Assembly (NCBI RefSeq): GCF_900148505.1
Contig: NZ_FRXO01000015.1
Coordinates: forward strand, 1 to 64,000
Length of the DNA stretch: 64,000 nt
Direction of reading: 5' to 3'
From: Pseudoxanthobacter soli DSM 19599
Lineage (GTDB): Bacteria; Pseudomonadota; Alphaproteobacteria; Rhizobiales; Segnochrobactraceae
The translations under genes were made by a program, and so were the position numbers. The notes under the pieces were generated by a model that was given only the letters and a program-made list of their open reading frames with translations, ran no database searches and was not told where the DNA came from. Of the stretch, positions 1 to 64,000 are shown one piece after another (within the stretch, counting starts at the first letter, position 1; every line of letters begins with the position of its first letter).

Positions 1-2
1 TC

Positions 3-4
3 TA
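3..4. repeat. TA target-site duplication of the IS5-family element (left copy; right copy 826-827)
   Basis: The dinucleotide TA directly abuts the left inverted repeat and is repeated at 826-827 beyond the right repeat. Removing the element and one TA rebuilds C-TA-G. The left copy lies at the very edge of the window, so the left flank is only two bases long. Confidence 0.75.
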
Positions 5-825
5 AGGCTTGTGGGGATTCACCGCGAGTTGATGACGGCAGCGGCGAGGTAGATCATGGCCTCGAAGCTGCGGTCGGTTTTGCAAGCGCGCATGGCGATG
101 CGCTTGAATTCCTTGAGTTTGCAGAAGAAGTTTTCGATGAGGTGACGCCATTTGTACATCTCGGTGTCGAGCGGGATGGGAATGGCGCGGCGGGGGTGCT
201 GTGAGATCACGATCTTTGCGCCACGCTCGTTGAGTTCGGCGATGATCTCGTTGCTGTCGAAGGCCTTGTCCGCAAGCAAGGCACCGAACTCGACGCCCTT
301 GATTAGCGGGGCGACACCGACGGTGTCGAAACGATGACCGGGCATGAGCTGAAACCGCACGAGGTTGCCCAAGGCGTCGGTCAGCGCCAGGATCTTGGTC
401 GTCATGCCGCCTTTGGAACGGCCAATGGCCTGGCTCTGAGTCCCCCTTTTGCGCCCTGGCCGTGCCGGTGAACCTTGACGATGGTGGCGTCGACCATGGC
501 GTATTCCATGTCGGGCTCCTCCGTCAGCGCATCGAAAATCCGCTTGAAAACATCGGCTTCTCGCCAATCGCGGAACCGCCGGAACGCCGTGCTCCAGTTG
601 CCGAACGTGGCTGGAAGGTCACGCCACGGACTGCCCGTGCGGACAATCCACAGCACCGCCTCCAGGAACAGCCGGTTGTTTGCGCCGCTACGCCCAGGGT
701 CCGTCGGCTTGCCCAGACAATGCGGTTCCATCTTCGCCCATTGGGCGTCCGTCAGTACGAAGCGATCCATCCAAAGCGTGAATCACATCTACGCCAAATT
801 GGGAATCCCAAATCCCCACAAGCCT
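5..825 (-). mobile_element. IS5-family insertion sequence (IS427-like group), 821 bp
   Basis: Perfect 15-bp terminal inverted repeats (AGGCTTGTGGGGATT) lie at 5-19 and, inverted, at 811-825. They are flanked by TA at 3-4 and 826-827, which is the short target duplication expected for this group. Restoring the empty site gives CTAG, a YTAR-type target. The element holds one transposase split over two overlapping frames. Both ends and both halves are intact, so it looks recent and potentially active. It ends 18 bp from the stop codon of the neighbouring LysR gene and does not disrupt it. Family assignment rests on the DDE protein, size and ends. The exact IS name cannot be given without a database. 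Confidence 0.93.
19..770 (-). CDS. IS5-family DDE transposase made by -1 programmed frameshift
   Basis: The first frame runs 770-402. It begins MDRFVLTDAQWAKMEP, carries the N-terminal IS5 DUF4096-like region (WRDLPATFGNWSTAFRRFRDW) and the first catalytic Asp in MVDATIVKVHRHGQGAKGG. The second frame ends at 19 and carries the second Asp (LLADKAFDS) and the Glu (HLIENFFCKLKEFKRIAMR). Neither frame alone has the full DDE triad. The frames overlap, and in the overlap the transposase strand reads GCA AAA GGG G (slippery A-AAA-GGG at 444-450). Reading AAA, slipping back one base and continuing AGG GGG ACT joins the two frames. The first frame ends at 402 if no slip occurs. Frameshifted fusion is known for many IS5-family members; for this copy it is inferred from sequence. 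Confidence 0.9.
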
Positions 826-842
826 TAGCCGGCGCGGCCGCT

Positions 843-1793
843 CTAGCCGCGCGGTGTGCCCTGCAGGGCGGCGCCGAGGCCGGGAATGGTGTCGAGACCG
901 CTGTCCCAATAGGGTTCCGGGCCGTAGAGGTCGGCGAGGAAGTCGATGAACAGCCGCACCTTGGCGGGCAGGAAGCGGCGGCTCGGATAGACGGCGTGGA
1001 CGCCGACCCGCCGGGAGGCGTGATAGTCGGGCAGCACCACCTGAAGCGCGCCGGAGCCAAGTTCGGCGCCGACATCCCAGGTCGAGCGCAGCGCGATCCC
1101 CATGCCGGCGATCACCGCCTCGCGCACGACTTCGTTGGAGTTGGTCCTGAGCGGACCGGAAACCCGCACCGCGACGGAGCCTTCGGGCCCCTCCAGCCGC
1201 CACGGGTCCTGCTGCCGCGTGGCGAGGCAGGCATGGCGGTCGAGATCCGCGATGGTCTCCGGCTGGCCATGGCGGGCGAGATAGGCGGGTGCTGCGCACA
1301 TCACGCGGTGAACGTCCGCAAGGCGGCGCGCCACGAGGCTCGAATCCATCAGCTCGCCGATCCGGATCGCGACGTCGACGCCCTCGCCGACGAGGTCGAC
1401 GAAGGAATCCGACAGGTCGAGATCGACCACCACCGCCGGGTTCGCCTCTATGAAACGGCCGAGGTGCGGCGCGACGTGCAGGCGGCCGAACGAGGTCGGC
1501 GCCGAGACGCGGAGCACGCCCCGGGCGAGCGCGGAATCCCCGGTGACGTAGGCCTCCGCCTCGCCCACGGCGGCGATGATGGCCGACACGCGCTCGAAGA
1601 AGCCCTGCCCTGCCTCGGTCACGGACACCTGACGCGTCGTGCGCTGGAGCAGCCGGGTGCCAAGGCGCTCCTCGAGCTTGTTCATGCGCTTGGAGACCAC
1701 CGCCGGCGACAGCCCCATCTCGCGGCCCGCCGCCGAAAGGCTGCCGTTGGTGACGACGCGCACGAAGATTTCGAGATCCGTCAGATCAGACAC
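843..1793 (-). CDS. LysR-family transcriptional regulator
   Basis: This 316-residue protein has the classic LysR layout. An N-terminal winged helix-turn-helix (about residues 4-60; LEIFVRVVTNGSLSAAGREMGLSPAVVSKRMNKLEERLG) is followed by a linker helix and a two-lobed effector domain (PTSFGRLHVAPHLGRFIEANPAVVVDLDLSDSFVDL...). I placed the start at the GTG at 1793, where family homology begins (VSDLTDLEIFVRVV). The longer reading upstream is arginine/proline-rich and does not resemble LysR N-termini. It belongs to the CrgA/DsdC-like subgroup with effector-domain motif DVAIRIGEL, usually acting on a nearby oxidoreductase or transporter. No obvious divergent target is present: pntB ends 370 bp away on the same strand and an insertion sequence follows. 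The target is unknown. Confidence 0.88.
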   Translation of the reverse strand: MSDLTDLEIFVRVVTNGSLSAAGREMGLSPAVVSKRMNKLEERLGTRLLQRTTRQVSVTEAGQGFFERVSAIIAAVGEAEAYVTGDSALARGVLRVSAPTSFGRLHVAPHLGRFIEANPAVVVDLDLSDSFVDLVGEGVDVAIRIGELMDSSLVARRLADVHRVMCAAPAYLARHGQPETIADLDRHACLATRQQDPWRLEGPEGSVAVRVSGPLRTNSNEVVREAVIAGMGIALRSTWDVGAELGSGALQVVLPDYHASRRVGVHAVYPSRRFLPAKVRLFIDFLADLYGPEPYWDSGLDTIPGLGAALQGTPRG

Positions 1794-2070
1794 AGCGCTG
1801 GAACACCGTCTGGAGCCTATCGCGTTCAGATCGAACCGATCCGAACGACGAGCATAGGACCAAAGTCTTGAACCCGGGGCGATTTCCTGTCGGCCGGATG
1901 GGTCCATCCGATCGGGAAAGCGCTCCGGTGCGGGTGGAGCCGGACCGGTCGCGCGGAGAGACACGCGCGACGATCCTGTCCCCCGTTCTTGCACCGGCTT
2001 TCCTGCCCCCCGCAAGCCGCTTCCCGCAAGCCGCTTCCGGCATCGTGGGGACCGGGCGACCGGCCCAAAC
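1794..2070. other. Gene-free spacer between the LysR gene and the pnt terminator
   Basis: No credible coding sequence is seen. Open frames here are GC-driven and lack homology. The region should hold the LysR gene promoter, but I cannot pick a convincing -35/-10 pair. Confidence 0.5.
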
Positions 2071-2095
2071 GAAAACGGCCGCGCGAACGCGGCCG
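2071..2095 (-). terminator. Rho-independent terminator of the pnt operon, UUCG tetraloop
   Basis: On the minus strand CGGCCGCG-TTCG-CGCGGCCG forms a perfect 8-bp GC stem (2076-2083 with 2088-2095) closed by a UUCG loop and followed by TTTTC. It lies about 70 bases past the pntB stop. The stem, the very stable tetraloop and the short U-tract all fit intrinsic termination on the minus strand. Confidence 0.8.
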
Positions 2096-2163
2096 ATCCC
2101 GGTGCGCGCCTCCCGAACCCGGCGATCCGGACCGGGAGGCGCTTTCGATGGGGAGGGAAGCCG

Positions 2164-3561
2164 TCAGAGGTTCTTGACGATTTCCTCGGTCATCTTCTTG
2201 GCGTCGCCGAACAGCATCAGCGTGTTGTCGCGGAAGAACAGCTCGTTCTCGACGCCGGCATAGCCGGAGCCCATGCCGCGCTTGATGAACAGCACGGTCT
2301 TGGCCTTCTCCACGTCCAGCACCGGCATGCCGAAGATCGGCGAGGCCGGGTCGGACTTGGCGGCTGGGTTGGTCACGTCGTTGGCGCCGATCACGTAGGC
2401 GACGTCGGCCTGGGCGAACTCGGAGTTGATGTCCTCCAGTTCGAACACCTCGTCATAGGGCACGTTCGCCTCGGCGAGCAGCACGTTCATGTGGCCCGGC
2501 ATACGCCCGGCGACCGGATGGATGGCGTACTTCACCTCGACGCCTTCCTCCTTCAGCTTGTCGGCCATCTCGCGCAGCGCGTGCTGCGCCTGGGCGACCG
2601 CCATGCCGTAGCCGGGCACGATGATGACCTTGGACGCGTTCTTCATGACGAAGGCGGCGTCTTCGGCCGAGCCCTGCTTCACCGGGCGGCTTTCCTTGGC
2701 GCCACCGCCGGCCGCGGCCGCCGTCTCGCCGCCGAAGCCGCCGAGGATCACCGACACGAACGAGCGGTTCATGCCCTTGCACATGATGTAGCTGAGGATC
2801 GCGCCCGACGAGCCGACCAGCGCGCCGGTGATGATGAGCGCGGTGTTGCCCAGCGTGAAGCCGATGCCGGCCGCCGCCCAACCCGAATAGGAGTTGAGCA
2901 TGGAGACCACCACCGGCATGTCGGCGCCACCGATCGGCACGATGATGAGGCCGCCGAGCACCAGCGAGACCAGCGTGATCAGCCAGAACAGCGCGTGGCT
3001 CTCGGTGCGCACGAATGCCACGATCAGGATGATCAGCAGCACGGCGAGGCCGAGATTGATGGCATGGCGCGCCGGCAGCAGGATCGGCTTGCCGCTCATG
3101 CGGCCATCGAGCTTGAGGAAGGCGATGACCGAGCCGGTGAAGGTGATCGCGCCGATGGCGACGCCGAGCGACATTTCCACGAGGCTGGCGCCGTGGATGG
3201 AACCGGGATCGCCGATGCCGAAGGCTTCCGGCGCATAGAGCGCGCCGGCCGCCACGAACACCGCCGCGAGGCCGACCAGCGAGTGGAAGGCCGCGACGAG
3301 CTGGGGCATCGCCGTCATGGGAATGCGCCGGGCGGTGACGGCGCCGATGCCGCCGCCGATGGCGAGCGCCAGCACGATCAGCGCGAACGCGCCCGGCGAG
3401 GGACGCGCCACGGCGAGCGTGGTGAGCACGGCGATCGCCATGCCCGACATGCCCATGAGGTTGCCACGACGGGAGGTGGCGGGGCTGGAAAGCCCGCGCA
3501 ATGCCAGGATGAACAGCACCCCGGAAACGAGATAGAGCAGAGCCGCGAGATTGGCGTTCAT
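2164..3561 (-). CDS. pntB: NAD(P) transhydrogenase subunit beta
   Basis: This 465-residue subunit is the membrane plus NADP(H)-binding part of proton-translocating transhydrogenase, which makes NADPH from NADH using the proton gradient. About nine hydrophobic helices fill the first 280 residues (LYLVSGVLFILAL ... AAAGIGFTLGNTALIITGALVGSSG). A soluble dIII domain follows, with the nucleotide-binding GYGMAVAQAQ motif, the HPVAGRMPGHMNVLLAEA segment and the late KRGMGSGYAGVENELF loop that holds NADP(H). Length and order match PntB. It is the last gene of an operon with pntAA and pntAB, 13 bases behind pntAB, and is followed by an intrinsic terminator. Confidence 0.97.
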   Translation of the reverse strand: MNANLAALLYLVSGVLFILALRGLSSPATSRRGNLMGMSGMAIAVLTTLAVARPSPGAFALIVLALAIGGGIGAVTARRIPMTAMPQLVAAFHSLVGLAAVFVAAGALYAPEAFGIGDPGSIHGASLVEMSLGVAIGAITFTGSVIAFLKLDGRMSGKPILLPARHAINLGLAVLLIILIVAFVRTESHALFWLITLVSLVLGGLIIVPIGGADMPVVVSMLNSYSGWAAAGIGFTLGNTALIITGALVGSSGAILSYIMCKGMNRSFVSVILGGFGGETAAAAGGGAKESRPVKQGSAEDAAFVMKNASKVIIVPGYGMAVAQAQHALREMADKLKEEGVEVKYAIHPVAGRMPGHMNVLLAEANVPYDEVFELEDINSEFAQADVAYVIGANDVTNPAAKSDPASPIFGMPVLDVEKAKTVLFIKRGMGSGYAGVENELFFRDNTLMLFGDAKKMTEEIVKNL

Positions 3562-3574
3562 GAGATGCGGTTCC

Positions 3575-4060
3575 TCAGCCCTTCTTGCGGTACATGGCGA
3601 GCATCCGGCTTGTGACCATGAAGCCGCCGAAGATGTTGACGGCGGCCATGACCAGAGCCAGGAAGCCGAATCCCCGCGCCCAGACGGCGCCGGGGCCGAC
3701 GGCGAGGTCGACGCCGACGGACAGGAGCGCGCCGACGACGATGACCGACGAGATCGCGTTGGTGACCGACATCAGCGGCGTGTGCAGCGCGGGCGTCACC
3801 GACCACACCACGTAGTAGCCGACGAAGATCGCCAGCACGAAGATCGACAGGCGGAACACGAACGGATCGATCGCCCCGCCGGTCACGGCGCTGAGGCCGT
3901 GGGCGATGGCGTCGCCGGCACCGGAGGCGCCGTGGGCGATCTGGTCGGCATAGGCCTGGGCGGCATCGGCCGCGGCGCGCGCCTCCTCGGCCGCGATGCG
4001 GGCGAGGTCGGCGGCCGCGCGGGCCTGTTGAAGAGCGTCGCTCTGCGCAACGGTGTCCAT
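3575..4060 (-). CDS. pntAB: NAD(P) transhydrogenase subunit alpha part 2
   Basis: This 161-residue protein is the small membrane subunit (alpha-2) of three-subunit transhydrogenases; in enterobacteria it is fused to the C-terminus of PntA. An Ala/Asp-rich hydrophilic N-terminus ([29 protein letters not shown]) precedes a membrane part beginning [48 protein letters not shown], the conserved family segment. The C-terminus ([20 protein letters not shown]) is also typical. It lies between pntAA (17 bases upstream) and pntB. The alanine-rich N-terminal extension is longer than in many homologues and may be a flexible linker; its role is unknown. Confidence 0.96.
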
Positions 4061-4077
4061 GTCAGCTTCTCCCCCGA

Positions 4078-5211
4078 TCAGGCCGCGGCGAAGGCCGGAT
4101 GCACCACCGCGCCGTCGCGGGTGATCACGGTCGCCTTGACGAGTTCGTCGTCCCAGTTGATGGCGAGGTTCTTCGTGGCCTTGTCGATCAGGGTCTCGAC
4201 GAAGGCGTAGAGGTTCTTGGCGTAGAGCTGGGACGCGGAGGCCGCGATGCGGCCGGAAACGTTCCTGTGGCCGACGATCTTCACGTCGCCGACCGTCACC
4301 ACTTCGCCCGCCACCGAGCCTTCGACGTTGCCGCCGCGCTCGACCGCGAGATCGACCACCACCGAACCCGGCTTCATCGAAGCCAGCATCTCGGCCGTGA
4401 TCAGCCGGGGCGCGGCACGGCCGGGAATCAGCGCCGTGGTGATGACGATGTCCTGCTTCTTGATGTGCTCGGCGACGAGGGCCGCCTGCTTGGCCTGATA
4501 TTCCGCCGACATCGGCTTGGCGTAGCCGGCGGCGGTCTCGGCCTGCTTGAATTCCTCGTCCTCGACGGCGACGAACTTGGCGCCGAGCGAGGCGACCTGC
4601 TCCTTCGAGGCCGGGCGCACGTCAGTCGCGGTGACGACGGCACCGAGGCGGCGCGCCGTGGCGATCGCCTGGAGGCCGGCGACGCCGGCGCCCATCACGA
4701 ACACGCGGGCCGCCGGAACCGTGCCGGCCGCCGTCATCATCATCGGCAGCGCGCGGTCATATTCGGCGGCGGCGTCGATCACGGCCTGGTAGCCGGCGAG
4801 GTTCGCCTGGGACGACAGCACGTCCATCACCTGGGCGCGGGTGATGCGCGGCATCAGCTCCATCGCGACCGACGTGATGCCGGCGCCGGCGAGTTCGGCC
4901 AGCGCCTCGGCATTGCCGTAGGGGTCGAGCGTGGCGACCACCAGCGCGCCGGACTTGATGAGCCTGATTTCGTCGGAGGTCGGGCGGCGCACCTTGAGCA
5001 CGATGTCGGCATCGGCAAGCGCCGTGGCCGCGTCGGGAGCGATGGTGGCGCCGACGGCTTCATATTCGCCGTCCGGAATGCGCGAGGCCTTCCCCGCGCC
5101 CGTCTCAACGCTCACCGTCGCGCCGAGGGCGATGAAGCGCTTGACGGTGTCGGGAGTCGCGGCGACGCGCGGTTCCGCGTCGACCGTTTCTTTGGGAACG
5201 GCGATCTTCAT
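4078..5211 (-). CDS. pntAA: NAD(P) transhydrogenase subunit alpha part 1 (NAD-binding)
   Basis: This 377-residue soluble dI domain binds NAD(H) and passes hydride to the NADP domain of PntB. It is homologous to alanine dehydrogenase. Features seen are the N-terminal [26 protein letters not shown], the nucleotide-binding turn [28 protein letters not shown], and the mobile-loop region [30 protein letters not shown] box sits six bases before the ATG. It heads the three pnt genes; a small cytochrome oxidase gene lies about 300 bases upstream on the same strand, an arrangement known from alphaproteobacteria. Confidence 0.97.
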
Positions 5212-5507
5212 GGAAAGCTCCGCTGGATCAACCTGCCCCCGGACGCCGGCCGGGACCAGAAAAGCTGATCGATTTCAGAAGGACGGAGCAGCCCCCGTCC
5301 GCATTCGGGAATGCGGGCCGCCCCAGACGCGTGAAGAGGAGGCATGGCCCAGCCCGGCCGATGCCGCCTGCGGAAAAGACAGGCTCGCCGACGGACCGCC
5401 ACGGCCATCCGCCGGAAATTCGAAAACCGGCCCGGCAGACATCGTGCCGCCCCGCGATACCGCCGTCGGCCGGCGCGGGCGCGCGGCGAACGGGGCGCCG
5501 GCCTGCT
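5212..5507. other. Spacer between the oxidase small-subunit gene and pntAA
   Basis: No gene is seen. A 7-bp hairpin (CCGCATT-CGGG-AATGCGG, 5299-5316) stands about 90 bases before pntAA without a T-tract. It could attenuate or process read-through. The pnt promoter may lie here or before the small upstream gene. Confidence 0.4.
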
Positions 5508-5696
5508 TCAGGTCAGGAAGAAACCCATCAGGGCCATGAGAATGACGAGGCCGATCACCGACCACTTCACCATCCCGAGAAAAGTCGAATAGGTCGCTTC
5601 GTGGGCCGCGTAGTCCATCGCCGTCATATGCTCGCCGGCGGATCGTTCGGTCGTTGCATGGGACAAATGCCCGTGCGCCGTGTTCCCGTGCGCCAT
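5508..5696 (-). CDS. aa3-type cytochrome c oxidase subunit IV
   Basis: This 62-residue protein has a hydrophilic, His-rich N-terminus and one C-terminal membrane helix (VKWSVIGLVILMALMGFFLT). The segment MDYAAHEATYSTFLGMVKWSVIG matches the small bacterial aa3 oxidase subunit IV, which packs against the oxidase core. A GGGAG box precedes the ATG. It is upstream of pntAA on the same strand, a conserved link in Hyphomicrobiales that joins respiration and NADPH supply. No other oxidase subunits are in the window. The N-terminal 22 residues (HGNTAHGHLSHATTERSAGEH) are longer than usual, and an internal ATG at residue 24 could be the true start. Confidence 0.85.
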   Translation of the reverse strand: MAHGNTAHGHLSHATTERSAGEHMTAMDYAAHEATYSTFLGMVKWSVIGLVILMALMGFFLT

Positions 5697-5943
5697 GTCT
5701 CGCTCCCTTCAGTTGTCGCCTTCGACGCCGGACGGAGCAGGCCGGGACGCCACCGGGCGCCGCAACCACGCCCCCGCCGGCAGAACCGCGGTGACTTATG
5801 CCTTAGGACTCTTAGCGGCGATATCGCACGGGAGCAATTCGGCATTTCCGCCGAACCACCCCTCATCTCCTGCATGGCTGATCGTCGCGGAGCGGGCAGC
5901 GGCGCGGCCGGGCGGCCGCGCGCGGTGGGCGCGCAAGGCGCCC

Positions 5944-7320
5944 TCAGGCCGGGACTTCGGCGAGCCCGACGCCCTGCAGCGCGGCCTCCTGACGGGCGGC
6001 CAGCAGACCGGGCTTGAAATCGGCGATGGCGGCCTCGAACAGGCGGTGGAAGTTGAGTTCGGCTTCGAGGTGGAGGAACACGCCGCCGAGGCCGAGCGCG
6101 GCGCGGTCCATGAACACGAACTCGCGCGGCACCGTGACCGGCCCGAGTTCCTTCAGCCGCTTCGCCACCGTGAATGCTTCCCGGCGGCCATATTCGGCCG
6201 CGCTGACGCCCTCGGCGATGGGCCGCACCCTGTCTTCCAGCAGCGGGCCGTAGATGAAGCGCGCCCAGATATTGAGGGTCTCGATCAGGTCGCGGTTGAG
6301 GTTGCGGAAGCCCCACACCTCGTAGGCTGCGACCACCTCGTCCTCGTTGCCGGCCTGGAGCCCGCGATAGAGCTGGATGACGCCGGCCACGAAGCGCGGC
6401 GGAAAGATGCGGATGCAGCCATAATCGAGCAGGTTGATGCCGGCAGGCCGGCCGTCTTCCTCGAACACCGTGTAGTTGCCGAGGTGCGGGTCGCCGTGGA
6501 TGGTGCCGAAGCGGGCGAACGGGTGCCACCACGCGCGGAACATGGTTTCCGCCAGCCGGTTGCGGTCTTCGAGCGGCCGGTCCTTGAACGCCAGCATCGG
6601 CCGGCCTTCGAGCCAGCCCATGGTGAGCAGCCGCTTGGTGGAGAGTTCCGGCACGATCGCCGGCACGCGGATGCCGGGTTCCTCGCCGAGGATGATGCGG
6701 TAGAGCGCGGCGTGGCGCGCCTCGCGGCGATAGTCGAGTTCCTCACGCAGGCGCGCGCCGACTTCCTCGGCGATCTCGCGGGTGTCGATGGCCGGACGCA
6801 TGCGGCGGTGGATCGCGAGCAGCGCGGAGAACTGCTTCAGGTCGGCCTCGACCGCCGATTCCATGTCGGGATATTGCAGCTTGACGGCGAGGTCGGCGCC
6901 GTCGAGCCCGACGGCGCGGTGGACCTGGCCGAGAGAGGCGGCGGCGGCGGGTTCCTTCTCGAACGAGCGGTAGCGCTTTTCCCACGCAGGGCCGAGTTCG
7001 GCCATCATGCGGCGCTTGACGAAGGCCCAGCCCATCGGCGGCGCGTTCGACTGGAGGTTGGCGAGCGCGGCGGCATATTCCGGGGGAACGGCTTCGGGAA
7101 TCGTCGAGAGCAGCTGCGCCACCTTCATCAGCGGCCCCTTGAGGCCGCCGAGCGCGCCGGCGATGTCGGCCGCCGTCTTCTCCGCGTCGAGTTCGCGGCC
7201 GAGGAGCCGCGCGCCCATGATGCGGGTCGCCACGCCGGAGATGTCGGTGCCGACGCGGGCATAGCGCGCCGCCCGGGCGGTGAAGCGGTTGCGTTCCTGG
7301 TCCACCCTGTCGTCCGCCAC
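5944..7320 (-). CDS. ABC1/UbiB-family atypical protein kinase
   Basis: This 458-residue cytosolic protein of the ABC1 (AarF/UbiB/ADCK) family has the N-terminal family motif KVAQLLSTIPEAVPPEYAAALANLQSNAPPM (the KxGQ-type helix), the Ala-rich loop AAAASLGQVHRA that replaces the usual glycine loop, the ATP-binding Lys in LAVKLQYPD, and a catalytic-loop-like FGTIHGDPHLGNYTV with LLDYGCIRIF as the DFG equivalent. Members support ubiquinone biosynthesis or lipid homeostasis. It lacks the C-terminal membrane helices of true UbiB, so I do not assign ubiB. A GTG start at 7320 is supported by GGGAG eight bases upstream. Confidence 0.9.
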   Translation of the reverse strand: MADDRVDQERNRFTARAARYARVGTDISGVATRIMGARLLGRELDAEKTAADIAGALGGLKGPLMKVAQLLSTIPEAVPPEYAAALANLQSNAPPMGWAFVKRRMMAELGPAWEKRYRSFEKEPAAAASLGQVHRAVGLDGADLAVKLQYPDMESAVEADLKQFSALLAIHRRMRPAIDTREIAEEVGARLREELDYRREARHAALYRIILGEEPGIRVPAIVPELSTKRLLTMGWLEGRPMLAFKDRPLEDRNRLAETMFRAWWHPFARFGTIHGDPHLGNYTVFEEDGRPAGINLLDYGCIRIFPPRFVAGVIQLYRGLQAGNEDEVVAAYEVWGFRNLNRDLIETLNIWARFIYGPLLEDRVRPIAEGVSAAEYGRREAFTVAKRLKELGPVTVPREFVFMDRAALGLGGVFLHLEAELNFHRLFEAAIADFKPGLLAARQEAALQGVGLAEVPA

Positions 7321-7409
7321 TCGTCGTCTCCCTTGCCGCGCCGCCCGTCCTTGAAGTGGGCACGCGACGCCGGATTACCAGAGGCGCCACCCGATCACGA
7401 GCGCGAGGG

Positions 7410-7910
7410 TCAGGCTTCGGACCGGCCGCCGGGCAGGATGCGCACGAGGGCGACGAGCACGATGACGGCGATGGGGGTGATGAAGTCGGTGTAGAGGATC
7501 GGGCCGGCATTGCCGGCGGCCATGTCGGCCGTCTGCTCGATCTGGATGAGATGGCCGATTCCGGCACCGCCGAGGAAGCAGAGCGCCATGATCCCGACCG
7601 CCATGGAGAAGCCGAGTTCCTTGCGGAAGGCGGCGATGATGGCGGTGACGCCGATGCCGAGATTGGCGACGCCGACCTCGAGCTGGAACGGGCTCGGCGC
7701 CCAGCCGATGGAGGCCGCGACCTGATCGGGCACGAAGACGTGGCCGGTGAAGCCCCACAGGCCGAGCAGGCCGAGCGGGATCAGCAGCACATAGCGCAGC
7801 AGCGCCCGGGCGATGCGGTAGGGCGTGATCGGACGCGGCCCGCGGCCGAGCGCGACGCCGGCCGCGACCAGCGCGACCACCCAGGCCAGAATCGGCACCC
7901 AGAAAACCAT
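7410..7910 (-). CDS. DUF6790-like four-helix membrane protein
   Basis: This protein of about 166 residues has four strongly hydrophobic segments (VPILAWVVALVAAGVAL; YVLLIPLGLLGLWGFTGHVF; VANLGIGVTAIIAAF/GIMALCFLGGAGIGHL; PIAVIVLVALVRIL). The conserved-looking GVANLGIG and GAGIGH motifs resemble DUF6790 inner-membrane proteins, whose function is unknown. Two in-frame ATGs (7916 and 7910) compete. GAGGAG touches the first but lies six bases from the second, so I chose 7910. It stands alone between a UbiB-like kinase and a serine hydrolase on the same strand, each separated by spacers, so an operon is possible but unproven. Confidence 0.75.
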   Translation of the reverse strand: MVFWVPILAWVVALVAAGVALGRGPRPITPYRIARALLRYVLLIPLGLLGLWGFTGHVFVPDQVAASIGWAPSPFQLEVGVANLGIGVTAIIAAFRKELGFSMAVGIMALCFLGGAGIGHLIQIEQTADMAAGNAGPILYTDFITPIAVIVLVALVRILPGGRSEA

Positions 7911-8098
7911 CGCCATCTCCTCATCGGCCTTCGGCGGGCAGCCGCCGCGACGCCGCGACCCGCGCGCGCGAGCGCCGCGCACACGGCTGAAAGGCGGATC
8001 ATTCCCGAACTTGGCGTCCGGCGCCAGAGGCCCGGGCACGGCCGGCATCGCAAAACCGGATTCCGGTGCCGCCCGGTGAGGCGGTGCCGCGACCGGCC

Positions 8099-9787
8099 TC
8101 ACTCGACGATGACGTCGTCCGGCGGCGCGTGGTCGTCGGGAAGGGTGTCCTCGCGCGGCTCGCCGGTGCGCCAGAACGTCGTGGTCTGGTCGTTCCAGTC
8201 GAGCAGCATCCGGCTGTAGACGTTCTCGCCGTTCAGAATGAACTGGCTCATGCCGATCGGGATTTCGTCCGCGGTCTCCACCCCGTTCATCGGGCCGGAC
8301 ACCAGCATCCGCGCCATGAAGATGGTGTTGTTGTAGGGCACGAACGCGATCTTCGCGCCGGTCTCCTCCAGCGTCAGCACCAGCCGGTCGCCGTCCACCG
8401 CAATGCGGGCGGGGCCGAGCATGTCGCTGGAATAGGCTCCGGCGAAGCGCGCGAGGTCGCCGGGCGGCGTGCGGTCCGCCGGCGGCTGTTCGCCCGCCTC
8501 GTTCTCCGCCACCGCGTCCTGCGACTGCTTCAGCGCGACCTTCAGCGCGGAATCGTCGCCCTTCTGGTCGAGGAGTTCGGTGTTGATCCACTTGGCGAGG
8601 CCGGTGGAGAAGGTCGGCAGGCCCTGGTCGCGCAGGTTGTTGAGCACGATCACGCCGAAACCGGCCTCGGGCATGAAGCCGATATAGGCGTTGAAGCCCT
8701 GCGAGCTGCCGCCATGCCAGACGAGCTGGCCGCGCGAGGTGGCGGAAACGAACCAGCCGTTGGCATAGGACAGGTTGCCGCCGATGGCGATGCGCGGCAG
8801 CCGGGTCTGGTCGAGGGCTTCCTCGGAGACGAGGCGCTTGCCGTCCCAGACGCCGCCGGCGAGCTGGAACCGCACCCAGCGCGCCATGTCCTCGAGGTTC
8901 GAGTTCATCTCGCCGCCCGGTCCGAGCCGGTAGGGAATGTTGACGTTGAAGGGAATCTGTTCCGCCCCGTGGGTGGTGAAGCGGTGGCCCTCGGCATGGT
9001 TCGCGGCGTCGGCGATATCCGCCATGGTGAAGCTCGTCGACGTCATGCCGAGCGGTTCGAGCAGTTCGGCGTGGACGAGCTCTTCCCAGCTCCCCACCTC
9101 GTAGCGGTCGGCCAGGATCATGCCGCCGATCAGCGACGGCAGGTTGGTATAGGCGAACTTCGAGCGGAAGCTCGATGCGAACGGAATGCTGCGCAGCTCG
9201 TAGACCCGCCGGCCATCCTTGTAGCCGAGATAACCCATGACATCGTTGACATAGGCCGGCAGGCCCGAGCGCTGGGCGACGAGGTCCTGCACCTCGAATT
9301 CGCGCGTCACCCACGGATCCGACAGCGTGAAGCCCGGCATGAGATCGGCCACGCGGGCATCCCATCCGAGCTTGCCCTCATCGACCGCCATGGCGAGCGT
9401 CGTCGACAGGAAGCTCTTGGTGACGGATGCGATCTGGAACACGGTCTTCGCGTCCACGGGGCGCTTGTCGGCGAGGGAGCGGACGCCGAAGCCCTTGGCG
9501 TAGACGAGGCCGTCGCGGTTCACGATGCCGACGACGGCGCCGGGCACGGCGAAGTCCTTCATCGCCTGCCGGACGAGAGCGTCGAGCTTCGGCGCGAACT
9601 TGGCGACGCGCTGCTTGACCACGCCCGGCGCGAGTTCGCCCGCGCCGCCCTGCTGCGCCGCCGCCGGCGCCGCCGAGAGGCCGACCGCCAGCACCGTCGC
9701 GGCGACGAACCCGATCCCGCGGGCCACCGGACCGGCCGGACGCAACAACACCCCGAACGCCGTGCGCACGAACCTACCGACCATCAT
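8099..9787 (-). CDS. Exported serine hydrolase, beta-lactamase/class C penicillin-binding family
   Basis: This 562-residue protein starts with a signal peptide (hydrophobic VARGIGFVAATVLAVGL, cleavage near AAPAAAQ). The beta-lactamase-like domain shows the SxxK nucleophile motif (FQIASVTKSFLS), the Tyr motif (KFAYTNLPSL) and HGG in place of KTG (LVWHGGSSQGFNAYIGF). Together these mark the class C/esterase-like PF00144 family. The C-terminal 140 residues form a DUF3471-like beta domain (PPGDLARFAGAYSS...). Likely roles are D-amino-peptidase, esterase or peptidoglycan-related hydrolase; substrate cannot be read. Clinical-type lactamase activity is not implied. The start is one of two adjacent ATGs (9787/9784). 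Confidence 0.88.
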   Translation of the reverse strand: MMVGRFVRTAFGVLLRPAGPVARGIGFVAATVLAVGLSAAPAAAQQGGAGELAPGVVKQRVAKFAPKLDALVRQAMKDFAVPGAVVGIVNRDGLVYAKGFGVRSLADKRPVDAKTVFQIASVTKSFLSTTLAMAVDEGKLGWDARVADLMPGFTLSDPWVTREFEVQDLVAQRSGLPAYVNDVMGYLGYKDGRRVYELRSIPFASSFRSKFAYTNLPSLIGGMILADRYEVGSWEELVHAELLEPLGMTSTSFTMADIADAANHAEGHRFTTHGAEQIPFNVNIPYRLGPGGEMNSNLEDMARWVRFQLAGGVWDGKRLVSEEALDQTRLPRIAIGGNLSYANGWFVSATSRGQLVWHGGSSQGFNAYIGFMPEAGFGVIVLNNLRDQGLPTFSTGLAKWINTELLDQKGDDSALKVALKQSQDAVAENEAGEQPPADRTPPGDLARFAGAYSSDMLGPARIAVDGDRLVLTLEETGAKIAFVPYNNTIFMARMLVSGPMNGVETADEIPIGMSQFILNGENVYSRMLLDWNDQTTTFWRTGEPREDTLPDDHAPPDDVIVE

Positions 9788-9958
9788 TCGCTCACCGAGA
9801 CTATGAAAGACAAGGAAAGATTTATCACGGGCGACTTTAAGCAACGATGGAGCGATTCCATCGATCTGCAAATAGCATCACAGCGCACGATTTGAACAGC
9901 GCGTCGCACGCGATAAAAAAGGACCTGCCTGGGATCGGCTTCTTCGATCGGCCGCCGT

Positions 9959-10897
9959 CTAAACTTCGGCGGGCGCCTCGCCGGCTTTCCGCGTCCTGGC
10001 TGCGACGGCATCGAGGGCGGCGACCACGCGGTCGCGGTGCTGCGTGAGGGCCTTGTAGGCGAGTTGCGGCTCGTCGAGTGCGAGGATCTGGCCCTTCAGA
10101 CTGTCCGCCAGCGCGGCGCCGTCGGGGTGGCGGGCGAGCGCGGTCAGCGGGTCGATCTCGATCTTGATGGTGAACAGGATGTCGCCGCTTTCCGGCAGGC
10201 GGCGCAGGGTCTGGCGCTCGACACGGATGAAGGTGCGCGCGGCGACGACGTCCGGCCCGGCGGTCCAGGCGCGGTCGCGCGGGCCGTTCTTCGATTCCGG
10301 ATGATGCAGTTCGGGATCGGGATTGAGCGCCCAGTTCATCCGCCACACCGGAAAGCCGACGCGCAGGCTGTCGAAGATGCGGTTCATGCGCGCGGCGAGC
10401 TGCTCGGCATAATGCGGCACCGGCTCGTGCAGGCCGTCGAGGGTCTTGCCGAACTTTTCCGCCAGCGACCAGGACGACGGGAAGCACAGCGAGGCGGCGG
10501 CGAGGCGGTAGCCGCCCGCGCCCTTGCGCATCAGGCAGAGATCTTCCTGCACCAGCCGCGAGACCTGCAGAAGCGGCGGGCCGGCGGCGTCGGAAAGATC
10601 GACGACGCGGTCGGCGGGCAGGACGGCCACGCCCTCGCCCGCGCGCCGGTAGAGGCCGGGATGGATCTCGACGAGGTGGGCGGCGACGAGGTCGGCCACC
10701 TCGCGCTGGGCGGCGCGGGTCTCGATCTCCTCGCGCCACACGGCTTCGGGGCGGTGCGCGATCAGGTCCTCCTTCTCGTCGAGATAGGCGACGAGAAGCC
10801 GGTCGGGCAGGAACCAGTCGGCGAGGTCGACCGGCTGCAGGCCGATGGAGAACGGCTTGCGCGAGCCGTCATAGGGCGTATGGGCGAAATCGGTCAT
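9959..10897 (-). CDS. DUF3445 protein, haem-dependent oxidative N-demethylase-like
   Basis: This 312-residue soluble protein matches DUF3445, named for the haem-dependent oxidative N-demethylase of amine metabolism. Characteristic segments are PFSIGLQPVDLADWFLPD near the N-terminus, DLCLMRKGAGGYRLAAASLCFPSSWSLAEKFGKTLDGLHEPVPHY in the middle and RVERQTLRRLPESGDILFTIKIEIDPL near the C-terminus. The characterised enzyme works with reductase and small subunits, none of which are nearby, so the gene is an orphan here. The natural substrate is unknown. It is flanked on the same strand by the serine hydrolase (170-base gap) and the oligoendopeptidase. Confidence 0.82.
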   Translation of the reverse strand: MTDFAHTPYDGSRKPFSIGLQPVDLADWFLPDRLLVAYLDEKEDLIAHRPEAVWREEIETRAAQREVADLVAAHLVEIHPGLYRRAGEGVAVLPADRVVDLSDAAGPPLLQVSRLVQEDLCLMRKGAGGYRLAAASLCFPSSWSLAEKFGKTLDGLHEPVPHYAEQLAARMNRIFDSLRVGFPVWRMNWALNPDPELHHPESKNGPRDRAWTAGPDVVAARTFIRVERQTLRRLPESGDILFTIKIEIDPLTALARHPDGAALADSLKGQILALDEPQLAYKALTQHRDRVVAALDAVAARTRKAGEAPAEV

Positions 10898-11006
10898 CGG
10901 CGAACGGCTTCCACGGAGATGCGCGGGCGCCTGGCCCGCCCGCCCATCCTGCCGATCCCGCCGCCGCGGCCAATGCGGCCCATCGCCCCGACCGGGCGTC
11001 TGCCGA

Positions 11007-12950
11007 TCAGTCGAGGGTTTCCAGTTCGTCGATCATGCCCGAGATGACGTCGAGGCCGCGCTTCCAGAAATCCGGATCGCGGGCATCGAGGCCGAACGGG
11101 GCGAGCAGTTCGCCGTGGTGCCGGGTGCCGCCGGCCTTGAGGAGCGCGAAATATTTCTCCTGAAAGCCGCTCTCGGCCTGCGAATAGACCGCGTAGAGCG
11201 AGTTCACCAGACAGTCGCCGAAGGCGTAGGCATAGACGTAGAACGGCGCATGGATGAAGTGCGAGATGTAGCACCAGAACGTCTCGTAGCCCGGATTGAG
11301 CCGGATCGCCGGCCCCAGGCTTTCGCGCTGCACTTCGAGCCAGATATCCGAGATGCGCTCGGCGGTGAGTTCGCCCTCGCGGCGCTCGAGGTGGATGCGC
11401 CGTTCGAAGGTGTAGAACGCGATCTGGCGCACGACCGTGTTCAGCATGTCTTCCACCTTCGAGGCCAGCATCACCTTGCGCTCGGTGGCGGTGCGGGTGC
11501 GGTCGATCAGGGTGCGGAAGGTCAGCATCTCGCCGAACACGCTGGCGGTCTCGGCCAGCGTCAGCGGCGTCGGCGCCATCAGCGCGCCGTTCGGCGCCGC
11601 CAGCACCTGATGGACGCCGTGGCCGAGTTCGTGGGCGAGCGTCATCACGTCCCGCACCCGGCCCTGATAGTTCAGGAGCACATAAGGGTGCGCGCTCGGC
11701 ACGGTCGGATGCGCGAACGCGCCCGGCGACTTGCCCGGCCGCGCCGGCGCGTCGATCCAGCCGCGCTCGAAGAAGCGGTCGGCGATCGCCGCCATGTCCG
11801 GCGAGAACCGGCTGTAGGCTTCGAGCACGGTGGCGCGCGCGTCTTTCCACGGCACCACCCGGTCGTCGGCCTCCGGCAGCGGGGCATTGCGGTCCCAGTG
11901 GTCGAGCGCTTCCTTGCCGAGCCAGCGCGCCTTCATGGCGTAGTAGCGGTGGGACAGGCGGGGGAAGGCGTCGCGCACGGCGGCGACGAGCGCATCCACC
12001 ACCTCGCGCTCGACGCGGTTGGCGAGATGGCGCGAATCCGCGACATCCTGGAAGCCGCGCCAGCGATCGGAGATTTCCTTGTCCTTGGCGAGCACGTTCA
12101 TGACGAGCGTGAACGTGCGCAGGTTTTCCTTGAACACCTCGGCGAGCGCGACGGCCGCCGCCTCGCGCCGCGCCGGCACCGGATCGGACAGCCGGTTCAG
12201 GGCCTGCTCCAGCGTCATCGTCTCGGTGGCGATCTCCACCGTCAGCCCGGCCACGGTCTCGTCGAACAGGCGGTTCCAGGCGGCATGGCCGGTGACGGAC
12301 TTCTCGTGGAACAGCTGCTCGATGCGGGGTTCGAGCTGGTAGGGCTTCTCGCGGCGGCAGTCCTCGATCCAGGGGCGGTAATGGGACAGCGCCGGCGCAG
12401 CGTAGCCGGCTTCCAGCGCGGCGGCATCGAGATCGTTGAGTTCGAGGCCGAAGAACAGCAGGTGGGTGCCGGCCGTCGTCAGCTTCTCCTGCACGTCGCC
12501 GTAGAACTTCGCCCGCTTCGGATCGGAGGTATCGCCGGCATAGACGAGCCCGGCGAACGAATAGAGCCGGCCGACCAGTTCCTCCAGCGCCTCCAGGCGC
12601 GCGATCACCTCGGCCAGCGCGGCGCCGCCCTGCGGCCCGGACAGGCGGGTGGCGAGCGTGCCCTTCACCTCGGCCTCAAAGGCGCGGGCTTCTTCCAGCG
12701 CGCGGGCGAGATCGGTGGCAACCGCCGGAGAGTCCATGCCCGGATAGAGATCGTCGAGATTCCACTCCGGCAGGTCGCCGAGCGCGGCTGCCGATGCCGT
12801 GGCAGCCGACGGAGCGAATGCGGGGCCGGCGGCAGGCGGAAACGGACCGGGCGAAGCAAGGCGAGGCATCGAACCACATACTCCCTGGATGCAGGCCGGC
12901 GTCCGCGTCGCGGCGGGCCGGCCGGGGCGCCGCGGCGGCGCCCATTCCAT
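11007..12950 (-). CDS. pepF: M3-family oligoendopeptidase (PepF-like)
   Basis: This zinc metallopeptidase of about 647 residues hydrolyses short peptides in the cytosol. The zinc site is clear: VMTLAHELGHGVHQVLAAPNG, with a downstream Glu in PLTLAETASVFGEMLTF. The N-terminal PepF lobe begins LPEWNLDDLYPGMDSP and continues with the SFAGLVYAGDTSDPKRAKFYGDVQEKL helix. The C-terminal IRLNPGYETFWCYISHFIHAPFYVYAYAFGDCLVNSLYAVY block is typical of oligoendopeptidase F. Start choice: the ATG at 12950 has AAGGGA eight bases upstream; an ATG at 12869 (MPRLASPG) is a reasonable alternative and would remove a low-complexity leader. Confidence 0.93.
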   Translation of the reverse strand: MEWAPPRRPGRPAATRTPACIQGVCGSMPRLASPGPFPPAAGPAFAPSAATASAAALGDLPEWNLDDLYPGMDSPAVATDLARALEEARAFEAEVKGTLATRLSGPQGGAALAEVIARLEALEELVGRLYSFAGLVYAGDTSDPKRAKFYGDVQEKLTTAGTHLLFFGLELNDLDAAALEAGYAAPALSHYRPWIEDCRREKPYQLEPRIEQLFHEKSVTGHAAWNRLFDETVAGLTVEIATETMTLEQALNRLSDPVPARREAAAVALAEVFKENLRTFTLVMNVLAKDKEISDRWRGFQDVADSRHLANRVEREVVDALVAAVRDAFPRLSHRYYAMKARWLGKEALDHWDRNAPLPEADDRVVPWKDARATVLEAYSRFSPDMAAIADRFFERGWIDAPARPGKSPGAFAHPTVPSAHPYVLLNYQGRVRDVMTLAHELGHGVHQVLAAPNGALMAPTPLTLAETASVFGEMLTFRTLIDRTRTATERKVMLASKVEDMLNTVVRQIAFYTFERRIHLERREGELTAERISDIWLEVQRESLGPAIRLNPGYETFWCYISHFIHAPFYVYAYAFGDCLVNSLYAVYSQAESGFQEKYFALLKAGGTRHHGELLAPFGLDARDPDFWKRGLDVISGMIDELETLD

Positions 12951-13347
12951 CACGTTGTTCCCTTCACATAGGCCGTTCGAGGTGGGCGGATCAATGGCGG
13001 CGCCCCGGAATGCCGCCGGGCGGAACGGATGGGGCGGTGCTGGCGCGTCCGCACGCCGGCATGGCAGCACGGCGGCGATGCAACCGGACCGACCGTGACC
13101 ATTTCACAATAATGAATCCTCATCTTGCGATCTGCGGACGTTGTTAACGGGACGTTGAGGGAAATCATAAACATCATGGCTTCCTGCCCACGGCCGTGCT
13201 TGCGACCCGAGCGGGGGCAGACGCGGCTTTGCGGCCGCGGCACCGGCGTGCCGCCCTTCGCGGATGGAGGCGGCGCATCGCAGGTCACGATCGCTTGATA
13301 TCCGCGGGCCGGCCGACGCTTCGTTCGGAATGAAAAGGAGAGCCCCT
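12951..13347. other. Divergent intergenic region between the oligoendopeptidase and L,D-transpeptidase genes
   Basis: About 400 bases without a gene. The stretch 13098-13175 is less GC-rich than its surroundings and contains a GACGTTG direct repeat around GTTAAC (13138-13157). It probably holds both promoters. No -35/-10 pair is clear enough to call. Confidence 0.4.
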
Positions 13348-13350
13348 TTG
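13335..13350 (+). promoter_or_regulatory. Ribosome-binding site favouring a TTG start
   Basis: AAGGAG (13335-13340), a seven-base spacer and TTG (13348). The alternative ATG at 13330 overlaps the purine box from upstream and has no good box of its own. Confidence 0.65.
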
Positions 13351-15081
13351 CGCGTTTCGTTCCGCACGATCCTTGCCGGCAGCGCCCTCGTCACGCTCGC
13401 CGTGGCCGTGCCCGTGACCACGTTCGCGGCCATGCCGGGCGCGTTCGGCGTGCAGTCCGCCGGGCGCACCCAGGATCTGATCGCCGCCGCGATCTCCACC
13501 TATTCGGTCGACCCGGTTTCCGCCGCGCTGCGCCGGACGATCGAGGGCCACATCGCCGCGATGGCGCCGCCTGCGGCCGCGCCCGCCGATCCCGCCGCCG
13601 CGGCGCCGGCGCCGAAGCCGCTCTCGGCGAGCGACGCGGACTGGGTGGGCATCGCCGCGTTCTATTCCGCGCGTGGCTATGCGCCGGTCTGGTTCGCGGG
13701 CGGCGTGCCGACCGCGCGCACCCGGGCCGTCGCCAACCGATTGGCGAAGGCCGGGGAGGACGGCCTCGACCCCGCCGCCTATTCCGTGCTGGACCGCTCG
13801 CTGCAGCCGATCTCGCCGGAGGATGCCGACCGGCTCGCCCGCGCGGAGCTGCGCGCCGCAGCCGCCATCCTGCGCTATGCCCGCGAGGCCCAGACCGGGC
13901 GGGTGAAGCCGTCGTCCGTCTCGCCGCTCGACGCGGAAAAGCCGGTGCCGCCGGACCCGGCGTCGGTGCTCGCGGCGGTCGCCGACGCGCGCGACCCCGC
14001 CGTCGCGCTCGACAGCTACAACCCGCCTTATCTCGGCTTCCGGCAGCTGCGCGCCAAGCTCGCCAACCTGCGGGCCGGCCTGCCGGTGAGTTCGATGCCG
14101 CTCGGGGCCTCCGCGGCCGGCAAGATCCCGTCCGTCGGGCGCGTGCCCGCGCTCGCGGTGCGCGATCCGGCCGTCGCCGAGCGCGGCCCGGCGCTCGCGT
14201 CCCGCGGCACCGGCATCGTTTCCGACGCCGATCCGCAGGTCACCGGAAGCCTGCCCCAGCCGCGTCCGCAGGCCGCCGCCACGGAGAGCGGCAAGAGCGC
14301 GACCGCAACCAGGGACACCGCGGCCTACCGCCAGACGGAAGCCGCCATCCTCGCCAACATGGAGCGCTGGCGCTGGCTGCCGCGCGATCTCGGCCGCTTC
14401 CACGTCTGGGTCGACATTCCCGGATACGACCTCGCCGTGGTGCGCGACGGCGAACGCACCTTCCACACCCGCGTCGTCGTCGGCCGGGACACCAACCAGA
14501 CGCCGACCTTCTCCAGCGCGATCAACAACATCGTCGTCAATCCCTACTGGAACGTGCCGGTCTCGATCGTCACCAAGGAGATGCTGAAGCAGATCAAGGC
14601 GAACCCGGGCTACCTCGCCAAGAAGAACTACGAGGTGCTCTACAAGGGCCAGCCGGTCGATCCGACCCGGATCGTCTGGAACGAGAACGCGGCGCGGGCC
14701 CTGTCGATCCGCCAGAAGCCCGGCGCCGGCAATGCGCTGGGGACGGTGAAGTTCCTGTTCCCGAACCCGTTCTCGGTCTACCTGCACGACACGCCGTCGA
14801 AGGCGCTGTTCGCCAACGATTCCCGCGCCGACAGCCACGGCTGCGTGCGGGTGCAGAACCCGATGGCGTTCGCATCCGCCCTGCTGGCGGAGGACCCGAA
14901 CCTCAACGGCGACAAGGTGAAGGATCTGGTCGGCGGCAAGGAGCGCTGGCTGAAGATCGCCACCCCGGTGCCGGTCCATCTGACCTATTTCACCGCCATG
15001 GTGACGCCGAACGGCGACCTCGACCTGCGCGAGGACATCTATGGCCGCGACGCCAGGCTGAAGGCCAAGCTCGGGCTGTGA
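13348..15081 (+). CDS. Periplasmic L,D-transpeptidase, YcbB/LdtD-like
   Basis: This 577-residue exported enzyme should form 3-3 cross-links in peptidoglycan or attach proteins to it. The order is signal peptide (VSFRTILAGSALVTLAVAVPVTTFA), Ala/Pro-rich linker, a peptidoglycan-binding/scaffold-like domain (ADWVGIAAFYSARGYAPVWFAGG, as in LdtD), a second low-complexity linker, then the YkuD catalytic domain (VWVDIPGYDLAVVRDGERTFHTRVVVGRDTNQTPTFSSAINNIVVNPYWNVP). The catalytic Cys is in RADSHGCVRVQNP. The start is decided by the ribosome site: AAGGAG at 13335-13340 sits seven bases before TTG 13348, whereas the in-frame ATG at 13330 lies upstream of that box. TTG initiation also gives a clean signal peptide. 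Confidence 0.92.
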   Translation: MRVSFRTILAGSALVTLAVAVPVTTFAAMPGAFGVQSAGRTQDLIAAAISTYSVDPVSAALRRTIEGHIAAMAPPAAAPADPAAAAPAPKPLSASDADWVGIAAFYSARGYAPVWFAGGVPTARTRAVANRLAKAGEDGLDPAAYSVLDRSLQPISPEDADRLARAELRAAAAILRYAREAQTGRVKPSSVSPLDAEKPVPPDPASVLAAVADARDPAVALDSYNPPYLGFRQLRAKLANLRAGLPVSSMPLGASAAGKIPSVGRVPALAVRDPAVAERGPALASRGTGIVSDADPQVTGSLPQPRPQAAATESGKSATATRDTAAYRQTEAAILANMERWRWLPRDLGRFHVWVDIPGYDLAVVRDGERTFHTRVVVGRDTNQTPTFSSAINNIVVNPYWNVPVSIVTKEMLKQIKANPGYLAKKNYEVLYKGQPVDPTRIVWNENAARALSIRQKPGAGNALGTVKFLFPNPFSVYLHDTPSKALFANDSRADSHGCVRVQNPMAFASALLAEDPNLNGDKVKDLVGGKERWLKIATPVPVHLTYFTAMVTPNGDLDLREDIYGRDARLKAKLGL

Positions 15082-15100
15082 CGGTCAAGCGCGGGCGGGA

Positions 15101-15155
15101 AGACTTGAGGCCACAATATTTGACGCTGAAGACTTGAGGCTGAAAAGACTTGAGG
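15101..15155 (+). repeat. Three direct copies of AGACTTGAGG behind the L,D-transpeptidase gene
   Basis: Identical decamers start at 15101, 15130 and 15146, and the last is followed by a rotated remnant (CTTGAAGAC). They lie 20-75 bases past the stop codon. Function is unknown; they could be replication slippage products or a protein-binding cluster. Confidence 0.6.
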
Positions 15156-15168
15156 CTTGAAGACGCTC

Positions 15169-15198
15169 TGCGGCACGCCCATTGCTGAGCGTGCCGCA
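15169..15198 (+). terminator. Strong hairpin downstream of the L,D-transpeptidase gene
   Basis: TGCGGCACGC (15169-15178) pairs perfectly with GCGTGCCGCA (15189-15198) around a 10-base loop, about 90 bases past the stop. There is no T-tract, so it may be a Rho-assisted 3'-end barrier rather than a full intrinsic terminator. Confidence 0.5.
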
Positions 15199-15780
15199 GA
15201 TTCGACCGGCGGCTCCCCCCCAGTCCGAACCACGCCGGTTTGCGGGTCCGGAAGAAGCCACCGATGATCCCCGGCCGCGCCTGAAGGCAGCAGCCGGTGG
15301 CCCGAAAGCCGGCCAGGACGTCCGACGCATTCCGCCGCGCGCCCCCAGATCAGGGAGGCCGCGCCGCCGTCATTCCGCGTCTTCGGCTCATCAACCACAG
15401 CGTCCGTGCCGCGATGGGCAGGACCGGGGATCGTCACCGTCGATTTCAACTCGCCATCGCCCCGGCGGGCGAGCCCGGAATGCTTACCTGTTCAGAATAA
15501 TTCCATCTGGAACAGGCAACTTTCTAAAATAAACCCCCAAGATTAAATTTCAGAAAGGTTTCGTTTGGCGCCGTTTTGCGTCGCGGCGATACATACACCT
15601 TATGTCGCCGAAGTATATATTCGACTCTGCCCAATTTGGGCACATTTCATACTTTTAATATTTCATAGTTTTAATGTGAGGAGCCTCGGGCGGCGGCGAC
15701 GTGCGCATTCGCCCATGCGGGAGCGTGCCCCGGCGCATGCGCGCAGGCGGCCCGGCGGCGGCAAGACCCAATCGGTGCCG
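15199..15780. other. Gene-free, partly AT-rich island with dyads and a tandem repeat
   Basis: No convincing gene. From about 15480 to 15680 the composition drops sharply to AT-rich. Structures seen: CCTGTTC/GAACAGG hairpin (15487-15516); CGGCGATACATA/TATGTCGCCG stem with a two-base bulge (15584-15610); GCCCAA-T-TTGGGC dyad (15629-15641); and a 16-bp-period repeat TTTCATACTTTTAAT/TTTCATAGTTTTAAT (15645-15675). An 83-codon frame on the plus strand (15565-15816) has no recognisable features and I do not call it. Possibly a regulatory-RNA or promoter region, or a degraded mobile remnant. Confidence 0.5.
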
Positions 15781-15841
15781 CGCGTCAGGCTTGCAAGACC
15801 GTGTGAGGCTTTCTGAACCGCGTCAGGCTTGCAGGACGGTG
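15781..15841. repeat. Duplicated 3' end of the adenine deaminase gene
   Basis: A 23-bp segment at 15781-15803 matches 15819-15841 at 21 of 23 positions. The inner copy contains the adenine deaminase stop codon and last codons (T-V-L-Q-A-stop on the minus strand). The outer copy lies 38 bases beyond and encodes the same five residues and stop in another frame. It looks like a tandem duplication of the gene's tail. Confidence 0.7.
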
Positions 15842-17532
15842 AAGGCGTCGACGTCGATCAGGCCGAAATCCGAGATCTTCAGGTGCGGGATCACCGGCAG
15901 CGGCAGGAACGCGACCTGAAGGAACGGCTCGGCGAGCGTGCAGCCGAGCGAGCGGGCCGCGACGCGCAAGGGGCCGAGCGCGGCCTCCACTTCCTCGTAG
16001 GGCATCAGGCTCATCAGCCCGGCGACGGGAAGCGGCAGGTCGGCGACCACCCGGCCGCCGGAGACCACGGCGAACCCGCCCTTGATCTCGGAGAGGTGGT
16101 TGACCGCCATCGCCATGTCGGCGTCGTCGGCACCGACCACGGTGATGTTGTGGCTGTCGTGGCCGACCGAGGAGGCGATGGCGCCGCGCTTGAGGCCGAA
16201 GCCCTTCACGAAGCCGAGCCCGATATTGCCGTTGACGCCGTGGCGCTCGACGACCGCCACCTTGACCACGTCCTGCGACAGGTCGATGCCGCGGATGCCG
16301 TCGTCGAACGGCAGCGTGAGCGTGAGGTGGTCGGTGATGATCTTGCCGGGGATGATCCCGATCACCGGCCCGGTCGCCTTGCTGGCGCGGACGCGGAAAT
16401 CGGCCGCCGCGACGTGGGGCGCGCGGATGCTGTCGAGCCCGACCGGGGCGACCAGCGGACGCGCCTCGAACGCGGCATCGTCCACCGGCACGCCGCCGGC
16501 GATGACGCGGGCGACGGTGCAGGCTTCCAGATCGTCGAGCAGCACGATGTCGGCGCGCCGCCCCGGCGCGATCATGCCGCGGTCGAACAGCCCGAACGCG
16601 TTGGCCGCCGTCAGCGAGGCCGAGCGGTAGGCGGCGAGCGGGGGAACGCCCATCGCGATGGCGGTGCGGATGAGATAGTCGAGATGGCCCTCGTGGGCGA
16701 TCTCCAGCGGGTTGCGGTCGTCGGTGCAGAAGGCGAGGAACGGCGAGGTGGCGAGCGTCAGCAGCGGGCCGATGGCGGCGAGGTCCTTGCAGACCGAGCC
16801 CTCGCGGATCAGCACCGTCATGCCCTTGCGGATCTTCTCGAGCGCCTCCTCGGCGGAGGTCGATTCGTGGTCGTTGCGGATGCCGGCCGCGATGTAGCCG
16901 TTGAGATCGGTGCCGGTGACGAGCGGCGCATGGCCGTCGATGGAGCCCCCGGCAAAGGCGACGAGCTTGTCGAGCACCTCCGGATCCTTGTGGAGCACGC
17001 CGGGGAAGTTCATCACCTCGGCGAGGCCGAGGGCCTTGGGATGGTCGCGCAGCGGCACGAGGTCGGCGGCCGTGAGGCGGGCTCCGGCGGTTTCCATGTG
17101 GGTCGCCGGCACGCAGGACGACAGGTTGACCTTGAGGTCCATCACCATCGCCGAAGCGCTGTCGAGGAAGAAGCGGATGCCGGGAACGCCGAGCACGTTG
17201 GCGATCTCGTGCGGGTCGCACAGCGCCGTGGTGACGCCGTGGGGCAGCACGCAGCGGTCGAATTCCTGCGGCGTCACCAGCGACGATTCGACGTGAAGGT
17301 GCGTGTCGATGAAACCGGGCACCGCGATGCGGCCGGCGCCGTCCACCACATGGCGGCCGCGATAGCGGCCATAGGTGCCGACGATGGTGTCGCCGCACAC
17401 CGCGATGTCGGTCTCGACCAGGTCCCCGGTGACGAGATCGAGGAGCCGCACATCCTCGATCACCAGATCGGCCTCGGTGACGCCCCTGCCCTGATCGATC
17501 CGCCGTTCCAGCACGCCGCGCGAAACCACCAT
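15823..17532 (-). CDS. ade: Adenine deaminase
   Basis: This 569-residue metal-dependent amidohydrolase converts adenine to hypoxanthine and ammonia in purine salvage or breakdown. Diagnostic blocks: [46 protein letters not shown] (metal-binding HxH and the family's CDPHEI motif), [29 protein letters not shown], and the late [22 protein letters not shown] block typical of the Ade subfamily. The ATG at 17532 follows GGAGG closely, and the upstream extension is unlike the family. It is transcribed away from the aruH-like gene, sharing a 239-base divergent region. With the NCS2 purine permease near 59 kb it implies purine use, although the genes are distant. Confidence 0.93.
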
Positions 17533-17771
17533 CGACCTCCAACAGAACCGCCGCCCGAACCCATCCCGCGCCGCGAACCGCGCGGGGATGCCCGACGCCC
17601 GATCATTCCATAGGGCAGCGGGAATGTCACAGGGATAGGACGGCGCCGGGGCGGGACGCGGAGCGGCGCCCATTACGCAAGTCGGAACGCTGCTGTACAA
17701 ACGGATCGCGGGCACCCGCGGCTCTCGCGATCCGGTGCCCGCAGGTTGCGCTATCCACCGAGGCCACGTTC

Positions 17772-18980
17772 ATGTCCGTCTCTTCCCGGCGTTTTTCCTC
17801 CCGCGTCGACCACATCGCCGGCGAATCGGTCGATGCCTGGAAAATCCACTATGCGGCCAGACAGGCCGAGCGGCGCGGCGAGGACGTCATCGTCCTCAGC
17901 GTCGGCGACCCGGATTTCGCCACCCCGGCGCCGATCGTGCGCACGGCGATCGAGGCGCTGGAGCGCGGCGACACGCATTATTCGGACATTCTCGGCCGCC
18001 CCGCGCTGCGCGAGGCGATCGCCCGCGAGCACAACCGCCGCAGCGGCATGAATGTCGGCCCGGAGAACGTGATCATCGCCTCCGGCGCCCAGAACGCGCT
18101 GTTCGCCACCGCGCTCTGCCTGTTCGGGCCGGGCGACGAGGTCATCGTGCCGGAACCGATGTATCTCACCTATCCCGCCACCATCGGCGCTTCGGGCGCC
18201 ACCCTGGTTCCCGTCGCGATGCCGGCGGCCGGCGGCCTCAGGCCCGATATCGCGGCGATCGCCGCGGCCGTCACCCCGCGCACGCGCGCCATCGCGCTCG
18301 CCAATCCCAACAACCCGACCGGCATGGTGCTGACCCGCGAGGAGGCCGATGCCATCGCCGCCATCGCGATCCACAACGACCTGTGGGTCATCTCCGACGA
18401 GGTCTACGGCACGCTGGTGTTCGACCGCGAGCACATCACCCTCGCCGCCCTGCCGGGCATGGCCGAACGCACCGTGACCGTGGACAGCCTGTCGAAGTCC
18501 CACGCCATGACGGGCTGGCGCGTCGGCTGGCTGGTCGCGCCGCCGGATCTCATCGGCCACGTCGCCAATCTCGACCTGTGCATGCTCTACGGCCTGCCCG
18601 GCTTCGTTCAGGAGGCGGCGCTGGTCGCGGTGGAGGACAGCGCGGCGGTGACCGAGGCGATGCGCTTGATCTATCGCCGCCGCCGCGACCTTGTCGTCGC
18701 AGGGCTGGAGGGCATCGACGGCATCCGCTGCCTGACGCCGGAAGCCGGCATGTTCTGTCTGCTCGACGTGCGGGACACCGGGCTCAGCGCGCTCGATTTC
18801 GCGTGGGGCCTGTTCCGCGAGACCGGGGTTTCGGTGCTCGACGCAGCCCCGTTCGGCCCGAGCGCGGCCGGCTTCGTGCGCCTTGCCTTCACCATCGGCG
18901 ACGAGCAGCTCGCGGAAGCCTGCGTGCGCATCGCCGGCTATGTCACCCGGCTGATGCGGCGAAACGATATCGAGGGTTAG
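17772..18980 (+). CDS. aruH: Pyridoxal-phosphate aminotransferase, arginine:pyruvate transaminase-like
   Basis: This 402-residue fold-type I aminotransferase closely resembles Pseudomonas AruH, which transfers the alpha-amino group of L-arginine to pyruvate, giving 2-ketoarginine and alanine. Matching blocks from memory of the family: VDAWKIHYAARQAERRGEDVIVLSVGDPDFATPAPIV, DTHYSDILGRPALREAIAREHNRRSG, EVIVPEPMYLTYPA, and the PLP-lysine region VDSLSKSHAMTGWRVGWLVAPPDLIGHVANLDLCMLYG. The end, VSVLDAAPFGPSAAGFVRLAF, is typical of class I. The gene begins a plus-strand series with a GABA-type aminotransferase and an AruI-like decarboxylase, which strengthens the arginine transaminase assignment. 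Another amino donor is possible. Confidence 0.82.
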   Translation: MSVSSRRFSSRVDHIAGESVDAWKIHYAARQAERRGEDVIVLSVGDPDFATPAPIVRTAIEALERGDTHYSDILGRPALREAIAREHNRRSGMNVGPENVIIASGAQNALFATALCLFGPGDEVIVPEPMYLTYPATIGASGATLVPVAMPAAGGLRPDIAAIAAAVTPRTRAIALANPNNPTGMVLTREEADAIAAIAIHNDLWVISDEVYGTLVFDREHITLAALPGMAERTVTVDSLSKSHAMTGWRVGWLVAPPDLIGHVANLDLCMLYGLPGFVQEAALVAVEDSAAVTEAMRLIYRRRRDLVVAGLEGIDGIRCLTPEAGMFCLLDVRDTGLSALDFAWGLFRETGVSVLDAAPFGPSAAGFVRLAFTIGDEQLAEACVRIAGYVTRLMRRNDIEG

Positions 18981-19163
18981 CAGACCTCCGGTCCCGCGCG
19001 GGTTCCGCTTCCACGGTGATTCTGTCCGGCCGGAGCACCCCGGAGAGTCTGCTCAGGACGACGCGGGCACCGCCGCCGCCGGGGCGCCTGCCTTTTGATC
19101 CAACCGCTTGCCGGCCGGGCGGGAGTGCGGCCATGATCGGCCGCTTCATTCACGAGGACCATC

Positions 19164-20444
19164 ATGACGACCAATGCCGAATTGCTCGCCCGTCGCAATG
19201 CAGCCGTGCCGCGCGGCGTGGGGCACACCACGCCGATCTCGGCGGAGCGAGCGGAAAATGCCGAGGTCTGGGACGTCGAGGGCAAGCGCTACATCGATTT
19301 CGCCGGCGGCATCGCGGTGCTGAACACCGGCCACCGCCATCCCAAGGTGATCGCCGCCGTCAAGGAGCAGCTCGACCGCTTCACCCACACCTGTTTCCAG
19401 GTGCTGATGTACGAGCCCTATATCGAACTGGCCGAGCGGCTGAACGCCCTCGCCCCGATCGACGGGCCGGCGAAGTCGCTGTTCTTCACCACCGGCGCCG
19501 AGGCGACCGAGAACGCGGTCAAGATCGCGCGCATCGTCACCGGCCGCTCGGGCATCATCGCCTTCACCGGATCGTTCCACGGCCGCACCAACCTCGCCGT
19601 GACGCTGACCGGCAAGGTGCTGCCCTACAAGAAGGGCCTGCCGGCCACCCTGCCCGACATCTTCCACGTGCCGTTCCCCGCGCCGCAGAACGACGTGACC
19701 GTGGATGAGGCGCTGCGCCACCTGAGCTTCCTGTTCAAGGCCGACGTCGCGCCCGACCATGTCGCCGCGATCATCATCGAGCCGGTGCAGGGCGAAGGCG
19801 GCTTCCACATGGCGCCGCCGGCGCTGATGACGGCGCTGCGCACGATCTGCGACGAGCACGGCATCCTGCTGATCGCCGACGAGGTGCAGACCGGCTTCGG
19901 GCGCACCGGCAAGATGTTCGGCATGGAGCACTACGAGGTGAAGCCGGACCTGATCTGCGTGGCGAAGAGCCTCGCGGGCGGCTTCCCGCTTTCCGGCGTC
20001 ATCGGCAAGGCGGACGTGATCGACGGCGTCGATCCGGGTGGCCTCGGCGGCACCTATGCCGGCAACCCGCTCGCCTGCGCGGCGGCCCTCGCCGTGCTCG
20101 ACGTGTTCGAGGAAGAGCACCTGCTCGACCGTTCGAACGCCATCGGCGAGCGCATCCGCGCCCGTCTGCACGGCTGGGAGCGGCGCAACGACCTCGCCCC
20201 CATCGCGGCGGTGCGCGGCCCGGGCGCGATGATCGGCTTCGACATCGTCAAGGAGCGCGGCACGCACGAACCCGATGCCGACACCACCAAGGCGGTGGTG
20301 AAGAAGGCCTATGAAAGCGGCCTCGTGCTGCTTTCCTGCGGCACCACCTACAACACCATCCGCATCCTGGTTCCGCTGACGGCCTCCGACGAGATCGTCG
20401 ACGAGGGCCTGGACCTTCTCGAAGGCGCGCTGCGGATTTCGTAA
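19164..20444 (+). CDS. gabT: 4-aminobutyrate-2-oxoglutarate aminotransferase
   Basis: This 426-residue class III aminotransferase has the GabT layout: ELLARRNAAVPRGVGHTTPISAERAENAEVWDVEGKRYIDFAGGIAVLNTGHRHPKV at the start, FFTTGAEATENAVKIAR for the PLP phosphate region, GSFHGRT, IIEPVQGEGGF, and LIADEVQTGFGRTGKMFGMEHYEVKPDLICVAKSLAGGFPLSGV, with the Schiff-base lysine in VAKSLAGG. It converts GABA to succinate semialdehyde, the last transamination after arginine has passed through 4-guanidinobutyrate and GABA. It is 183 bases after the aruH-like gene and 133 before the decarboxylase, all plus strand. A broader omega-amino-acid substrate range is possible. Confidence 0.9.
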   Translation: MTTNAELLARRNAAVPRGVGHTTPISAERAENAEVWDVEGKRYIDFAGGIAVLNTGHRHPKVIAAVKEQLDRFTHTCFQVLMYEPYIELAERLNALAPIDGPAKSLFFTTGAEATENAVKIARIVTGRSGIIAFTGSFHGRTNLAVTLTGKVLPYKKGLPATLPDIFHVPFPAPQNDVTVDEALRHLSFLFKADVAPDHVAAIIIEPVQGEGGFHMAPPALMTALRTICDEHGILLIADEVQTGFGRTGKMFGMEHYEVKPDLICVAKSLAGGFPLSGVIGKADVIDGVDPGGLGGTYAGNPLACAAALAVLDVFEEEHLLDRSNAIGERIRARLHGWERRNDLAPIAAVRGPGAMIGFDIVKERGTHEPDADTTKAVVKKAYESGLVLLSCGTTYNTIRILVPLTASDEIVDEGLDLLEGALRIS

Positions 20445-20471
20445 GCGACGCGCAATCGCGGGAACCGACGC

Positions 20472-20510
20472 GCGGCGCCGCTTCCGGAACCGAACCGGAT
20501 GCGGCGCCGC
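20472..20510. repeat. Paired copies of GCGGCGCCGC between gabT and the decarboxylase gene
   Basis: The self-complementary decamer GCGGCGCCGC occurs at 20472-20481 and 20501-20510, so the spacer can fold into a 10-bp stem with a 19-base loop. No T-tract follows. It could protect the 3' end of the gabT message or reduce read-through. Confidence 0.45.
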
Positions 20511-20577
20511 AGCGGCTGCGGACGGCGGTGTGCGGACATGCGCGCCGCATAAGAAGACCACGAGGGCGATCCGGACC

Positions 20578-22182
20578 ATGACCACCTGCGGCGAAGTGCT
20601 GGTCGAGCTGCTCGAAGCCTACGGCGTCGACGTGGTGTTCGGCATTCCGGGCGTCCACAATGTCGAGTTCTATCGCGGGCTATCGGCCTCCACCGTCCGC
20701 CACGTCACGCCCCGCCACGAACAGGGCGCCGGCTTCATGGCCGACGGCTATGCCCGCGCCACAGGGCGGCCGGGCGTGTGCTTCACCATCACCGGCCCGG
20801 GGCTGACCAACATCCTGACCGCGATGGGACAGGCCTATTCGGATTCGATTCCGATGCTGGTGATCGCCAGCACCAACAGCCGGCCGCAGCTCGGCACCGG
20901 GCGCGGCCACCTGCACGAGCTGAAATCGCAGCGCGCGCTTGCCGAGGGCGTCACCGCCTTCAGCCACACGCTGATGACGCCCGACCAGCTGCCGGACGTG
21001 CTGGCGCGGGCGATGGCGGTGTTCGCGAGCGCCCGCCCGCGACCGGTCTATATCGAAATCCCCGTGGACGTGATTGCGGCACCGGCAAGCCATCTGCCGC
21101 GCAAGGCCCACGCCCTGCCGGCCCCGCCGCTGCCGCCGGCGAGCGCCATCGCCGCGGCGGCAAATGCCTGCGCGGCGGCGGAACGGCCGCTGCTGGTACT
21201 CGGCGGCGGTGCGGTGGCGGCGCCCGCGGCCGCCGTGGCGCTTGCCGAAGCGCTCGACGCGCCGACGGTGATGACCATCAACGCCCGTGGCCTGCTGCCG
21301 CCGGACCACCCGCTGATCGCAGGCGAAATCCTCACCGCGCCGCCGATCCTCGCCGCGCTGGCGGAGGCGGACCTCGTGATCGCCGCCGGCACCGAGTTCG
21401 GGGAGACGGAGATGTATCCCGACGTCGCCGACATCCGCATTCCCGGCGGGCTGGTGCGCATCGACATCGACCCCGAACAGCTGGTGCGGGCACCGGCCGC
21501 CGACATCCCGCTTCTCGGCGATTGCCGCGCGACCATGGCCGCGCTGGCGGAGTCCCTGCCGGCCGATCGGGACAGCGGCGGCGCCGCCCGCGCGGCAGCG
21601 CTGCGCGCGGCGACCGCCGCCGCCCTGCCCACCGGCATCGCGCCCTATCGCCGGCTGATGGAGACCATCGACGCGGTGCTGCCGCACGCGATCGTCGTCG
21701 GCGATTCCACCCAGACGGTCTACCACGCCAACCAGTTCTACCGTCCCGCGCTGCCGCGTTCGTTCTTCAACGCCTCCACCGGCTACGGCACCCTCGGCTA
21801 CGGCCTGCCGGCCGCCATCGGCGCGCAGCTCGGCGAGCCAGACCGGCCGGTGATCGCCCTCGTCGGCGACGGCGGCGTGCTGTTCACCATCGGCGAACTC
21901 GCCGCGGCGGTGGAAGCCGGCGCGCCGGTGATCGTCATCCTCTGGAACAACGATGGCTATGGCGAGATCCGCAGCTACATGACGGCGCGGCAAATCACCC
22001 CGGTCGGCGTCGACCTCAAGGTGCCGGACTTCATCCGCATCGCGGAGGGTTTCGGTTGCGCGGCCGAACGCGTGCGCAGCTTCGCCGGGCTCGCCGACGC
22101 CCTCGTTGCCGCCCACGAGCGCTTCGTGCCGACGCTGATCGAGATCCGCGCCGACGCCCCGTTCATCCGGGAATGCCTCTGA
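20578..22182 (+). CDS. aruI: Thiamine-diphosphate decarboxylase, 5-guanidino-2-oxopentanoate (2-ketoarginine) type
   Basis: This 534-residue ThDP enzyme of the acetolactate-synthase/benzoylformate-decarboxylase superfamily has the cofactor-activating Glu in TPRHEQGAGFMADGYARATGRPGVCFTITGPG, a central Rossmann-like domain, and the C-terminal ThDP/Mg motif GDGGVLFTIGELAAAVEAGAPVIVILWNNDGYGEI. The N-terminal GEVLVELLEAYGVDVVFGIPGVHNVEFYRGL also fits AruI, which decarboxylates 2-ketoarginine to 4-guanidinobutyraldehyde. Context with the AruH-like transaminase drives the specific name. Without it, only a 2-oxoacid decarboxylase would be called. The next enzymes (aldehyde dehydrogenase, guanidinobutyrase) are not in the window. 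Confidence 0.8.
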   Translation: MTTCGEVLVELLEAYGVDVVFGIPGVHNVEFYRGLSASTVRHVTPRHEQGAGFMADGYARATGRPGVCFTITGPGLTNILTAMGQAYSDSIPMLVIASTNSRPQLGTGRGHLHELKSQRALAEGVTAFSHTLMTPDQLPDVLARAMAVFASARPRPVYIEIPVDVIAAPASHLPRKAHALPAPPLPPASAIAAAANACAAAERPLLVLGGGAVAAPAAAVALAEALDAPTVMTINARGLLPPDHPLIAGEILTAPPILAALAEADLVIAAGTEFGETEMYPDVADIRIPGGLVRIDIDPEQLVRAPAADIPLLGDCRATMAALAESLPADRDSGGAARAAALRAATAAALPTGIAPYRRLMETIDAVLPHAIVVGDSTQTVYHANQFYRPALPRSFFNASTGYGTLGYGLPAAIGAQLGEPDRPVIALVGDGGVLFTIGELAAAVEAGAPVIVILWNNDGYGEIRSYMTARQITPVGVDLKVPDFIRIAEGFGCAAERVRSFAGLADALVAAHERFVPTLIEIRADAPFIRECL

Positions 22183-22611
22183 GGGCGGCGGCCGCCCCGG
22201 GCCGTTGCTGCTCCGCCCTGCCCCGGGGGCGCCGGGACGATGCCGGCGCTGCCGTGCCCGGGCCAGACCCGGCCTCGGCTGCATCCCGGGAGGCCGTCCC
22301 TTCAGGCACACGCGGACGATTCCCCTTGAAGCGGCGCCATCCCAGGATTGGTGCGACACGATGCCGTGAGGCGGCGACGGAACCGCTGTCCGAACCGGTC
22401 CCAAAGAAACAACCGGCTTGCCGTCTTTCGCAAGTGCAGCGAAACTCCCGCCTCACGGAAGGCCGCCGGGCGGCCGGAATGGTTCGGCCCTGGCGCCTTC
22501 CGGAGCACGATCACGCTTGCCTGAAGCCGTGAGCGTGTCCGAAGGACTCGTTCCGGACGCCTTTCGACGGACTGCTTGATCCGTCCGGAACGGAACCGCC
22601 GCCGGAGAACC
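22183..22611. other. 429-base spacer before the CitE-like gene
   Basis: No gene recognised. The region is GC-rich with scattered short GGAACGG/CCGAACC repeats and no classical terminator. A 157-codon minus-strand frame crossing it has arginine/serine-rich, shadow-like content and is not called. Confidence 0.4.
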
Positions 22612-23397
22612 ATGCGCCGAGACACGATGACCGCGCCCTCGCTCCGCTCGCTCGCCCTCATCCGCCCCGACGGGACGGGTGCGCTCGACGCTGCGGTTGC
22701 AACCGGCGCGGATGCGGTGGTGATCGATCTCGCGCCGTTCCGCGATGCCGCCCTTGTGGACGCGCGGACCCGCACGGCGGCGCTGCTCGCGGCGATGCCG
22801 CGCGGCGGCGGCGCGCCGCTCCGGTTCGTGCGCGTTCACCCCATCGCGTCGGGCCTCGTCGATGGCGACCTCGATGCGGTGATCGCTGCCGGGCCGGACG
22901 GCATCGTGCTGCCGGGCGCGGACCCCGACGGCATCGGCCGTCTGGCGCTGCGCATCGCCGTACGCGAGGCGCGGCTCGGGCTCGATGCCGGTGCGGTGTC
23001 GATCATCGCGATGGTGGCGGAGGACGCGGCCGGGCTTCTGAAGCTGTGCGGCGCGCAGCCGGCAGGGCGCCTCGCGGCCCTCGGCTTCTGTCCCGCCCGG
23101 TTTCGCGGCGCGGTCGGCACTCCCGGACGGCTCGCCAATGGGCGGGAAGATGCCGGCGCGGCCGACCTGCTGGCGCGCGGATTGGTGGCGGCGGCCGCCG
23201 CGGCGGCCGGCGTGGCCGCGCTGATCGACCTGACGGCGGAGACCGCGGCGCAGAGCGACAATCATGCGACCGAAGAATTGGGCGCGCTCGCCCGCCGCGC
23301 GCTCCGCGACGGCTTCACCGGCGGCTTCGCCTCGGCCCCGGAAGGCATCGCCGCGCTGAACGGGGTGTTCCGCGGCGAAGAAGCCGCAGTGGGGTGA
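22612..23397 (+). CDS. CitE/HpcH-like protein, probably with altered active site
   Basis: The 261-residue protein follows the CitE/HpcH-HpaI TIM-barrel pattern: LRSLALIRPDGTGALDAAVATGADAVVIDLAPF (compare LRSxLFVPG...GADAVIxDLED), RFVRVHPIASGLVDGDLDAVIAAGPDGIVLPGAD, SIIAMVAEDAAGLLKL, and GFTGGFASAPEGIAALNGVF near the end. The acidic residues of the usual DLED and FGxxDL motifs are replaced (DLAP; FCPARF). Metal-dependent lyase chemistry may therefore be lost or changed. The protein is very alanine-rich. The start was chosen at ATG 22612 behind GGAGA; 22627 is possible. Its substrate and link to the amino-acid genes are unknown. Confidence 0.6.
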   Translation: MRRDTMTAPSLRSLALIRPDGTGALDAAVATGADAVVIDLAPFRDAALVDARTRTAALLAAMPRGGGAPLRFVRVHPIASGLVDGDLDAVIAAGPDGIVLPGADPDGIGRLALRIAVREARLGLDAGAVSIIAMVAEDAAGLLKLCGAQPAGRLAALGFCPARFRGAVGTPGRLANGREDAGAADLLARGLVAAAAAAAGVAALIDLTAETAAQSDNHATEELGALARRALRDGFTGGFASAPEGIAALNGVFRGEEAAVG

Positions 23398-23549
23398 GGC
23401 CCGCTTCGCCGCGCCAAGCGGCCGTCCGCCCACATCGGACAGGAAGGCCACTCCCCGGCAAGGACGCAGATTTCACGAACAGATGCGACCGCCTCGCCGC
23501 ACGTCACCGGAAGCCCCGATGACGTGCGTCTCGCTGGCCGGCACGCCGC

Positions 23550-24476
23550 TCAGGCCCCCGCGCGCTTGACGCCGATGGCCGCAGCCACCGCAGCCGACGC
23601 GGCGGCGGGGTCGCGGGCGGCGATGGCGTCGGCGGCGGCGCGGTAGGAGGCGGCGGCGGCGCGGCGGCGCGGCGGCGCGGCCGCCGAGAGGGCGAGGCCG
23701 AGGGCCGCGACAAGGCCGGCGAAGGCCTGGTTGCCGCTGCCCGTCAGCAGTTCCGCGGCGATGCGGTTCTCGGCGGTGACGGACTCGGCGCGGTCGCTTC
23801 CCGCGGCCTCGAACGCCGCGACCGCAGCCGACAGGCGCTCGACCGACGCGGCGGCCGGCCGGCGCGCCGCGAGCGCGGCGGCATCGGGCAGCACCGTCGC
23901 CCGGAGCGCGAGGAGGTCGGCGGCGAGCGGGCCGCGCAGGTCGTCGTCGGCGAGCGACCATTTCACGAGATCGGCGTCGAGCACGCTCCACGAGGCGCGC
24001 GGCAGCACCAGCGTGCCCGCGCGGCGGACGGTGCGGATCATGCCCTTGCCGGCGAGGATCTTCACCGCCTCGCGCAGGATGTTGCGGCCGACGCCGAGCG
24101 CCAGGCAGATTTCGCTTTCGACCGGCAGGGTCTCGCCGGGCAGGTACTCGCCCCGCACGATCGACGTGCCGATCACGCGGGCGGCACGCTGGGCGAGGCT
24201 TTCGGCGGGCGGACGGACGGGCTTTCTCGTCGCGGCGGGCGCGGACGCGGCACCCGACCCGGAGGACCCGGCCTTGGAGGACCCCGCCTTGGGAGATGCT
24301 GCCTTGGGAGATGCTGCCTTGGGAGATGCGGCGTTGCGGGATGGCGCCTTGGGCGACGCAGCTTTGGGCGACGCAGCTTTGGGCGACGCAGCTTTGGGCG
24401 ATGCAGCTTTGGGCGATGCCGCGACCGCCCTGCCGGACCTGCCCGTCTTCCTGGAACCGCCGTCAGATCGCGCCAT
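23550..24476 (-). CDS. GntR/FadR-family regulator with SPKAA repeat tail
   Basis: This 308-residue regulator has three parts. Residues 1-90 are a basic low-complexity tail with ten pentapeptide units (SPKAA and variants, residues 21-70). Residues about 93-155 form a GntR winged helix (LAQRAARVIGTSIVRGEYLPGETLPVESEICLALGVGRNILREAVKILAGKGMIRTVRRAGTLV). The rest is an alpha-helical FCD effector domain (FadR type) with WSVLDADLVKWSL. FCD regulators usually sense organic or sugar acids and repress neighbouring catabolic genes. The tail resembles lysine/alanine/proline-rich histone H1-like tails and is not part of the normal family. Candidate targets are the CitE-like gene (convergent) or dadX-dadA. 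Confidence 0.85.
   Translation of the reverse strand: MARSDGGSRKTGRSGRAVAASPKAASPKAASPKAASPKAASPKAPSRNAASPKAASPKAASPKAGSSKAGSSGSGAASAPAATRKPVRPPAESLAQRAARVIGTSIVRGEYLPGETLPVESEICLALGVGRNILREAVKILAGKGMIRTVRRAGTLVLPRASWSVLDADLVKWSLADDDLRGPLAADLLALRATVLPDAAALAARRPAAASVERLSAAVAAFEAAGSDRAESVTAENRIAAELLTGSGNQAFAGLVAALGLALSAAAPPRRRAAAASYRAAADAIAARDPAAASAAVAAAIGVKRAGA
24267..24416 (-). repeat. 15-bp tandem repeat coding the SPKAA tail
   Basis: Ten 15-bp units encode pentapeptides. The four units at 24358-24417 differ only by one silent base (GCAGCTTTGGGCGAC/T on the plus strand); units nearer 24267 are diverged. Recent expansion at the 5' side of the gene is likely, so copy number may vary between strains. 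Confidence 0.85.
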
Positions 24477-24690
24477 CCGAGCCCCTTCCGCGTTCCGGAG
24501 CGGCTGGCTCTCGCCCGGCGGACGCCCGTCTCCGGCCGTCCGGCCGGCGCACGGCCAGCCTCATCCTCTCTCGAGCCACCCGCGCCGGGCATGGTCCAGC
24601 GGCATCGGATCGGATGCACCGGCGTCTGACGCCACTATGGTCCTATCTTGCGGCCCCGTAAATCCCACGATTGTTGCAGTGCGAAACCTT

Positions 24691-25947
24691 TCAGCGGCCG
24701 TAGCGCGAGATGGCGAGATCGTCCGCCGCGATCTCCGGCTTGCGGCCGGAAATCAGGTCGGCGATCACCTGCGCGGAGCCGCACGACATGGTCCAGCCGA
24801 GCGTGCCGTGGCCGGCATTGACATAGAGGTTCGGATAGCGCGTCGGGCCGACGATGGGGGTCGAATCCGGCGTCATCGGCCTGAGGCCCGTCCAGAAGAA
24901 CTCGTCGGTCATGCGGCCGCCGGTCGGGAACAGGTCGTTGATGGAGAGTTCGAGCGTCTCGCGCCGTTCCTTGAGCAGCACGCGCTTGTAGCCGGAGAGT
25001 TCCGCCATGCCGCCGATGCGGATGCGGTCGCCGAGGCGCGTGATCGCCACCTTGTAGAGGTCGTCGAGCACGGTGGAGACCGGCGCGCCCTCCGGATCGA
25101 CGATCGGCAGCGTCAGCGAATAGCCCTTCACGGGATAGATCGGCGCGTCGATGCCGAGCGGCCGCAGCAGTTGCGGCGCGAACGACGCGAGCGCGACCAG
25201 ATAGGTGTCGCCGGTGATGGTGCCACCATCGGTCTCGATGCCGGTGATCCGGCCGCCGTCCGCGCGGATGCGGCGGATGGTGGTGTTGAAATGGAACTTC
25301 ACGCCGAGCGCCTCGGCCATCGGCGCCAGCCGCTCGGTGAACATCTGGCAGTCGCCGGTCTCGTCGTTCGGCAGCCGCAGACCGCCGACGAAATCGGCGC
25401 GGGCGCGCGCGAGCGCCGGCTCGGCCGCGATGCAGCCCGCCCGGTCGAGCAGCTCATAGGGCACGCCGTACTGCCGGAGCACCGCGATGTCCTCGGCGGC
25501 GTGGTCGAGCTCCTGCTGGGTGCGGAACAATTGCAGGGTGCCGAGCTCGCGCTCGTCGTAATGGATGTTGGTCGCCTGCCGCAGCGCCTTGAGGCAGTCG
25601 CGGCTATATTCCGCCAGCGCCACCATGCGCCCCTTGTTCACGGCATAGGCCGTGTGGGTGCAGTTCATCAGCATCCGGAACAGCCACGCATACATGTGCG
25701 GGTCGAGCTGCGGGCGGATGACCAGCGGGCCATGCTTGTGGAACAGCCACTTCAGCGCCTTCTGCGGAATGCCCGGCGCCGCCCACGGCGAGGCATAGCC
25801 CGGCGAGACCTCGCCCGCATTGCCGAAGCTCGTCTCCATCGCCACGCCCGGCTGGCGGTCGACGACCTCGACCTCGTGCCCCGCCCGGGCGAGATAATAG
25901 GCGGACGTGACACCGACGACCCCCGCGCCGAGGACAACGACCTTCAT
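24691..25947 (-). CDS. dadA: D-amino acid dehydrogenase
   Basis: This 418-residue FAD enzyme oxidises D-alanine and other D-amino acids at the membrane, feeding electrons to the quinone pool and yielding 2-oxoacid plus ammonia. Seen: the N-terminal FAD motif [32 protein letters not shown], the [35 protein letters not shown] block specific to Dad[14 protein letters not shown], and the C-terminal [55 protein letters not shown] stands seven bases before ATG 25947. It is 78 bases behind the alanine racemase gene on the same strand, forming a dadX-dadA operon. Confidence 0.95.
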
Positions 25948-26025
25948 GATCAAACTCCAGTCCAGAACGGGACGGCGCCCGTCCGGGCGCCGCGTTGCAA
26001 TTATCCGACCAGTTCGCCACGCCGC

Positions 26026-27168
26026 TCAGCCGATATAGCGGCGGTGATAGCGCGAACCGAGGCCGGTGAGGATTTCGTAGCCGATGGTGTGGGCGGCGGC
26101 GGCCACGTCGTCGACCGACTGGTGCGGCCCGATGAGTTCCACCGGGGCGCCATCGAACAGCCGGCCGGGCGGCACCGCGGAGGCGTCGAGCGTCGCGGAA
26201 TCCATCGAGATGCGCCCGACGAACGGCAGCGCGATCCCCTCGAAATAGGCCGACCCGGTGTTGGAATGGCTGCGCAGCCAGCCGTCCGCGTAGCCGACGG
26301 CGAGGGTCGCGATGCGCATCGGCCGGTCGGCGCGGAAGCTGTAGCCGTAGCCGACCGCGCATCCCGGCGCGATGTCGCGCACCTGGATGACCCGGCCGTC
26401 GAGCCGCACCACCGGCTTCATGGGATTCGGGAGGCCCGGAACCGGGGCCAGCCCGTAGAGCGCCGCACCCGGCCGCACCATGTCGAAATGATAGGCAGGG
26501 CCGAGATGGATGCCCGCCGAATTGGCGAAGCAGGCCGGCGCCGCGGGCAGCAGCCGGCGGCGGGCCTCGAACGCCGCGAGCTGCTCGGCATTGGCCGGAT
26601 GCTCCGGCTCGTCGCCGCAGGCGAGATGGCTCATGACGGCCTTGAGTTCGATGCCGGCGAGCGTCGCAGGCGTGTCGGCCAGCGCCTCGATTTCCGCGAG
26701 CGGCAGGCCGAGCCGCGACATGCCGGTATCGATCTGAATGACGCCCGGCAGCGCCCGGCCGTGGCGGCGGGCATAGGCGGCCCAGGCCTCGACCTGCCGC
26801 AGGTCGTTCAGCACCGGCGTCACGCCCGCCTCGGCGCACTCGGCCTCGGCATCCGGCATCAGCCCGTTCAGCACATAGATCGCGGCGGACGAAGGCAGGT
26901 GGGGCCGCAACCGCAGCCCTTCCTCGAGATGGGCGACGAAGAAGTGCCGGCATCCGGCGGCGGCGAGCACCGGCGCCACACGGTCGGCGCCGAGGCCGTA
27001 GGCGTCCGCCTTCACGACGGCGGCGCAGGCCGCGCCGGACGCACGCGCCTGGAGGGCGAGATAATTGTCGCGGATCGCCGAAAGGTCGACGGTGAGCCAC
27101 GCACCGGCATGTTCGGCGGTGGGCCACGGAATGGCGTTCGCCACGGCGACTTGCGACAGGGACACCAT
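26026..27168 (-). CDS. dadX: Alanine racemase (catabolic type)
   Basis: This 380-residue fold-type III PLP enzyme interconverts L- and D-alanine. The cofactor lysine is in AAVVKADAYGLGADRVAPVL near the start. GVIQIDTGMSRLGLP and the Tyr-bearing CAVGYGYSFRADRPMRIATLAVGYADGWLR are also characteristic. The ATG at 27168 follows AGGAGAGG; the longer upstream reading is unlike the family. It precedes dadA in an operon and is divergent from an Lrp-type gene, the usual arrangement for catabolic DadX rather than the biosynthetic Alr. Confidence 0.93.
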   Translation of the reverse strand: MVSLSQVAVANAIPWPTAEHAGAWLTVDLSAIRDNYLALQARASGAACAAVVKADAYGLGADRVAPVLAAAGCRHFFVAHLEEGLRLRPHLPSSAAIYVLNGLMPDAEAECAEAGVTPVLNDLRQVEAWAAYARRHGRALPGVIQIDTGMSRLGLPLAEIEALADTPATLAGIELKAVMSHLACGDEPEHPANAEQLAAFEARRRLLPAAPACFANSAGIHLGPAYHFDMVRPGAALYGLAPVPGLPNPMKPVVRLDGRVIQVRDIAPGCAVGYGYSFRADRPMRIATLAVGYADGWLRSHSNTGSAYFEGIALPFVGRISMDSATLDASAVPPGRLFDGAPVELIGPHQSVDDVAAAAHTIGYEILTGLGSRYHRRYIG

Positions 27169-27346
27169 CCGACCTCTCCTCCGTGAAGCGCCTGCGACCC
27201 GGACCACGACGGCCGGGCCGAACGCATCGAAGCTTTTGAAACCAGACCCGATTTTCCCGCCGGCGGCCAACGCCCCGTCCGGTCGGCACCGTCGGAAACC
27301 CGAACGCCCGCATCCGTGCCAGCCACAAGGATGGCAGAAGGACGAC

Positions 27347-27378
27347 GCAATTTCATTGCGATCTGCGCATGAAATTGC
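27347..27378. promoter_or_regulatory. Inverted repeat, probable Lrp-type operator
   Basis: GCAATTTCAT (27347-27356) and ATGAAATTGC (27369-27378) are perfect 10-bp arms separated by 12 bases, an AT-rich dyad in a GC-rich genome. It lies between the dadX and Lrp-type genes, where an Lrp/AsnC protein would bind. Assignment to the neighbouring regulator is inferred. Confidence 0.65.
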
Positions 27379-27395
27379 CATCTGCAAGATTATTT

Positions 27396-27410
27396 CCGCA
27401 TATCATGCGG
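27396..27410. promoter_or_regulatory. Second dyad next to the Lrp-type gene
   Basis: CCGCAT-ATC-ATGCGG, perfect 6-bp arms with a 3-base centre and imperfect outer TTT/AAA extension. It ends 19 bases before the regulator start codon, a good place for autorepression. Its 15-base length resembles known Lrp-family half-site pairs. Confidence 0.55.
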
Positions 27411-27429
27411 GAAAATGGAGGAAAGCTGC

Positions 27430-27897
27430 ATGGCCGTGCTCGACGCCATCGACGAACGCATCATCGCGCTCTTGCGCAGCGACGGCCGGCTGAGCAACGC
27501 GCGGCTCGCCGAGGCGGTCGGGCTGTCGCAATCGGCCTGCCTCAGGCGGCTGCACGCGCTCGAAACGAGCGGCGTGATCCGCGGCTACACCGCCATCGTC
27601 GACCTGCCGGACGAGGCGGACGTCACCGTCGTCTATGTCCACATCACCCTCGACCGGCAGACCGAGGATTATCTCGACCGCTTCGAGGCCGGCGTGCGCC
27701 GCTGCCCGGACGTGCGGGAGTGCTACCTGATGACCGGCATCGCCGATTATGTGCTGAGGGTGGAGGCAGCGAGCGTCGCCGACTATGAGCGGGTTCACCG
27801 CGAGCAGCTTTCGCGCCTGCCCGGCATCGCGCGCATCCAGTCGAGCTTTACGATCCGCAGCGTCGTGCGCGCCGGCTCCGGCCCCGGCCGCCGCTGA
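27430..27897 (+). CDS. Lrp/AsnC-family regulator, probable regulator of dadX-dadA
   Basis: This 155-residue protein has an N-terminal helix-turn-helix (LDAIDERIIALLRSDGRLSNARLAEAVGLSQSACLRRLHALETSGVIRGYTAIVD) and a C-terminal RAM/AsnC effector domain (VVYVHITLDRQTEDYLDRFEAGVRRCPDVRECYLMTGIADYVLRVEAASVADYERVHREQLSRLPGIARIQSSFTIRSVV). The ATG at 27430 has GGAGGA seven bases upstream, better than the ATG at 27415. It is divergent from dadX, matching regulators that activate D-alanine catabolism in response to alanine. Two dyads in the shared region are likely binding sites. Confidence 0.9.
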   Translation: MAVLDAIDERIIALLRSDGRLSNARLAEAVGLSQSACLRRLHALETSGVIRGYTAIVDLPDEADVTVVYVHITLDRQTEDYLDRFEAGVRRCPDVRECYLMTGIADYVLRVEAASVADYERVHREQLSRLPGIARIQSSFTIRSVVRAGSGPGRR

Positions 27898-27958
27898 GCC
27901 GCCCGTGAACTCGCTATCGATGAGAATGACGCGCTCAGACGCGGCTGATTGTGGCCGC

Positions 27959-28255
27959 TTACAACTGGCAGATTATGCGCCGGAACGGTTTCGCGTTGCG
28001 GACATAGCCATTCCGGGGCGCGTCGGATTTTTCGTCAAGCACGGCAGCAGAGTAGGCCTCGTCGAGGCGCATTGTCTTCCAACCGATACGCTCGTTGCTA
28101 TTGCTGCCACCGCGTACCTGCCAGACGCTCATTGCGAGGTTGCCGGCAGTCGTCTCCCCAACGGTGTGAACCTCGACAACCCGAGAATAGCCATCGTAGC
28201 GCAACTCAAGGCACTTGCCGCTTCTCAACGCTGAACACGCCAACTCTGTCCACAT
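27959..28255 (-). CDS. Small WYL-like domain protein of unknown function
   Basis: This protein of about 98 residues begins MWTELACSALRSGKCLELRYDGYSRVVEVHTVGETTAGNLAMSVWQVRGGSNSN and ends APRNGYVRNAKPFRRIICQL. The RYDGYSRVVEVHTVG segment resembles the beta-rich core of WYL-type ligand-binding domains, and many small orphan proteins share this pattern. No helix-turn-helix is present. Codon use is visibly less GC-biased than neighbours, so recent acquisition is likely. The start at 28255 has AGGA eight bases upstream; ATG 28264 or a longer form to 28330 is possible. It lies alone between the Lrp-type gene and the cyd terminator. Function is unknown. Confidence 0.65.
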   Translation of the reverse strand: MWTELACSALRSGKCLELRYDGYSRVVEVHTVGETTAGNLAMSVWQVRGGSNSNERIGWKTMRLDEAYSAAVLDEKSDAPRNGYVRNAKPFRRIICQL

Positions 28256-28326
28256 GGCGAGCATCCTAAAGGTTGCCTCAGAGCAGAATACCCGATTCAC
28301 GCGTGGCTCGCGAAGTATGTAACGCC

Positions 28327-28366
28327 CCAAAACGAAGGCACCCCGGAACGGCTGTTCCGGGGTGCC
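28327..28366 (-). terminator. Rho-independent terminator of the cydABX operon
   Basis: A perfect 13-bp stem, GGCACCCCGGAAC (28337-28349) with GTTCCGGGGTGCC (28354-28366), has a 4-base loop and is followed on the minus strand by TTCGTTTTG. It lies about 30 bases past the cydX stop. Confidence 0.85.
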
Positions 28367-28394
28367 TGTGGTCAGACTGGGTGGCGAGGCGAAA

Positions 28395-28499
28395 TCAGGC
28401 CTTGCCTTCGGTGTCGTTGCGCATCTCGTACCACATCGCGTTCAGGATCGCGAAGGAGCAGGCGAGCCCGAGGCCGAGGATCCAGGAGAAGTACCACAT
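28395..28499 (-). CDS. cydX: Cytochrome bd oxidase small subunit CydX
   Basis: This 34-residue single-helix protein, MWYFSWILGLGLACSFAILN followed by AMWYEMRNDTEGKA, has the hallmark W-Y-F-x-W-x-L-G start and Asn/Trp-Tyr-Glu end of CydX. It stabilises the haem groups of the bd oxidase in the inner membrane. It lies 17 bases behind cydB on the same strand, before the operon terminator. It is easily missed because of its size. Confidence 0.93.
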   Translation of the reverse strand: MWYFSWILGLGLACSFAILNAMWYEMRNDTEGKA

Positions 28500-28516
28500 G
28501 GCTGCTTTGCTCCGTG

Positions 28517-29668
28517 TCAGTAGGCGTTGGGGTTGCGGTCGATGGTGGTGGTCGAGACCGTGCCGCGCATCACCCGGTAGACCCACGCGGTGTAGACCAG
28601 GATGATCGGCAGGAAGATCACGGTCGTGATCAGCATGATCCACAGCGTCAGGTGGCTCGACGAGGCGTCCCACACCGTCAGGCTGGCGTTCGGATCGACC
28701 GAAGACGGCAGCAGGAACGGGAACAGCGAGAGACCGGCCGTCGAGATGATGCCGAGGATGCCGACGGCCGAGCCGAGGAAGGCGAGCGGCCGGATGCGGG
28801 CGGCGAGGCAGAGCGCCGCGATCACGAAGCCGGCGAAGCCCAGCACCGGAGCGGTGATCATCCACGGATGGGCGGCATAGTTGGCGAGCCAGGTGCCGGT
28901 GTTGGCCGAGACCGTCTTGCCGAGCGGGTTCGAGGGCCCGAGCGGGTTCTGCACGCTCGTCACCACATAGGCGCCGAGGTGGTTGGCCACCCAGTAGCCG
29001 CCGACCGCGAACAGCACCACCGTCGCCAGCGCGGCGATGATGCCGTAGCTGCGCGCCCGCGCCGCCACGGTGCCGTCGGTCTTCCAGACCAGCAGCGTCG
29101 CGCCATGGGTGACGAGCATCGCCACGCTGACGAGACCGCCGAGCAGCGCGAACGGCGTAAGCAGGCCGAAGAACGTGCCGTGATAGGCCGGCCGCAGGGT
29201 CTCATCCAGCGAGAACGGCACGCCGAGCAGCACGTTGCCGACCGCGACGCCAAAGATCAGCGCCGGCACGAAGCCGCCGATGAACAGCGCCCAGTCCCAC
29301 AGCGAGCGCCACGCCGGGTTCTCGATCTTGCCGCGGAACTTGAAGCCCACGGGCCGGAGGATGAGGGCGAGCAGGATCACCATCATCGCGAGATAGAAGC
29401 CCGAGAACGACACCGCGTAGAGCGCCGGCCAGGCGGCGAAGATCGCGCCGCCGCCGAGGATGAGCCACACCTGGTTGCCTTCCCACACCGGGCCGATGGT
29501 GTTGATCACCACCCGGCGTTCGTCGTCGGTCCTGCCGACGAACGGCAGCAGCGCCGCCGTTCCGAGATCGAAGCCGTCCATGATCGCGAACCCGATCAGG
29601 AGGACGCCGAGCAGAAGCCACCAGATGATCCGCAAGGTCTGGTAGTCGAGAGGAATGAGCTGGTCCAT
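28517..29668 (-). CDS. cydB: Cytochrome bd ubiquinol oxidase subunit II
   Basis: This 383-residue membrane protein has about eight hydrophobic helices. It begins MDQLIPLDYQTLRIIWWLLLGVLLIGFAIMDGFDLG, with FDLG typical of CydB. WEGNQVWLILGGGAIFAAWPALYAVSFSGFYLAMMVILLALILRPVGFKFRGK and the NPLGPSNPLGKTVSANTGTWLANYAAHPWM loop are family marks. It pairs with CydA to reduce oxygen to water with ubiquinol at low oxygen or under stress. It lies 18 bases behind cydA and ends 17 bases before cydX. Confidence 0.97.
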   Translation of the reverse strand: MDQLIPLDYQTLRIIWWLLLGVLLIGFAIMDGFDLGTAALLPFVGRTDDERRVVINTIGPVWEGNQVWLILGGGAIFAAWPALYAVSFSGFYLAMMVILLALILRPVGFKFRGKIENPAWRSLWDWALFIGGFVPALIFGVAVGNVLLGVPFSLDETLRPAYHGTFFGLLTPFALLGGLVSVAMLVTHGATLLVWKTDGTVAARARSYGIIAALATVVLFAVGGYWVANHLGAYVVTSVQNPLGPSNPLGKTVSANTGTWLANYAAHPWMITAPVLGFAGFVIAALCLAARIRPLAFLGSAVGILGIISTAGLSLFPFLLPSSVDPNASLTVWDASSSHLTLWIMLITTVIFLPIILVYTAWVYRVMRGTVSTTTIDRNPNAY

Positions 29669-29686
29669 GGGATTGGTCCTTGCAGA

Positions 29687-31279
29687 TCAGGAGCGGCTGG
29701 CGACCGCGCTGGCGGGCCTGAAGGCAGCCCCCGGCGCAATCGGCTCGTCCATGGGAAGGTGCAGCGGCTTCGGTCCGTGACCGATGGTCTTGATCATCAG
29801 CCAGACCTCGATGATCGCGAGCGTCGAGTAGATCGCCACGAACATCGTGAGGCTGAGGGCCAGATCGAGCACCGTCAGGCCCGAGGTCGCATAGAAGGTC
29901 GGCAGCACGCCTTCGATGATCCAGGGCTGGCGGCCATATTCGGCGATGAGCCAGCCGAATTCGATCGCGACCCACGGCAGCGGCAGGCTCCACAGCGCCA
30001 CGTGCAGGAACAGGCGGTTTTCGCCGATCTTGTTGCGCGAGGCGATCCAGAACGCGACCGCGAAGAAGGCGATGAAGTAGAAGCCGAGCGCCACCATGGT
30101 GCGGAACGAGAAGAACAGCGCGATCACGTTCGGCACGGTGCTTTCGGCCGCCGCGGCGACCTGCTCGTCGGTCGCGTTCTCGATGTCCGGCCGGTACTGC
30201 TTGAGCAGGAGGCCGTAGCCGAGGCTGCGCCAGGTCTGGTCGAACTTGGCCCGCGCCTCAGCATCGGTCGGGTTCTTGCGGATGGTCTGCAGCGACTCGT
30301 AGGCCACCACGCCGTTGCGGATCTGACCGGCGGCACGCTCGACGAGATCGTTGATGCCGAGCAGCGGCGTCGTCAGCGAGCGGGTGGTCAGCAGGCCGAG
30401 CACGTAGGGGATGCGCACCTCGAAGGCGTTGGTGTGCGTCGCCTGGTCCGGGATGGTGAAGAGCTCGAAGCTCGCCGGCGCGGACTCGGTCTCCCACATC
30501 GCCTCCATGGCGGCGACCTTCATCTTCTGATGCTCGGTCGCGAGATAGCCGCTCTCGTCACCCAGCACGACCACCGACAGCGCGGAGGCAAGGCCGAAGC
30601 TCGCCGCGACCGCGATGGAGCGCTTGGCGAGCGCGGTGTGACGGTTGCGCAGGAGGTAGAACGCGCTGATCGACAGCACGAACATCGCGCCGGTGACGTA
30701 GCCGGCCGAAACGGTGTGCACGAACTTCGCCTGGGCGACCGGGTTGAACAGCACCGCGGCGAAGTCGGAGACTTCCATGCGCATGGTGTCGGGATTGAAC
30801 ACCGCGCCGGTCGGGTTCTGCATCCAGCCGTTGGCGATCAGGATCCAGAGGGCCGAGAAGTTGGCGCCGAAGGCGACCAGCCAGGTGACGACCAGATGGC
30901 CCACCTTGGAAAGCCGGTCCCAGCCGAAGAAGAACATGCCGACGAAGGTCGCTTCCAGGAAGAAGGCCATCAGGCCTTCGATGGCGAGCGGAGCGCCGAA
31001 GATGTCGCCGACATAGTGGCTGTAGAAAGACCAGTTCGTGCCGAACTGGAACTCCATGACGATGCCGGTGGCGACACCCATCGCGAAGTTGATGCCGAAG
31101 AGCGTGCCCCAGAACATCGTCATCTGCCGCCAGATCGGGCGGTTGGTCATGACGTAGACGCTCTCCATGATCGCCAGCATGAAGGAAAGGCCGAGCGTCA
31201 GGGGGACGAATAGAAAGTGATATAACGCGGTTGCCGCAAACTGCAGCCGCGAAAGATCGACGACGGTGAAATCGATCAT
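29687..31279 (-). CDS. cydA: Cytochrome bd ubiquinol oxidase subunit I
   Basis: This 530-residue quinol-oxidising, haem-bearing subunit starts at ATG 31279: MIDFTVVDLSRLQFAATALYHFLFVPLTLGLS, with the haem-ligand His in ALYHFLFVP. The FVHTVSAGYVTGAMFVLSISAFYLL helix carries another ligand His. GDESGYLATEHQKMKVAAMEAMWETESAPASF is the Q-loop start, and RTMVALGF holds the Met ligand. The Q-loop is of the usual long type. It is the first gene of cydABX and is divergent from cydDC, whose products mature bd oxidase. An FNR/FixK-like box lies 137 bases upstream of the start codon. Confidence 0.97.
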   Translation of the reverse strand: MIDFTVVDLSRLQFAATALYHFLFVPLTLGLSFMLAIMESVYVMTNRPIWRQMTMFWGTLFGINFAMGVATGIVMEFQFGTNWSFYSHYVGDIFGAPLAIEGLMAFFLEATFVGMFFFGWDRLSKVGHLVVTWLVAFGANFSALWILIANGWMQNPTGAVFNPDTMRMEVSDFAAVLFNPVAQAKFVHTVSAGYVTGAMFVLSISAFYLLRNRHTALAKRSIAVAASFGLASALSVVVLGDESGYLATEHQKMKVAAMEAMWETESAPASFELFTIPDQATHTNAFEVRIPYVLGLLTTRSLTTPLLGINDLVERAAGQIRNGVVAYESLQTIRKNPTDAEARAKFDQTWRSLGYGLLLKQYRPDIENATDEQVAAAAESTVPNVIALFFSFRTMVALGFYFIAFFAVAFWIASRNKIGENRLFLHVALWSLPLPWVAIEFGWLIAEYGRQPWIIEGVLPTFYATSGLTVLDLALSLTMFVAIYSTLAIIEVWLMIKTIGHGPKPLHLPMDEPIAPGAAFRPASAVASRS

Positions 31280-31415
31280 CGGTCTTGCCTCGCTGGGTCC
31301 GGTCGCCGTGGTGCCCGCCGGCAGGCAGCGCCTGCGTGCCCCCACACAGAATACGGCCCTCTCCACTTGAGAGGACCTCCAGAGCGGACCTAACGCCCAC
31401 GCCGCCCCGGGAACC

Positions 31416-31429
31416 TTGATCCGCGTCAA
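31416..31429. promoter_or_regulatory. FNR/FixK-type box in the cydA-cydD divergent region
   Basis: TTGAT-CCGC-GTCAA differs from the consensus TTGAT-N4-ATCAA at one base, and the outer flanks extend the dyad (CCTTGAT...GTCAAGG). It is placed where it could drive cydABX, cydDC or both under low oxygen. The responsible protein is not in the window. Confidence 0.72.
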
Positions 31430-31593
31430 GGCACGCCGGGCGCCCCCATTCTTGAAGTTGGACGTATTGACGCGGGGCGGGAGAATGCGCGCGCCCGCCC
31501 GCCTACATTGCGCTTGAATGCAGCCCGTGCCCCGAAGCCGGAGCTGATGCCGGAGCTTTCGGGGTGAGACCGACCGACGGAAAAGGAATCGCC

Positions 31594-33480
31594 ATGGCGC
31601 CGGGAAACGACAGGCCCGGAAACGGCAGAAGCGGCGCCGGAGCGGGGGCGGATGACGTCGGGCAGGCGCGCGAGCCGTCGCCGGTCGATTCGGCCGTGGG
31701 CGAGGCGGCGGAAGCCGCGGCGCTGCCGCGCAAGCCCGGCCGCGCCGAGTCGCGCTGGCTTCGCGGCCTGCAGGGCCATGCCCGCGGGCCGCTGATGATC
31801 GCCATCGCCGCGCCGCTCGTGGCCGGCGTGCTGGTCGTGTTCCAGGCCTTCCTGCTCGCCCACGTGCTGGACCGCGCGATCTCGGGACACGCCCCGGCCA
31901 GGGACCTTCTGCCCGGGGTGATCGCGTTCGCGCTGATCATCATCGGCCGCGGGCTGATCGGGCGCGTCGGCGAGGAGGCCGGGGCCGTGGCGGCGGAGCG
32001 CATCAAGGCGCTGCTGCGGCGATCCCTGTTCTCCCATCTGATGGCGGCGCCGCCGGCCTGGGTGCGCGGGCGCGCCTCCGGTGCCATGGCCTCGGTGCTG
32101 ATGGAGCAGGTCGAGGCCATCGACGGCTTCTTCTCGCGCTTCCTGCCGGCGATGATCGCCGCCGCCGTGCTGCCGATCGCCTTTGCGGTGACGGTGATGC
32201 CGTTCGAACCCATCGCCGGGCTGCTGTTCTTCGTGTCCGCGCCGATGATCCCGCTGTTCATGGCGCTCGTCGGCTGGGGCGCGGAAGCCGCGAGCCGCCG
32301 TCACCTCAATGCGTTCGCCCGGCTTTCCGGCTTCTTCGCCGACCGGGTGCGCGGCATCGCCACGCTGAAGCTCTACGGCCGCGCCGAAGCGGAGGCCGAC
32401 GCCGTGAAGGCCGCCAGCGACGACCTGCACCAGCGCACGCTGGCGGTGATGCGGATCGCGTTCCTGTCCTCGGCGGTGCTTGAATTCTTCGCCGCGCTCG
32501 GGGTGGCCGGCGTCGCGCTCTATATCGGCCTCACCTATCTCGATCTCATCAGCATCTGGTCGCTGCCGCTGACGCTGCAGATCGGCCTGTTCTGCCTGGT
32601 GATGGCACCGGAGGTCTATCTGCCGCTGCGGGTGCTGGCCGCGCATTATCACGACCGCGCCAACGCGCTCGCCGCCGTCAACGAGATCGGCGCGGCGTTC
32701 GATTCGCTGCCGGCGGTCGGAGCCGAACCCGAGAGCGCACCGGCCCCGGCCGCCGCCCGCCCGACGGCTGCGCTCGGCCTCGACATCGGCCGCCTGCGGC
32801 TTGCGACGCCGGACGACGCGCGGATGCTGCTCGACGGCGTCGACCTCGCCATCGCGCCCGGCGAGCACGTCGCGATCATCGGCGAAAGCGGCATCGGCAA
32901 GTCGACCCTGATCGAGGCGCTGTGCCGGCTGCGCGCGTTCGAGGGCGACATCCGCCTCGGCGGTCGCGCGCTCGCCGACATCGACGAGGCGGAACTGCGG
33001 GCGACGATGGCGGTGCTGGGCCAACGGCCGCATCTGTTCCGCGGCACCCTCGCGGACAATATCCGCCTCGGGCGGCGGGAGGCGGACGATGCCGCCGTCG
33101 CCGAGGCCGCGCGGCTCGCGGGCGTCTCCGCCTTCGCCGACAGCCTGCCGGACGGGCTCGCCACATTCGTCGGCGAACGCGGCCACGGCGTCTCGGGGGG
33201 CGAGGCCCAGCGGGTGGCGCTCGCGCGCCTCTTCCTGCGCGACCCCTCCGTGATCCTGCTCGACGAGCCGACCGCCCATCTCGACGGCGAGACGGAGCGG
33301 CGCGTTCTCGATGCCGTCGTGGCGTTCGCGCGGGGGCGCACCCTCGTGGTGGCGACGCATTCCCCGGCCGTCGCCCAGCGCATGGACCGCATCTTCCGCA
33401 TCGCCGGCGGCGGCCTCCTGCCCGTTCCCCACCGCCGCGGCCGCCGCGACGGCACCGCCGCCGCCGACGGCCAGGCGTGA
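31594..33480 (+). CDS. cydD: Cysteine/glutathione exporter ABC subunit CydD
   Basis: This 628-residue half-transporter has a six-helix membrane domain and a C-terminal ATPase. With CydC it exports cysteine and glutathione to the periplasm, needed for bd oxidase assembly. Walker A is in IIGESGIGKSTLIEALCRL, the signature is HGVSGGEAQRVALARLFL, and Walker B is VILLDEPTAHLDGETE. A 60-residue hydrophilic N-terminal extension precedes the first helix. The ATG at 31594 has AAGGA six bases upstream. It is followed by cydC after an 11-base gap. Confidence 0.93.
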   Translation: MAPGNDRPGNGRSGAGAGADDVGQAREPSPVDSAVGEAAEAAALPRKPGRAESRWLRGLQGHARGPLMIAIAAPLVAGVLVVFQAFLLAHVLDRAISGHAPARDLLPGVIAFALIIIGRGLIGRVGEEAGAVAAERIKALLRRSLFSHLMAAPPAWVRGRASGAMASVLMEQVEAIDGFFSRFLPAMIAAAVLPIAFAVTVMPFEPIAGLLFFVSAPMIPLFMALVGWGAEAASRRHLNAFARLSGFFADRVRGIATLKLYGRAEAEADAVKAASDDLHQRTLAVMRIAFLSSAVLEFFAALGVAGVALYIGLTYLDLISIWSLPLTLQIGLFCLVMAPEVYLPLRVLAAHYHDRANALAAVNEIGAAFDSLPAVGAEPESAPAPAAARPTAALGLDIGRLRLATPDDARMLLDGVDLAIAPGEHVAIIGESGIGKSTLIEALCRLRAFEGDIRLGGRALADIDEAELRATMAVLGQRPHLFRGTLADNIRLGRREADDAAVAEAARLAGVSAFADSLPDGLATFVGERGHGVSGGEAQRVALARLFLRDPSVILLDEPTAHLDGETERRVLDAVVAFARGRTLVVATHSPAVAQRMDRIFRIAGGGLLPVPHRRGRRDGTAAADGQA

Positions 33481-33491
33481 AGGAGACCCCG

Positions 33492-35165
33492 ATGCACGCC
33501 CTCCTCGCCTTTCGCAAGCCGTTCGCCCGCCGAGCCGGCCGCCTCGCGCTCGCACTCGTTCTGGCGGCGGTCACGCTTGCCGCCGGCATCGGCCTGCTCG
33601 GTGTTTCCGGCTGGTTCATCACCGCCTGCGCGCTGGCCGGCGCCGGCTCGATGTTCAATTTTCTCGGCCCCTCCGCCATGGTGCGCGGCCTGTCGCTGCT
33701 GCGCATCGTGGCGCGCTACGGCGAGCGGCTGGTCGGCCATGACGCCACCCTCGGCCTGCTCGCCGACCTGCGCGCGTTCGTGTTCCGGGCGCTGATCCCG
33801 CTCGCCCCGTTCCTGACCCGCGGCCGCGACTGGACCTCCGGCGACATCGTCTCGCGGCTCACCGCCGATGTCGACGCGCTCGATACCCTGTTCCTGACGG
33901 CGATCACGCCGGCGCTGACGGTGCTGCTGCTCGGCCTCGCCGTCGCGGCGCTGATGGCGGGGGCGATTCCCGCGGCGGCACTGGTCGTCGCCTGCGGCGT
34001 GGTGATCGTCGCGATCGTGGTGCCGCTCGTGACGGTGCGGCGGGGCCGCAAGCCGGGCCGCGCGGTCGTCGCGGCGTCCGCCGAGGTGCGCGCCGCGGTG
34101 CTCGACGGGCTCGACGGCCACACCGACCTTGCCGCGCTCGGCGCGCTCGATGAGGCGCGGGAGCGCGTGCGCGCCGCCAGCGCCGCGCTCTCGGCCGCGC
34201 GGCTCGGCCAGATCCGGGCCGGTGCCGACGGCGCGCTCGCCGTGCAGGTGGTCGCCGGGGTGGTGCTGACGGGCGTGCTGTGGTTCGGCCTCACCGGCCT
34301 CGGTGCCGGCGAAGGGGCGCTGTCCGGGCCGGTCCTCGTCGGCTGGCTGCTCGCCGGCTTCGCGATCTTCGAGGCCGCCGGACCGGCCGCGCGCGGCGCG
34401 AGCCGCGTCGGCGCGGCGATGGCCGCCGCCGCACGCCTCGCCGCGCTGACGGAGGCGAAGCCGGTCGTGCGCGATCCGCAGCGCCCGGCCGCGCTTCCCG
34501 ACGGCGCCATCGTGTTCGACGACGTGCGCTTCGCCTACGATCCCGCCCGCCCGGTGCTCGACGGCGTGTCGCTGACGGTATCCCCCGGCGAAAGGGTGGC
34601 GATCGTCGGGCCGAGCGGCATCGGCAAGTCGACCCTCGTCAACCTCCTGCTGCGCCTCGACGATCCGCAGGCTGGCGCGATCCGCATCGGCGGCGCCGAC
34701 ATCCGCGACGTCGCGCAGGCGGAGCTTCACCGCCGCATCGCGCTGATGTCGCAGGATACCCCGGTGTTTCTCGGCAGCGTGCGCGACAATCTGCTGATCG
34801 GCGATCCCGCGGCGGACGATGCCGCCTGCTTCCGCGCGCTCGCCGCCGCCCGGCTCGAGGGCTTCGTGCGCAGCCTGCCCTCGGGGCTCGATACCTGGCT
34901 CGGCGAAGCCGGCCGTACGCTTTCGGTCGGGCAGGCCCGCAGGCTCTGCCTCGCACGCGCGCTGCTGTCGCCGGCCCCGGTCATCGTGCTCGACGAGCCG
35001 ACCTCGAGCCTCGACCACGAGACCGAAAGCGGCTTCCTCGCCGATCTCGCGACGGCGACGCAGGGCCGGACCGTGGTGATGGTGACGCACGCCCACCTGC
35101 CGCACGGCGCGGTCGACCGCGTGCTGAAGCTCGACGGCGGCAGGCTGCTGCCGGCCGCCGCCTGA
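33492..35165 (+). CDS. cydC: Cysteine/glutathione exporter ABC subunit CydC
   Basis: This 557-residue partner of CydD has an N-terminal helix block (LALALVLAAVTLAAGIGLLGVSGWFITACALAG, the typical CydC start), further helices to about residue 310, and an ATPase with Walker A IVGPSGIGKSTLVNLLLRL and Walker B VIVLDEPTSSLDHETE. The signature reads LSVGQARRLCLARALL instead of LSGGQ, a change seen in CydC proteins. AAGGAG precedes the ATG, overlapping the cydD stop region. A GC hairpin follows in the short gap before the convergent reductase gene. Confidence 0.93.
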   Translation: MHALLAFRKPFARRAGRLALALVLAAVTLAAGIGLLGVSGWFITACALAGAGSMFNFLGPSAMVRGLSLLRIVARYGERLVGHDATLGLLADLRAFVFRALIPLAPFLTRGRDWTSGDIVSRLTADVDALDTLFLTAITPALTVLLLGLAVAALMAGAIPAAALVVACGVVIVAIVVPLVTVRRGRKPGRAVVAASAEVRAAVLDGLDGHTDLAALGALDEARERVRAASAALSAARLGQIRAGADGALAVQVVAGVVLTGVLWFGLTGLGAGEGALSGPVLVGWLLAGFAIFEAAGPAARGASRVGAAMAAAARLAALTEAKPVVRDPQRPAALPDGAIVFDDVRFAYDPARPVLDGVSLTVSPGERVAIVGPSGIGKSTLVNLLLRLDDPQAGAIRIGGADIRDVAQAELHRRIALMSQDTPVFLGSVRDNLLIGDPAADDAACFRALAAARLEGFVRSLPSGLDTWLGEAGRTLSVGQARRLCLARALLSPAPVIVLDEPTSSLDHETESGFLADLATATQGRTVVMVTHAHLPHGAVDRVLKLDGGRLLPAAA

Positions 35166-35191
35166 AGTTTAGGAAGACTATCGAAAATCGC

Positions 35192-35217
35192 CCGGCCGGA
35201 TCGCTTCACCCGGCCGG
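35192..35217. terminator. Possible shared hairpin between convergent cydC and aldo/keto reductase genes
   Basis: Two copies of self-complementary CCGGCCGG (35192-35199, 35210-35217) can form an 8-bp stem with a 10-base loop in a 70-base convergent gap. T-tracts are weak on both strands, so efficiency is uncertain. Confidence 0.4.
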
Positions 35218-35235
35218 AAACACGCGCCCCGCCGT

Positions 35236-36255
35236 TCAGGCCGGGGTCGGGACGTCGGCACCGAGCAGTCCGTCGGACTTCAGGCGCTGCCAGAACGCGG
35301 CCGGGATCGGCGTCTCGAACCATGCGAGGTTCTGGCGGATGCGCTCGGGCTTGGCCATGCCGAGCACGACGCTCTTCACCGCCGGATGGCCGAAGGCGAA
35401 CTGCACCGCCGCCGCCTGGATCGGGATGCCGAATGCGTCGCACACCGCGTTCAGCTTCAGCGTCTGCTCGATGATCTCGGCCGGTGCGTCGCCATAATCG
35501 AACTTGGCACCCGGCCGCGCGCCCTTGGCGAGAATGCCCGAATTGAACACGCCCACCGCCACGACATCGACATTGCGCTTGCTGGCTTCGGGCAGGAAAT
35601 CGGCCAGCGCCTCCTGGTCGAGCAGCGAATAGCGGCCAGCCAGCATGACGATGTCGAGGTCGGCGTCGCGGATGAAGCTCGACGCCACTTCGGATTCGTT
35701 GACGCCGATGCCGATGGCGCCGACCTGGCCCGCGCGGCGCAGCTCGTCGAGCGCGCGATAGCAGCCCTCCACCGCGGTGCGATAGTTCAGGTCGAACGCC
35801 TCGCCCTGATTCCGGCGGTCGATGTCGTGGATATAGAGGATGTCGATGCGCGAGACGCCGAGGCGGGCGAACGACTGCTCCAGCGAGCGGAACGTCGCGT
35901 CGTAGCCGTAATCGATCACCGGCTTCAGCGGCAGCGGCGCGAAGTAGCCGGTGCCCTTGAACGCCTCGCCATAGGGCGGCACGAAATAGCGGCCGACCTT
36001 GGTGGAGAGCAGGAAGCTGTCGCGCGGCACCTGACGCAGGAAGCGGCCGACCCGGATTTCGCTGAGGCCGCTGCCATAGAGCGGCGCGGTGTCGAAGTAG
36101 CGGATGCCGGCGGCATAGGCCTCCTCCAGCGTCGCGTCCGCGACGGCCTCGGGAACCGCCTCGTAGAGATTGCCGATGCCGGCCGCGCCGTAGCCGATCC
36201 GAACGGACATCGGCTTGGCGGAAAGCGCGGAGGAAGCGGGCTTGGTGTCGGTCAT
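35236..36255 (-). CDS. Aldo/keto reductase, D-threo-aldose/pyridoxal dehydrogenase-like
   Basis: This 339-residue TIM-barrel NAD(P)-dependent oxidoreductase has the catalytic Asp/Tyr/Lys/His set: YFDTAPLYGSGLSEIRVGRFL (Asp, Tyr), LLSTKVGRYF (Lys) and DILYIHDIDR (His). The layout and the IGYGAAGIGNLY start fit the subgroup containing L-fucose (D-threo-aldose) 1-dehydrogenase and pyridoxal 4-dehydrogenase. The substrate cannot be decided from sequence. The ATG at 36255 follows GAGGAA. No sugar transport genes are adjacent. Confidence 0.88.
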   Translation of the reverse strand: MTDTKPASSALSAKPMSVRIGYGAAGIGNLYEAVPEAVADATLEEAYAAGIRYFDTAPLYGSGLSEIRVGRFLRQVPRDSFLLSTKVGRYFVPPYGEAFKGTGYFAPLPLKPVIDYGYDATFRSLEQSFARLGVSRIDILYIHDIDRRNQGEAFDLNYRTAVEGCYRALDELRRAGQVGAIGIGVNESEVASSFIRDADLDIVMLAGRYSLLDQEALADFLPEASKRNVDVVAVGVFNSGILAKGARPGAKFDYGDAPAEIIEQTLKLNAVCDAFGIPIQAAAVQFAFGHPAVKSVVLGMAKPERIRQNLAWFETPIPAAFWQRLKSDGLLGADVPTPA

Positions 36256-36400
36256 CCGGAACGTTCCTCGATCAGGGAGCGACTCGACGGCATGGCCGAG
36301 CCGTTGAAGCGCGCGGATGCTATCGGCACGGTACTTAAACCGCAATGTACCGGCCGGCGATTTCCCGCCTCCGTTTCGTGAACGTGGCGCGGACGGCCGC

Positions 36401-36889
36401 TCAGCCGCCGGCCTTGTCCGTCTGCCACTCACGGAACGGATGCGTGACCAGATTGGAGTTCTGGTATCGCGGATCGCCGGTCACCTCGGTGCCGAGCCAC
36501 GCCGGCATCTCGACGTGATCGTCGGGGTGGCGAAGCTCGATCTCCACCAGCACGAGCCCGGCATTGGCGCCGCCGAATTCGTCGACGGTCCACAGCGCGC
36601 CGTGGTGGACGACCTCGTGGCGGACCTTCTCGATCACCGGCTCGGAGGGGAAAAGCTCAAGCATCTGCTCGGCGTCCGCGCGCGGCACCTCGTATTCGAA
36701 CTCGTGACGCACCCGGTCCGACACGGCGCCCTTGATGGTGATGAAAGCCTTGTCGCCGGCGATGCGGATGCGGGCGACCACCATCGGCGTGCGGACGAAA
36801 TAGCCCTGCCGGATATCGACCGGGTTGCGCGCCTCCTTCCGCCAGGCATCGTCCTTGACGAGGAATTTCCGCTCGATCTCGAGGGCCAT
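36401..36889 (-). CDS. CYTH-domain protein (triphosphate tunnel metalloenzyme)
   Basis: This 162-residue protein begins MALEIERKFLVKDDAWR, the defining ExExK motif of the CYTH superfamily. VVARIRIAGDKAFITIKG and LVLVEIELRHPDDHVEMPAWLGTEVTGDPRYQNSNLV, the acidic and basic tunnel strands, also fit. These enzymes hydrolyse inorganic triphosphate or act on nucleoside triphosphates. Short bacterial forms like this are mostly tripolyphosphatases. The neighbouring genes do not suggest a pathway. Confidence 0.9.
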   Translation of the reverse strand: MALEIERKFLVKDDAWRKEARNPVDIRQGYFVRTPMVVARIRIAGDKAFITIKGAVSDRVRHEFEYEVPRADAEQMLELFPSEPVIEKVRHEVVHHGALWTVDEFGGANAGLVLVEIELRHPDDHVEMPAWLGTEVTGDPRYQNSNLVTHPFREWQTDKAGG

Positions 36890-37005
36890 GGCGCCGCTGT
36901 CCGTTCCCGGTGGCATCAGCCAGATTGTGATCCGAAAAGCCACGCGAACGCCAGTCCGGCGAATGGTCGCGCACGGCGTTTCATCGTCCGTCTCGCTTCT
37001 CCCCC

Positions 37006-37308
37006 TCAATCCTCCATGACGGGCCGTCCATTGGTCGCGTCGTATTTGAGAATGTCCGCCCTCATCCGGTCCTGCCACCGGGCGACGAACTCACTTGTGT
37101 CGGACGCGTGCAGGTGTGCGGCCAGCGACGGCTGGTCCCGCCAGCGCTCGACGACGAGGAGGCGCGCGGCATCGCGATCGTCGACTGCGACGGCATAGAA
37201 CTGGTTGCCGTCGCGCTGCCGGCTGCGGCGTGCGAGAGCCTCGATATCGGCGGTGAAGGCGTCCAGATCGCTTGGATCGACCTGAACATGGCCTGCGACG
37301 ATCAGCAT
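37006..37308 (-). CDS. Antibiotic biosynthesis monooxygenase-domain protein
   Basis: This 100-residue ABM-fold (dimeric alpha/beta barrel) protein has MLIVAGHVQVDPSDLDAFTADIEALARRSRQRDGNQFYAVAVDDRDAARLLVVERWRDQPSLAAHLHASDTSEFVARW. Members include YgiN-type quinol monooxygenases and proteins of unknown role. It sits 70 bases behind a quinone-oxidoreductase-type gene on the same strand, so a shared role in quinone or carbonyl detoxification is plausible but inferred. Confidence 0.85.
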   Translation of the reverse strand: MLIVAGHVQVDPSDLDAFTADIEALARRSRQRDGNQFYAVAVDDRDAARLLVVERWRDQPSLAAHLHASDTSEFVARWQDRMRADILKYDATNGRPVMED

Positions 37309-37378
37309 CGGGCGCTCCTTATGCCGGGGGAAATGGCCGTCATCGCTTCACTCATGGCGTGCCGCCTCGCGTTCCGCG

Positions 37379-38395
37379 TCACGCGACGGTGAGGACGATC
37401 TTGCCCTGGATGCCGCCGCGTGCGGCCCGCTCGTGCGCCCTCGCCGCCTCCGCCAGCGGAAAGGTGCTGTCGACGACGACGCGGACGGTGCCGTCCTCCA
37501 GCAGGCGGGCGGCTTCGGCGAGCTGCGCGCCGCTGGAGCGGACCTGGGTCGTCGATATCGTGATGCCGCGCTTTTCCGCCTCGTCGTGGCCGGCGAAGCC
37601 GAGCGGATAGACCGGCAGGAGGAAGCCACCGCGCTTCAGCGTGGCGAGGAAGCGGCCGGTCTCCGCGCCGCCCACCGTATCGAGCACGACATCCACGTCG
37701 CGCACGATCTCGTCCGCCGCGACCTGCGTGTAGTCGATGAACCGGTCCGCGCCGAGGTCGCGCATCAGCGCCTCGTTCTTGCCCGACGCGACGGCGATGA
37801 CGCGCGCGCCCTTCCAGCGGGCGAGTTGCACGGCGAGATGGCCGACGCCGCCGCCCGCACCGTTGATCAGAACCGTTCTGCCGTCGAGCGGCGGGGGAAC
37901 ATGCGCCCGGGGCTGGAACGGGTTCGGCGCGTCGTGGCCGAGATCGATCAGGAACTGCCAGGCCGTGAGCAGCGACATCGGCGCGCCCGCCGCACGGACA
38001 TGATCGATGCCGGCCGGCTTCCGCGCGAGGTCCGATGCCGGCACGGCGACATATTCGGCATAGGCCTTGTTGCCTTCCATGGCTTCGGCCGGGAAGCGCA
38101 CCATCGCATAGACGTCGTCGCCGGGCGCGAAGCCTGCCACGCCCGGACCGACCGTCTCGACCACGCCGGACACGTCCGATCCCAGGATCAGCGGGAAGGC
38201 GGGAGAGGGCTGCCATTCGGGCGGAAGCGAGCGGTAGCCGTCGCGGAGATACCAGTCCGGCGGATTGAGGCCGGCCGCATGGGCGCGCACCAGAACCTCG
38301 CCCGGCGCGGGAACGGGACGCGGCGCATCCTCGTAGTGCAGCACCTCGGGGCCGCCGAAGGCGTGAAGCCGAACGGCCTTCATGCTGTTGGTCAT
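37379..38395 (-). CDS. NADP-dependent zinc-free medium-chain oxidoreductase (quinone reductase-like)
   Basis: This 338-residue MDR-family protein has [77 protein letters not shown], and the nucleotide-binding [33 protein letters not shown]. Structural-zinc cysteines are absent, as in quinone oxidoreductases. The ATG at 38395 follows GGAGCAGG. It is divergent from a LysR gene whose start is 90 bases away, the typical arrangement of a regulator and its target. Confidence 0.9.
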
Positions 38396-38484
38396 TGCCT
38401 GCTCCATCGGAAGATCATCGTCCGGGAGATATGACCCGAGAGGCTGGATTTGATAATCGTGCCGGAACTCGCTTTAGTCATGCC

Positions 38485-39486
38485 ATGAAGGAACAGATTG
38501 CACTTGAGCGACTGACCGGCCTGATCGCGTTCGCGCGCGCCGGATCGATGGGCAGCTACACCGCCGCCGCCCGGTCGCTGGCGATTTCACCCTCGGCGGT
38601 GAGCAAGAGCATCCAGCGGCTGGAGAAGACCCTCGGCATAGCCCTCTTCACCCGCACCACCCGCTCGCTGACGCTGACCCCCGAGGGGCGCGACCTTCAC
38701 GAGCGCGCCCTCGCCCTGCTGCGGGCCGCGGAGGAGATCGAGCAGGTGGCGAAGGCCGCCCGGTCGGAGCCTTCGGGCACGCTGCGGGTCGCGGCCTCCC
38801 TGCCGATCGGCATCCACGTGATCGCCCCGGCCCTGCCGGCATTCCGCGCGCGCCATCCCGATGTGGAGGTCGACCTTCGGCTGAGCGACCGGTTCGTCGA
38901 TATCGTCGAGGACGGCATCGATATCGCCGTGCGGATCGGCGATCCCGGCGACTCGCGGCTGCTGTCGCGCCGGCTGGCGCCGCACCTGTTCTGCTGTTTC
39001 GCCTCGCCCGCCTATCTCGCCGCGCGCGGCACGCCCTCCCATCCCGACGAACTGGAGACCCACGACACCGTCAGCTTCCGCTATCAGAGCACCGGCCATG
39101 TGATGCGCTGGCCGTTCCGCGTCGGCGACCGCGAGATCGAGGTGGTGCCGGCCTCCGGCATCGTGGTGGATGCGAGCGAGGCGGTGATCGCGGCGCTCGT
39201 GGCCGGTGGCGGCATCGGCATCAGCGCGAGCTTCATCGCGGCGCCTCATGTGGCGCGCGGCGATCTGGTGCCGGTGCTGTCCGCCTATGCGGTCGAACGG
39301 CACAACATCACGGCGCTCTGGCCGCAAAGCCGCCGCTCCAATCCCGCCGTGCGCGCGTTCCTCGCGCATCTGCAGGGCATCTTTCGCGCGCGGACGGCAC
39401 CGCGCGCCCCCGCCCGCGTGAAGCCGGCGCAATCCGAGGCGCGCGGGCGCGGAAGCCCGGTGCGCGCGTGCGGTCAGGGCTTGTAG
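38485..39486 (+). CDS. LysR-family regulator divergent from a quinone reductase-like gene
   Basis: The 333-residue protein has an N-terminal winged helix ([65 protein letters not shown]) and an effector domain ([56 protein letters not shown]) of the CrgA subgroup. The shared 90-base upstream region points to the divergent oxidoreductase as target. The basic, Ala/Arg-rich C-terminus (residues about 305-333) looks like read-on past the domain. Its final bases overlap the 3' end of the convergent TetR gene by 13. Confidence 0.9.
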
Positions 39487-40112
39487 AACGCGAGGAACAT
39501 CGCGATGCCGCAGTCGATCAGGGGATCGGCCTCGCTTGCCGGCCAGGGCGGCAGCGCGAGCATGCCCGAGAGCCTGGAATCTTCCGAGATGAGGGCGAGA
39601 AGCTGGAGCGCGGCGAGGTCGGGATCGGGGATGCGCAGACGGCCCGCGCGGTCGAGCGCGGCCAGATAGGTCGCGATCTTGCGGACCGAGCCGCCGGGGC
39701 CCTCCTCATAGAACACCTCCGCCAGACGGGGGAACCGCGGCGCGACCGGAATCAGGACGCGGAAGAGGTCGAGCCCCTCGCGCTGGGTGAAGATGCGCCG
39801 ATAGTTGTCCGCCACCCTCCGCAACTCGGCCTCGACCGACGCGCTCTGCGGGTCCGGCACGTAGAGTCTGGCATTGACCGCCCGGCATTCGACGCGGATC
39901 AGCTCTTCGAACAGCGCGGCCTTGCCGGGGAAATGCGCGTAGAGCGTCGCCTTGGAGATCGCGGCGACGCGCGCGATCTCCTCCATCGTGGCGCCGTCGT
40001 ACCCCGACTTCAGGAACACCGCGCGGGCGGCCTTCAGCGACTCCCGGGCTTTCGGCGGCAGGACGGTCGCGTCTTTCCCGGCTGCAACGGTTTGCGTCTC
40101 GTTTTCTGACAT
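39474..40112 (-). CDS. TetR-family repressor, probable regulator of the adjacent RND pump
   Basis: This 212-residue protein has an N-terminal helix-turn-helix ([48 protein letters not shown]) and a helical ligand domain similar to the AcrR C-terminal family (TetR_C_11-like). It is divergent from a tripartite efflux operon. Two identical 16-bp operators stand in the 120-base shared region, one 17 bases before its own start, so it very probably represses both itself and the pump. The inducer is unknown. Confidence 0.92.
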
Positions 40113-40128
40113 GGCTGCGATTTATCTG

Positions 40129-40144
40129 AACTGAACGGTTTAGT
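40129..40144. promoter_or_regulatory. TetR operator copy 1
   Basis: AACTGAACGGTTTAGT is an imperfect palindrome (ACTGAAC/GTTTAGT arms). It is identical to the copy at 40186-40201 and lies next to the TetR gene start, fitting autorepression. Confidence 0.8.
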
Positions 40145-40185
40145 CCATATTGACTTCCGCATTCGCCGGGCCTACCCGATAATCA

Positions 40186-40201
40186 AACTGAACGGTTTAG
40201 T
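40186..40201. promoter_or_regulatory. TetR operator copy 2
   Basis: This is the same 16 bases as at 40129-40144, with a start-to-start distance of 57 bases, and ends 31 bases before the likely pump start codon. A GATAAT hexamer (40178-40183) directly precedes it, so a bound repressor would overlap the pump promoter. Confidence 0.8.
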
Positions 40202-40232
40202 TCAGAGCGGATTCCTGCGGGTGCCATCGATC

Positions 40233-41768
40233 ATGCGAGACCATCGCCCTCTTTCCCGGGCCGCCACCTGTCTGCGCGGAAGCACCATCGTGGCTTCCCT
40301 GCTCCTTCTGAGCGGCTGCATGGTGGGACCGAACTTCGAAGCGCCCGCGGCGCCCAATGTGATGGGCTATCTGCCCGAAGGCACGCCGCGCCCGACCGTG
40401 TCCGCGAACGTGCACGGCGGCGCCAGCCAGGCCTTCCTCTCAGGTCGCGATCTGCCGGGCGAATGGTGGCGGGTGTTCCGCAGCAAGCAGATCGACGCCT
40501 TCGTGGCCGAAGCCATCCGCAATCATCCCGATATCGCGGCCGCCCAGGCCGCTCTGAGGGAAGCGCGCGAGACGGCGCTGGCGGAGGAAGGCGCGCTGTT
40601 CCCGCAGGTTTCGGCGGATGGCAGCGCCACCCGCGAGGTCGCCGCACTCGCGAGCCAGGGCCAGAACGGCAATACCGGCCCCTATAACCTGTTCAACGCC
40701 TCGGTCAGCGTCAGCTACGCGCTCGATGTCTGGGGCGGCACGCGGCGCGAAATCGAGGCGCTGAACGCGCAGGCGGATTACCAGCGCTTCCAGCTGGAAG
40801 CGACCTATCTCACCCTGACCTCGAACGTGGTGACGGCCGCCATCACCGACGCCTCCCTGCGCGCGCAGATCGATGCGACCAACGACATCATCAAATCGGA
40901 GCAGGAACAGCTCACGCTGGTGCAGCGCCAGTTCGAGCTCGGCGCGGTGGCGCAGTCCGACGTGCTGTCGCAGCAGTCCAATCTCGCCCAGACCCAGGCG
41001 ACGCTGCCGCCGCTGCAGAAGCAGCTCGCCCAGCAGCGCAACCAGTTGATGGCCTATCTCGGCCGGCTGCCCAGCGAGGACCACGGCGAGCACGTCAATC
41101 TCTCCGGCCTGACCCTGCCGCGCGACCTGCCGGTGAGCGTGCCGTCGGCTCTGGTGCGCCAGCGCCCCGATATCGGCGCCGCCGAGGCGAGCCTGCACCA
41201 GGCCACCGCGACAGTGGGCGTGAACGTCGCCAACATGCTGCCGCAGGTGCAGCTCAGCGGCAGCTACGCGCGCGCCAGCCTCACCCCCGAAAAGCTGTTC
41301 TCCCCGGGCACCGTCGCCTGGAGCGCCGCCGGCAGCCTCGCCCAGACGGTGTTCGACGGCGGCACGCTGTTCCACGACAAGGAAGCCGCCATCGCCGCCC
41401 GCGAGCAGTCGTTCGCGCAATACAAGAGCACGGTCATCAACGCCTTCCGCGACGTGGCCGATGCCCTGCGCGCCATCGAGGCGGATGCCAGCACGCTGAA
41501 GGCCCAGCTCGCCTACGAGAAGGCCGCGCAGGACAGCGTGACGATCTCGCGCACGCAATATCTGGCCGGGGCGGTGACCTATCCCTCGGTGCTCACCGCC
41601 GAACAGAACTACCAGCAGGCCGTGGTCGCACGGGTGAAGGCGCAGGCCGCGCGCTTCAACGATACCGCGGCGCTGTTCCAGGCGCTGGGCGGCGGCTGGT
41701 GGAACCGCGTGGACCAGACGGCGCAGTCCGAACCCCGCACGAACGCGGGCTACCTCCAGGATCACTGA
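40233..41768 (+). CDS. Outer-membrane efflux lipoprotein (OprM/NodT family)
   Basis: This 511-residue outer-membrane channel has a lipoprotein signal (IVASLLLLSGC, acylated Cys near residue 29) followed by MVGPNFEAPAAP, the usual OprM/NodT start. Two outer-membrane efflux repeats form the TolC-like barrel and coiled tunnel (NHPDIAAAQAALREARETALAEEGALFPQVSADGSA; VRQRPDIGAAEASLHQATATVGVNVANMLPQVQLSGSYA). It is the first gene of the pump, unusual compared with mex operons where it is last. The start could also be GTG 40221. Confidence 0.92.
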   Translation: MRDHRPLSRAATCLRGSTIVASLLLLSGCMVGPNFEAPAAPNVMGYLPEGTPRPTVSANVHGGASQAFLSGRDLPGEWWRVFRSKQIDAFVAEAIRNHPDIAAAQAALREARETALAEEGALFPQVSADGSATREVAALASQGQNGNTGPYNLFNASVSVSYALDVWGGTRREIEALNAQADYQRFQLEATYLTLTSNVVTAAITDASLRAQIDATNDIIKSEQEQLTLVQRQFELGAVAQSDVLSQQSNLAQTQATLPPLQKQLAQQRNQLMAYLGRLPSEDHGEHVNLSGLTLPRDLPVSVPSALVRQRPDIGAAEASLHQATATVGVNVANMLPQVQLSGSYARASLTPEKLFSPGTVAWSAAGSLAQTVFDGGTLFHDKEAAIAAREQSFAQYKSTVINAFRDVADALRAIEADASTLKAQLAYEKAAQDSVTISRTQYLAGAVTYPSVLTAEQNYQQAVVARVKAQAARFNDTAALFQALGGGWWNRVDQTAQSEPRTNAGYLQDH

Positions 41769-41852
41769 CAGGCCCCCCTGACGGGACCACTGACCGGGCT
41801 GCGACGCCCCCTCGCAACGCCCCCGTGCCGAAGCCGCAAGGAGAGACGGCAG

Positions 41853-42974
41853 ATGAAGAAGCGGATGATCCTCATGCTGGCCGTCGTCGCCCTGATCTTC
41901 GGGGCGTTCTACGGGTTCCAGACCTTCAAGGCGACCATGATCAAGCAGGCGCTCGCGTCGCTGCGCGACCCGCCGCAGACCGTCGCCACGGCCGTTGCCA
42001 CCCTGACGCCGTGGCAGTCCAGCATCAAGGCGGTCGGCAGCGTCCGCGCCGAAGCGGGCGCCGATCTGGCGCTCGAAAGCTCGGGCACCGTCGCTGAGAT
42101 CAATTTCAAGTCCGGCGACGAGGTCGCCGAGGGTCAGGTGCTGCTCAAGCTGCGCGACGACCAGGAGGTCGCCAGCCTCGACGCCCTGAAGGCGACGGCC
42201 GACGTCAGCTCCCTCATCCTCAACCGCGACCGCGAGCAGTTGAAGATCCACGCCGTGAGCCAGGCGACCATCGACAGCGACACCGCCAATCTCAAGAAGG
42301 CGCTGGCAGAGGTCGCCGAACAGCAGGCGGTGGTCGACAAGAAGACGCTGAAGGCCCCCTTCGCCGGCCGCCTCGGCATCCGTTCCGTGGATCTCGGCCA
42401 GTATGTGAGCGCGGGCACGACCATCGTGACGCTGCAGTCGCTCAACCCAATTTTCGTCGATTTCTACCTGCCGCAGCAGGCCCTCGCCGAGGTGCGGACG
42501 GGACAGACGGTGAAGGCCACGGTGGACACCTATCCCGGCCAGGCATTCGAGGGCACGGTGACGGCGATCAGCCCCAAGGTCGACGTCGCCTCGCGCAACG
42601 TGCAGGTGCGCGCCGAGTTCAAGAACGACGACCATCGCCTCACCCCCGGCATGTTCGCGACCGTCGAGATCTCCGTCGGCACGCCGGACCAACTGGTGAC
42701 GCTGCCGCAGACCGCGGTGACCGCCAATCCCTACGGCGACATCGTCTTCGTGGTGGAGAAGAAGGAAGGATCGGCGACGGGGCTGACCGCGCGGCAGGTG
42801 TTCGTCACCACCGGCGCGACGCGGGGCGACCAGATCGCCATCACCGACGGCATCAAGGCGGGCGAGCAGATCGTCGTCGCCGGCCAGATGAAACTGCACA
42901 ACGGATCGCAGGTCAGCGTGAACAACGCCGTGCTGCCGACGGACGATCCCTCCCCCACCATCGTCGATCGCTGA
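41853..42974 (+). CDS. RND efflux periplasmic adaptor (HlyD/MexA-like)
   Basis: The 373-residue adaptor has a single N-terminal membrane anchor (MILMLAVVALIFGAFYGF), then lipoyl and barrel segments (DLALESSGTVAEINFKSGDEVAEGQVLLKL), a short alpha-helical hairpin, KKTLKAPFAGRLGIRSVDLGQYVSAGTTIVTLQSLNPIFVDFYLPQQAL, and membrane-proximal beta strands. There is no lipobox, so it is anchored by its uncleaved helix as in MexH/MexJ-like adaptors. It connects the inner-membrane pump to the outer channel. It is 84 bases after the channel gene and 11 before the pump gene. Confidence 0.94.
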   Translation: MKKRMILMLAVVALIFGAFYGFQTFKATMIKQALASLRDPPQTVATAVATLTPWQSSIKAVGSVRAEAGADLALESSGTVAEINFKSGDEVAEGQVLLKLRDDQEVASLDALKATADVSSLILNRDREQLKIHAVSQATIDSDTANLKKALAEVAEQQAVVDKKTLKAPFAGRLGIRSVDLGQYVSAGTTIVTLQSLNPIFVDFYLPQQALAEVRTGQTVKATVDTYPGQAFEGTVTAISPKVDVASRNVQVRAEFKNDDHRLTPGMFATVEISVGTPDQLVTLPQTAVTANPYGDIVFVVEKKEGSATGLTARQVFVTTGATRGDQIAITDGIKAGEQIVVAGQMKLHNGSQVSVNNAVLPTDDPSPTIVDR

Positions 42975-42985
42975 GCGAGGCGCGC

Positions 42986-45900
42986 ATGTCGTCCTTCACG
43001 GATATCTTCATCCGCCGGCCGGTGCTGGCGATCGTGGTCAGCCTGATGATCCTGGTGCTCGGCCTGCGCGCGATGGCCTCCATGCCCATCCTGCAATATC
43101 CGCGCACGCAGAACGCCATCGTGACCGTCACCACCACCTATCCCGGTGCCGATCCGGACGTGGTGGCGGGCTTCATCACCACGCCGCTGGAGAATGCCAT
43201 CGCCCAGGCGAACGGCATCGACTACATGACCTCCACCAGCACCACCGGCACCAGCACGATCACGGTCAACCTGCGGCTCAATTACGATACCGGCAAGGCC
43301 CTCACCGAGATCAACACCAAGGTCAATTCGGTGCTGAACCAGCTTCCGTCCGGCACGCAGCAGCCGGTGCTGACGGTGAAGGTGGGGCAGACCATCGATT
43401 CGATGTATATCGGCTTCCGCAGCACGGCCATCGCGGCGAACCAGATCACCGATTACCTGATCCGCGTGGTGCAGCCGAAGCTGCAGGCGGTGCAGGGCGT
43501 GCAGACGGCCGAACTGCTCGGCAGCAAGACCTTCGCCATGCGTGCGTGGCTCGACCCGATCCGCCTCGCGGCCTATGGCGTGACCGCCTCCGAGGTCTCC
43601 ACCGCGCTCGGCAACAACGACTATATCGCCAGCCTCGGCAACACCAAGGGCCAGATGGTGCAGGTGAACCTCACCGCCTCCACCAGCCTGCACAATGTCG
43701 AGGAGTTCAAGAACCTCATCGTCAAGGAAGAGAACGGCGCCATCGTGCGCCTGAAGGACGTCGCCAACGTCACGCTCGGCGCCGACGACTACGATTCCGC
43801 CACGATGTTCAACGGCCATGAGTCGGTCTATATCGGCATCCAGATCGCCCCGACCGCCAATCTGCTCGACGTCATCAAGGGTGTGCGGGCGGTGCTGCCG
43901 GAGATCGAGTCGCAGCTGCCGACCGGTCTCACCATGGGCGTCATCTACGATTCCTCGGAGTTCGTGAACTCCTCCATCGACGAGGTGATCCACACGCTGG
44001 TGGAGGCGCTGGCCATCGTCACCCTGGTGGTATTCGCCTTCCTCGGCTCGTGGCGGTCGGTGCTCATTCCCGTCATCGCCATTCCGCTGTCGCTGATCGG
44101 CACCTTCCTGATGATGCTGGCGTTCGGCTTCAGCATCAATCTGCTCACGCTGCTCGCCCTGGTGCTGGCCATCGGCCTCGTGGTCGACGACGCCATCATC
44201 GTGGTGGAAAGCGTCAACCACCACATGGAAGAGGGCATGACGGCGCGCGAGGCCGCCTTCGCCTCGGCGCGGCAGCTCGCCAATCCCATCATCGCCATGA
44301 CGGTGGTGCTGATCGCCGTCTATGTGCCGATCGGCTTCCAAGGCGGGCTCACCGGCGCGCTGTTCACGGAATTTGCCTTCACGCTCGTCGGCGCGGTGAC
44401 CATCTCCGCCGTGATCGCGCTCACCCTGACGCCGATGATGTCGGCCAACATGCTGAAGCCTGTGGACCACGCCGGCGGCGATCTCGAATCCCGCATGGTG
44501 CTGGCGGTGGACCGGGTGATGGGCGCCGTCACCGGCGCCTATTCCCGCTCGCTCAGGGGCGCGCTCAACTACAAGCCCGTCACCGTGGTGTTCGCCGCGC
44601 TGGTGCTGTGCAGCGTCTACTGGTTCTACACCTCGGCCCAGAGCGAACTCGCCCCGGAGGAGGATCAGGGCATCATCCTCGCCCAGAGCATTTCGGCCCC
44701 GAACGCCACGCTGCAGCAGAAGCTGCTCTACGACGCGCAGACCTACGACATCTTCAAGAAGCACCCGGAGACCGAGACGGTGTTCCAGGTGGAAAGCACC
44801 GGCACCAGCATCGCCGGCTGGGTGATGAAGCCCTGGGACGAACGCAAGGCGACGACCAAGACCCTCCAGCCCATGATCCAGCAGGAGCTGAACCAGGTCG
44901 CCGGCCAGAAGATCGTCGCCTTCCAGCAATCGCCCCTGCCGGGTTCGAACGGCCTGCCGATGCAGATCGTCATCGGCACCTCGGACGGATTCGACAAGCT
45001 CAACGAGGTGGCGACCAAGTTCCTGCAGGAGGCGCTGAACACCGGCCTGTTCATCTTCCTCAACAACGACCTGAAGATAGACCAGCCGCAGGCTTCCATC
45101 GTCATCGACCGCGAGAAGACCTCGCTCCTCGGCCTTTCCATGAGCGACGTGGGCGGCGCACTGTCCTCGATGCTCGGCGGTGGCTATGTGAACTATTTCA
45201 GCCTGGACGGGCGATCCTACAAGGTCATCCCGCAGGCGAAGCAGGAAGCGCGGCTCAATACCGATCAGGTCCTGAACTATTACATGCGCCTGAAGGACGG
45301 GACCATGGTCCCCCTGTCCACGGTGGCGCGCGTGGAGACCAAGACCGTCCCGGAATCCCTCAACCACTTCCAACAGGTGAACGCCGCGACCATCGCCGGT
45401 GTCGTCGCTCCCGGCGTCACCACGGGCGATGCCATCGCCGCGCTGCAGGATCTGGCCCGCCGGACTCTGCCCGTCGGCTACACCCTCGATTTCGGCGGCG
45501 CCTCGCGGCAATACGTGCAGGAAAGCGGCGGCTTCATCACCACCTTCGCCTTCGCGGTGATCGTGATCTTCCTGTCCCTCGCCGCCCTGTTCAACAGCTT
45601 CCGCGATCCGGTGGTGATCCTGCTGTCGGTGCCGATGTCGCTTGCCGGCGCGCTTCTGTTCATCAGCCTCGGCATTGGCGGCGCCAGCATCAACATCTAC
45701 ACCCAGGTGGGGCTCACCACGCTGATGGGGCTGATCAGCAAGCACGGCATCCTGATGCTGGAGGTCGCCAACGAGCTGCAACTCGCCGGCAAGTCGAAGC
45801 GGGAGGCCATCATCGAGGCGGCGACGCTGCGGCTGCGGCCGATCCTGATGACGACGGCGGCCATGGTGCTCGGCGTCGTTCCGCTGATCGTCGCCACCGG

Positions 45901-46066
45901 CGCCGGCGCGGCCTCGCGCTACAATCTCGGCCTCGTGATCGCCACCGGCCTCGCCATCGGCACCCTGTTCACGCTCTACGTGGTGCCGACGGCCTATGTG
46001 CTGATGGGCCAGACGCACCGCCGCGAGGTGGAAGAAGGCGAGCCGGTGCCCGTGCCGGCCGAATAG
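42986..46066 (+). CDS. RND multidrug efflux pump, inner-membrane transporter (HAE1 family)
   Basis: This 1026-residue proton-driven pump has twelve predicted helices in the 1+5+1+5 RND arrangement and two large periplasmic loops. Family marks are the start FTDIFIRRPVLAIVVSLMILVLGLRAMASMPILQYPRTQNAIVTVTTTYPGADPDVV, the proton-relay pair in IGLVVDDAIIVVESVNHHMEEGMTAREAA, and GLISKHGILMLEVANE in the second half. Overall it resembles MexK/VexF-like HAE1 pumps for lipophilic drugs, detergents or biocides. Substrates cannot be predicted reliably. A hairpin about 80 bases after the stop may end the operon. Confidence 0.96.
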   Translation: MSSFTDIFIRRPVLAIVVSLMILVLGLRAMASMPILQYPRTQNAIVTVTTTYPGADPDVVAGFITTPLENAIAQANGIDYMTSTSTTGTSTITVNLRLNYDTGKALTEINTKVNSVLNQLPSGTQQPVLTVKVGQTIDSMYIGFRSTAIAANQITDYLIRVVQPKLQAVQGVQTAELLGSKTFAMRAWLDPIRLAAYGVTASEVSTALGNNDYIASLGNTKGQMVQVNLTASTSLHNVEEFKNLIVKEENGAIVRLKDVANVTLGADDYDSATMFNGHESVYIGIQIAPTANLLDVIKGVRAVLPEIESQLPTGLTMGVIYDSSEFVNSSIDEVIHTLVEALAIVTLVVFAFLGSWRSVLIPVIAIPLSLIGTFLMMLAFGFSINLLTLLALVLAIGLVVDDAIIVVESVNHHMEEGMTAREAAFASARQLANPIIAMTVVLIAVYVPIGFQGGLTGALFTEFAFTLVGAVTISAVIALTLTPMMSANMLKPVDHAGGDLESRMVLAVDRVMGAVTGAYSRSLRGALNYKPVTVVFAALVLCSVYWFYTSAQSELAPEEDQGIILAQSISAPNATLQQKLLYDAQTYDIFKKHPETETVFQVESTGTSIAGWVMKPWDERKATTKTLQPMIQQELNQVAGQKIVAFQQSPLPGSNGLPMQIVIGTSDGFDKLNEVATKFLQEALNTGLFIFLNNDLKIDQPQASIVIDREKTSLLGLSMSDVGGALSSMLGGGYVNYFSLDGRSYKVIPQAKQEARLNTDQVLNYYMRLKDGTMVPLSTVARVETKTVPESLNHFQQVNAATIAGVVAPGVTTGDAIAALQDLARRTLPVGYTLDFGGASRQYVQESGGFITTFAFAVIVIFLSLAALFNSFRDPVVILLSVPMSLAGALLFISLGIGGASINIYTQVGLTTLMGLISKHGILMLEVANELQLAGKSKREAIIEAATLRLRPILMTTAAMVLGVVPLIVATGAGAASRYNLGLVIATGLAIGTLFTLYVVPTAYVLMGQTHRREVEEGEPVPVPAE

Positions 46067-46142
46067 GCCGCCCCGGCGCCGTCACGCGGGATCGCGCGGC
46101 GGATGCCGGACCTATCATCCGGGCCGCGCAGCCCGATCCGAT

Positions 46143-46170
46143 GGCCGGCCCGGCGACGCCCGGGCCGGCC
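46143..46170 (+). terminator. GC hairpin downstream of the RND operon
   Basis: GGCCGGCCCGG (46143-46153) pairs perfectly with CCGGGCCGGCC (46160-46170) over a 6-base loop. No T-tract follows. It may act as a transcript 3' barrier between the pump operon and crcB. Confidence 0.45.
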
Positions 46171-46319
46171 ATTCGCGTTCCCACCTCGGCATATCCACCG
46201 CATACGATGGTTCAGCCGATCGAACGGTTCGTAGAATGGTCGCCCGGGCCGCACCGTGGAACTCTGCCCACCTCGGCCGCGCACATGTCGTGGCGCGGCG
46301 ACAGCCGGGAGGTCGGGCC

Positions 46320-46727
46320 ATGCTGGCTTACGGATATGTCGCACTCGGGGGTGCCATCGGCTCCGCGCTGCGCTTCGGAATCAACCGCTGGCTCACCCTG
46401 CTTCTGGGCGATGCGCTGCCGTGGGGAACCATCCTCATCAACATGGGCGGCTCGTTCATCATCGGCCTGTTCGCGACGCTGTTCGAGGGCGCGGCGGGCG
46501 CGTCGACCCCGCTCGAAATCCGCCAGTTCGTGCTGGTCGGCCTGTGCGGCGGCTTCACCACGTTCTCGTCCTTCAGCCTTCAGACCCTGACCCTGCTCCA
46601 TTCCGGCGAACCCGTTCGCGCCTTCCTCAACATTGCCTTATCGTTGGCGTTGTGTCTGGTCGCGGTCGCTGTGGGCTATCTCCTGCCCGGCGCACTCGCC
46701 ACCATGTCCGGGAGTGCGGGAGCATGA
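46320..46727 (+). CDS. crcB: Fluoride exporter CrcB/Fluc
   Basis: This 135-residue, four-helix protein is a dual-topology fluoride channel working as a dimer. The segments YVALGGAIGSALRFGINRWL, WGTILINMGGSFIIGLFATLFEG and LVGLCGGFTTFSSFSLQTLTLL carry the conserved G-x-x-R, N-x-x-G-S and G-G-x-T-T-F-S-S-F/S motifs. GGGAGG precedes ATG 46320. Its stop overlaps the start of the next gene (ATGA). I looked for the conserved fluoride riboswitch core upstream and did not find it. Confidence 0.95.
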   Translation: MLAYGYVALGGAIGSALRFGINRWLTLLLGDALPWGTILINMGGSFIIGLFATLFEGAAGASTPLEIRQFVLVGLCGGFTTFSSFSLQTLTLLHSGEPVRAFLNIALSLALCLVAVAVGYLLPGALATMSGSAGA

Positions 46728-47539
46728 GAATATTGGCGGTACTGACGGGGGCGGCCAGCGTGCCGGCGGCACTCGACGCCGCGGAACTGGCGGCATCCGC
46801 GCTGGCGGGCGCCTCGATCGAGGCGCTGGAGGTCGTCGTCGACCCCGAGCATATGGTGGCCGCCAGCGAGGAGATCAGCATCCAGCGCTTGCGGGAGATG
46901 AGGGAGGGACCGCCCGAGGAACGCGCCCGGGCGGTGCGCACGGCGTTCGACAACTGGATGGCGCGACGGGACCCGAAGGCGGCGCCGGTCGTCTGGCGCT
47001 CCGTCACCGGCGCGGAAACCGAGAGCGTGATCCGCGAGGCCGCGCCGGACGTGGCGCTGCTGACCCTGCCCCACGACGGCAACATGGATGCCTCGGACGC
47101 GCTTCACGCCGCGATCTTCTCGACAGGCAGGCCCCTGCTGTTGGTGCCTCCGGCATGGCGCGCGGCGGCGCGCGCCGGCTTCGCCCACATCGCCGTCGGG
47201 CTGATCGACGACGACACCATGCGCCGCGCCATCGTCGCCGCGGAACCCTGGCTGCGCGCCGCCACCCGGATATCGGCCATCAGCGTCATGGGGAAGAGCA
47301 ACGTGAGTGCCGATCCGGCCACGATGTGGCCGCTCACTTCGATCGTGCCCGAGTTCCGGATGGTGCCGCCGACCGACGAGCCGACGGCGAGCCGGCTTGT
47401 CCGGGAAGCGGATCGTCTGGGCGCAGACCTCCTGGTCGCCGGGGCCTACGGGCACATGGAACTGACGGAATGGCTGTTCGGCGGGGTCACGCGGGAACTC
47501 TTGGCGGTCGCCGACCTGCCGCTCCTGCTCGCCCACTGA
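46724..47539 (+). CDS. Universal stress protein (UspA family), tandem-domain
   Basis: The 271-residue protein has two Usp-like halves. The first (MRILAVLTGAASVPAALDAAELAASALAGASIEALEVVVDPEH...) is degenerate. The second ends with VREADRLGADLLVAGAYGHMELTEWLFGGVTRELLAVADLPLLLAH, keeping the G-x2-G-x9-G-(S/T)-like ATP motif as GAYGHMELTEWLFGGVT. It is translationally coupled to crcB through ATGA, implying co-expression with the fluoride exporter. Its role could be general stress or fluoride-stress protection; the latter is an inference from coupling only. Confidence 0.85.
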   Translation: MRILAVLTGAASVPAALDAAELAASALAGASIEALEVVVDPEHMVAASEEISIQRLREMREGPPEERARAVRTAFDNWMARRDPKAAPVVWRSVTGAETESVIREAAPDVALLTLPHDGNMDASDALHAAIFSTGRPLLLVPPAWRAAARAGFAHIAVGLIDDDTMRRAIVAAEPWLRAATRISAISVMGKSNVSADPATMWPLTSIVPEFRMVPPTDEPTASRLVREADRLGADLLVAGAYGHMELTEWLFGGVTRELLAVADLPLLLAH

Positions 47540-47635
47540 GACGCTTGTCGATCGGCACAGCGCTGGAGAGCCCATCCTGCTCGAGAGCCCATCCTCTCGT
47601 TGCGATCGGATGATGCCGTCCGATCGAACAGCGCT

Positions 47636-48565
47636 CTAGAATTCGCCGATGGCGCGGGCGGCCAGGATGGCCGCGGAGGCGCGGTTCTCAACGCCGAGCT
47701 TGGCGTAGATCTGTTCGAGGTGCTTGTTCACCGTGCGCGGGCTGAGGCCGAGGATGTCGCCGATATCGCGGTTGGACTTGCCGCGCGCGATCCAGACCAG
47801 CACCTCCGCCTCCCGCGCGGTCAGGGCATAACGCTGCTTCAGCACGGCCTCCTGACCGGCGGTGTCGTCGCTCGTCAGGCGGAACAGGAATTCGTCCTCG
47901 CCGGTCTTGCCGAGGAGAGACAATTCCAGCCGGCGCCCGTCCGATGCGGCGAGCGTGACCGGCGCAGGCGGGCCGCCAGATCCATTTCCCCGCAGCCAGT
48001 CCCGAAGGCTTTCCGGCAGGAGAAGCGTGCCGTCCGTCGCGGCGGCGAGGCTGACGCCGAGCAGGCGCAGCGCCTGGGGCGTCGACCACAGCACGCGGCC
48101 GTCGCGGTCGGCGGCGAGCAGGTAGCGGCCGGCGGTGTCGAGCGCCGCCCGCGCGCTGGCAGCCGAGCGGGCATTGGCGAGGTGGACGCGGATGCGCGCG
48201 AACAGCTCGTCGAGATTGATCGGCTTCGTCACATAGTCGACGCCGCCCGCCTCCAGCCCCTGCACGATGTGCTCGGTCTCCGTCAGCCCGGTCATGAAGA
48301 TGATCGGGACGTGGGCGAGCGGGCCGGCCTTCAGCCGCCGGCAGGTCTCGAAGCCGTCCATGCCGGGCATGAGCGCGTCCATCAGCACCACGTCGGGCGT
48401 GATGCGCTCCACCAGGGCCAGCGCCTGCTCGCCCGCGGTCGCGACCAGCACCGTCACCCCGGAAAGCTCCAGGGCGTCGGTCAGCAGCTTCAGGGTCTCG
48501 GGCGAATCGTCGACGACAAGAACGATGTCGCGCGCGCCCGGCAGAACCGCCCGCACATCAGCCAT
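47636..48565 (-). CDS. LuxR/NarL-type response regulator of the urea two-component system
   Basis: This 309-residue protein has three parts: an N-terminal receiver (DIVLVVDDSPETLKLL..., phospho-Asp in VVLMDALMPG near residue 62, Lys in VDYVTKPINLDE); a middle PAS-like segment (residues about 140-230, GRYLLAADRDGRVLWSTPQALRLLG); and a C-terminal LuxR helix-turn-helix (YALTAREAEVLVWIARGKSNRDIGDILGLSPRTVNKHLEQIYAKLGVENRASAA). It overlaps the stop of the kinase gene by eight bases (ATGGCTGA), so the two are translationally coupled partners. A NarL-type dyad in front of urtA is a candidate target. Confidence 0.93.
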   Translation of the reverse strand: MADVRAVLPGARDIVLVVDDSPETLKLLTDALELSGVTVLVATAGEQALALVERITPDVVLMDALMPGMDGFETCRRLKAGPLAHVPIIFMTGLTETEHIVQGLEAGGVDYVTKPINLDELFARIRVHLANARSAASARAALDTAGRYLLAADRDGRVLWSTPQALRLLGVSLAAATDGTLLLPESLRDWLRGNGSGGPPAPVTLAASDGRRLELSLLGKTGEDEFLFRLTSDDTAGQEAVLKQRYALTAREAEVLVWIARGKSNRDIGDILGLSPRTVNKHLEQIYAKLGVENRASAAILAARAIGEF

Positions 48566-51500
48566 GGTCCGCCAGCCCCTCCAGCATCCGTGTCATGCGG
48601 TCGAAATCGAAGGCGTTCATGTGGCGCCGGGTCTCGTCGATGAAGGCGGGATCGACGCCGTCGCCTTCGAGGGCGGCGAGCTTGGCTTCGATGCCGCGAA
48701 CATAGCCGATGCGCGCGAGGCCAAGAAGCTCCGCCACGTCGCCCGCGCGCGGGCCGGGCGTCCCCGGGGCGGCGGGAGCGGGCGGCGGCGCCCCCGCGAC
48801 CGATCCCTCCTTCGCCTCGTCCCTAGTCGGCCCGGTCTCGTCCGCATCGATCCAGACGAGGTCGAGCAGCACCTGGATGCGTTCGAGCAATTGGCGCAGG
48901 TCGAACGGCTTCGGCAGCGTCTCGTTGTGCACCGCATGCTCGCCGGCATCCGGCGGCGTGTCGCCGATATTGGCCGAGAGCATCACGATCGGGGCGGTGT
49001 GGCCGCGCCGGCGAAGGTGGCGGGCGAGTTCCCACCCCGTCATGCCGGGCATCGAGATGTCGAGCAGGAACAGGTCGGGCCGGATTTCGGAAACGAGGTC
49101 GAGGCAGGCCGGCCCGTCGACGGCGTCGAGCACCAGGAAGCCGATCGGCTCCAGCGCCTCGTGGATCAGGTCGCGGTGATCGTCGTCGTCGTCGACCACG
49201 AGCACGGTGCGCCGGGGACCCTCGTAGTCGCGAATCTGCTTGGCCGGGGCCGGGGCCGGCTTCGGGCGCGCCACCGCCGACAGCATCAGCCGCGCCTGGA
49301 ACCGGCTGCCTTCGCCGACCGTGCTGGAGACGGAGATGTCGCCGCCCATCAGCTCGGTCAGAAGCTTGGTGATGGTGAGCCCGAGGCCGAGGCCGGCGGC
49401 CGCCCGCACGGTGGCGTCGTGCCCGCGCTCGAACGGCTCGAACACGCGCTCGATCTCGTCGGGCGGAATGCCCGGCCCGGAATCCTCCACCGCGATGGTG
49501 GCGACCTGGTTGCGGTAGCCGACCTTGAGCGCGACGTGGCCGCGCTCGGTGAACTTGATCGCGTTCGACAGGAGATTGATAAGGATCTGCCGCAGCCGCT
49601 TCTCGTCGGTGACGACCACCTCCGGCAATCTCGCCGCCTCGAAGCGGAAATCGAGCCCCTTGGCGCGCGCCTGCAGGCGGAACATGTCGACGAGTTGTTC
49701 GAGGAACTCGCCGATGCGCACCTCGTTGCGCTGGATCTGGAGCCGGCCGGCCTCGATCTTGGAGATGTCCAGAAGGCCGTCGATCAGGCCGGAGAGGTGT
49801 TCCGCGTTGCGGCGGATCGATTGCAGGCCGCCGATCCGCCGGGGCGGAAAGGCCGGGTCGCGCTCCAGGATCTGGGCGTAGCCGAGCACGGCGTTCAGCG
49901 GCGTGCGCAGTTCGTGGCTGAGCCCGACGACGTAGCGGCTCTTGGCGAGGTTCGCCGCCTCGGCGATCTCCTTCGCCTTCTGCAGCGCGGCGTCGGTGCG
50001 GCGGTGGGCGGCGATCTCGCGCAGCAGCAAGGTGTTCTGGCGCATGGATTCCTCCTGCGCCACCCGCCGGCTTTCGTTCGCCAGCACGAAGAACCAGCCG
50101 GAGATGCCGGCGATGATCATCAGGATGAAGAACGCCGCCCAGAGCGTGCGCCCGACGATGTCGCCGTGCACCTCGCCGGTCGAGGTCACCACCGTGTAGA
50201 TGATGACGAGCAGGCCGCCGATGACGAGCGCAAACAGCGCCATCACCCAGGCATATTGGCCGATGCGCGAATTGAACCGGGCGACGACGTGCTCCGGCAG
50301 CACCGTCGAGAGCGCGCTGATCGCCTGCGCCTGGAACCGGGCCTTCGGCTTGCAGAGATCGTGGCAGCGCGCGTCGAGCGAGCAGCACAGCGAGCAGATC
50401 GGCCCGGAATAGGCGGGGCAGAACGCCATGTCCTCCGGCTCGAAATGGTGCTCGCAGACGCTGCAGCGGATCTCGGTGCGGTTCTGCCAGTGGGCGCGCG
50501 GCTTGCGGGCGAGATAATAGCGCCCGCCGGTCGCCCAGGCGATGGCCGGCGTGGCGACGAGGGCCACGACGAGCGCGATGAACGGCGCGAGCGCCTGCGC
50601 CACCGGCCCGAACACCCCGAACAGCGCGACGAGCGCGACGAGGGCCGCGAGCCCCATGCCGCCGACGCCGACCGGGTTCACGTCGTAGAGGTGGGCGCGC
50701 TTGAACTCGATTCCCGGCGGGCTGAGGCCGAGCGGCTTGTTGATGACGAGATCGGCCACCATCACGCCGAGCCAGGCGACGGCGGCGATGGAGAACACGC
50801 CGAGGGTGCGCTCCAGCGCGCGGTAGATGCCGAGTTCCATCAGCATCAGCGCGATGGCGACATTGAACACCAGCCACACCACCCGGCCCGGATGGCTGTG
50901 GGTGAGCCGCGAGAAGAAGTTCGACCACGCCAACGAGCCGGCATAGGCGTTCATCACGTTGATCTTGAGCTGCGACACCACCACGAAACCGGCGGTGACG
51001 GCGAGCACCACGCCCGATGAGGAAAACACGTAGCCGAACGCGACGTGGAACATCTGCGCCGGCTCGGCGGCATGGTCCTCGGGCACGCCCGCGCGCAGCG
51101 CCAGATAGGCGAGGAAGGAGCCGGCCAGCAGCTTCGGCGCGCCGAGGATGATCCAGCCCGGGCCGGCGAACAGCAGCGCCGCCGACCAGCCCCTGCCCGT
51201 GCGCGGCGCTTCCCGGTCGTATTCGCGCGGCGGCAGGAAGCGCAGGAAGTCGACCTGTTCGCCGATCTGGGGAATGAGCGCCAGGATCACCGCGGCGGCC
51301 GCCCCGAAATGCAGCAGGTCGAAGGTCGCCGATGGCGTCGCGGTCGGATGGCCGGGCGCGCCGCCGAAGGCCGTCCAGGCCTGGATTGCGGGCCAGTCGT
51401 GGATGGCGATGAACACGAACGGCAGGATGTTGAGCACGATCCAGACCGGCTGGGTCCAGAGCTGGAAGCGGCTGATGCCGGTGATGCCGTGGGTGACGAG

Positions 51501-51986
51501 CGGAATGACCGCCAGCGACGAGATGATGTAGCCGAGCCAGAGCGGAATGCCGAAGCACAGCTCCAGCGCCGACGACATGATCGACGCCTCGATGGCGAAC
51601 AGCATGAAGGTGAACGTCGCATAGATCAGCGACGTGATGGTGGAGCCGATATAGCCGAAGCCCGCGCCGCGCGTCAGGAGATCGATGTCGACGCCGTAGC
51701 GGGCGGCATAGCGCGCGATGGGGATGCCGGTCAAAAGGATCACGACGCTGACGGCGAGGATCGCGGCCACCGCATTGGTGAAGCCGTAGCTCAGCGTGAT
51801 GGCGCCGCCGATCGCCTCCAGCGCCAGGAACGAGATCGCGCCGATCGCCGTCTGCGCCACGCGCCCGGCCGACCAGCGCCGCGCCCGCTTGGCGGTGAAG
51901 CGAAGGGCGTAGTCCTCCAGCGTCTGGTTGGCGACCCAGCGGTTGTATTCCCGCCGGACCGGGAGGATGCGCTGACGCCCCGACAT
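48558..51986 (-). CDS. Hybrid histidine kinase fused to an NCS1 permease-like sensor domain
   Basis: This protein has about 1142 residues. Order: an NCS1 (cytosine/allantoin/hydantoin permease-like) domain of roughly ten or more helices (about residues 35-490; WVANQTLEDYALRFTAKRARRWSAGRVAQTAIGAISFLALEAIGGAITLSYGFTNA); a cysteine-rich stretch (about 515-550; CSVCEHHF, CPAYSGPICSLCC, CHDLC); two more helices (about 575-640); HisKA with phospho-His in VGLSHELRTPLNAVLGYAQ (about 690); HATPase (DSGPGIPP, GLGLGLTITKLL); receiver (VVDDDDDHRDL, LFLLDISMPG); and a C-terminal helical segment. ATG 51986 follows GGAGGGG. It is divergent from urtABCDE and coupled to a response regulator, so urea or nucleobase-derived nitrogen is the likely signal. 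Whether the permease part still transports is unknown. Confidence 0.9.
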   Translation of the reverse strand: MSGRQRILPVRREYNRWVANQTLEDYALRFTAKRARRWSAGRVAQTAIGAISFLALEAIGGAITLSYGFTNAVAAILAVSVVILLTGIPIARYAARYGVDIDLLTRGAGFGYIGSTITSLIYATFTFMLFAIEASIMSSALELCFGIPLWLGYIISSLAVIPLVTHGITGISRFQLWTQPVWIVLNILPFVFIAIHDWPAIQAWTAFGGAPGHPTATPSATFDLLHFGAAAAVILALIPQIGEQVDFLRFLPPREYDREAPRTGRGWSAALLFAGPGWIILGAPKLLAGSFLAYLALRAGVPEDHAAEPAQMFHVAFGYVFSSSGVVLAVTAGFVVVSQLKINVMNAYAGSLAWSNFFSRLTHSHPGRVVWLVFNVAIALMLMELGIYRALERTLGVFSIAAVAWLGVMVADLVINKPLGLSPPGIEFKRAHLYDVNPVGVGGMGLAALVALVALFGVFGPVAQALAPFIALVVALVATPAIAWATGGRYYLARKPRAHWQNRTEIRCSVCEHHFEPEDMAFCPAYSGPICSLCCSLDARCHDLCKPKARFQAQAISALSTVLPEHVVARFNSRIGQYAWVMALFALVIGGLLVIIYTVVTSTGEVHGDIVGRTLWAAFFILMIIAGISGWFFVLANESRRVAQEESMRQNTLLLREIAAHRRTDAALQKAKEIAEAANLAKSRYVVGLSHELRTPLNAVLGYAQILERDPAFPPRRIGGLQSIRRNAEHLSGLIDGLLDISKIEAGRLQIQRNEVRIGEFLEQLVDMFRLQARAKGLDFRFEAARLPEVVVTDEKRLRQILINLLSNAIKFTERGHVALKVGYRNQVATIAVEDSGPGIPPDEIERVFEPFERGHDATVRAAAGLGLGLTITKLLTELMGGDISVSSTVGEGSRFQARLMLSAVARPKPAPAPAKQIRDYEGPRRTVLVVDDDDDHRDLIHEALEPIGFLVLDAVDGPACLDLVSEIRPDLFLLDISMPGMTGWELARHLRRRGHTAPIVMLSANIGDTPPDAGEHAVHNETLPKPFDLRQLLERIQVLLDLVWIDADETGPTRDEAKEGSVAGAPPPAPAAPGTPGPRAGDVAELLGLARIGYVRGIEAKLAALEGDGVDPAFIDETRRHMNAFDFDRMTRMLEGLADHG

Positions 51987-52340
51987 CGCTTGCTTTCGCC
52001 CCTCCCCCGACCGGTCCGGCGCCGGCATCGCGGGCGAACGCCCGGCCTCGCGCACCCGCGAGGATGCGTGCTTTGGCATCGATCCGCACGCTTGTCCACG
52101 GGATCGCTCGCCTCATGCGATGCAAACCGGATGCCGTTTCGCAGCCCGCCCGCTCCATCGCCCCGGCAGCGCTGCGGGACGACCAAATTGCGCGGCGTTC
52201 CGCGGCCCTCCGGCACCTCCGCCGCCCCCTACGTCATTCGACGTATTTGCTGCAGCGCGAGATGCGCCGACAGTCGGGGCTGGCTGGAAAGGCATCGTGC
52301 CGAAAAATAAGCCTCATCACCGCAAACAGGGGAACACTCC
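51987..52340. promoter_or_regulatory. Divergent control region between the sensor kinase and urtA
   Basis: 354 bases without a gene, carrying both promoters. The clearest element is the palindrome at 52230-52245. The rest is GC-rich with no other strong dyad seen. Confidence 0.6.
52230..52245. promoter_or_regulatory. Palindrome TACGTC-N4-GACGTA, candidate response-regulator operator
   Basis: Perfect 6-bp arms (TACGTC at 52230-52235, GACGTA at 52240-52245) around ATTC. The TAC...GTA ends are typical of NarL/LuxR-type regulator sites. It lies 95 bases upstream of the urtA start, in the region shared with the two-component genes. Binding is inferred. Confidence 0.6.
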
Positions 52341-53720
52341 ATGACGTCGACGACCCTTGACGCATCCTGGAACCGCCCGGAGGAGCCCGCCGCTCCCGCC
52401 GGCCGGCTTCCGCGCTTCCTCCGCTCCGCCCGCCGCGCCTTCGGCGCGCTCGCCATGGTTGGTGCCGTGGCCCTCGCCGGTGCCCAGCATGCCAAGGCCG
52501 CCGACGACACCATCAAGGTCGGCGTGCTGCACTCGCTGTCCGGCACCATGGCGATCTCGGAGACCACGCTGAAGGACACCGTCCTGATGCTGATCGACGA
52601 GCAGAACAAGAAGGGCGGCCTGCTCGGCAAGAAGCTCGAGGCGGTGGTCGTCGATCCCGCCTCCAACTGGCCGCTGTTCGCCGAGAAGGCCCGCGAGCTC
52701 CTGACCAAGGACAAGGTCGCGGCGGTGTTCGGCTGCTGGACGTCGGTGTCGCGCAAGTCCGTGCTGCCGGTGTTCGAGGAGCTGAACGGCATCCTGTTCT
52801 ACCCGGTGCAGTACGAAGGCGAGGAATCCTCGAAGAACATCTTCTACACCGGCGCCGCCCCGAACCAGCAGGCGATCCCGGCCGTCGACTATCTGATGGA
52901 GAACGAGGGCGTCCAGCGCTGGGTGCTTGAAGGCACCGACTACGTCTATCCGCGCACGACCAACAAGATCCTCGAGGCCTACCTGAAGTCCAAGGGCGTG
53001 AAGGCCGAGGACATCTCGATCAACTACACGCCGTTCGGCTTCTCCGACTGGCAGACCCGCGTCGCCGAGATCAAGAAGTTCGGCTCCGAGGGCAAGAAGA
53101 CCGCCGTGGTCTCCACCATCAACGGCGACGCCAACGTGCCGTTCTACAAGGAACTCGCCAACCAGGGCATCAAGGCCACCGACATCCCGGTCGTCGCCTT
53201 CTCGGTCGGCGAAGAGGAACTCGCCGGCATCGACACCAAGCCGCTCGTCGGCCACCTCGCCGCGTGGAACTACTTCGAGTCCGTCGACACGCCGGAGAAC
53301 GCCGAGTTCATCAAGAAGTGGAAAGAGTTCATCAAGAACGACAAGCGCGTGACCAACGACCCGATGGAAGCCACCTATATCGGCTTCAACATGTGGGTTA
53401 AGGCGGTCGAGAAGGCCGGCACCACCGATCCGAGCAAGGTCATCCCGGACATGATCGGCGTCTCGGTCCCGAACCTCTCGGGCGGCTACTCGGCGATGAT
53501 GCCGAACCACCACATCACCAAGCCCGTGCTGATCGGCGAGATCCAGGACAACGGCCAGTTCGAGATCGTGTCCGAGACCCCCGGCCTGATCGTCGCGCAG
53601 GAATGGTCCCCGTACCTCGAGGGTTCCCGCGACCTGATCGCCGACTGGCGCTCGCCGATGTCGTGCGGAAACTTCAACGTCAAGACCGGCAAGTGCGGCG
53701 GCGCCGGCGCAGCGAACTGA
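52341..53720 (+). CDS. urtA: Urea ABC transporter, substrate-binding protein
   Basis: This 459-residue periplasmic protein has a long signal peptide (FLRSARRAFGALAMVGAVALAGAQHAKA, cleavage near residue 53) followed by DDTIKVGVLHSLSGTMAISETTLKDTVLMLIDEQNKKGGLLGKKLEAVVVDPASNWPLFAEKARELL. AAVFGCWTSVSRKSVLPVFEELNGILFYPVQYEGEESSKNIFYTGAAPNQQAIPAVDYL is diagnostic of UrtA/AmiC-like urea binders. It captures urea for import by UrtBC/DE. GGGGAAC precedes the ATG. It heads urtABCDE and is divergent from the two-component system. Confidence 0.97.
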   Translation: MTSTTLDASWNRPEEPAAPAGRLPRFLRSARRAFGALAMVGAVALAGAQHAKAADDTIKVGVLHSLSGTMAISETTLKDTVLMLIDEQNKKGGLLGKKLEAVVVDPASNWPLFAEKARELLTKDKVAAVFGCWTSVSRKSVLPVFEELNGILFYPVQYEGEESSKNIFYTGAAPNQQAIPAVDYLMENEGVQRWVLEGTDYVYPRTTNKILEAYLKSKGVKAEDISINYTPFGFSDWQTRVAEIKKFGSEGKKTAVVSTINGDANVPFYKELANQGIKATDIPVVAFSVGEEELAGIDTKPLVGHLAAWNYFESVDTPENAEFIKKWKEFIKNDKRVTNDPMEATYIGFNMWVKAVEKAGTTDPSKVIPDMIGVSVPNLSGGYSAMMPNHHITKPVLIGEIQDNGQFEIVSETPGLIVAQEWSPYLEGSRDLIADWRSPMSCGNFNVKTGKCGGAGAAN

Positions 53721-53734
53721 CGCGCGGAGCACAC

Positions 53735-53804
53735 GGCCGGGCGTGATCGCGCCCGGCCCGATCCTCTCTCCTGACCAACCGGCCGGCGCCCTGCGGCGCC
53801 GGCC
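53735..53804 (+). repeat. Two strong hairpins between urtA and urtB
   Basis: GGCCGGGCG/CGCCCGGCC (53735-53743 with 53750-53758, 6-base loop) is followed by GGCCGGCGCC/GGCGCCGGCC (53781-53790 with 53795-53804, 4-base loop). Both stems are perfect and there is no T-tract. They probably stabilise the urtA message or limit read-through, giving binding protein in excess over channel subunits. Confidence 0.65.
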
Positions 53805-53868
53805 TCCCCTCCCGGTGCATCGCCGAACGATCCGGCCGGTGCATCCTCCGCAAGACGGGGTGCCGCTC

Positions 53869-55518
53869 GTGATCCGCCAGTTCGTTGCCCGCAATCCGCT
53901 CCGCCGTTTCGCCGGCCTGATGGCGTGCCTGCTGACCTGTCTCGTCGTGGCGGCCGGCCTCGGCCTGTCGGGCACACCCGCCCGCGCCGACGCGGTCGAC
54001 GACGCGCTGGCGCTGATCGCCAGCCCGAAATTTCCCGACATCGAGAAAGGCGTGACCGAGCTCGCCGCCAGCGGCGCGCCGGAAGCCGCCACGGTGATCG
54101 AGGCGCTCGGCGACGGCCGTCTGATGGTCGATGCCGGCAGCAAGACCCTGTTCGTCAAGGCCCCGGACGGCGCGCTGACCGACGCGCGCACTGGCGCGGC
54201 GGTGGCGGACGCCCCCTCCGGCCTCAAGGCCGTGCGCGTCAACAACCGCGTGCGCCGCGCCGTCGATGCCGCGGTCGGCATGCTGACGCTGATGTCGCCC
54301 GATCCCGCCAAGCGCCTCGCCGCCGCCGACGCCGTTTTCAAGTCGCGCGACGAAGCCGCGTTGCCGGCGATCGAGGCCGCGCTCGCCAAGGAGACCGACC
54401 CCGGCATCCGCACCGTGCTCGAACAGGCCCATGCGGTGCTGATCCTCAACGATCCGCAGGCGAACGCCGAAGCCCGCAGCGCCGCCGTCGCCAGCATCGT
54501 CGCCCGCGGCGACCAGGATGCGCTTTCGATCCTCGACGCGGCCAAGGCCGGCGCTAGCCCGGCCGACGCCGCCGCGATCGATGCCGGCATCCGCGCGATC
54601 CAGAACAAGCAGCAGATCGCGGCGGTGTTCCAGAACGTCTGGTACGGCCTGTCGCTCGGCTCGGTGCTGCTGCTCGCCGCCATCGGGCTCGCCATCACCT
54701 TCGGCGTGATGGGCATCATCAACATGGCCCACGGCGAGATGGTGATGCTCGGCGCCTACACCACCTTCGTGGTTCAGGAGGTCTGCCGCGCCTATGCGCC
54801 GGACATGATCGGCCTGTCGCTGCCGGTCGCCATCCCGCTCGCCTTCGTGGTTACCGGCGCGGTGGGCGTGCTGATCGAGCGCACCGTGATCCGCCACCTC
54901 TACGGCCGGCCGCTCGAAACCCTGCTCGCCACCTGGGGCATCAGCCTGATCCTGCAGCAGGCGGTGCGCTCGCTGTTCGGCCCGACCAACCGTCAGGTCG
55001 ATGCGCCGAGCTACATGTCGGGCGCGTTCGAGGTTGCCGGCGTCACCATCACCTACGGCCGCATGTGGATCGTGGTGTTCGCCATCGCGGTGTTCTTCGG
55101 GTTGCTGACACTGCTGAAGTCGACCTCGTTCGGCCTGAAGATGCGCGCCGTCACCCAGAACCGGAAGATGGCGGCCTCGATGGGCATCCGCACCCCGATG
55201 GTCGACACCATGGCGTTCGCGATGGGCTCCGGCATCGCCGGCATCGCCGGGGTGGCGCTCTCCCAGATCGACAACGTCTCGCCCAATCTCGGCCAGGGCT
55301 ACATCGTCGACAGCTTCATGGTCGTGGTGTTCGGCGGCGTCGGCAATCTCTGGGGCACCCTCGTCAGCGCGCTGACCCTCGGCGTCGCCAACAAGCTACT
55401 GGAGCCCTATGCCGGCGCCGTGCTCGGCAAGATCCTGATCCTGGTGCTCCTGATCCTGTTCATCCAGAAGAAGCCGCGCGGCCTGTTCGCGCTGAAGGGA
55501 AGGGCTATCGAAGCATGA
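53869..55518 (+). CDS. urtB: Urea ABC transporter, permease UrtB
   Basis: This 549-residue LivH-type permease has an extra N-terminal periplasmic domain typical of UrtB. A signal-like segment (FAGLMACLLTCLVVAAGLGLSG) leads a helical HEAT-like region (ADAVDDALALIASPKFPDIEKGVTELAASG... SPDPAKRLAAADAVFKSRDE). Then come about eight helices with GVMGIINMAHGEMVMLGAYTTFVVQE and the cytoplasmic EAA-like segment. No ATG precedes the signal segment at a good distance; GTG 53869 is the likely start. The stop overlaps the urtC start (ATGA). Confidence 0.94.
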   Translation: MIRQFVARNPLRRFAGLMACLLTCLVVAAGLGLSGTPARADAVDDALALIASPKFPDIEKGVTELAASGAPEAATVIEALGDGRLMVDAGSKTLFVKAPDGALTDARTGAAVADAPSGLKAVRVNNRVRRAVDAAVGMLTLMSPDPAKRLAAADAVFKSRDEAALPAIEAALAKETDPGIRTVLEQAHAVLILNDPQANAEARSAAVASIVARGDQDALSILDAAKAGASPADAAAIDAGIRAIQNKQQIAAVFQNVWYGLSLGSVLLLAAIGLAITFGVMGIINMAHGEMVMLGAYTTFVVQEVCRAYAPDMIGLSLPVAIPLAFVVTGAVGVLIERTVIRHLYGRPLETLLATWGISLILQQAVRSLFGPTNRQVDAPSYMSGAFEVAGVTITYGRMWIVVFAIAVFFGLLTLLKSTSFGLKMRAVTQNRKMAASMGIRTPMVDTMAFAMGSGIAGIAGVALSQIDNVSPNLGQGYIVDSFMVVVFGGVGNLWGTLVSALTLGVANKLLEPYAGAVLGKILILVLLILFIQKKPRGLFALKGRAIEA

Positions 55519-56696
55519 GCGCGCCATCCAGCACGCCGACCGCCAGTCCCGCCCGCTTCGGCTTCCTCGATACCAAGGGCCGCATCTTCCTCATCGTGCT
55601 CGTGGCGGCGGGGATCTTCGTTCCCTTCGCGAACCTGGTGTTCCCGCCGGATTCCGCCTTCCACGTCCCGACCTACGCCGTGTCGCTCATGGGCAAGTAC
55701 CTGAGCTACGCCCTGCTCGCGCTCGCGCTCGATCTGGTGTGGGGCTATTGCGGCATCCTCTCGCTCGGCCACGGCGCGTTCTTCGCCCTCGGCGGCTACG
55801 CGATGGGCATGTACCTGATGCGGCAGATCGGCTCGCGCGGCGTCTACGGCAACCCGGTGCTGCCGGACTTCATGGTGTTCCTGAACTGGACCGAGCTGCC
55901 CTGGTACTGGTACGGCTTCGACAGCTTCGCCTTCGCGATGCTGATGGTGGTCGTCGCGCCCGGCATCCTCGCCTTCGTGTTCGGCTGGCTGACGTTCCGT
56001 TCCCGCGTCAACGGCGTCTATCTCTCCATCATCACCCAGGCGATGACGTTCGCGCTCCTGCTCGCGTTCTTCCGCAACGACATGGGCTTCGGTGGCAACA
56101 ACGGCCTGACCGACTTCAAGGACATCCTCGGCTTCGACATCCGCGCCGAGGGCGTCCGCGTGGCGCTGTTCGTCGCCACTCTGGTCGCGCTGGCGCTCGG
56201 CTATCTCATCTCCCGCGCGCTGACGCTCTCCACCTACGGCAAGGTGCTCGTGGCGGTGCGCGACGCGGAATCCCGCACCCGCTTCCTCGGCTACCGCGTC
56301 GAGCACTACAAGCTCGTCGCCTGGACGGTGTCGGCGATGATGGCCGGCGTCGCCGGAGCGCTCTACGTCACCCAGGTCGGCATCATCAACCCGTCGGAAT
56401 TCTCCCCGGCGAACTCCATCGAGGCCGTGATCTGGGTCGCGGTCGGCGGGCGCGGCACCCTCGTCGGCGCGGCGCTCGGGGCGGTGGTCGTCAACTTCGC
56501 CAAGACGTGGCTCACCGGCGCGCTGCCCGAAGTGTGGCTGTTCGCCCTCGGCCTCCTGTTCGTGGTCGTCACGCTCTATCTGCCGAAGGGCATTCTGGGC
56601 GTCGTCAACCAGTGGAAGAACCGCCGCCGGGCGCCGCCTGCGTCCGCCGCCCCCGAACCCGTCGCCTTCACCGCGACCGAAAAGCCGGCGGAGTGA
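55515..56696 (+). CDS. urtC: Urea ABC transporter, permease UrtC
   Basis: This 393-residue LivM-type permease has about ten helices. Segments: YLSYALLALALDLVWGYCGILSLGHGAFFALGGYAMGMYLMRQIG, GYRVEHYKLVAWTVSAMMAGVAGALYVTQVGIINPSEFSPANSIEAVIWVAVGGRGTLVGAALGAVVVN. It forms the membrane channel with UrtB. It is translationally coupled to urtB (ATGA) and ends five bases before the urtD start. Confidence 0.96.
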   Translation: MSAPSSTPTASPARFGFLDTKGRIFLIVLVAAGIFVPFANLVFPPDSAFHVPTYAVSLMGKYLSYALLALALDLVWGYCGILSLGHGAFFALGGYAMGMYLMRQIGSRGVYGNPVLPDFMVFLNWTELPWYWYGFDSFAFAMLMVVVAPGILAFVFGWLTFRSRVNGVYLSIITQAMTFALLLAFFRNDMGFGGNNGLTDFKDILGFDIRAEGVRVALFVATLVALALGYLISRALTLSTYGKVLVAVRDAESRTRFLGYRVEHYKLVAWTVSAMMAGVAGALYVTQVGIINPSEFSPANSIEAVIWVAVGGRGTLVGAALGAVVVNFAKTWLTGALPEVWLFALGLLFVVVTLYLPKGILGVVNQWKNRRRAPPASAAPEPVAFTATEKPAE

Positions 56697-56701
56697 TCCC
56701 G

Positions 56702-57517
56702 ATGACCGTGAGCGCCGACCTCCCCGAAACGTCCGTGGCCCCGCCGCCGCCCGTCCACACCCACGGCACGCCGCTGACCAACACCATCCTCTATCTCGAT
56801 GGCGTGCACGTCTCGTTCGACGGCTTCCGGGCACTGAACCAGCTCTCGCTCGCCATCGCGCCCGGCGAGATGCGGGCGATCATCGGCCCGAACGGCGCCG
56901 GCAAGACCACGATGATGGATTGCATCACCGGCAAGACCAAGCCGGACGGCGGCGTGGTGATGTTCGACGGCGCCGTCGACCTCACCCAGCTCGACGAGGC
57001 GGCCATCGCGGAACTCGGCATCGGCCGCAAGTTCCAGAAGCCGACGGTGTTCGAGACGCTGACGGTGGAGGACAATGTCCGCCTCGCGCTCAAGGGGCCG
57101 CGCAGTCCGTGGTCGGCCCTGTTCGGCGAGCGCAACCGCATCGCCCGCGAGCGCATCACCGAGGTGCTCGACATCGCCCGCATGACCGAGCATCGCGACC
57201 GCCTCGCCGCCGACCTGTCCCACGGGCAGAAGCAGTGGCTGGAGATCGCCATGCTGCTCGCCCAGGACCCGAAGCTCCTGCTGGTCGACGAGCCGGTGGC
57301 GGGCATGACCGATTCCGAGACGATGGAAACGGCCAAGCTCCTGAAGAAGATCTGCGCCCAGGGCCACGCCGTGGTGGTGGTCGAGCACGACATGCTGTTC
57401 GTGCGCGAACTCGACTGCAAGGTCACGGTGCTGCACGAGGGCTCGACGCTGGCCGAGGGCTCCATCGACGCGGTCTCGGTCAACGAGCGCGTCGTGGAGG
57501 TCTATCTCGGTCGCTGA
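56702..57517 (+). CDS. urtD: Urea ABC transporter, ATPase UrtD
   Basis: The 271-residue LivG-type ATPase has a 30-residue proline-rich N-terminal extension, then LYLDGVHVSFDGFRALNQLSLAI. Walker A is IIGPNGAGKTTMMDCITG, the Q-loop is RKFQKPTVFETLTVEDN, the signature is LSHGQKQWLEIAMLL and Walker B is LLLVDEPVAGMTDSE. LSHGQKQWLEI is characteristic of UrtD. It powers urea import with UrtE. Confidence 0.96.
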   Translation: MTVSADLPETSVAPPPPVHTHGTPLTNTILYLDGVHVSFDGFRALNQLSLAIAPGEMRAIIGPNGAGKTTMMDCITGKTKPDGGVVMFDGAVDLTQLDEAAIAELGIGRKFQKPTVFETLTVEDNVRLALKGPRSPWSALFGERNRIARERITEVLDIARMTEHRDRLAADLSHGQKQWLEIAMLLAQDPKLLLVDEPVAGMTDSETMETAKLLKKICAQGHAVVVVEHDMLFVRELDCKVTVLHEGSTLAEGSIDAVSVNERVVEVYLGR

Positions 57518-57531
57518 ACGACGGCGCGCCC

Positions 57532-57600
57532 GCGGCCGGATCGCCCTCCGGCCGCCAACCGTCGACAACCGGACTATCGGGCCTGCACCCCGGATGCAGG
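57532..57600 (+). repeat. Hairpins between urtD and urtE
   Basis: GCGGCCGGA/TCCGGCCGC (57532-57540 with 57547-57555, 6-base loop) and a smaller CCTGCA/TGCAGG stem (57582-57587 with 57595-57600). The second ends four bases before the first candidate urtE ATG at 57605 and about six before its purine box, so it could influence urtE translation. Confidence 0.5.
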
Positions 57601-57616
57601 TTCCATGGAGAGGCCC

Positions 57617-58312
57617 ATGCTGAGCGTCGAATCCATCGATCTCTATTACGGTGCCGCCCAGGCGCTGCGCGATGTCTCCATCACCGCCGAGACCGGCAAG
57701 GTGACGACGGTGCTCGGCCGCAACGGCGTCGGCAAGACCTCGCTGCTGCGCGCCATCACCGGCCGCGAGCCCATTTCCCGCGGCGCCATCCGGTTCGAGG
57801 ACCGCGAGATCTCGAAGCTGAAATCCTACGACCGCGCGCGCGGCGGCATCGCCTTCGTGCCGCAGGGCCGCGAGATCTTCCCGCTGCTGTCGGTCAAGGA
57901 GAACCTGGAGACCGGCTTCGCCCCGCTGAAGCGCTCCGAGCGCTACATCCCCGAGACCATCTACGACCTGTTCCCGGTGCTGAAGGACATGCTGCACCGG
58001 CGCGGCGGCGACCTTTCCGGCGGCCAGCAGCAGCAGCTCGCCATCGCCCGCGCCCTCATCACCCGCCCCCGCCTGCTCGTGCTCGACGAGCCGACCGAGG
58101 GCATCCAGCCGTCCATCATCAAGGATATCGGCCGCGCCATCGATTTCCTGCGCAGCCAGGGCACCATGGCGATCCTGCTGGTGGAGCAATATTTCGATTT
58201 CGCCCGCGACCTGTGCGACACATGGGCCGTGATGGAACGCGGTGCCATCGTCATGTCCGGCACCCGCGCCGAGATGAACGAGGACGAGGTGCTGCAGCGG
58301 CTCGCCGTGTGA
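57617..58312 (+). CDS. urtE: Urea ABC transporter, ATPase UrtE
   Basis: The 231-residue LivF-type ATPase starts MLSVESIDLYYGAAQALRDVSITAETGKVTTVLGRNGVGKTSLLRAITG (Walker A). IAFVPQGREIFPLLSVKENLETGF, signature LSGGQQQQLAIARALI and Walker B LLVLDEPTEGIQPSII follow. GGAGAGG lies just before ATG 57617; an ATG at 57605 is an alternative. It is the last gene of the urt operon, before a strong terminator. Confidence 0.96.
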   Translation: MLSVESIDLYYGAAQALRDVSITAETGKVTTVLGRNGVGKTSLLRAITGREPISRGAIRFEDREISKLKSYDRARGGIAFVPQGREIFPLLSVKENLETGFAPLKRSERYIPETIYDLFPVLKDMLHRRGGDLSGGQQQQLAIARALITRPRLLVLDEPTEGIQPSIIKDIGRAIDFLRSQGTMAILLVEQYFDFARDLCDTWAVMERGAIVMSGTRAEMNEDEVLQRLAV

Positions 58313-58381
58313 GCTCCAGGGGAAGCCCTCCCGCGCCGGGACGCCCCCTCTGCGGCGCGAAAAAGCCGGTTTCCCTTTTGG

Positions 58382-58430
58382 AAGCGGCGGTGGCGGCCCC
58401 ATTCCCGGGTCGCCACCGCCGCTTTTTTTA
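58382..58430 (+). terminator. Rho-independent terminator of urtABCDE
   Basis: A perfect 14-bp stem (AAGCGGCGGTGGCG at 58382-58395 with CGCCACCGCCGCTT at 58411-58424) has a 15-base loop and is followed by seven T residues to 58429. This is the clearest intrinsic terminator in the window, 70 bases after the urtE stop. The next permease is therefore a separate transcript or depends on read-through. Confidence 0.93.
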
Positions 58431-58535
58431 TCGGCCGCCACCGCGCGGCCCGTCGGCCCGCGCCGGCGTGGTGGCACGGAAGATGCTTCGGTTTCCGCAG
58501 CGCCGGCGAGCGGCGAGGGAACGAGGAGAGGCATC

Positions 58536-59912
58536 ATGACGGTGACGACGGCAGCCATCCACCCGACCGACGAAGTGCTGCCGACGCCGCGCCTCGTCAC
58601 GCTCGGCTTCCAGCATGTGTTCGTGATGTATGCCGGCGCCATCGCCGTGCCCCTGATCATCGGCCGCGCGGCGAAGCTGCCGCCGGAGGACGTCGCGCTC
58701 CTCATCAACGCCGACCTGCTCGCCTGCGGCATCGCCACGCTGATCCAGTCGTTCGGCCTCGGCCGCTTCGCAGGCATCCGGCTGCCGGTGATGATGGGCT
58801 GCACCTTCGCCGCCGTCGGCCCGATGGTGGCGATGGCGACCGATCCGGCCCTCGGCCTCGTCGCCATGTTCGGCTCGGTGATCGCCGCCGGCCTGTTCAC
58901 GATCCTCGTCGCGCCGTTCATGAGCCGGCTGCTGCCGCTGTTCCCGCCGGTCGTCACCGGCACGGTGATCCTGGTGATCGGGCTGTCCCTGATGGGCATC
59001 GGCATCAACTGGGCGGCGGGCGCGCCGAACCCCACGCTGCCCGGCTACGGCGATCCCTCCCACCTCGCCGTCGCCGCGTTCGTGCTCTGCGTCATCCTCG
59101 CGGTGATGCGGTTCGCCACCGGCTTCGTGCGCAACATCGCCATCCTGATCGGCATCGTGGTCGGCGCGCTCGCGACCTATGCCCTCGGCATGATGCACTT
59201 CGACAAGGTGGTGACGGCGCCCTGGTTCGGGCTGGTGATGCCGTTCCATTTCGGCATGCCGGTGTTCGATCCGGTGTCGGTCGTCACCATGTGCGTGATC
59301 ATGATCATCGTCATGATCGAATCGACCGGCATGTTCCTCGCCCTCGGCGAGATGGTGGAACGCCCGGTGACGCAGGACGACCTCGCCCGCGGCCTCCGGG
59401 CGGACGGCCTCGGCACCCTGATCGGCGGCGTGTTCAACACGTTCCCGTACACGTCGTTCTCGCAGAATGTCGGGCTCGTCGGCGTCACCGGCATCCGCAG
59501 CCGGTTCGTCTGCGTCGCCGGCGGCCTCATCCTGCTGGCGATGGGGGTGGTTCCCAAGCTCGGCGCGCTGGTCGAATCCGTGCCGGTGTTCGTGCTCGGC
59601 GGCGCCGGCATCGTGATGTTCGGCATGGTCGCGGCGACGGGCGTGCGCATCCTCGCCGGCGTCGACTACGCCGCCAACCGCAACAACCTCTATATCGTCG
59701 CGATCTCAGTCGGGTTCGGCATGATCCCGGTGCTGGCGCCGAGTTTCTTCAACGCCCTGCCGGGCGCGCTGGCGCCGGTGCTGCATTCCGGCATCGTGCT
59801 GGCCGCGCTGATGGCGGTGGTGCTGAACCTCGTCTTCAACGGCTGGGTCTCGCACGCGGAAGCGAGCGCCGCAGTCCGCGACGGCGCCCGTTCGAGCGAG
59901 GCGCTGCACTGA
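58536..59912 (+). CDS. NCS2-family purine (xanthine/urate) permease
   Basis: This 458-residue nucleobase:cation symporter has about 14 helices: LVTLGFQHVFVMYAGAIAVPLIIGRA (QH motif of helix 1), LPVMMGCTFAAVGPMVAM, MIESTGMFLALGEM (helix 8 acidic residue) and FNTFPYTSFSQNVGLVGVTGIRSRFVCVAGGLILLAMGVVPKLGALV (NCS2 signature). The Q-N-V-G-L motif and the NTFPYTSFSQN form point to the xanthine/uric acid subgroup. Purine breakdown yields urea in many bacteria, fitting its place behind the urea importer. GAGGAGAGG precedes the ATG. Confidence 0.92.
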   Translation: MTVTTAAIHPTDEVLPTPRLVTLGFQHVFVMYAGAIAVPLIIGRAAKLPPEDVALLINADLLACGIATLIQSFGLGRFAGIRLPVMMGCTFAAVGPMVAMATDPALGLVAMFGSVIAAGLFTILVAPFMSRLLPLFPPVVTGTVILVIGLSLMGIGINWAAGAPNPTLPGYGDPSHLAVAAFVLCVILAVMRFATGFVRNIAILIGIVVGALATYALGMMHFDKVVTAPWFGLVMPFHFGMPVFDPVSVVTMCVIMIIVMIESTGMFLALGEMVERPVTQDDLARGLRADGLGTLIGGVFNTFPYTSFSQNVGLVGVTGIRSRFVCVAGGLILLAMGVVPKLGALVESVPVFVLGGAGIVMFGMVAATGVRILAGVDYAANRNNLYIVAISVGFGMIPVLAPSFFNALPGALAPVLHSGIVLAALMAVVLNLVFNGWVSHAEASAAVRDGARSSEALH

Positions 59913-59957
59913 GCCGCGTCTCGCGGCTCATCCTCGTCGCGCGCCGCGTCTCGCGGC

Positions 59958-61538
59958 TTAACCGCCCGCGGCGTCGGTGATCTTCCACCGGCAGGCAGCC
60001 CAGGCGCGGCGCCGGTTGGCGAGATCGACGTGGATGTGCTCCTCGTGGTAGCCGTCCGATCCCGGCCCGAGCACCGTCTCGAAGCGGGCGCAGGCGCTGG
60101 CCCGCATCACGGTCCGGAACGAGGCCGGCAGCGAGCGGCCGCCCATCGCGTAGCTGCGGCCGTTCGCCAGTACATAGCCGCCGACATCCATGGCGTTGCC
60201 GCGGCCGTGCTCGCTCAGCCGGTTGCCGCGCTGGCGGTTCTGCGGCCGGCAATCATAGGAATCCGCCACCTTCACCGCCGCGAGCGGGCTGCCGAGCTTC
60301 GCGATCGCCGGGGCGATGTCGGAGCGCATCCACGCGACGATCTCCGTCGCCATATGGCAGTTGAGGTGGGCCGGCGGCGTCATCTCCACCTCGCGACCGT
60401 CGGCGAGCTTGAACGAACTCACCTTCACGAGGTCCGGAACCCGGCAGGCGCCGCCGGATTGCTTGTGCTCGGAGGGCACCATGTCGGCGATGCCCTTGGC
60501 GACGATGGCCGCGCAGGCGGCGGGCAGCCCGCGCACCACGCCCTTGAGGTCCTGTGTCCCGGGCAAGGCCGTGAGCGACGAGCCGGGCAGCGTGTCGGTC
60601 GGCGGGTTGATCGACGTTCCCGGCAGCGCGGCGATCTCCGTGCCGGGCAATCGTGGCCTTGCCGCCGGGACAGGCACGACGAGGCCCCCGCTGACGGCGG
60701 CCGCGGCGCCGGTCTGCGGGCGCGCCTCGGCGGGCGGCGCTTCCTCGCTGCTGACGATGGCGGCCTCGGCAATGGCCGGGCGCGGCGTCGGCAGGCTGAC
60801 GGGCACCGGCACTACCGGCTGCTCCAGCGCCTCGGCGACCACCGGCCTCGGCGGCCGCAGTTCGGGCATGTAGGCCTGCGGGATATCCGGTGCCTCGGCC
60901 TCCGGCGCGACCGGCGGTGGCACGACCGGAGCCGGCTCGACGACCACCGGCGGCCGGGCGGCCGGTGTCCGGCGGCCGGTCCGCGGCACGGCCGTGAAGC
61001 CGCCGCCCGCGGCGCCCGGCGCGATGGCGACGCCCTGCACGCCCGGCGGCACCAGCGCCAGCGCAGTCGGCGCGCCTTCGTCGGATGGCGCCGAATTGGG
61101 GAAGAACATTGCGTCCGGGCCGGGAGAGGGCGTCGCGCCCTTGTTGCGCAAGGCCGCGGAAAGCGCCGGGTTCGGCGGCGGCTCCGCGGCGATCACGGCG
61201 AAGGCGGCAAACGGGTCGGGCGGCGCCGGCGGCGCGAGATCGCCCTTGCCCGTCACGAGGCCGACCGGCCCGCCGGTGTCCTGCGCGCCTGCCGCCGCGG
61301 GGGCAGCCCCCGGGGTGCGGGCGACGCGATTGCCCTTCGCTGTCTTCGTCACGGGCGCGGTCTGTTCGGCCCCCTGCCCCGCGCCGGCTGCGAGGTCCTG
61401 CGCCGTGGCGCCTTCGGGCCAGACACCGAGGGCGAGGGTCAGGACAAGCACGGCCACCCCGGTCCACCGCGCGGCAGCGTCGGACCGCCGCCCCGGCGTG
61501 GCGGCACGGTCGGATTGCGGAGCGCTTTCCGACCGCAT
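59958..61538 (-). CDS. Extensin-like family protein
   Basis: This exported protein of about 526 residues has an N-terminal hydrophobic segment (WTGVAVLVLTLALGVWPEGATA), then about 300 residues of Ala/Pro/Val-rich low complexity (PPVVVEPAPVVPPPVAPEAEAPDIPQ...), then the extensin-like C-terminal domain (LPAACAAIVAKGIADMVPSEHKQSGGACRVPDLVKVSSF... YDCRPQNRQRGNRLSEHGRGNAMDVGGYVLANG... HEEHIHVDLANRRR). The HGRGNAMDVGG and EEHIHVD blocks resemble D,D-carboxypeptidase-like zinc sites (His, Asp, His), suggesting cell-wall hydrolysis. The function is uncharacterised. The start is uncertain (61538 or 61562). Confidence 0.85.
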   Translation of the reverse strand: MRSESAPQSDRAATPGRRSDAAARWTGVAVLVLTLALGVWPEGATAQDLAAGAGQGAEQTAPVTKTAKGNRVARTPGAAPAAAGAQDTGGPVGLVTGKGDLAPPAPPDPFAAFAVIAAEPPPNPALSAALRNKGATPSPGPDAMFFPNSAPSDEGAPTALALVPPGVQGVAIAPGAAGGGFTAVPRTGRRTPAARPPVVVEPAPVVPPPVAPEAEAPDIPQAYMPELRPPRPVVAEALEQPVVPVPVSLPTPRPAIAEAAIVSSEEAPPAEARPQTGAAAAVSGGLVVPVPAARPRLPGTEIAALPGTSINPPTDTLPGSSLTALPGTQDLKGVVRGLPAACAAIVAKGIADMVPSEHKQSGGACRVPDLVKVSSFKLADGREVEMTPPAHLNCHMATEIVAWMRSDIAPAIAKLGSPLAAVKVADSYDCRPQNRQRGNRLSEHGRGNAMDVGGYVLANGRSYAMGGRSLPASFRTVMRASACARFETVLGPGSDGYHEEHIHVDLANRRRAWAACRWKITDAAGG

Positions 61539-61940
61539 GATCCCGTCCGATTGACCGAACATCGCCCGCGTTTCGAGAACCGGCGCAGATGCCCGTCGTC
61601 CGGATCGCGTCGGTCCGGACGCGTCAGGCTGCGGCCTGCGTGCGGTCGCAGCCGTTCCGACCCCACGGTCCAGCGGCAACCGGCCGAAGGCCGGCCATTG
61701 TTCCGGTGGGCTCGCCATGCGTTCGGCTGTCCTGCTCCTGATCCGGCCTCGCCCGCGATTCCGTTCGGCACCACGGGATTCGCCCGTCGGCCCATCTCGC
61801 CCCGAGCCTGTTGCGAAGTCCATCGCTGCCGGTCAAATCGGACCGATTTGAGAACGGCGCCCGCTCATCCACACCGAAAACGACCCGGGGGGCACGTCTC
61901 GCGACGCGCCCCCGGCAATGCTGCGGCGAAGGAGGCCGGT
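61539..61940. other. Spacer between the extensin-like and MFS genes
   Basis: No gene beyond possible N-terminal codons of the extensin-like protein up to 61562. There is a short self-complementary CGGTC-AAATCGGACCG-like segment near 61831-61851. No terminator with a T-tract is seen for the MFS gene. Confidence 0.35.
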
Positions 61941-63242
61941 TCAGGCGTGGACGCGGCTGTTCCGTGTTCTGGCCGGGGATGCGACGAGATAGATGCCGAT
62001 CGCGACACCGAGCAGGCCGGCGAGCACGACATAATAGGCCGGCGCCAGCGGCTCGCCGCGCATCCACACACTGACGACGAGCGGGGTCAGGCCGCCGAAC
62101 ACGGCATAGGCGACATTGTAGGAGAACGAGATGCCGCTGAAGCGCACCGCCGGCGGGAAGGCCTGGATCATCACGAACGGGATCGCCCCGATCACGCCCA
62201 CGGAGAGGCCGGCGATGCCATAGAGCGGCACCAGCAGGTGCGGCGCGTCGCCGATGTGGAAATAGAGCACGAACGCCGTCACCGCCATCGCGAGGCAGCC
62301 GACGATCAGCACCTTGCCGGCGCCGAAGCGGTCGGCGAGCGCACCGGAGGCGACACAGCCGAGCGTCAGCAGCAGCGTCGCGACCGCGTTGGCGGCGAGC
62401 GCGTCGCGCGGCGCGATGCCGTAGGCCTTCTCAAGAAGCGCCGGGGTCATCAGGATGATGACGACGACGCCCGCCGACAGCACCCAGGTCAGCAGCATGG
62501 AGATCGCGACGCCGCCGACATGGTCGCGCAGCACGGTCTTCAGCGGCAGTTCGGCGGCGAGAGCCTTGCGGGCCTGCATCTCCTGGAACACCGGCGTTTC
62601 TTCCAGCCAGCGGCGGAGATAGACCGAGACGAGCCCGAACACGCCGCCGAGCACGAACGCGAGGCGCCATCCATAGGACGCCACCTCGGCCGGCGTGAGC
62701 CAGTCGTTGATGGCGCTCGCCACCAGCGAGCCGATCATGATGCCGGCCGTCAGGCCGCAGGTCAGCAGCCCCGCCGCGAAGCCGACGCGGTGGCGCGGCG
62801 CGTGTTCCGCCACGAACACCCACGCGCCCGGCACCTCGCCGCCGATGGCCGCGCCCTGCAGCACGCGCATCGCCAAAAGGCCGATCGGCGCCCAGATGCC
62901 GATGGAGGCGAAGGTCGGCATCACGCCGATCGCCAGCGTCGACAGCGCCATCAGGAGGATGGAGAGCGTGAACATCCGCTTGCGGCCGAACCGGTCGCCG
63001 AAATGGGCGATGACGATGCCGCCGAGCGGGCGCGCCAGATAGCCGGCGGCGAAGATCGCGAACGCCTGCACGCTGCGCAGCCAGTCCGGCATTTCCGGCG
63101 GGAAGAACAGCTGCCCGACGACCCCGACGAAGAACACGTAGATGATGAAGTCGTAGAACTCCAACGCGCCGCCCAGGGCGGAAAGCGTCAGCGTGCGGTA
63201 ATCGCGCCGGTTCAAGGGCCGGCCGACGGCAATCTCGGTCAT
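61941..63242 (-). CDS. MFS transporter, metabolite:proton symporter (MHS/ProP-like) family
   Basis: This 433-residue transporter has twelve predicted helices. MHS marks: YRTLTLSALGGALEFYDFIIYVFF at helix 1 (ALEFYDF is the family motif), FGDRFGRKRMFTLSILLMALSTLAIGVMPTFASIGIWAP in the first cytoplasmic loop, and LLAMRVLQGAAIGGEVPGAWVFVAEHAPRHRVG in helices 4-5. Known members import dicarboxylates, betaines, shikimate or other organic acids; the substrate is not assignable. The ATG at 63242 lies behind a weak GAGA box. There is no obvious partner gene. Confidence 0.9.
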   Translation of the reverse strand: MTEIAVGRPLNRRDYRTLTLSALGGALEFYDFIIYVFFVGVVGQLFFPPEMPDWLRSVQAFAIFAAGYLARPLGGIVIAHFGDRFGRKRMFTLSILLMALSTLAIGVMPTFASIGIWAPIGLLAMRVLQGAAIGGEVPGAWVFVAEHAPRHRVGFAAGLLTCGLTAGIMIGSLVASAINDWLTPAEVASYGWRLAFVLGGVFGLVSVYLRRWLEETPVFQEMQARKALAAELPLKTVLRDHVGGVAISMLLTWVLSAGVVVIILMTPALLEKAYGIAPRDALAANAVATLLLTLGCVASGALADRFGAGKVLIVGCLAMAVTAFVLYFHIGDAPHLLVPLYGIAGLSVGVIGAIPFVMIQAFPPAVRFSGISFSYNVAYAVFGGLTPLVVSVWMRGEPLAPAYYVVLAGLLGVAIGIYLVASPARTRNSRVHA

Positions 63243-63432
63243 GACGGTCTCGTGGTCTGGATGCTGCGCGCGCCGCGGCCGGGGAGGAAGCGCCTGCGGG
63301 GCCGGCATCGATGCGGGCTTTGCGCGCCCTCATTATGGCGGAAATGCGGCTTGCGCAATAAACCTCACCGCAGACCGGCCATGCACGACATAAACGGGCG
63401 TCTTGCTGCAATCGGCGGTGCGAACGGTCGAT

Positions 63433-63939
63433 CTATGAAGAAGCGGTGTCGATCAGCGAGAGGACGAGCGTCATCGGATGACGCGGCGTGCCGGTGAAAC
63501 CGTGGTGCTCGTAGAACGTTCGGGCATCGTCCGAAATGGCGTGTACGAGAATGCCCCGGATGCCCAGGATGGCGGACGCGTGGCGGACGCGCAGCACGGC
63601 ATCCTGCAGCAACGCGACGCCGAGGCCTCGCCCCTGCATCGAGCGGTCGACCGCGAGCCTGCCGAGAACGGCCATCGGAATCGGGTCGGGCATGTTCCGC
63701 CGCAGCCGGCCGGTCGCATCCGACGACGCGAGCGCACCCGATGCCAGCGCGTAATATCCTACCACCCGGCGTTCCGCTGTGGTCACGACATAGGTGCGGG
63801 ACGCGCCGGAAATCTGGTTTGCCAGGGCGCGCCGCCGCAGCCAGTCGTCGAGCGCCGCTTCGCCGGACTGGAATGCCGTCAAGACATGCGTCTCCAGCAG
63901 CGGTGCCGGCGCATGAAGCTCCACGCTCAGTCTTTCCAC
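63433..63939 (-). CDS. tacT: GNAT acetyltransferase toxin (TacT-like)
   Basis: The 168-residue GNAT protein has the TacT pattern: HVLTAFQSGEAALDDWLRRRALANQISGASRTYVVT, VVGYYALASGAL, MAVLGRLAVDRSMQGRGLGVALLQDAVLRV (acetyl-CoA-binding RxxGxG/A loop as QGRGLG) and GIRGILVHAISDDARTFYEHHGFTGTPRHPMTL. Such toxins acetylate the amino group of charged tRNAs and stop translation. It begins at a GTG that overlaps the end of the preceding antitoxin-type frame by 13 bases, the normal operon arrangement. Confidence 0.92.
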   Translation of the reverse strand: MERLSVELHAPAPLLETHVLTAFQSGEAALDDWLRRRALANQISGASRTYVVTTAERRVVGYYALASGALASSDATGRLRRNMPDPIPMAVLGRLAVDRSMQGRGLGVALLQDAVLRVRHASAILGIRGILVHAISDDARTFYEHHGFTGTPRHPMTLVLSLIDTASS

Positions 63940-64000
63940 GGCTTCGGCGCGCGCATCAGCCGCTCATATCCCTCACCGGAGGGCGGGCGGTCGAGAACGG
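63927..64000 (-). CDS. tacA: DUF1778-type antitoxin, C-terminal end only
   Basis: Reading from the window edge on the minus strand gives LDRPPSGEGYERLMRAPKPWKD and a stop at 63927-63929. This matches the tail of DUF1778/TacA antitoxins, which ends in a short Leu/Arg-rich segment and W near the terminus and wraps the toxin. The N-terminal DNA-binding ribbon-helix-helix lies outside the window. The overlap with the toxin start supports the pair. Confidence 0.8.
   Translation of the reverse strand, partial: VLDRPPSGEGYERLMRAPKPWKD

Follow-up and report, generated by a model that had tools for sequence, protein, structure and literature searches.

An NCS1-fold permease fused to a hybrid histidine kinase is a probable sensor of urea or short amides beside urtABCDE

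The window (the whole 64,000-nucleotide stretch of Pseudoxanthobacter soli DNA that was analyzed) encodes a hybrid HisKA histidine kinase with an adjacent LuxR-family response regulator. The N-terminal half of the kinase has an NCS1 fold which, in the predicted structure, is closer to CodB and Mhp1 than to other LeuT families. Judging from sequence comparisons, we consider it probable (roughly 0.7) that the protein is a transceptor for urea or a short amide, and that its regulator switches on the importer operon urtABCDE.

The kinase gene runs on the minus strand from 51986 to 48558 and encodes 1142 amino acids, exactly where an earlier, sequence-only reading had placed it. An alternative upstream start is present at 52079; family conservation instead begins from the start at 51986, which has the purine-rich GGGGGAGGGG a short way upstream. 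That reading had also named the HisKA, HATPase and receiver domains, and all three were matched in Pfam (HisKA, residues 682-747; HATPase_c, 793-902; Response_reg, 928-1038). The catalytic core (residues 682-902; 49281..49943, minus strand) carries the phospho-acceptor His691, which is conserved together with Asn808, Asp835 and Gly865 in 140/140 aligned kinase rows. In the receiver (residues 928-1038; 48873..49205, minus strand), Asp976 and Lys1026 are found in 138 of the 140 rows, the remaining two being gaps. These figures come from the alignment; strict motif patterns recovered fewer of the 139 kinases, with 117 passing for the H box, 97 for the N box and 107 for the receiver. The 309-aa response regulator (47636..48565, minus strand), a receiver joined to a LuxR-type helix-turn-helix, has a start that overlaps the kinase stop (ATGGCTGA). 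In 137 of 139 loci it directly follows the kinase in the same orientation, and its phospho-acceptor Asp63 is present in 117/117 aligned rows.

The earlier claim of an NCS1 permease-like domain was borne out for residues 22-500 (50487..51923, minus strand) by fold and profile comparison, though not by Pfam. In an AlphaFold2 model of the protein (pLDDT 74.1, pTM 0.76), the N-terminal domain had CodB and Mhp1 structures at Foldseek ranks 1-5, with VIA Z scores of 29.4 for CodB and 24.2-27.1 for Mhp1; the next row among the matches listed scored 21.8, and SLC5 structures scored lower than NCS1 structures. Profile comparison, which had been proposed along with structure prediction as a check, likewise favored NCS1 and supplied the match for this half: hhalign gave Prob 98.1 and E 1e-13 against NCS1 versus Prob 6.6 and E 0.0055 against SLC5/SSF. 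Neither single-sequence Pfam and NCBIfam scans nor a profile search of PDB sequences identified the domain. PF02133 was without a match in the kinase protein (Pfam scan, E up to 0.1), in 30/30 family N-termini (E up to 1) and, when 21 genomes were searched, at the sensor. The NCBIfam cytosine permease model PRK11017 was matched by 7/30 family members (best E 6.6e-7), far below its 326-bit cut-off. The PF02133 cut-off of 23.5 bits was passed by two relatives: L151 (36.4 bits) and a urease-linked Klebsiella permease (38.1 bits), the only one to pass among the 8 free-standing permeases scored.

Comparison with the CodB residues described in PMC9379551 (Gln105, Trp108, Phe204, Arg216, Asn275, Thr278/Thr279, Asn280 and Tyr285) shows which parts of a nucleobase site are kept. 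Arg216 and Tyr285 correspond to Arg249 and Tyr348, Gln105 to Thr126, and the stacking Trp108 to Leu129 in both alignments; Phe204 pairs with Leu237 in one of the alignments and meets a gap in the second, the TM6 register being uncertain there. For TM8, the gapped register sets Lys341 opposite Asn275 and Val344/Met345 opposite Thr278/Thr279, in which case amide-type sensors would retain one threonine (Thr345). We prefer the ungapped profile register, which would pair Asn275 with Ser338, Thr278 with Lys341, Thr279 with Ile342, Asn280 with Asn343 and Tyr285 with Tyr348. In both alignments the Na2 threonine ligands and the stacking tryptophan of CodB are lost from the window protein. Because neither sodium ligands nor aromatic stacking are kept, the N-terminal half appears to be a divergent NCS1-fold branch and is not filed here as a nucleobase carrier. 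Position 129 is Leu in 86/90 urt-type sensors and Phe in 34/34 amide-type and 9/10 urease-type sensors. A substrate rule built on residues 345, 129 and 45 (Met/Leu/Gln in urt-type against Thr/Phe/Asn in amide-type) was rejected: other urt-type lineages carry Ala or Thr at 345 and Phe or Leu at 129, and because of this inconsistency specificity is unreadable from Met345 and Leu129.

Between permease and kinase lie an eight-cysteine module (residues 508-545; 50352..50465, minus strand) and two further predicted hydrophobic helices leading into a coiled coil (residues 574-660; 50007..50267, minus strand). The pattern CxxC-x11-C-x7-CxxCC-x5-C-x3-C is present in 139/139 family kinases from the loci. 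Its model is weak (pLDDT 69.8), and metal binding is only suspected. The Pfam family Prok-RING_1 was matched by 10/26 members with a best E of 0.14 (0.61 for the window protein); other Pfam matches, of 1-2 members each and E as low as 0.0025, were taken as chance. PDB sequences gave nothing below 0.35 and Foldseek nothing below 0.63, with RING, FYVE and PHD folds among its weak rows. In a general, not STAC-dedicated, Pfam scan the linker matched no significant family. The sequence-only reading had not mentioned the cysteine module, the two extra helices, the kinase-regulator gene overlap or the palindrome described below.

The divergent arrangement with urtABCDE also holds. On the plus strand, opposite kinase and regulator, urtA (urea-binding protein, 52341..53720, TIGR03407), urtB (permease, 53743..55518, TIGR03409), urtC (permease, 55515..56696, TIGR03408), urtD (ATPase, 56702..57517, TIGR03411) and urtE (ATPase, 57605..58312, TIGR03410) all encode proteins over their NCBIfam cut-offs. 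Genes for urea, formamide or amide use recur next to the sensor throughout the family. In counts that rest on tblastn, since gene calling by a crude ORF score misses some genes, such a system accompanies the kinase in 132 of 139 loci: urt in 89; fmdA, alone or together with a Urt-like amide importer and amiE, in 34; and ureC in 9 that lack urtA on the opposite strand. The other 7 have none of these genes within about 10 kb on each side. FmdA, AmiE and UreC identities were confirmed by HMM on examples. On a quick tree (91/153 aligned rows, with 19/88 inner branches open for low support), context switches at least 6 times among urt, amide and urease systems. The named loci were the best 80 of 580 confirmed (46/80 Rhizobiaceae, 11 unplaced), and 60 more were hand-picked for spread among the matches. 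The survey of co-occurrence with urtA suggested earlier thus finds a urt context in 89/139 kinase loci; urtA without the sensor is also common (21/49 sensor-free genomes). Since an opposite-strand Urt-type importer pairs with the sensor in 121/139 loci (89 urt-type, 32 amide-type), the NCS1 domain might, through contact, signal what state the ABC importer is in, without binding a ligand, as in flux-sensing kinase-transporter pairs. We regard this as unlikely: seven ureC-linked sensors have no Urt-type binding protein within about 10 kb on each side, two have fmdA alone, and Gln240, Glu243, Gln244, Asn343 and Asn346 are invariant in 134/134 sensors.

Relatives of the permease domain that lack a kinase show a similar linkage. 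They are scarce (one distant example in 398 phylum genomes), and those studied were taken from a plasmid collection; five that were compared share 41-54% identity with the N-terminal half of the window protein. Eleven regions were opened. Nine carried annotation, and in seven of the nine the permease sits near urease (Acinetobacter, and Klebsiella twice at the same locus), an aliphatic amidase (Arthrobacter) or fmdA (Moraxella, Tsukamurella, Methylovirgula); the other 2 lack such neighbors. In Methylovirgula, a permease of this kinase-free type lies 3' of a sensor-regulator pair, between fmdA and an amidase gene. Because urea or amide genes thus accompany both the kinase loci and these relatives, the sensor probably recognizes urea or a short amide rather than a purine. 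The opposing idea, that the domain detects nucleobases or products of purine breakdown (allantoin, hydantoin, uracil) and that urea import is induced as a downstream need, draws on the fold, which is that of NCS1 nucleobase and hydantoin carriers, on an NCS2 xanthine permease gene 3' of urtE (58536-59912; TIGR03173), and on the database names "allantoin permease" or "cytosine permease" of some free-standing relatives. Set against it are the urease, formamidase and amidase linkage of the relatives, the replacement of Trp108 by leucine, and the lack of any tblastn match to the NCS2 protein either among the 80 named loci (searched up to E 1e-20) or among 60 others (up to E 1e-15), which together make it quite improbable. 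Of the candidate signals in the sequence-only reading, a urea-like compound therefore stands with the synteny, whereas allantoin, hydantoin and uracil are disfavored by these neighbors and the altered residue 129.

A palindrome, TACGTCATTCGACGTA (52230..52245), lies 95 bp upstream of urtA. An exact TACGTC-N4-GACGTA occurs once in the genome, with 4 further sites at one mismatch. It is exact before urtA in 68/89 urt-type loci and within one mismatch in 83/89, against a background of 66/2800 random 570-bp windows from the same loci; 24 urt-type loci lack it before the kinase, and 23 of these carry it before urtA. In amide-type loci it occurs within one mismatch before the importer in 20/32 and before fmdA in 8/34. 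No urease-type sensor had it upstream (0/10 within one mismatch), and a search for a common palindrome among urease-type loci found none. Counted once per genus label, with genomes lacking a genus name kept apart, it precedes the kinase (one mismatch) in 27/35 urt-type, 19/34 amide-type and 0/10 urease-type entries. It precedes urtA in 10/10 genomes with a urt-type sensor versus 0/21 sensor-free genomes of the same order that have urtA (Fisher p 2e-8). No sigma-70-like promoter was found in 51900-52400. Because the palindrome tracks the sensor, it is most likely an operator at which the regulator acts on urtA; with the synteny, this predicted operator lends support to the earlier proposal that the kinase controls urea import. 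A sensor of nitrogen status or ammonia, with linkage to urea genes reflecting shared nitrogen control, would suit the ammonia released by the linked enzymes and the known Amt-fused kinase (PMC5764959), but it is very unlikely given an NCS1 rather than Amt sensory domain, permease relatives linked to urease and amidase, and a palindrome that goes with the sensor. That the N-terminal half, having no Pfam match, is a mere membrane anchor or decayed permease is scarcely credible when TM6 and TM8 are so strongly conserved (e.g. Q339, K341, N343, N346, Y348 and G350 in 134/134 sensors).

In the transceptor reading, the NCS1-fold domain, which belongs to a clade of likely urea and amide permeases, would bind extracellular urea, with formamide or a similar amide the probable ligand in other lineages; transport may or may not be retained. 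A conformational change could then pass through the cysteine module and two helices to the HisKA/HATPase core, leading to autophosphorylation of His691 and phosphorylation of the regulator at Asp63, with the fused receiver perhaps tuning this transfer. The regulator would then bind the palindrome and activate urtABCDE.

Such a protein would work like CbrA or CrbS with a carrier domain that is not SLC5, as the sequence-only reading had supposed. CbrA of Pseudomonas is described as an SLC5-STAC histidine-sensing transceptor (PMC13022988; PMC7096432), and both proteins join a LeuT-fold carrier to a histidine kinase; a lysine is reported at the Na2 place of CbrA (PMC13022988), and Lys341 falls opposite an Na2 ligand. 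Unlike CbrA, the window protein has the NCS1 fold instead of SLC5, the eight-cysteine module and two helices at the position of STAC and PAS, a fused receiver, a LuxR-type partner and urea/amide gene neighbors. CrbS/CrbR and RpuS/RpuR (PMC5715377, PMC9100948) likewise combine a kinase fused to a carrier with a partner regulator of the LuxR family; CrbS is also a hybrid kinase, and CrbR is reported to act at an inverted repeat upstream of genes for acetate use. By these accounts, however, CrbS and RpuS carry SLC5 and STAC and act on acetate or pyruvate, and the CrbR repeat (ACTU) differs in sequence from the palindrome. The ammonium sensor kinase of Kuenenia also joins a nitrogen-nutrient carrier to a histidine kinase, using an Amt rather than an NCS1 fold (PMC5764959). 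CodB and Mhp1, NCS1 carriers described in PMC9379551, share the fold and have no kinase. A Bradyrhizobium Urt-like amide importer with FmdA and AmiE is reported with the same importer type and enzymes as accompany amide-type sensors (PMC3098086), a paper in which "histidine kinase" does not occur. Among the matches listed from open-licence PMC literature, none was recognized as describing an NCS1 domain joined to a kinase next to urea or amide genes.

Many proteobacteria may thus have a dedicated route for sensing urea and small amides, for which a likely operator and target can be named. NCS1 would join SLC5 as a second LeuT-fold lineage turned kinase sensor, which bears on how carriers evolve into receptors, and the unassigned permease beside urease, including that of the Klebsiella urease operon, is a likely urea carrier. 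More tentatively, and at somewhat less than even odds, the proteobacterial NCS1-cysteine cluster-hybrid kinases may form a widespread group of urea/amide transceptors that has spread among urea import, amide use and urease systems and has reached IncF plasmids of Klebsiella. Free-standing urea and amide carriers with lysine replacing sodium would belong to the same permease clade, and the TM1 change from Asp56/Phe57 to Leu56/Glu57 would mark the step from carrier to sensor.

The sensor is encoded on the minus strand at 51986–48558 as an NCS1-type permease-fused kinase of 1142 residues (ORF translation), and the start of the response regulator gene (48565–47636, minus strand) overlaps the kinase stop (ATGGCTGA). 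Pfam placed HisKA at kinase residues 682–747, HATPase_c at 793–902 and a receiver at 928–1038, which bears out the sequence-only reading that all three are fused in one protein of about 1142 residues; it also assigned a receiver and a LuxR-type HTH to the regulator. The claimed divergence from urtABCDE held as well: urtA-urtB-urtC-urtD-urtE (52341–58312, plus strand) are transcribed divergently from the kinase gene, and all five score over their NCBIfam cut-offs. His691, Asn808, Asp835 and Gly865 are invariant in 140/140 aligned kinase rows, receiver residues Asp976 and Lys1026 are kept in 138/140 (the remaining two are gaps), and regulator Asp63 is kept in 117/117 aligned regulators. Judged by its conserved catalytic residues, the kinase is intact. 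The two gapped rows are probably the shorter variants L154 (7999–10656) and L155 (8063–10747), sensors of about 890 residues near fmdA/fmdB that have neither a fused receiver nor a LuxR regulator; in L155 a separate REC-HisKA-HATPase protein comes after the sensor. Two further segments of the window proteins gave no Pfam match, namely the roughly 104 residues C-terminal to the kinase receiver (48561–48872) and the roughly 120 between the receiver and HTH of the regulator (residues 127–247, gene 47636–48565), the latter perhaps PAS-like.

The first 660 kinase residues had no significant Pfam match, and a single-sequence search with PF02133 matched 0/30 family members, while the NCBIfam cytosine-permease model touched 7/30. 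An AlphaFold2 model of residues 1–660 (alignment of 26 sequences; pLDDT 74.1, pTM 0.76) had chains of the NCS1 carriers CodB and Mhp1 as its top five Foldseek matches. VIA Z values were 29.4 for CodB and 24.2–27.1 for Mhp1, and the next listed row, from another LeuT-fold family, reached 21.8. Profile-profile comparison gave Prob 98.1 and E 1e-13 against NCS1 (E 1.4e-10 with other settings) versus Prob 6.6 and E 0.0055 against SLC5/SSF (E 0.013). PF02133 was passed by one of eight free-standing permeases tested, a Klebsiella urease-linked protein 43% identical to window residues 21–538, and by the distant homologue L151. By structure match and profile comparison, the N-terminal half is thus assigned an NCS1 fold, as had been claimed, rather than an SLC5 one. 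The sensor would work like CbrA and CrbS/CrbR, but the carrier of both of those is SLC5. In the AlphaFold2 model two more hydrophobic helices precede HisKA, the second continuing as a coiled coil; general Pfam searches of this linker revealed no STAC domain in the window kinase. A description of such an NCS1-fused kinase was not found among the open-licence papers that our literature searches listed.

In CodB (PMC9379551), cytosine is stacked by Trp108 and Phe204 and contacts Gln105, and the Thr278 and Thr279 hydroxyls help to hold Na+. Gln105/Trp108 lie opposite Thr126/Leu129 in both of our alignments, and Phe204 opposite Leu237 in the gapped alignment only. Residue 129 is Leu in 86/90 urt-type sensors and Phe in 34/34 amide-type and 9/10 urease-type sensors. 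Thr278/Thr279 fall opposite Lys341/Ile342 (profiles) or Val344/Met345 (gapped alignment), neither of which offers a hydroxyl in the window protein; in amide-type sensors the loss is register-dependent because position 345 is Thr. Lys341 is found in 134/134 sensors and in 8/9 free-standing permeases, the ninth of which has Arg. The counterparts of the CodB Arg216–Tyr285 pair, Arg249 and Tyr348, occur in 134/134 sensors. By analogy with CbrA, for which a lysine occupying Na2 and proton-driven transport are reported (PMC13022988), Lys341 may play a similar role. Position 57 is Glu in 133/133 ungapped sensors versus Phe in 8/9 free-standing permeases, and position 56 is mostly Leu versus Asp in 8/9, making Leu56/Glu57 a candidate carrier-to-sensor change.

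The neighbours of kinase-free relatives provide the best evidence for a sensor pocket that takes urea or small amides. Five such permeases, annotated as allantoin permease, cytosine permease or hypothetical, are 41–54% identical to the window N-terminal half. Among nine annotated regions (of 11 taken from the best 30 matches of one plasmid search plus one match of another), urease adjoins the permease in three, two being the same Klebsiella locus, fmdA is nearby in three and an aliphatic amidase adjoins in one; none of these neighbours was present in two. A Methylovirgula locus has the order fmdA, sensor, regulator, permease, amidase. The unassigned NCS1 permease closing the Klebsiella urease operon (L224 and L232, both 6956–8563), annotated as a cytosine permease, is likely a urea carrier. 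At L151 (8949–13984) the distant free-standing permease adjoins double CN_hydrolase, AmiC-like binding and AmiR/ANTAR proteins, another amide-sensing arrangement.

The N-terminal profile matched 56/398 sampled genomes of the phylum, a few matches being weak, partial or kinase-free. We compared 139 kinase loci (80 named, the best 80 of 580 confirmed, and 59 unnamed, leaving out kinase-free L151), with neighbour identities confirmed by HMM on examples only. Canonical urtA lay on the opposite strand within about 10 kb at 89, an Urt-like importer with formamidase FmdA at 32 (15 also with aliphatic amidase), fmdA alone at two, and ureC without opposite-strand urtA at nine; urt, fmdA and ureC were all absent within about 10 kb at seven. 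The regulator is directly downstream on the same strand at 137/139. Canonical and amide-type binding subunits are only 38% identical, but that of amide-type locus L175 passes urea model TIGR03407 (537 bits), and this model therefore cannot separate the two importers. An importer of the amide type was earlier inferred to transport an amide in Bradyrhizobium (PMC3098086). A quick 91-row tree calls for at least six changes between the urt, amide and urease labels; judging by its neighbourhoods, the sensor has shifted among these systems but kept to urea and amides.

In a plasmid collection, 515 records (340 from Klebsiella) match the window kinase at 1e-100, 499 of them spanning at least 80% of it. 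One Klebsiella IncF plasmid (L213, CP024508.1 64008–87331) carries sensor and regulator opposite an Urt-like importer with amiF. Because the IncF plasmid 'UrtA' is closer to an amide-type protein (79.5% identical) than to window UrtA (40.8%), the 'urea ABC-transport system' named for such plasmids in PMC5506382 may rather be an amide importer.

Palindromes shared by the regions upstream of the kinases take the form TACGT-N6-ACGTA, mostly TACGTC-N4-GACGTA. Exact copies precede the kinase at 54/90 urt-type, 13/36 amide-type, 0/10 urease-type and 0/7 other loci; in the rest of the locus DNA the rate is 0.0041 per 500 bp. The window copy (52230–52245, no strand assigned), 95 bp 5' of urtA, is the only exact one in the 5.16-Mb assembly, which has four further one-mismatch places. 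With up to one mismatch, 23 of the 24 urt-type loci lacking a palindrome before the kinase carry one before urtA, and on this evidence the palindrome tracks the target gene rather than the kinase. It precedes urtA at 83/89 urt-type loci (68 exact) versus 66/2800 random windows of the loci. Among same-order genomes, it is found before urtA in 10/10 with an urt-type sensor, the window's included, versus 0/21 that carry urtA without a sensor (Fisher p 2e-8); G037, a genome with an amide-type sensor, has a canonical urtA that likewise lacks it. At amide-type loci it lies, with up to one mismatch, before the importer in 20/32 and before fmdA in 8/34. Most urt- and amide-type regulators have similar HTH recognition regions (RTVNKHLE), and several of the eight urease-type ones differ there, which agrees with the absence of the palindrome at urease-linked sensors (L157, L159, L161, L163, L164, L167, L171, L172, L174, L215). 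We infer that the regulator binds this predicted operator.

In a survey of 61 genomes, UrtA over cut-off was found in 32, comprising 11 of 12 with a sensor (one a partial match) versus 21 of 49 others (Fisher p 0.003); thus the sensor rarely occurs without UrtA, but urea import can do without the sensor. All these data fit a mechanism in which a urea/amide transceptor and its regulator would form a two-component system that acts on urtA: the NCS1-fold sensor would detect urea or an amide and pass the signal via the regulator to urtA. Here the ligand, regulator binding and sign of control are all our inferences; where a urea-like or purine-derived ligand had been suggested, the context of the relatives supports urea or an amide.

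C-terminal to the permease domain, kinase residues 508–545 form the motif CxxC-x11-C-x7-CxxCC-x5-C-x3-C, kept in 139/139 family kinases drawn from the loci and only partly in free-standing permeases. Sequence and structure searches gave no assignable family or fold for this module, whose model is weak. Directly after urtE is an NCS2-type permease gene (58536–59912, plus strand; over the cut-off of xanthine permease model TIGR03173); it is probably a local neighbour, as tblastn found none in 80 named and 60 other loci. Urease is encoded elsewhere in the genome, on contig 5. By-eye reading of translations from 39474–46066 indicated TetR-like, outer-membrane-efflux-like, membrane-fusion-like and RND-like genes, an ordinary efflux cluster.
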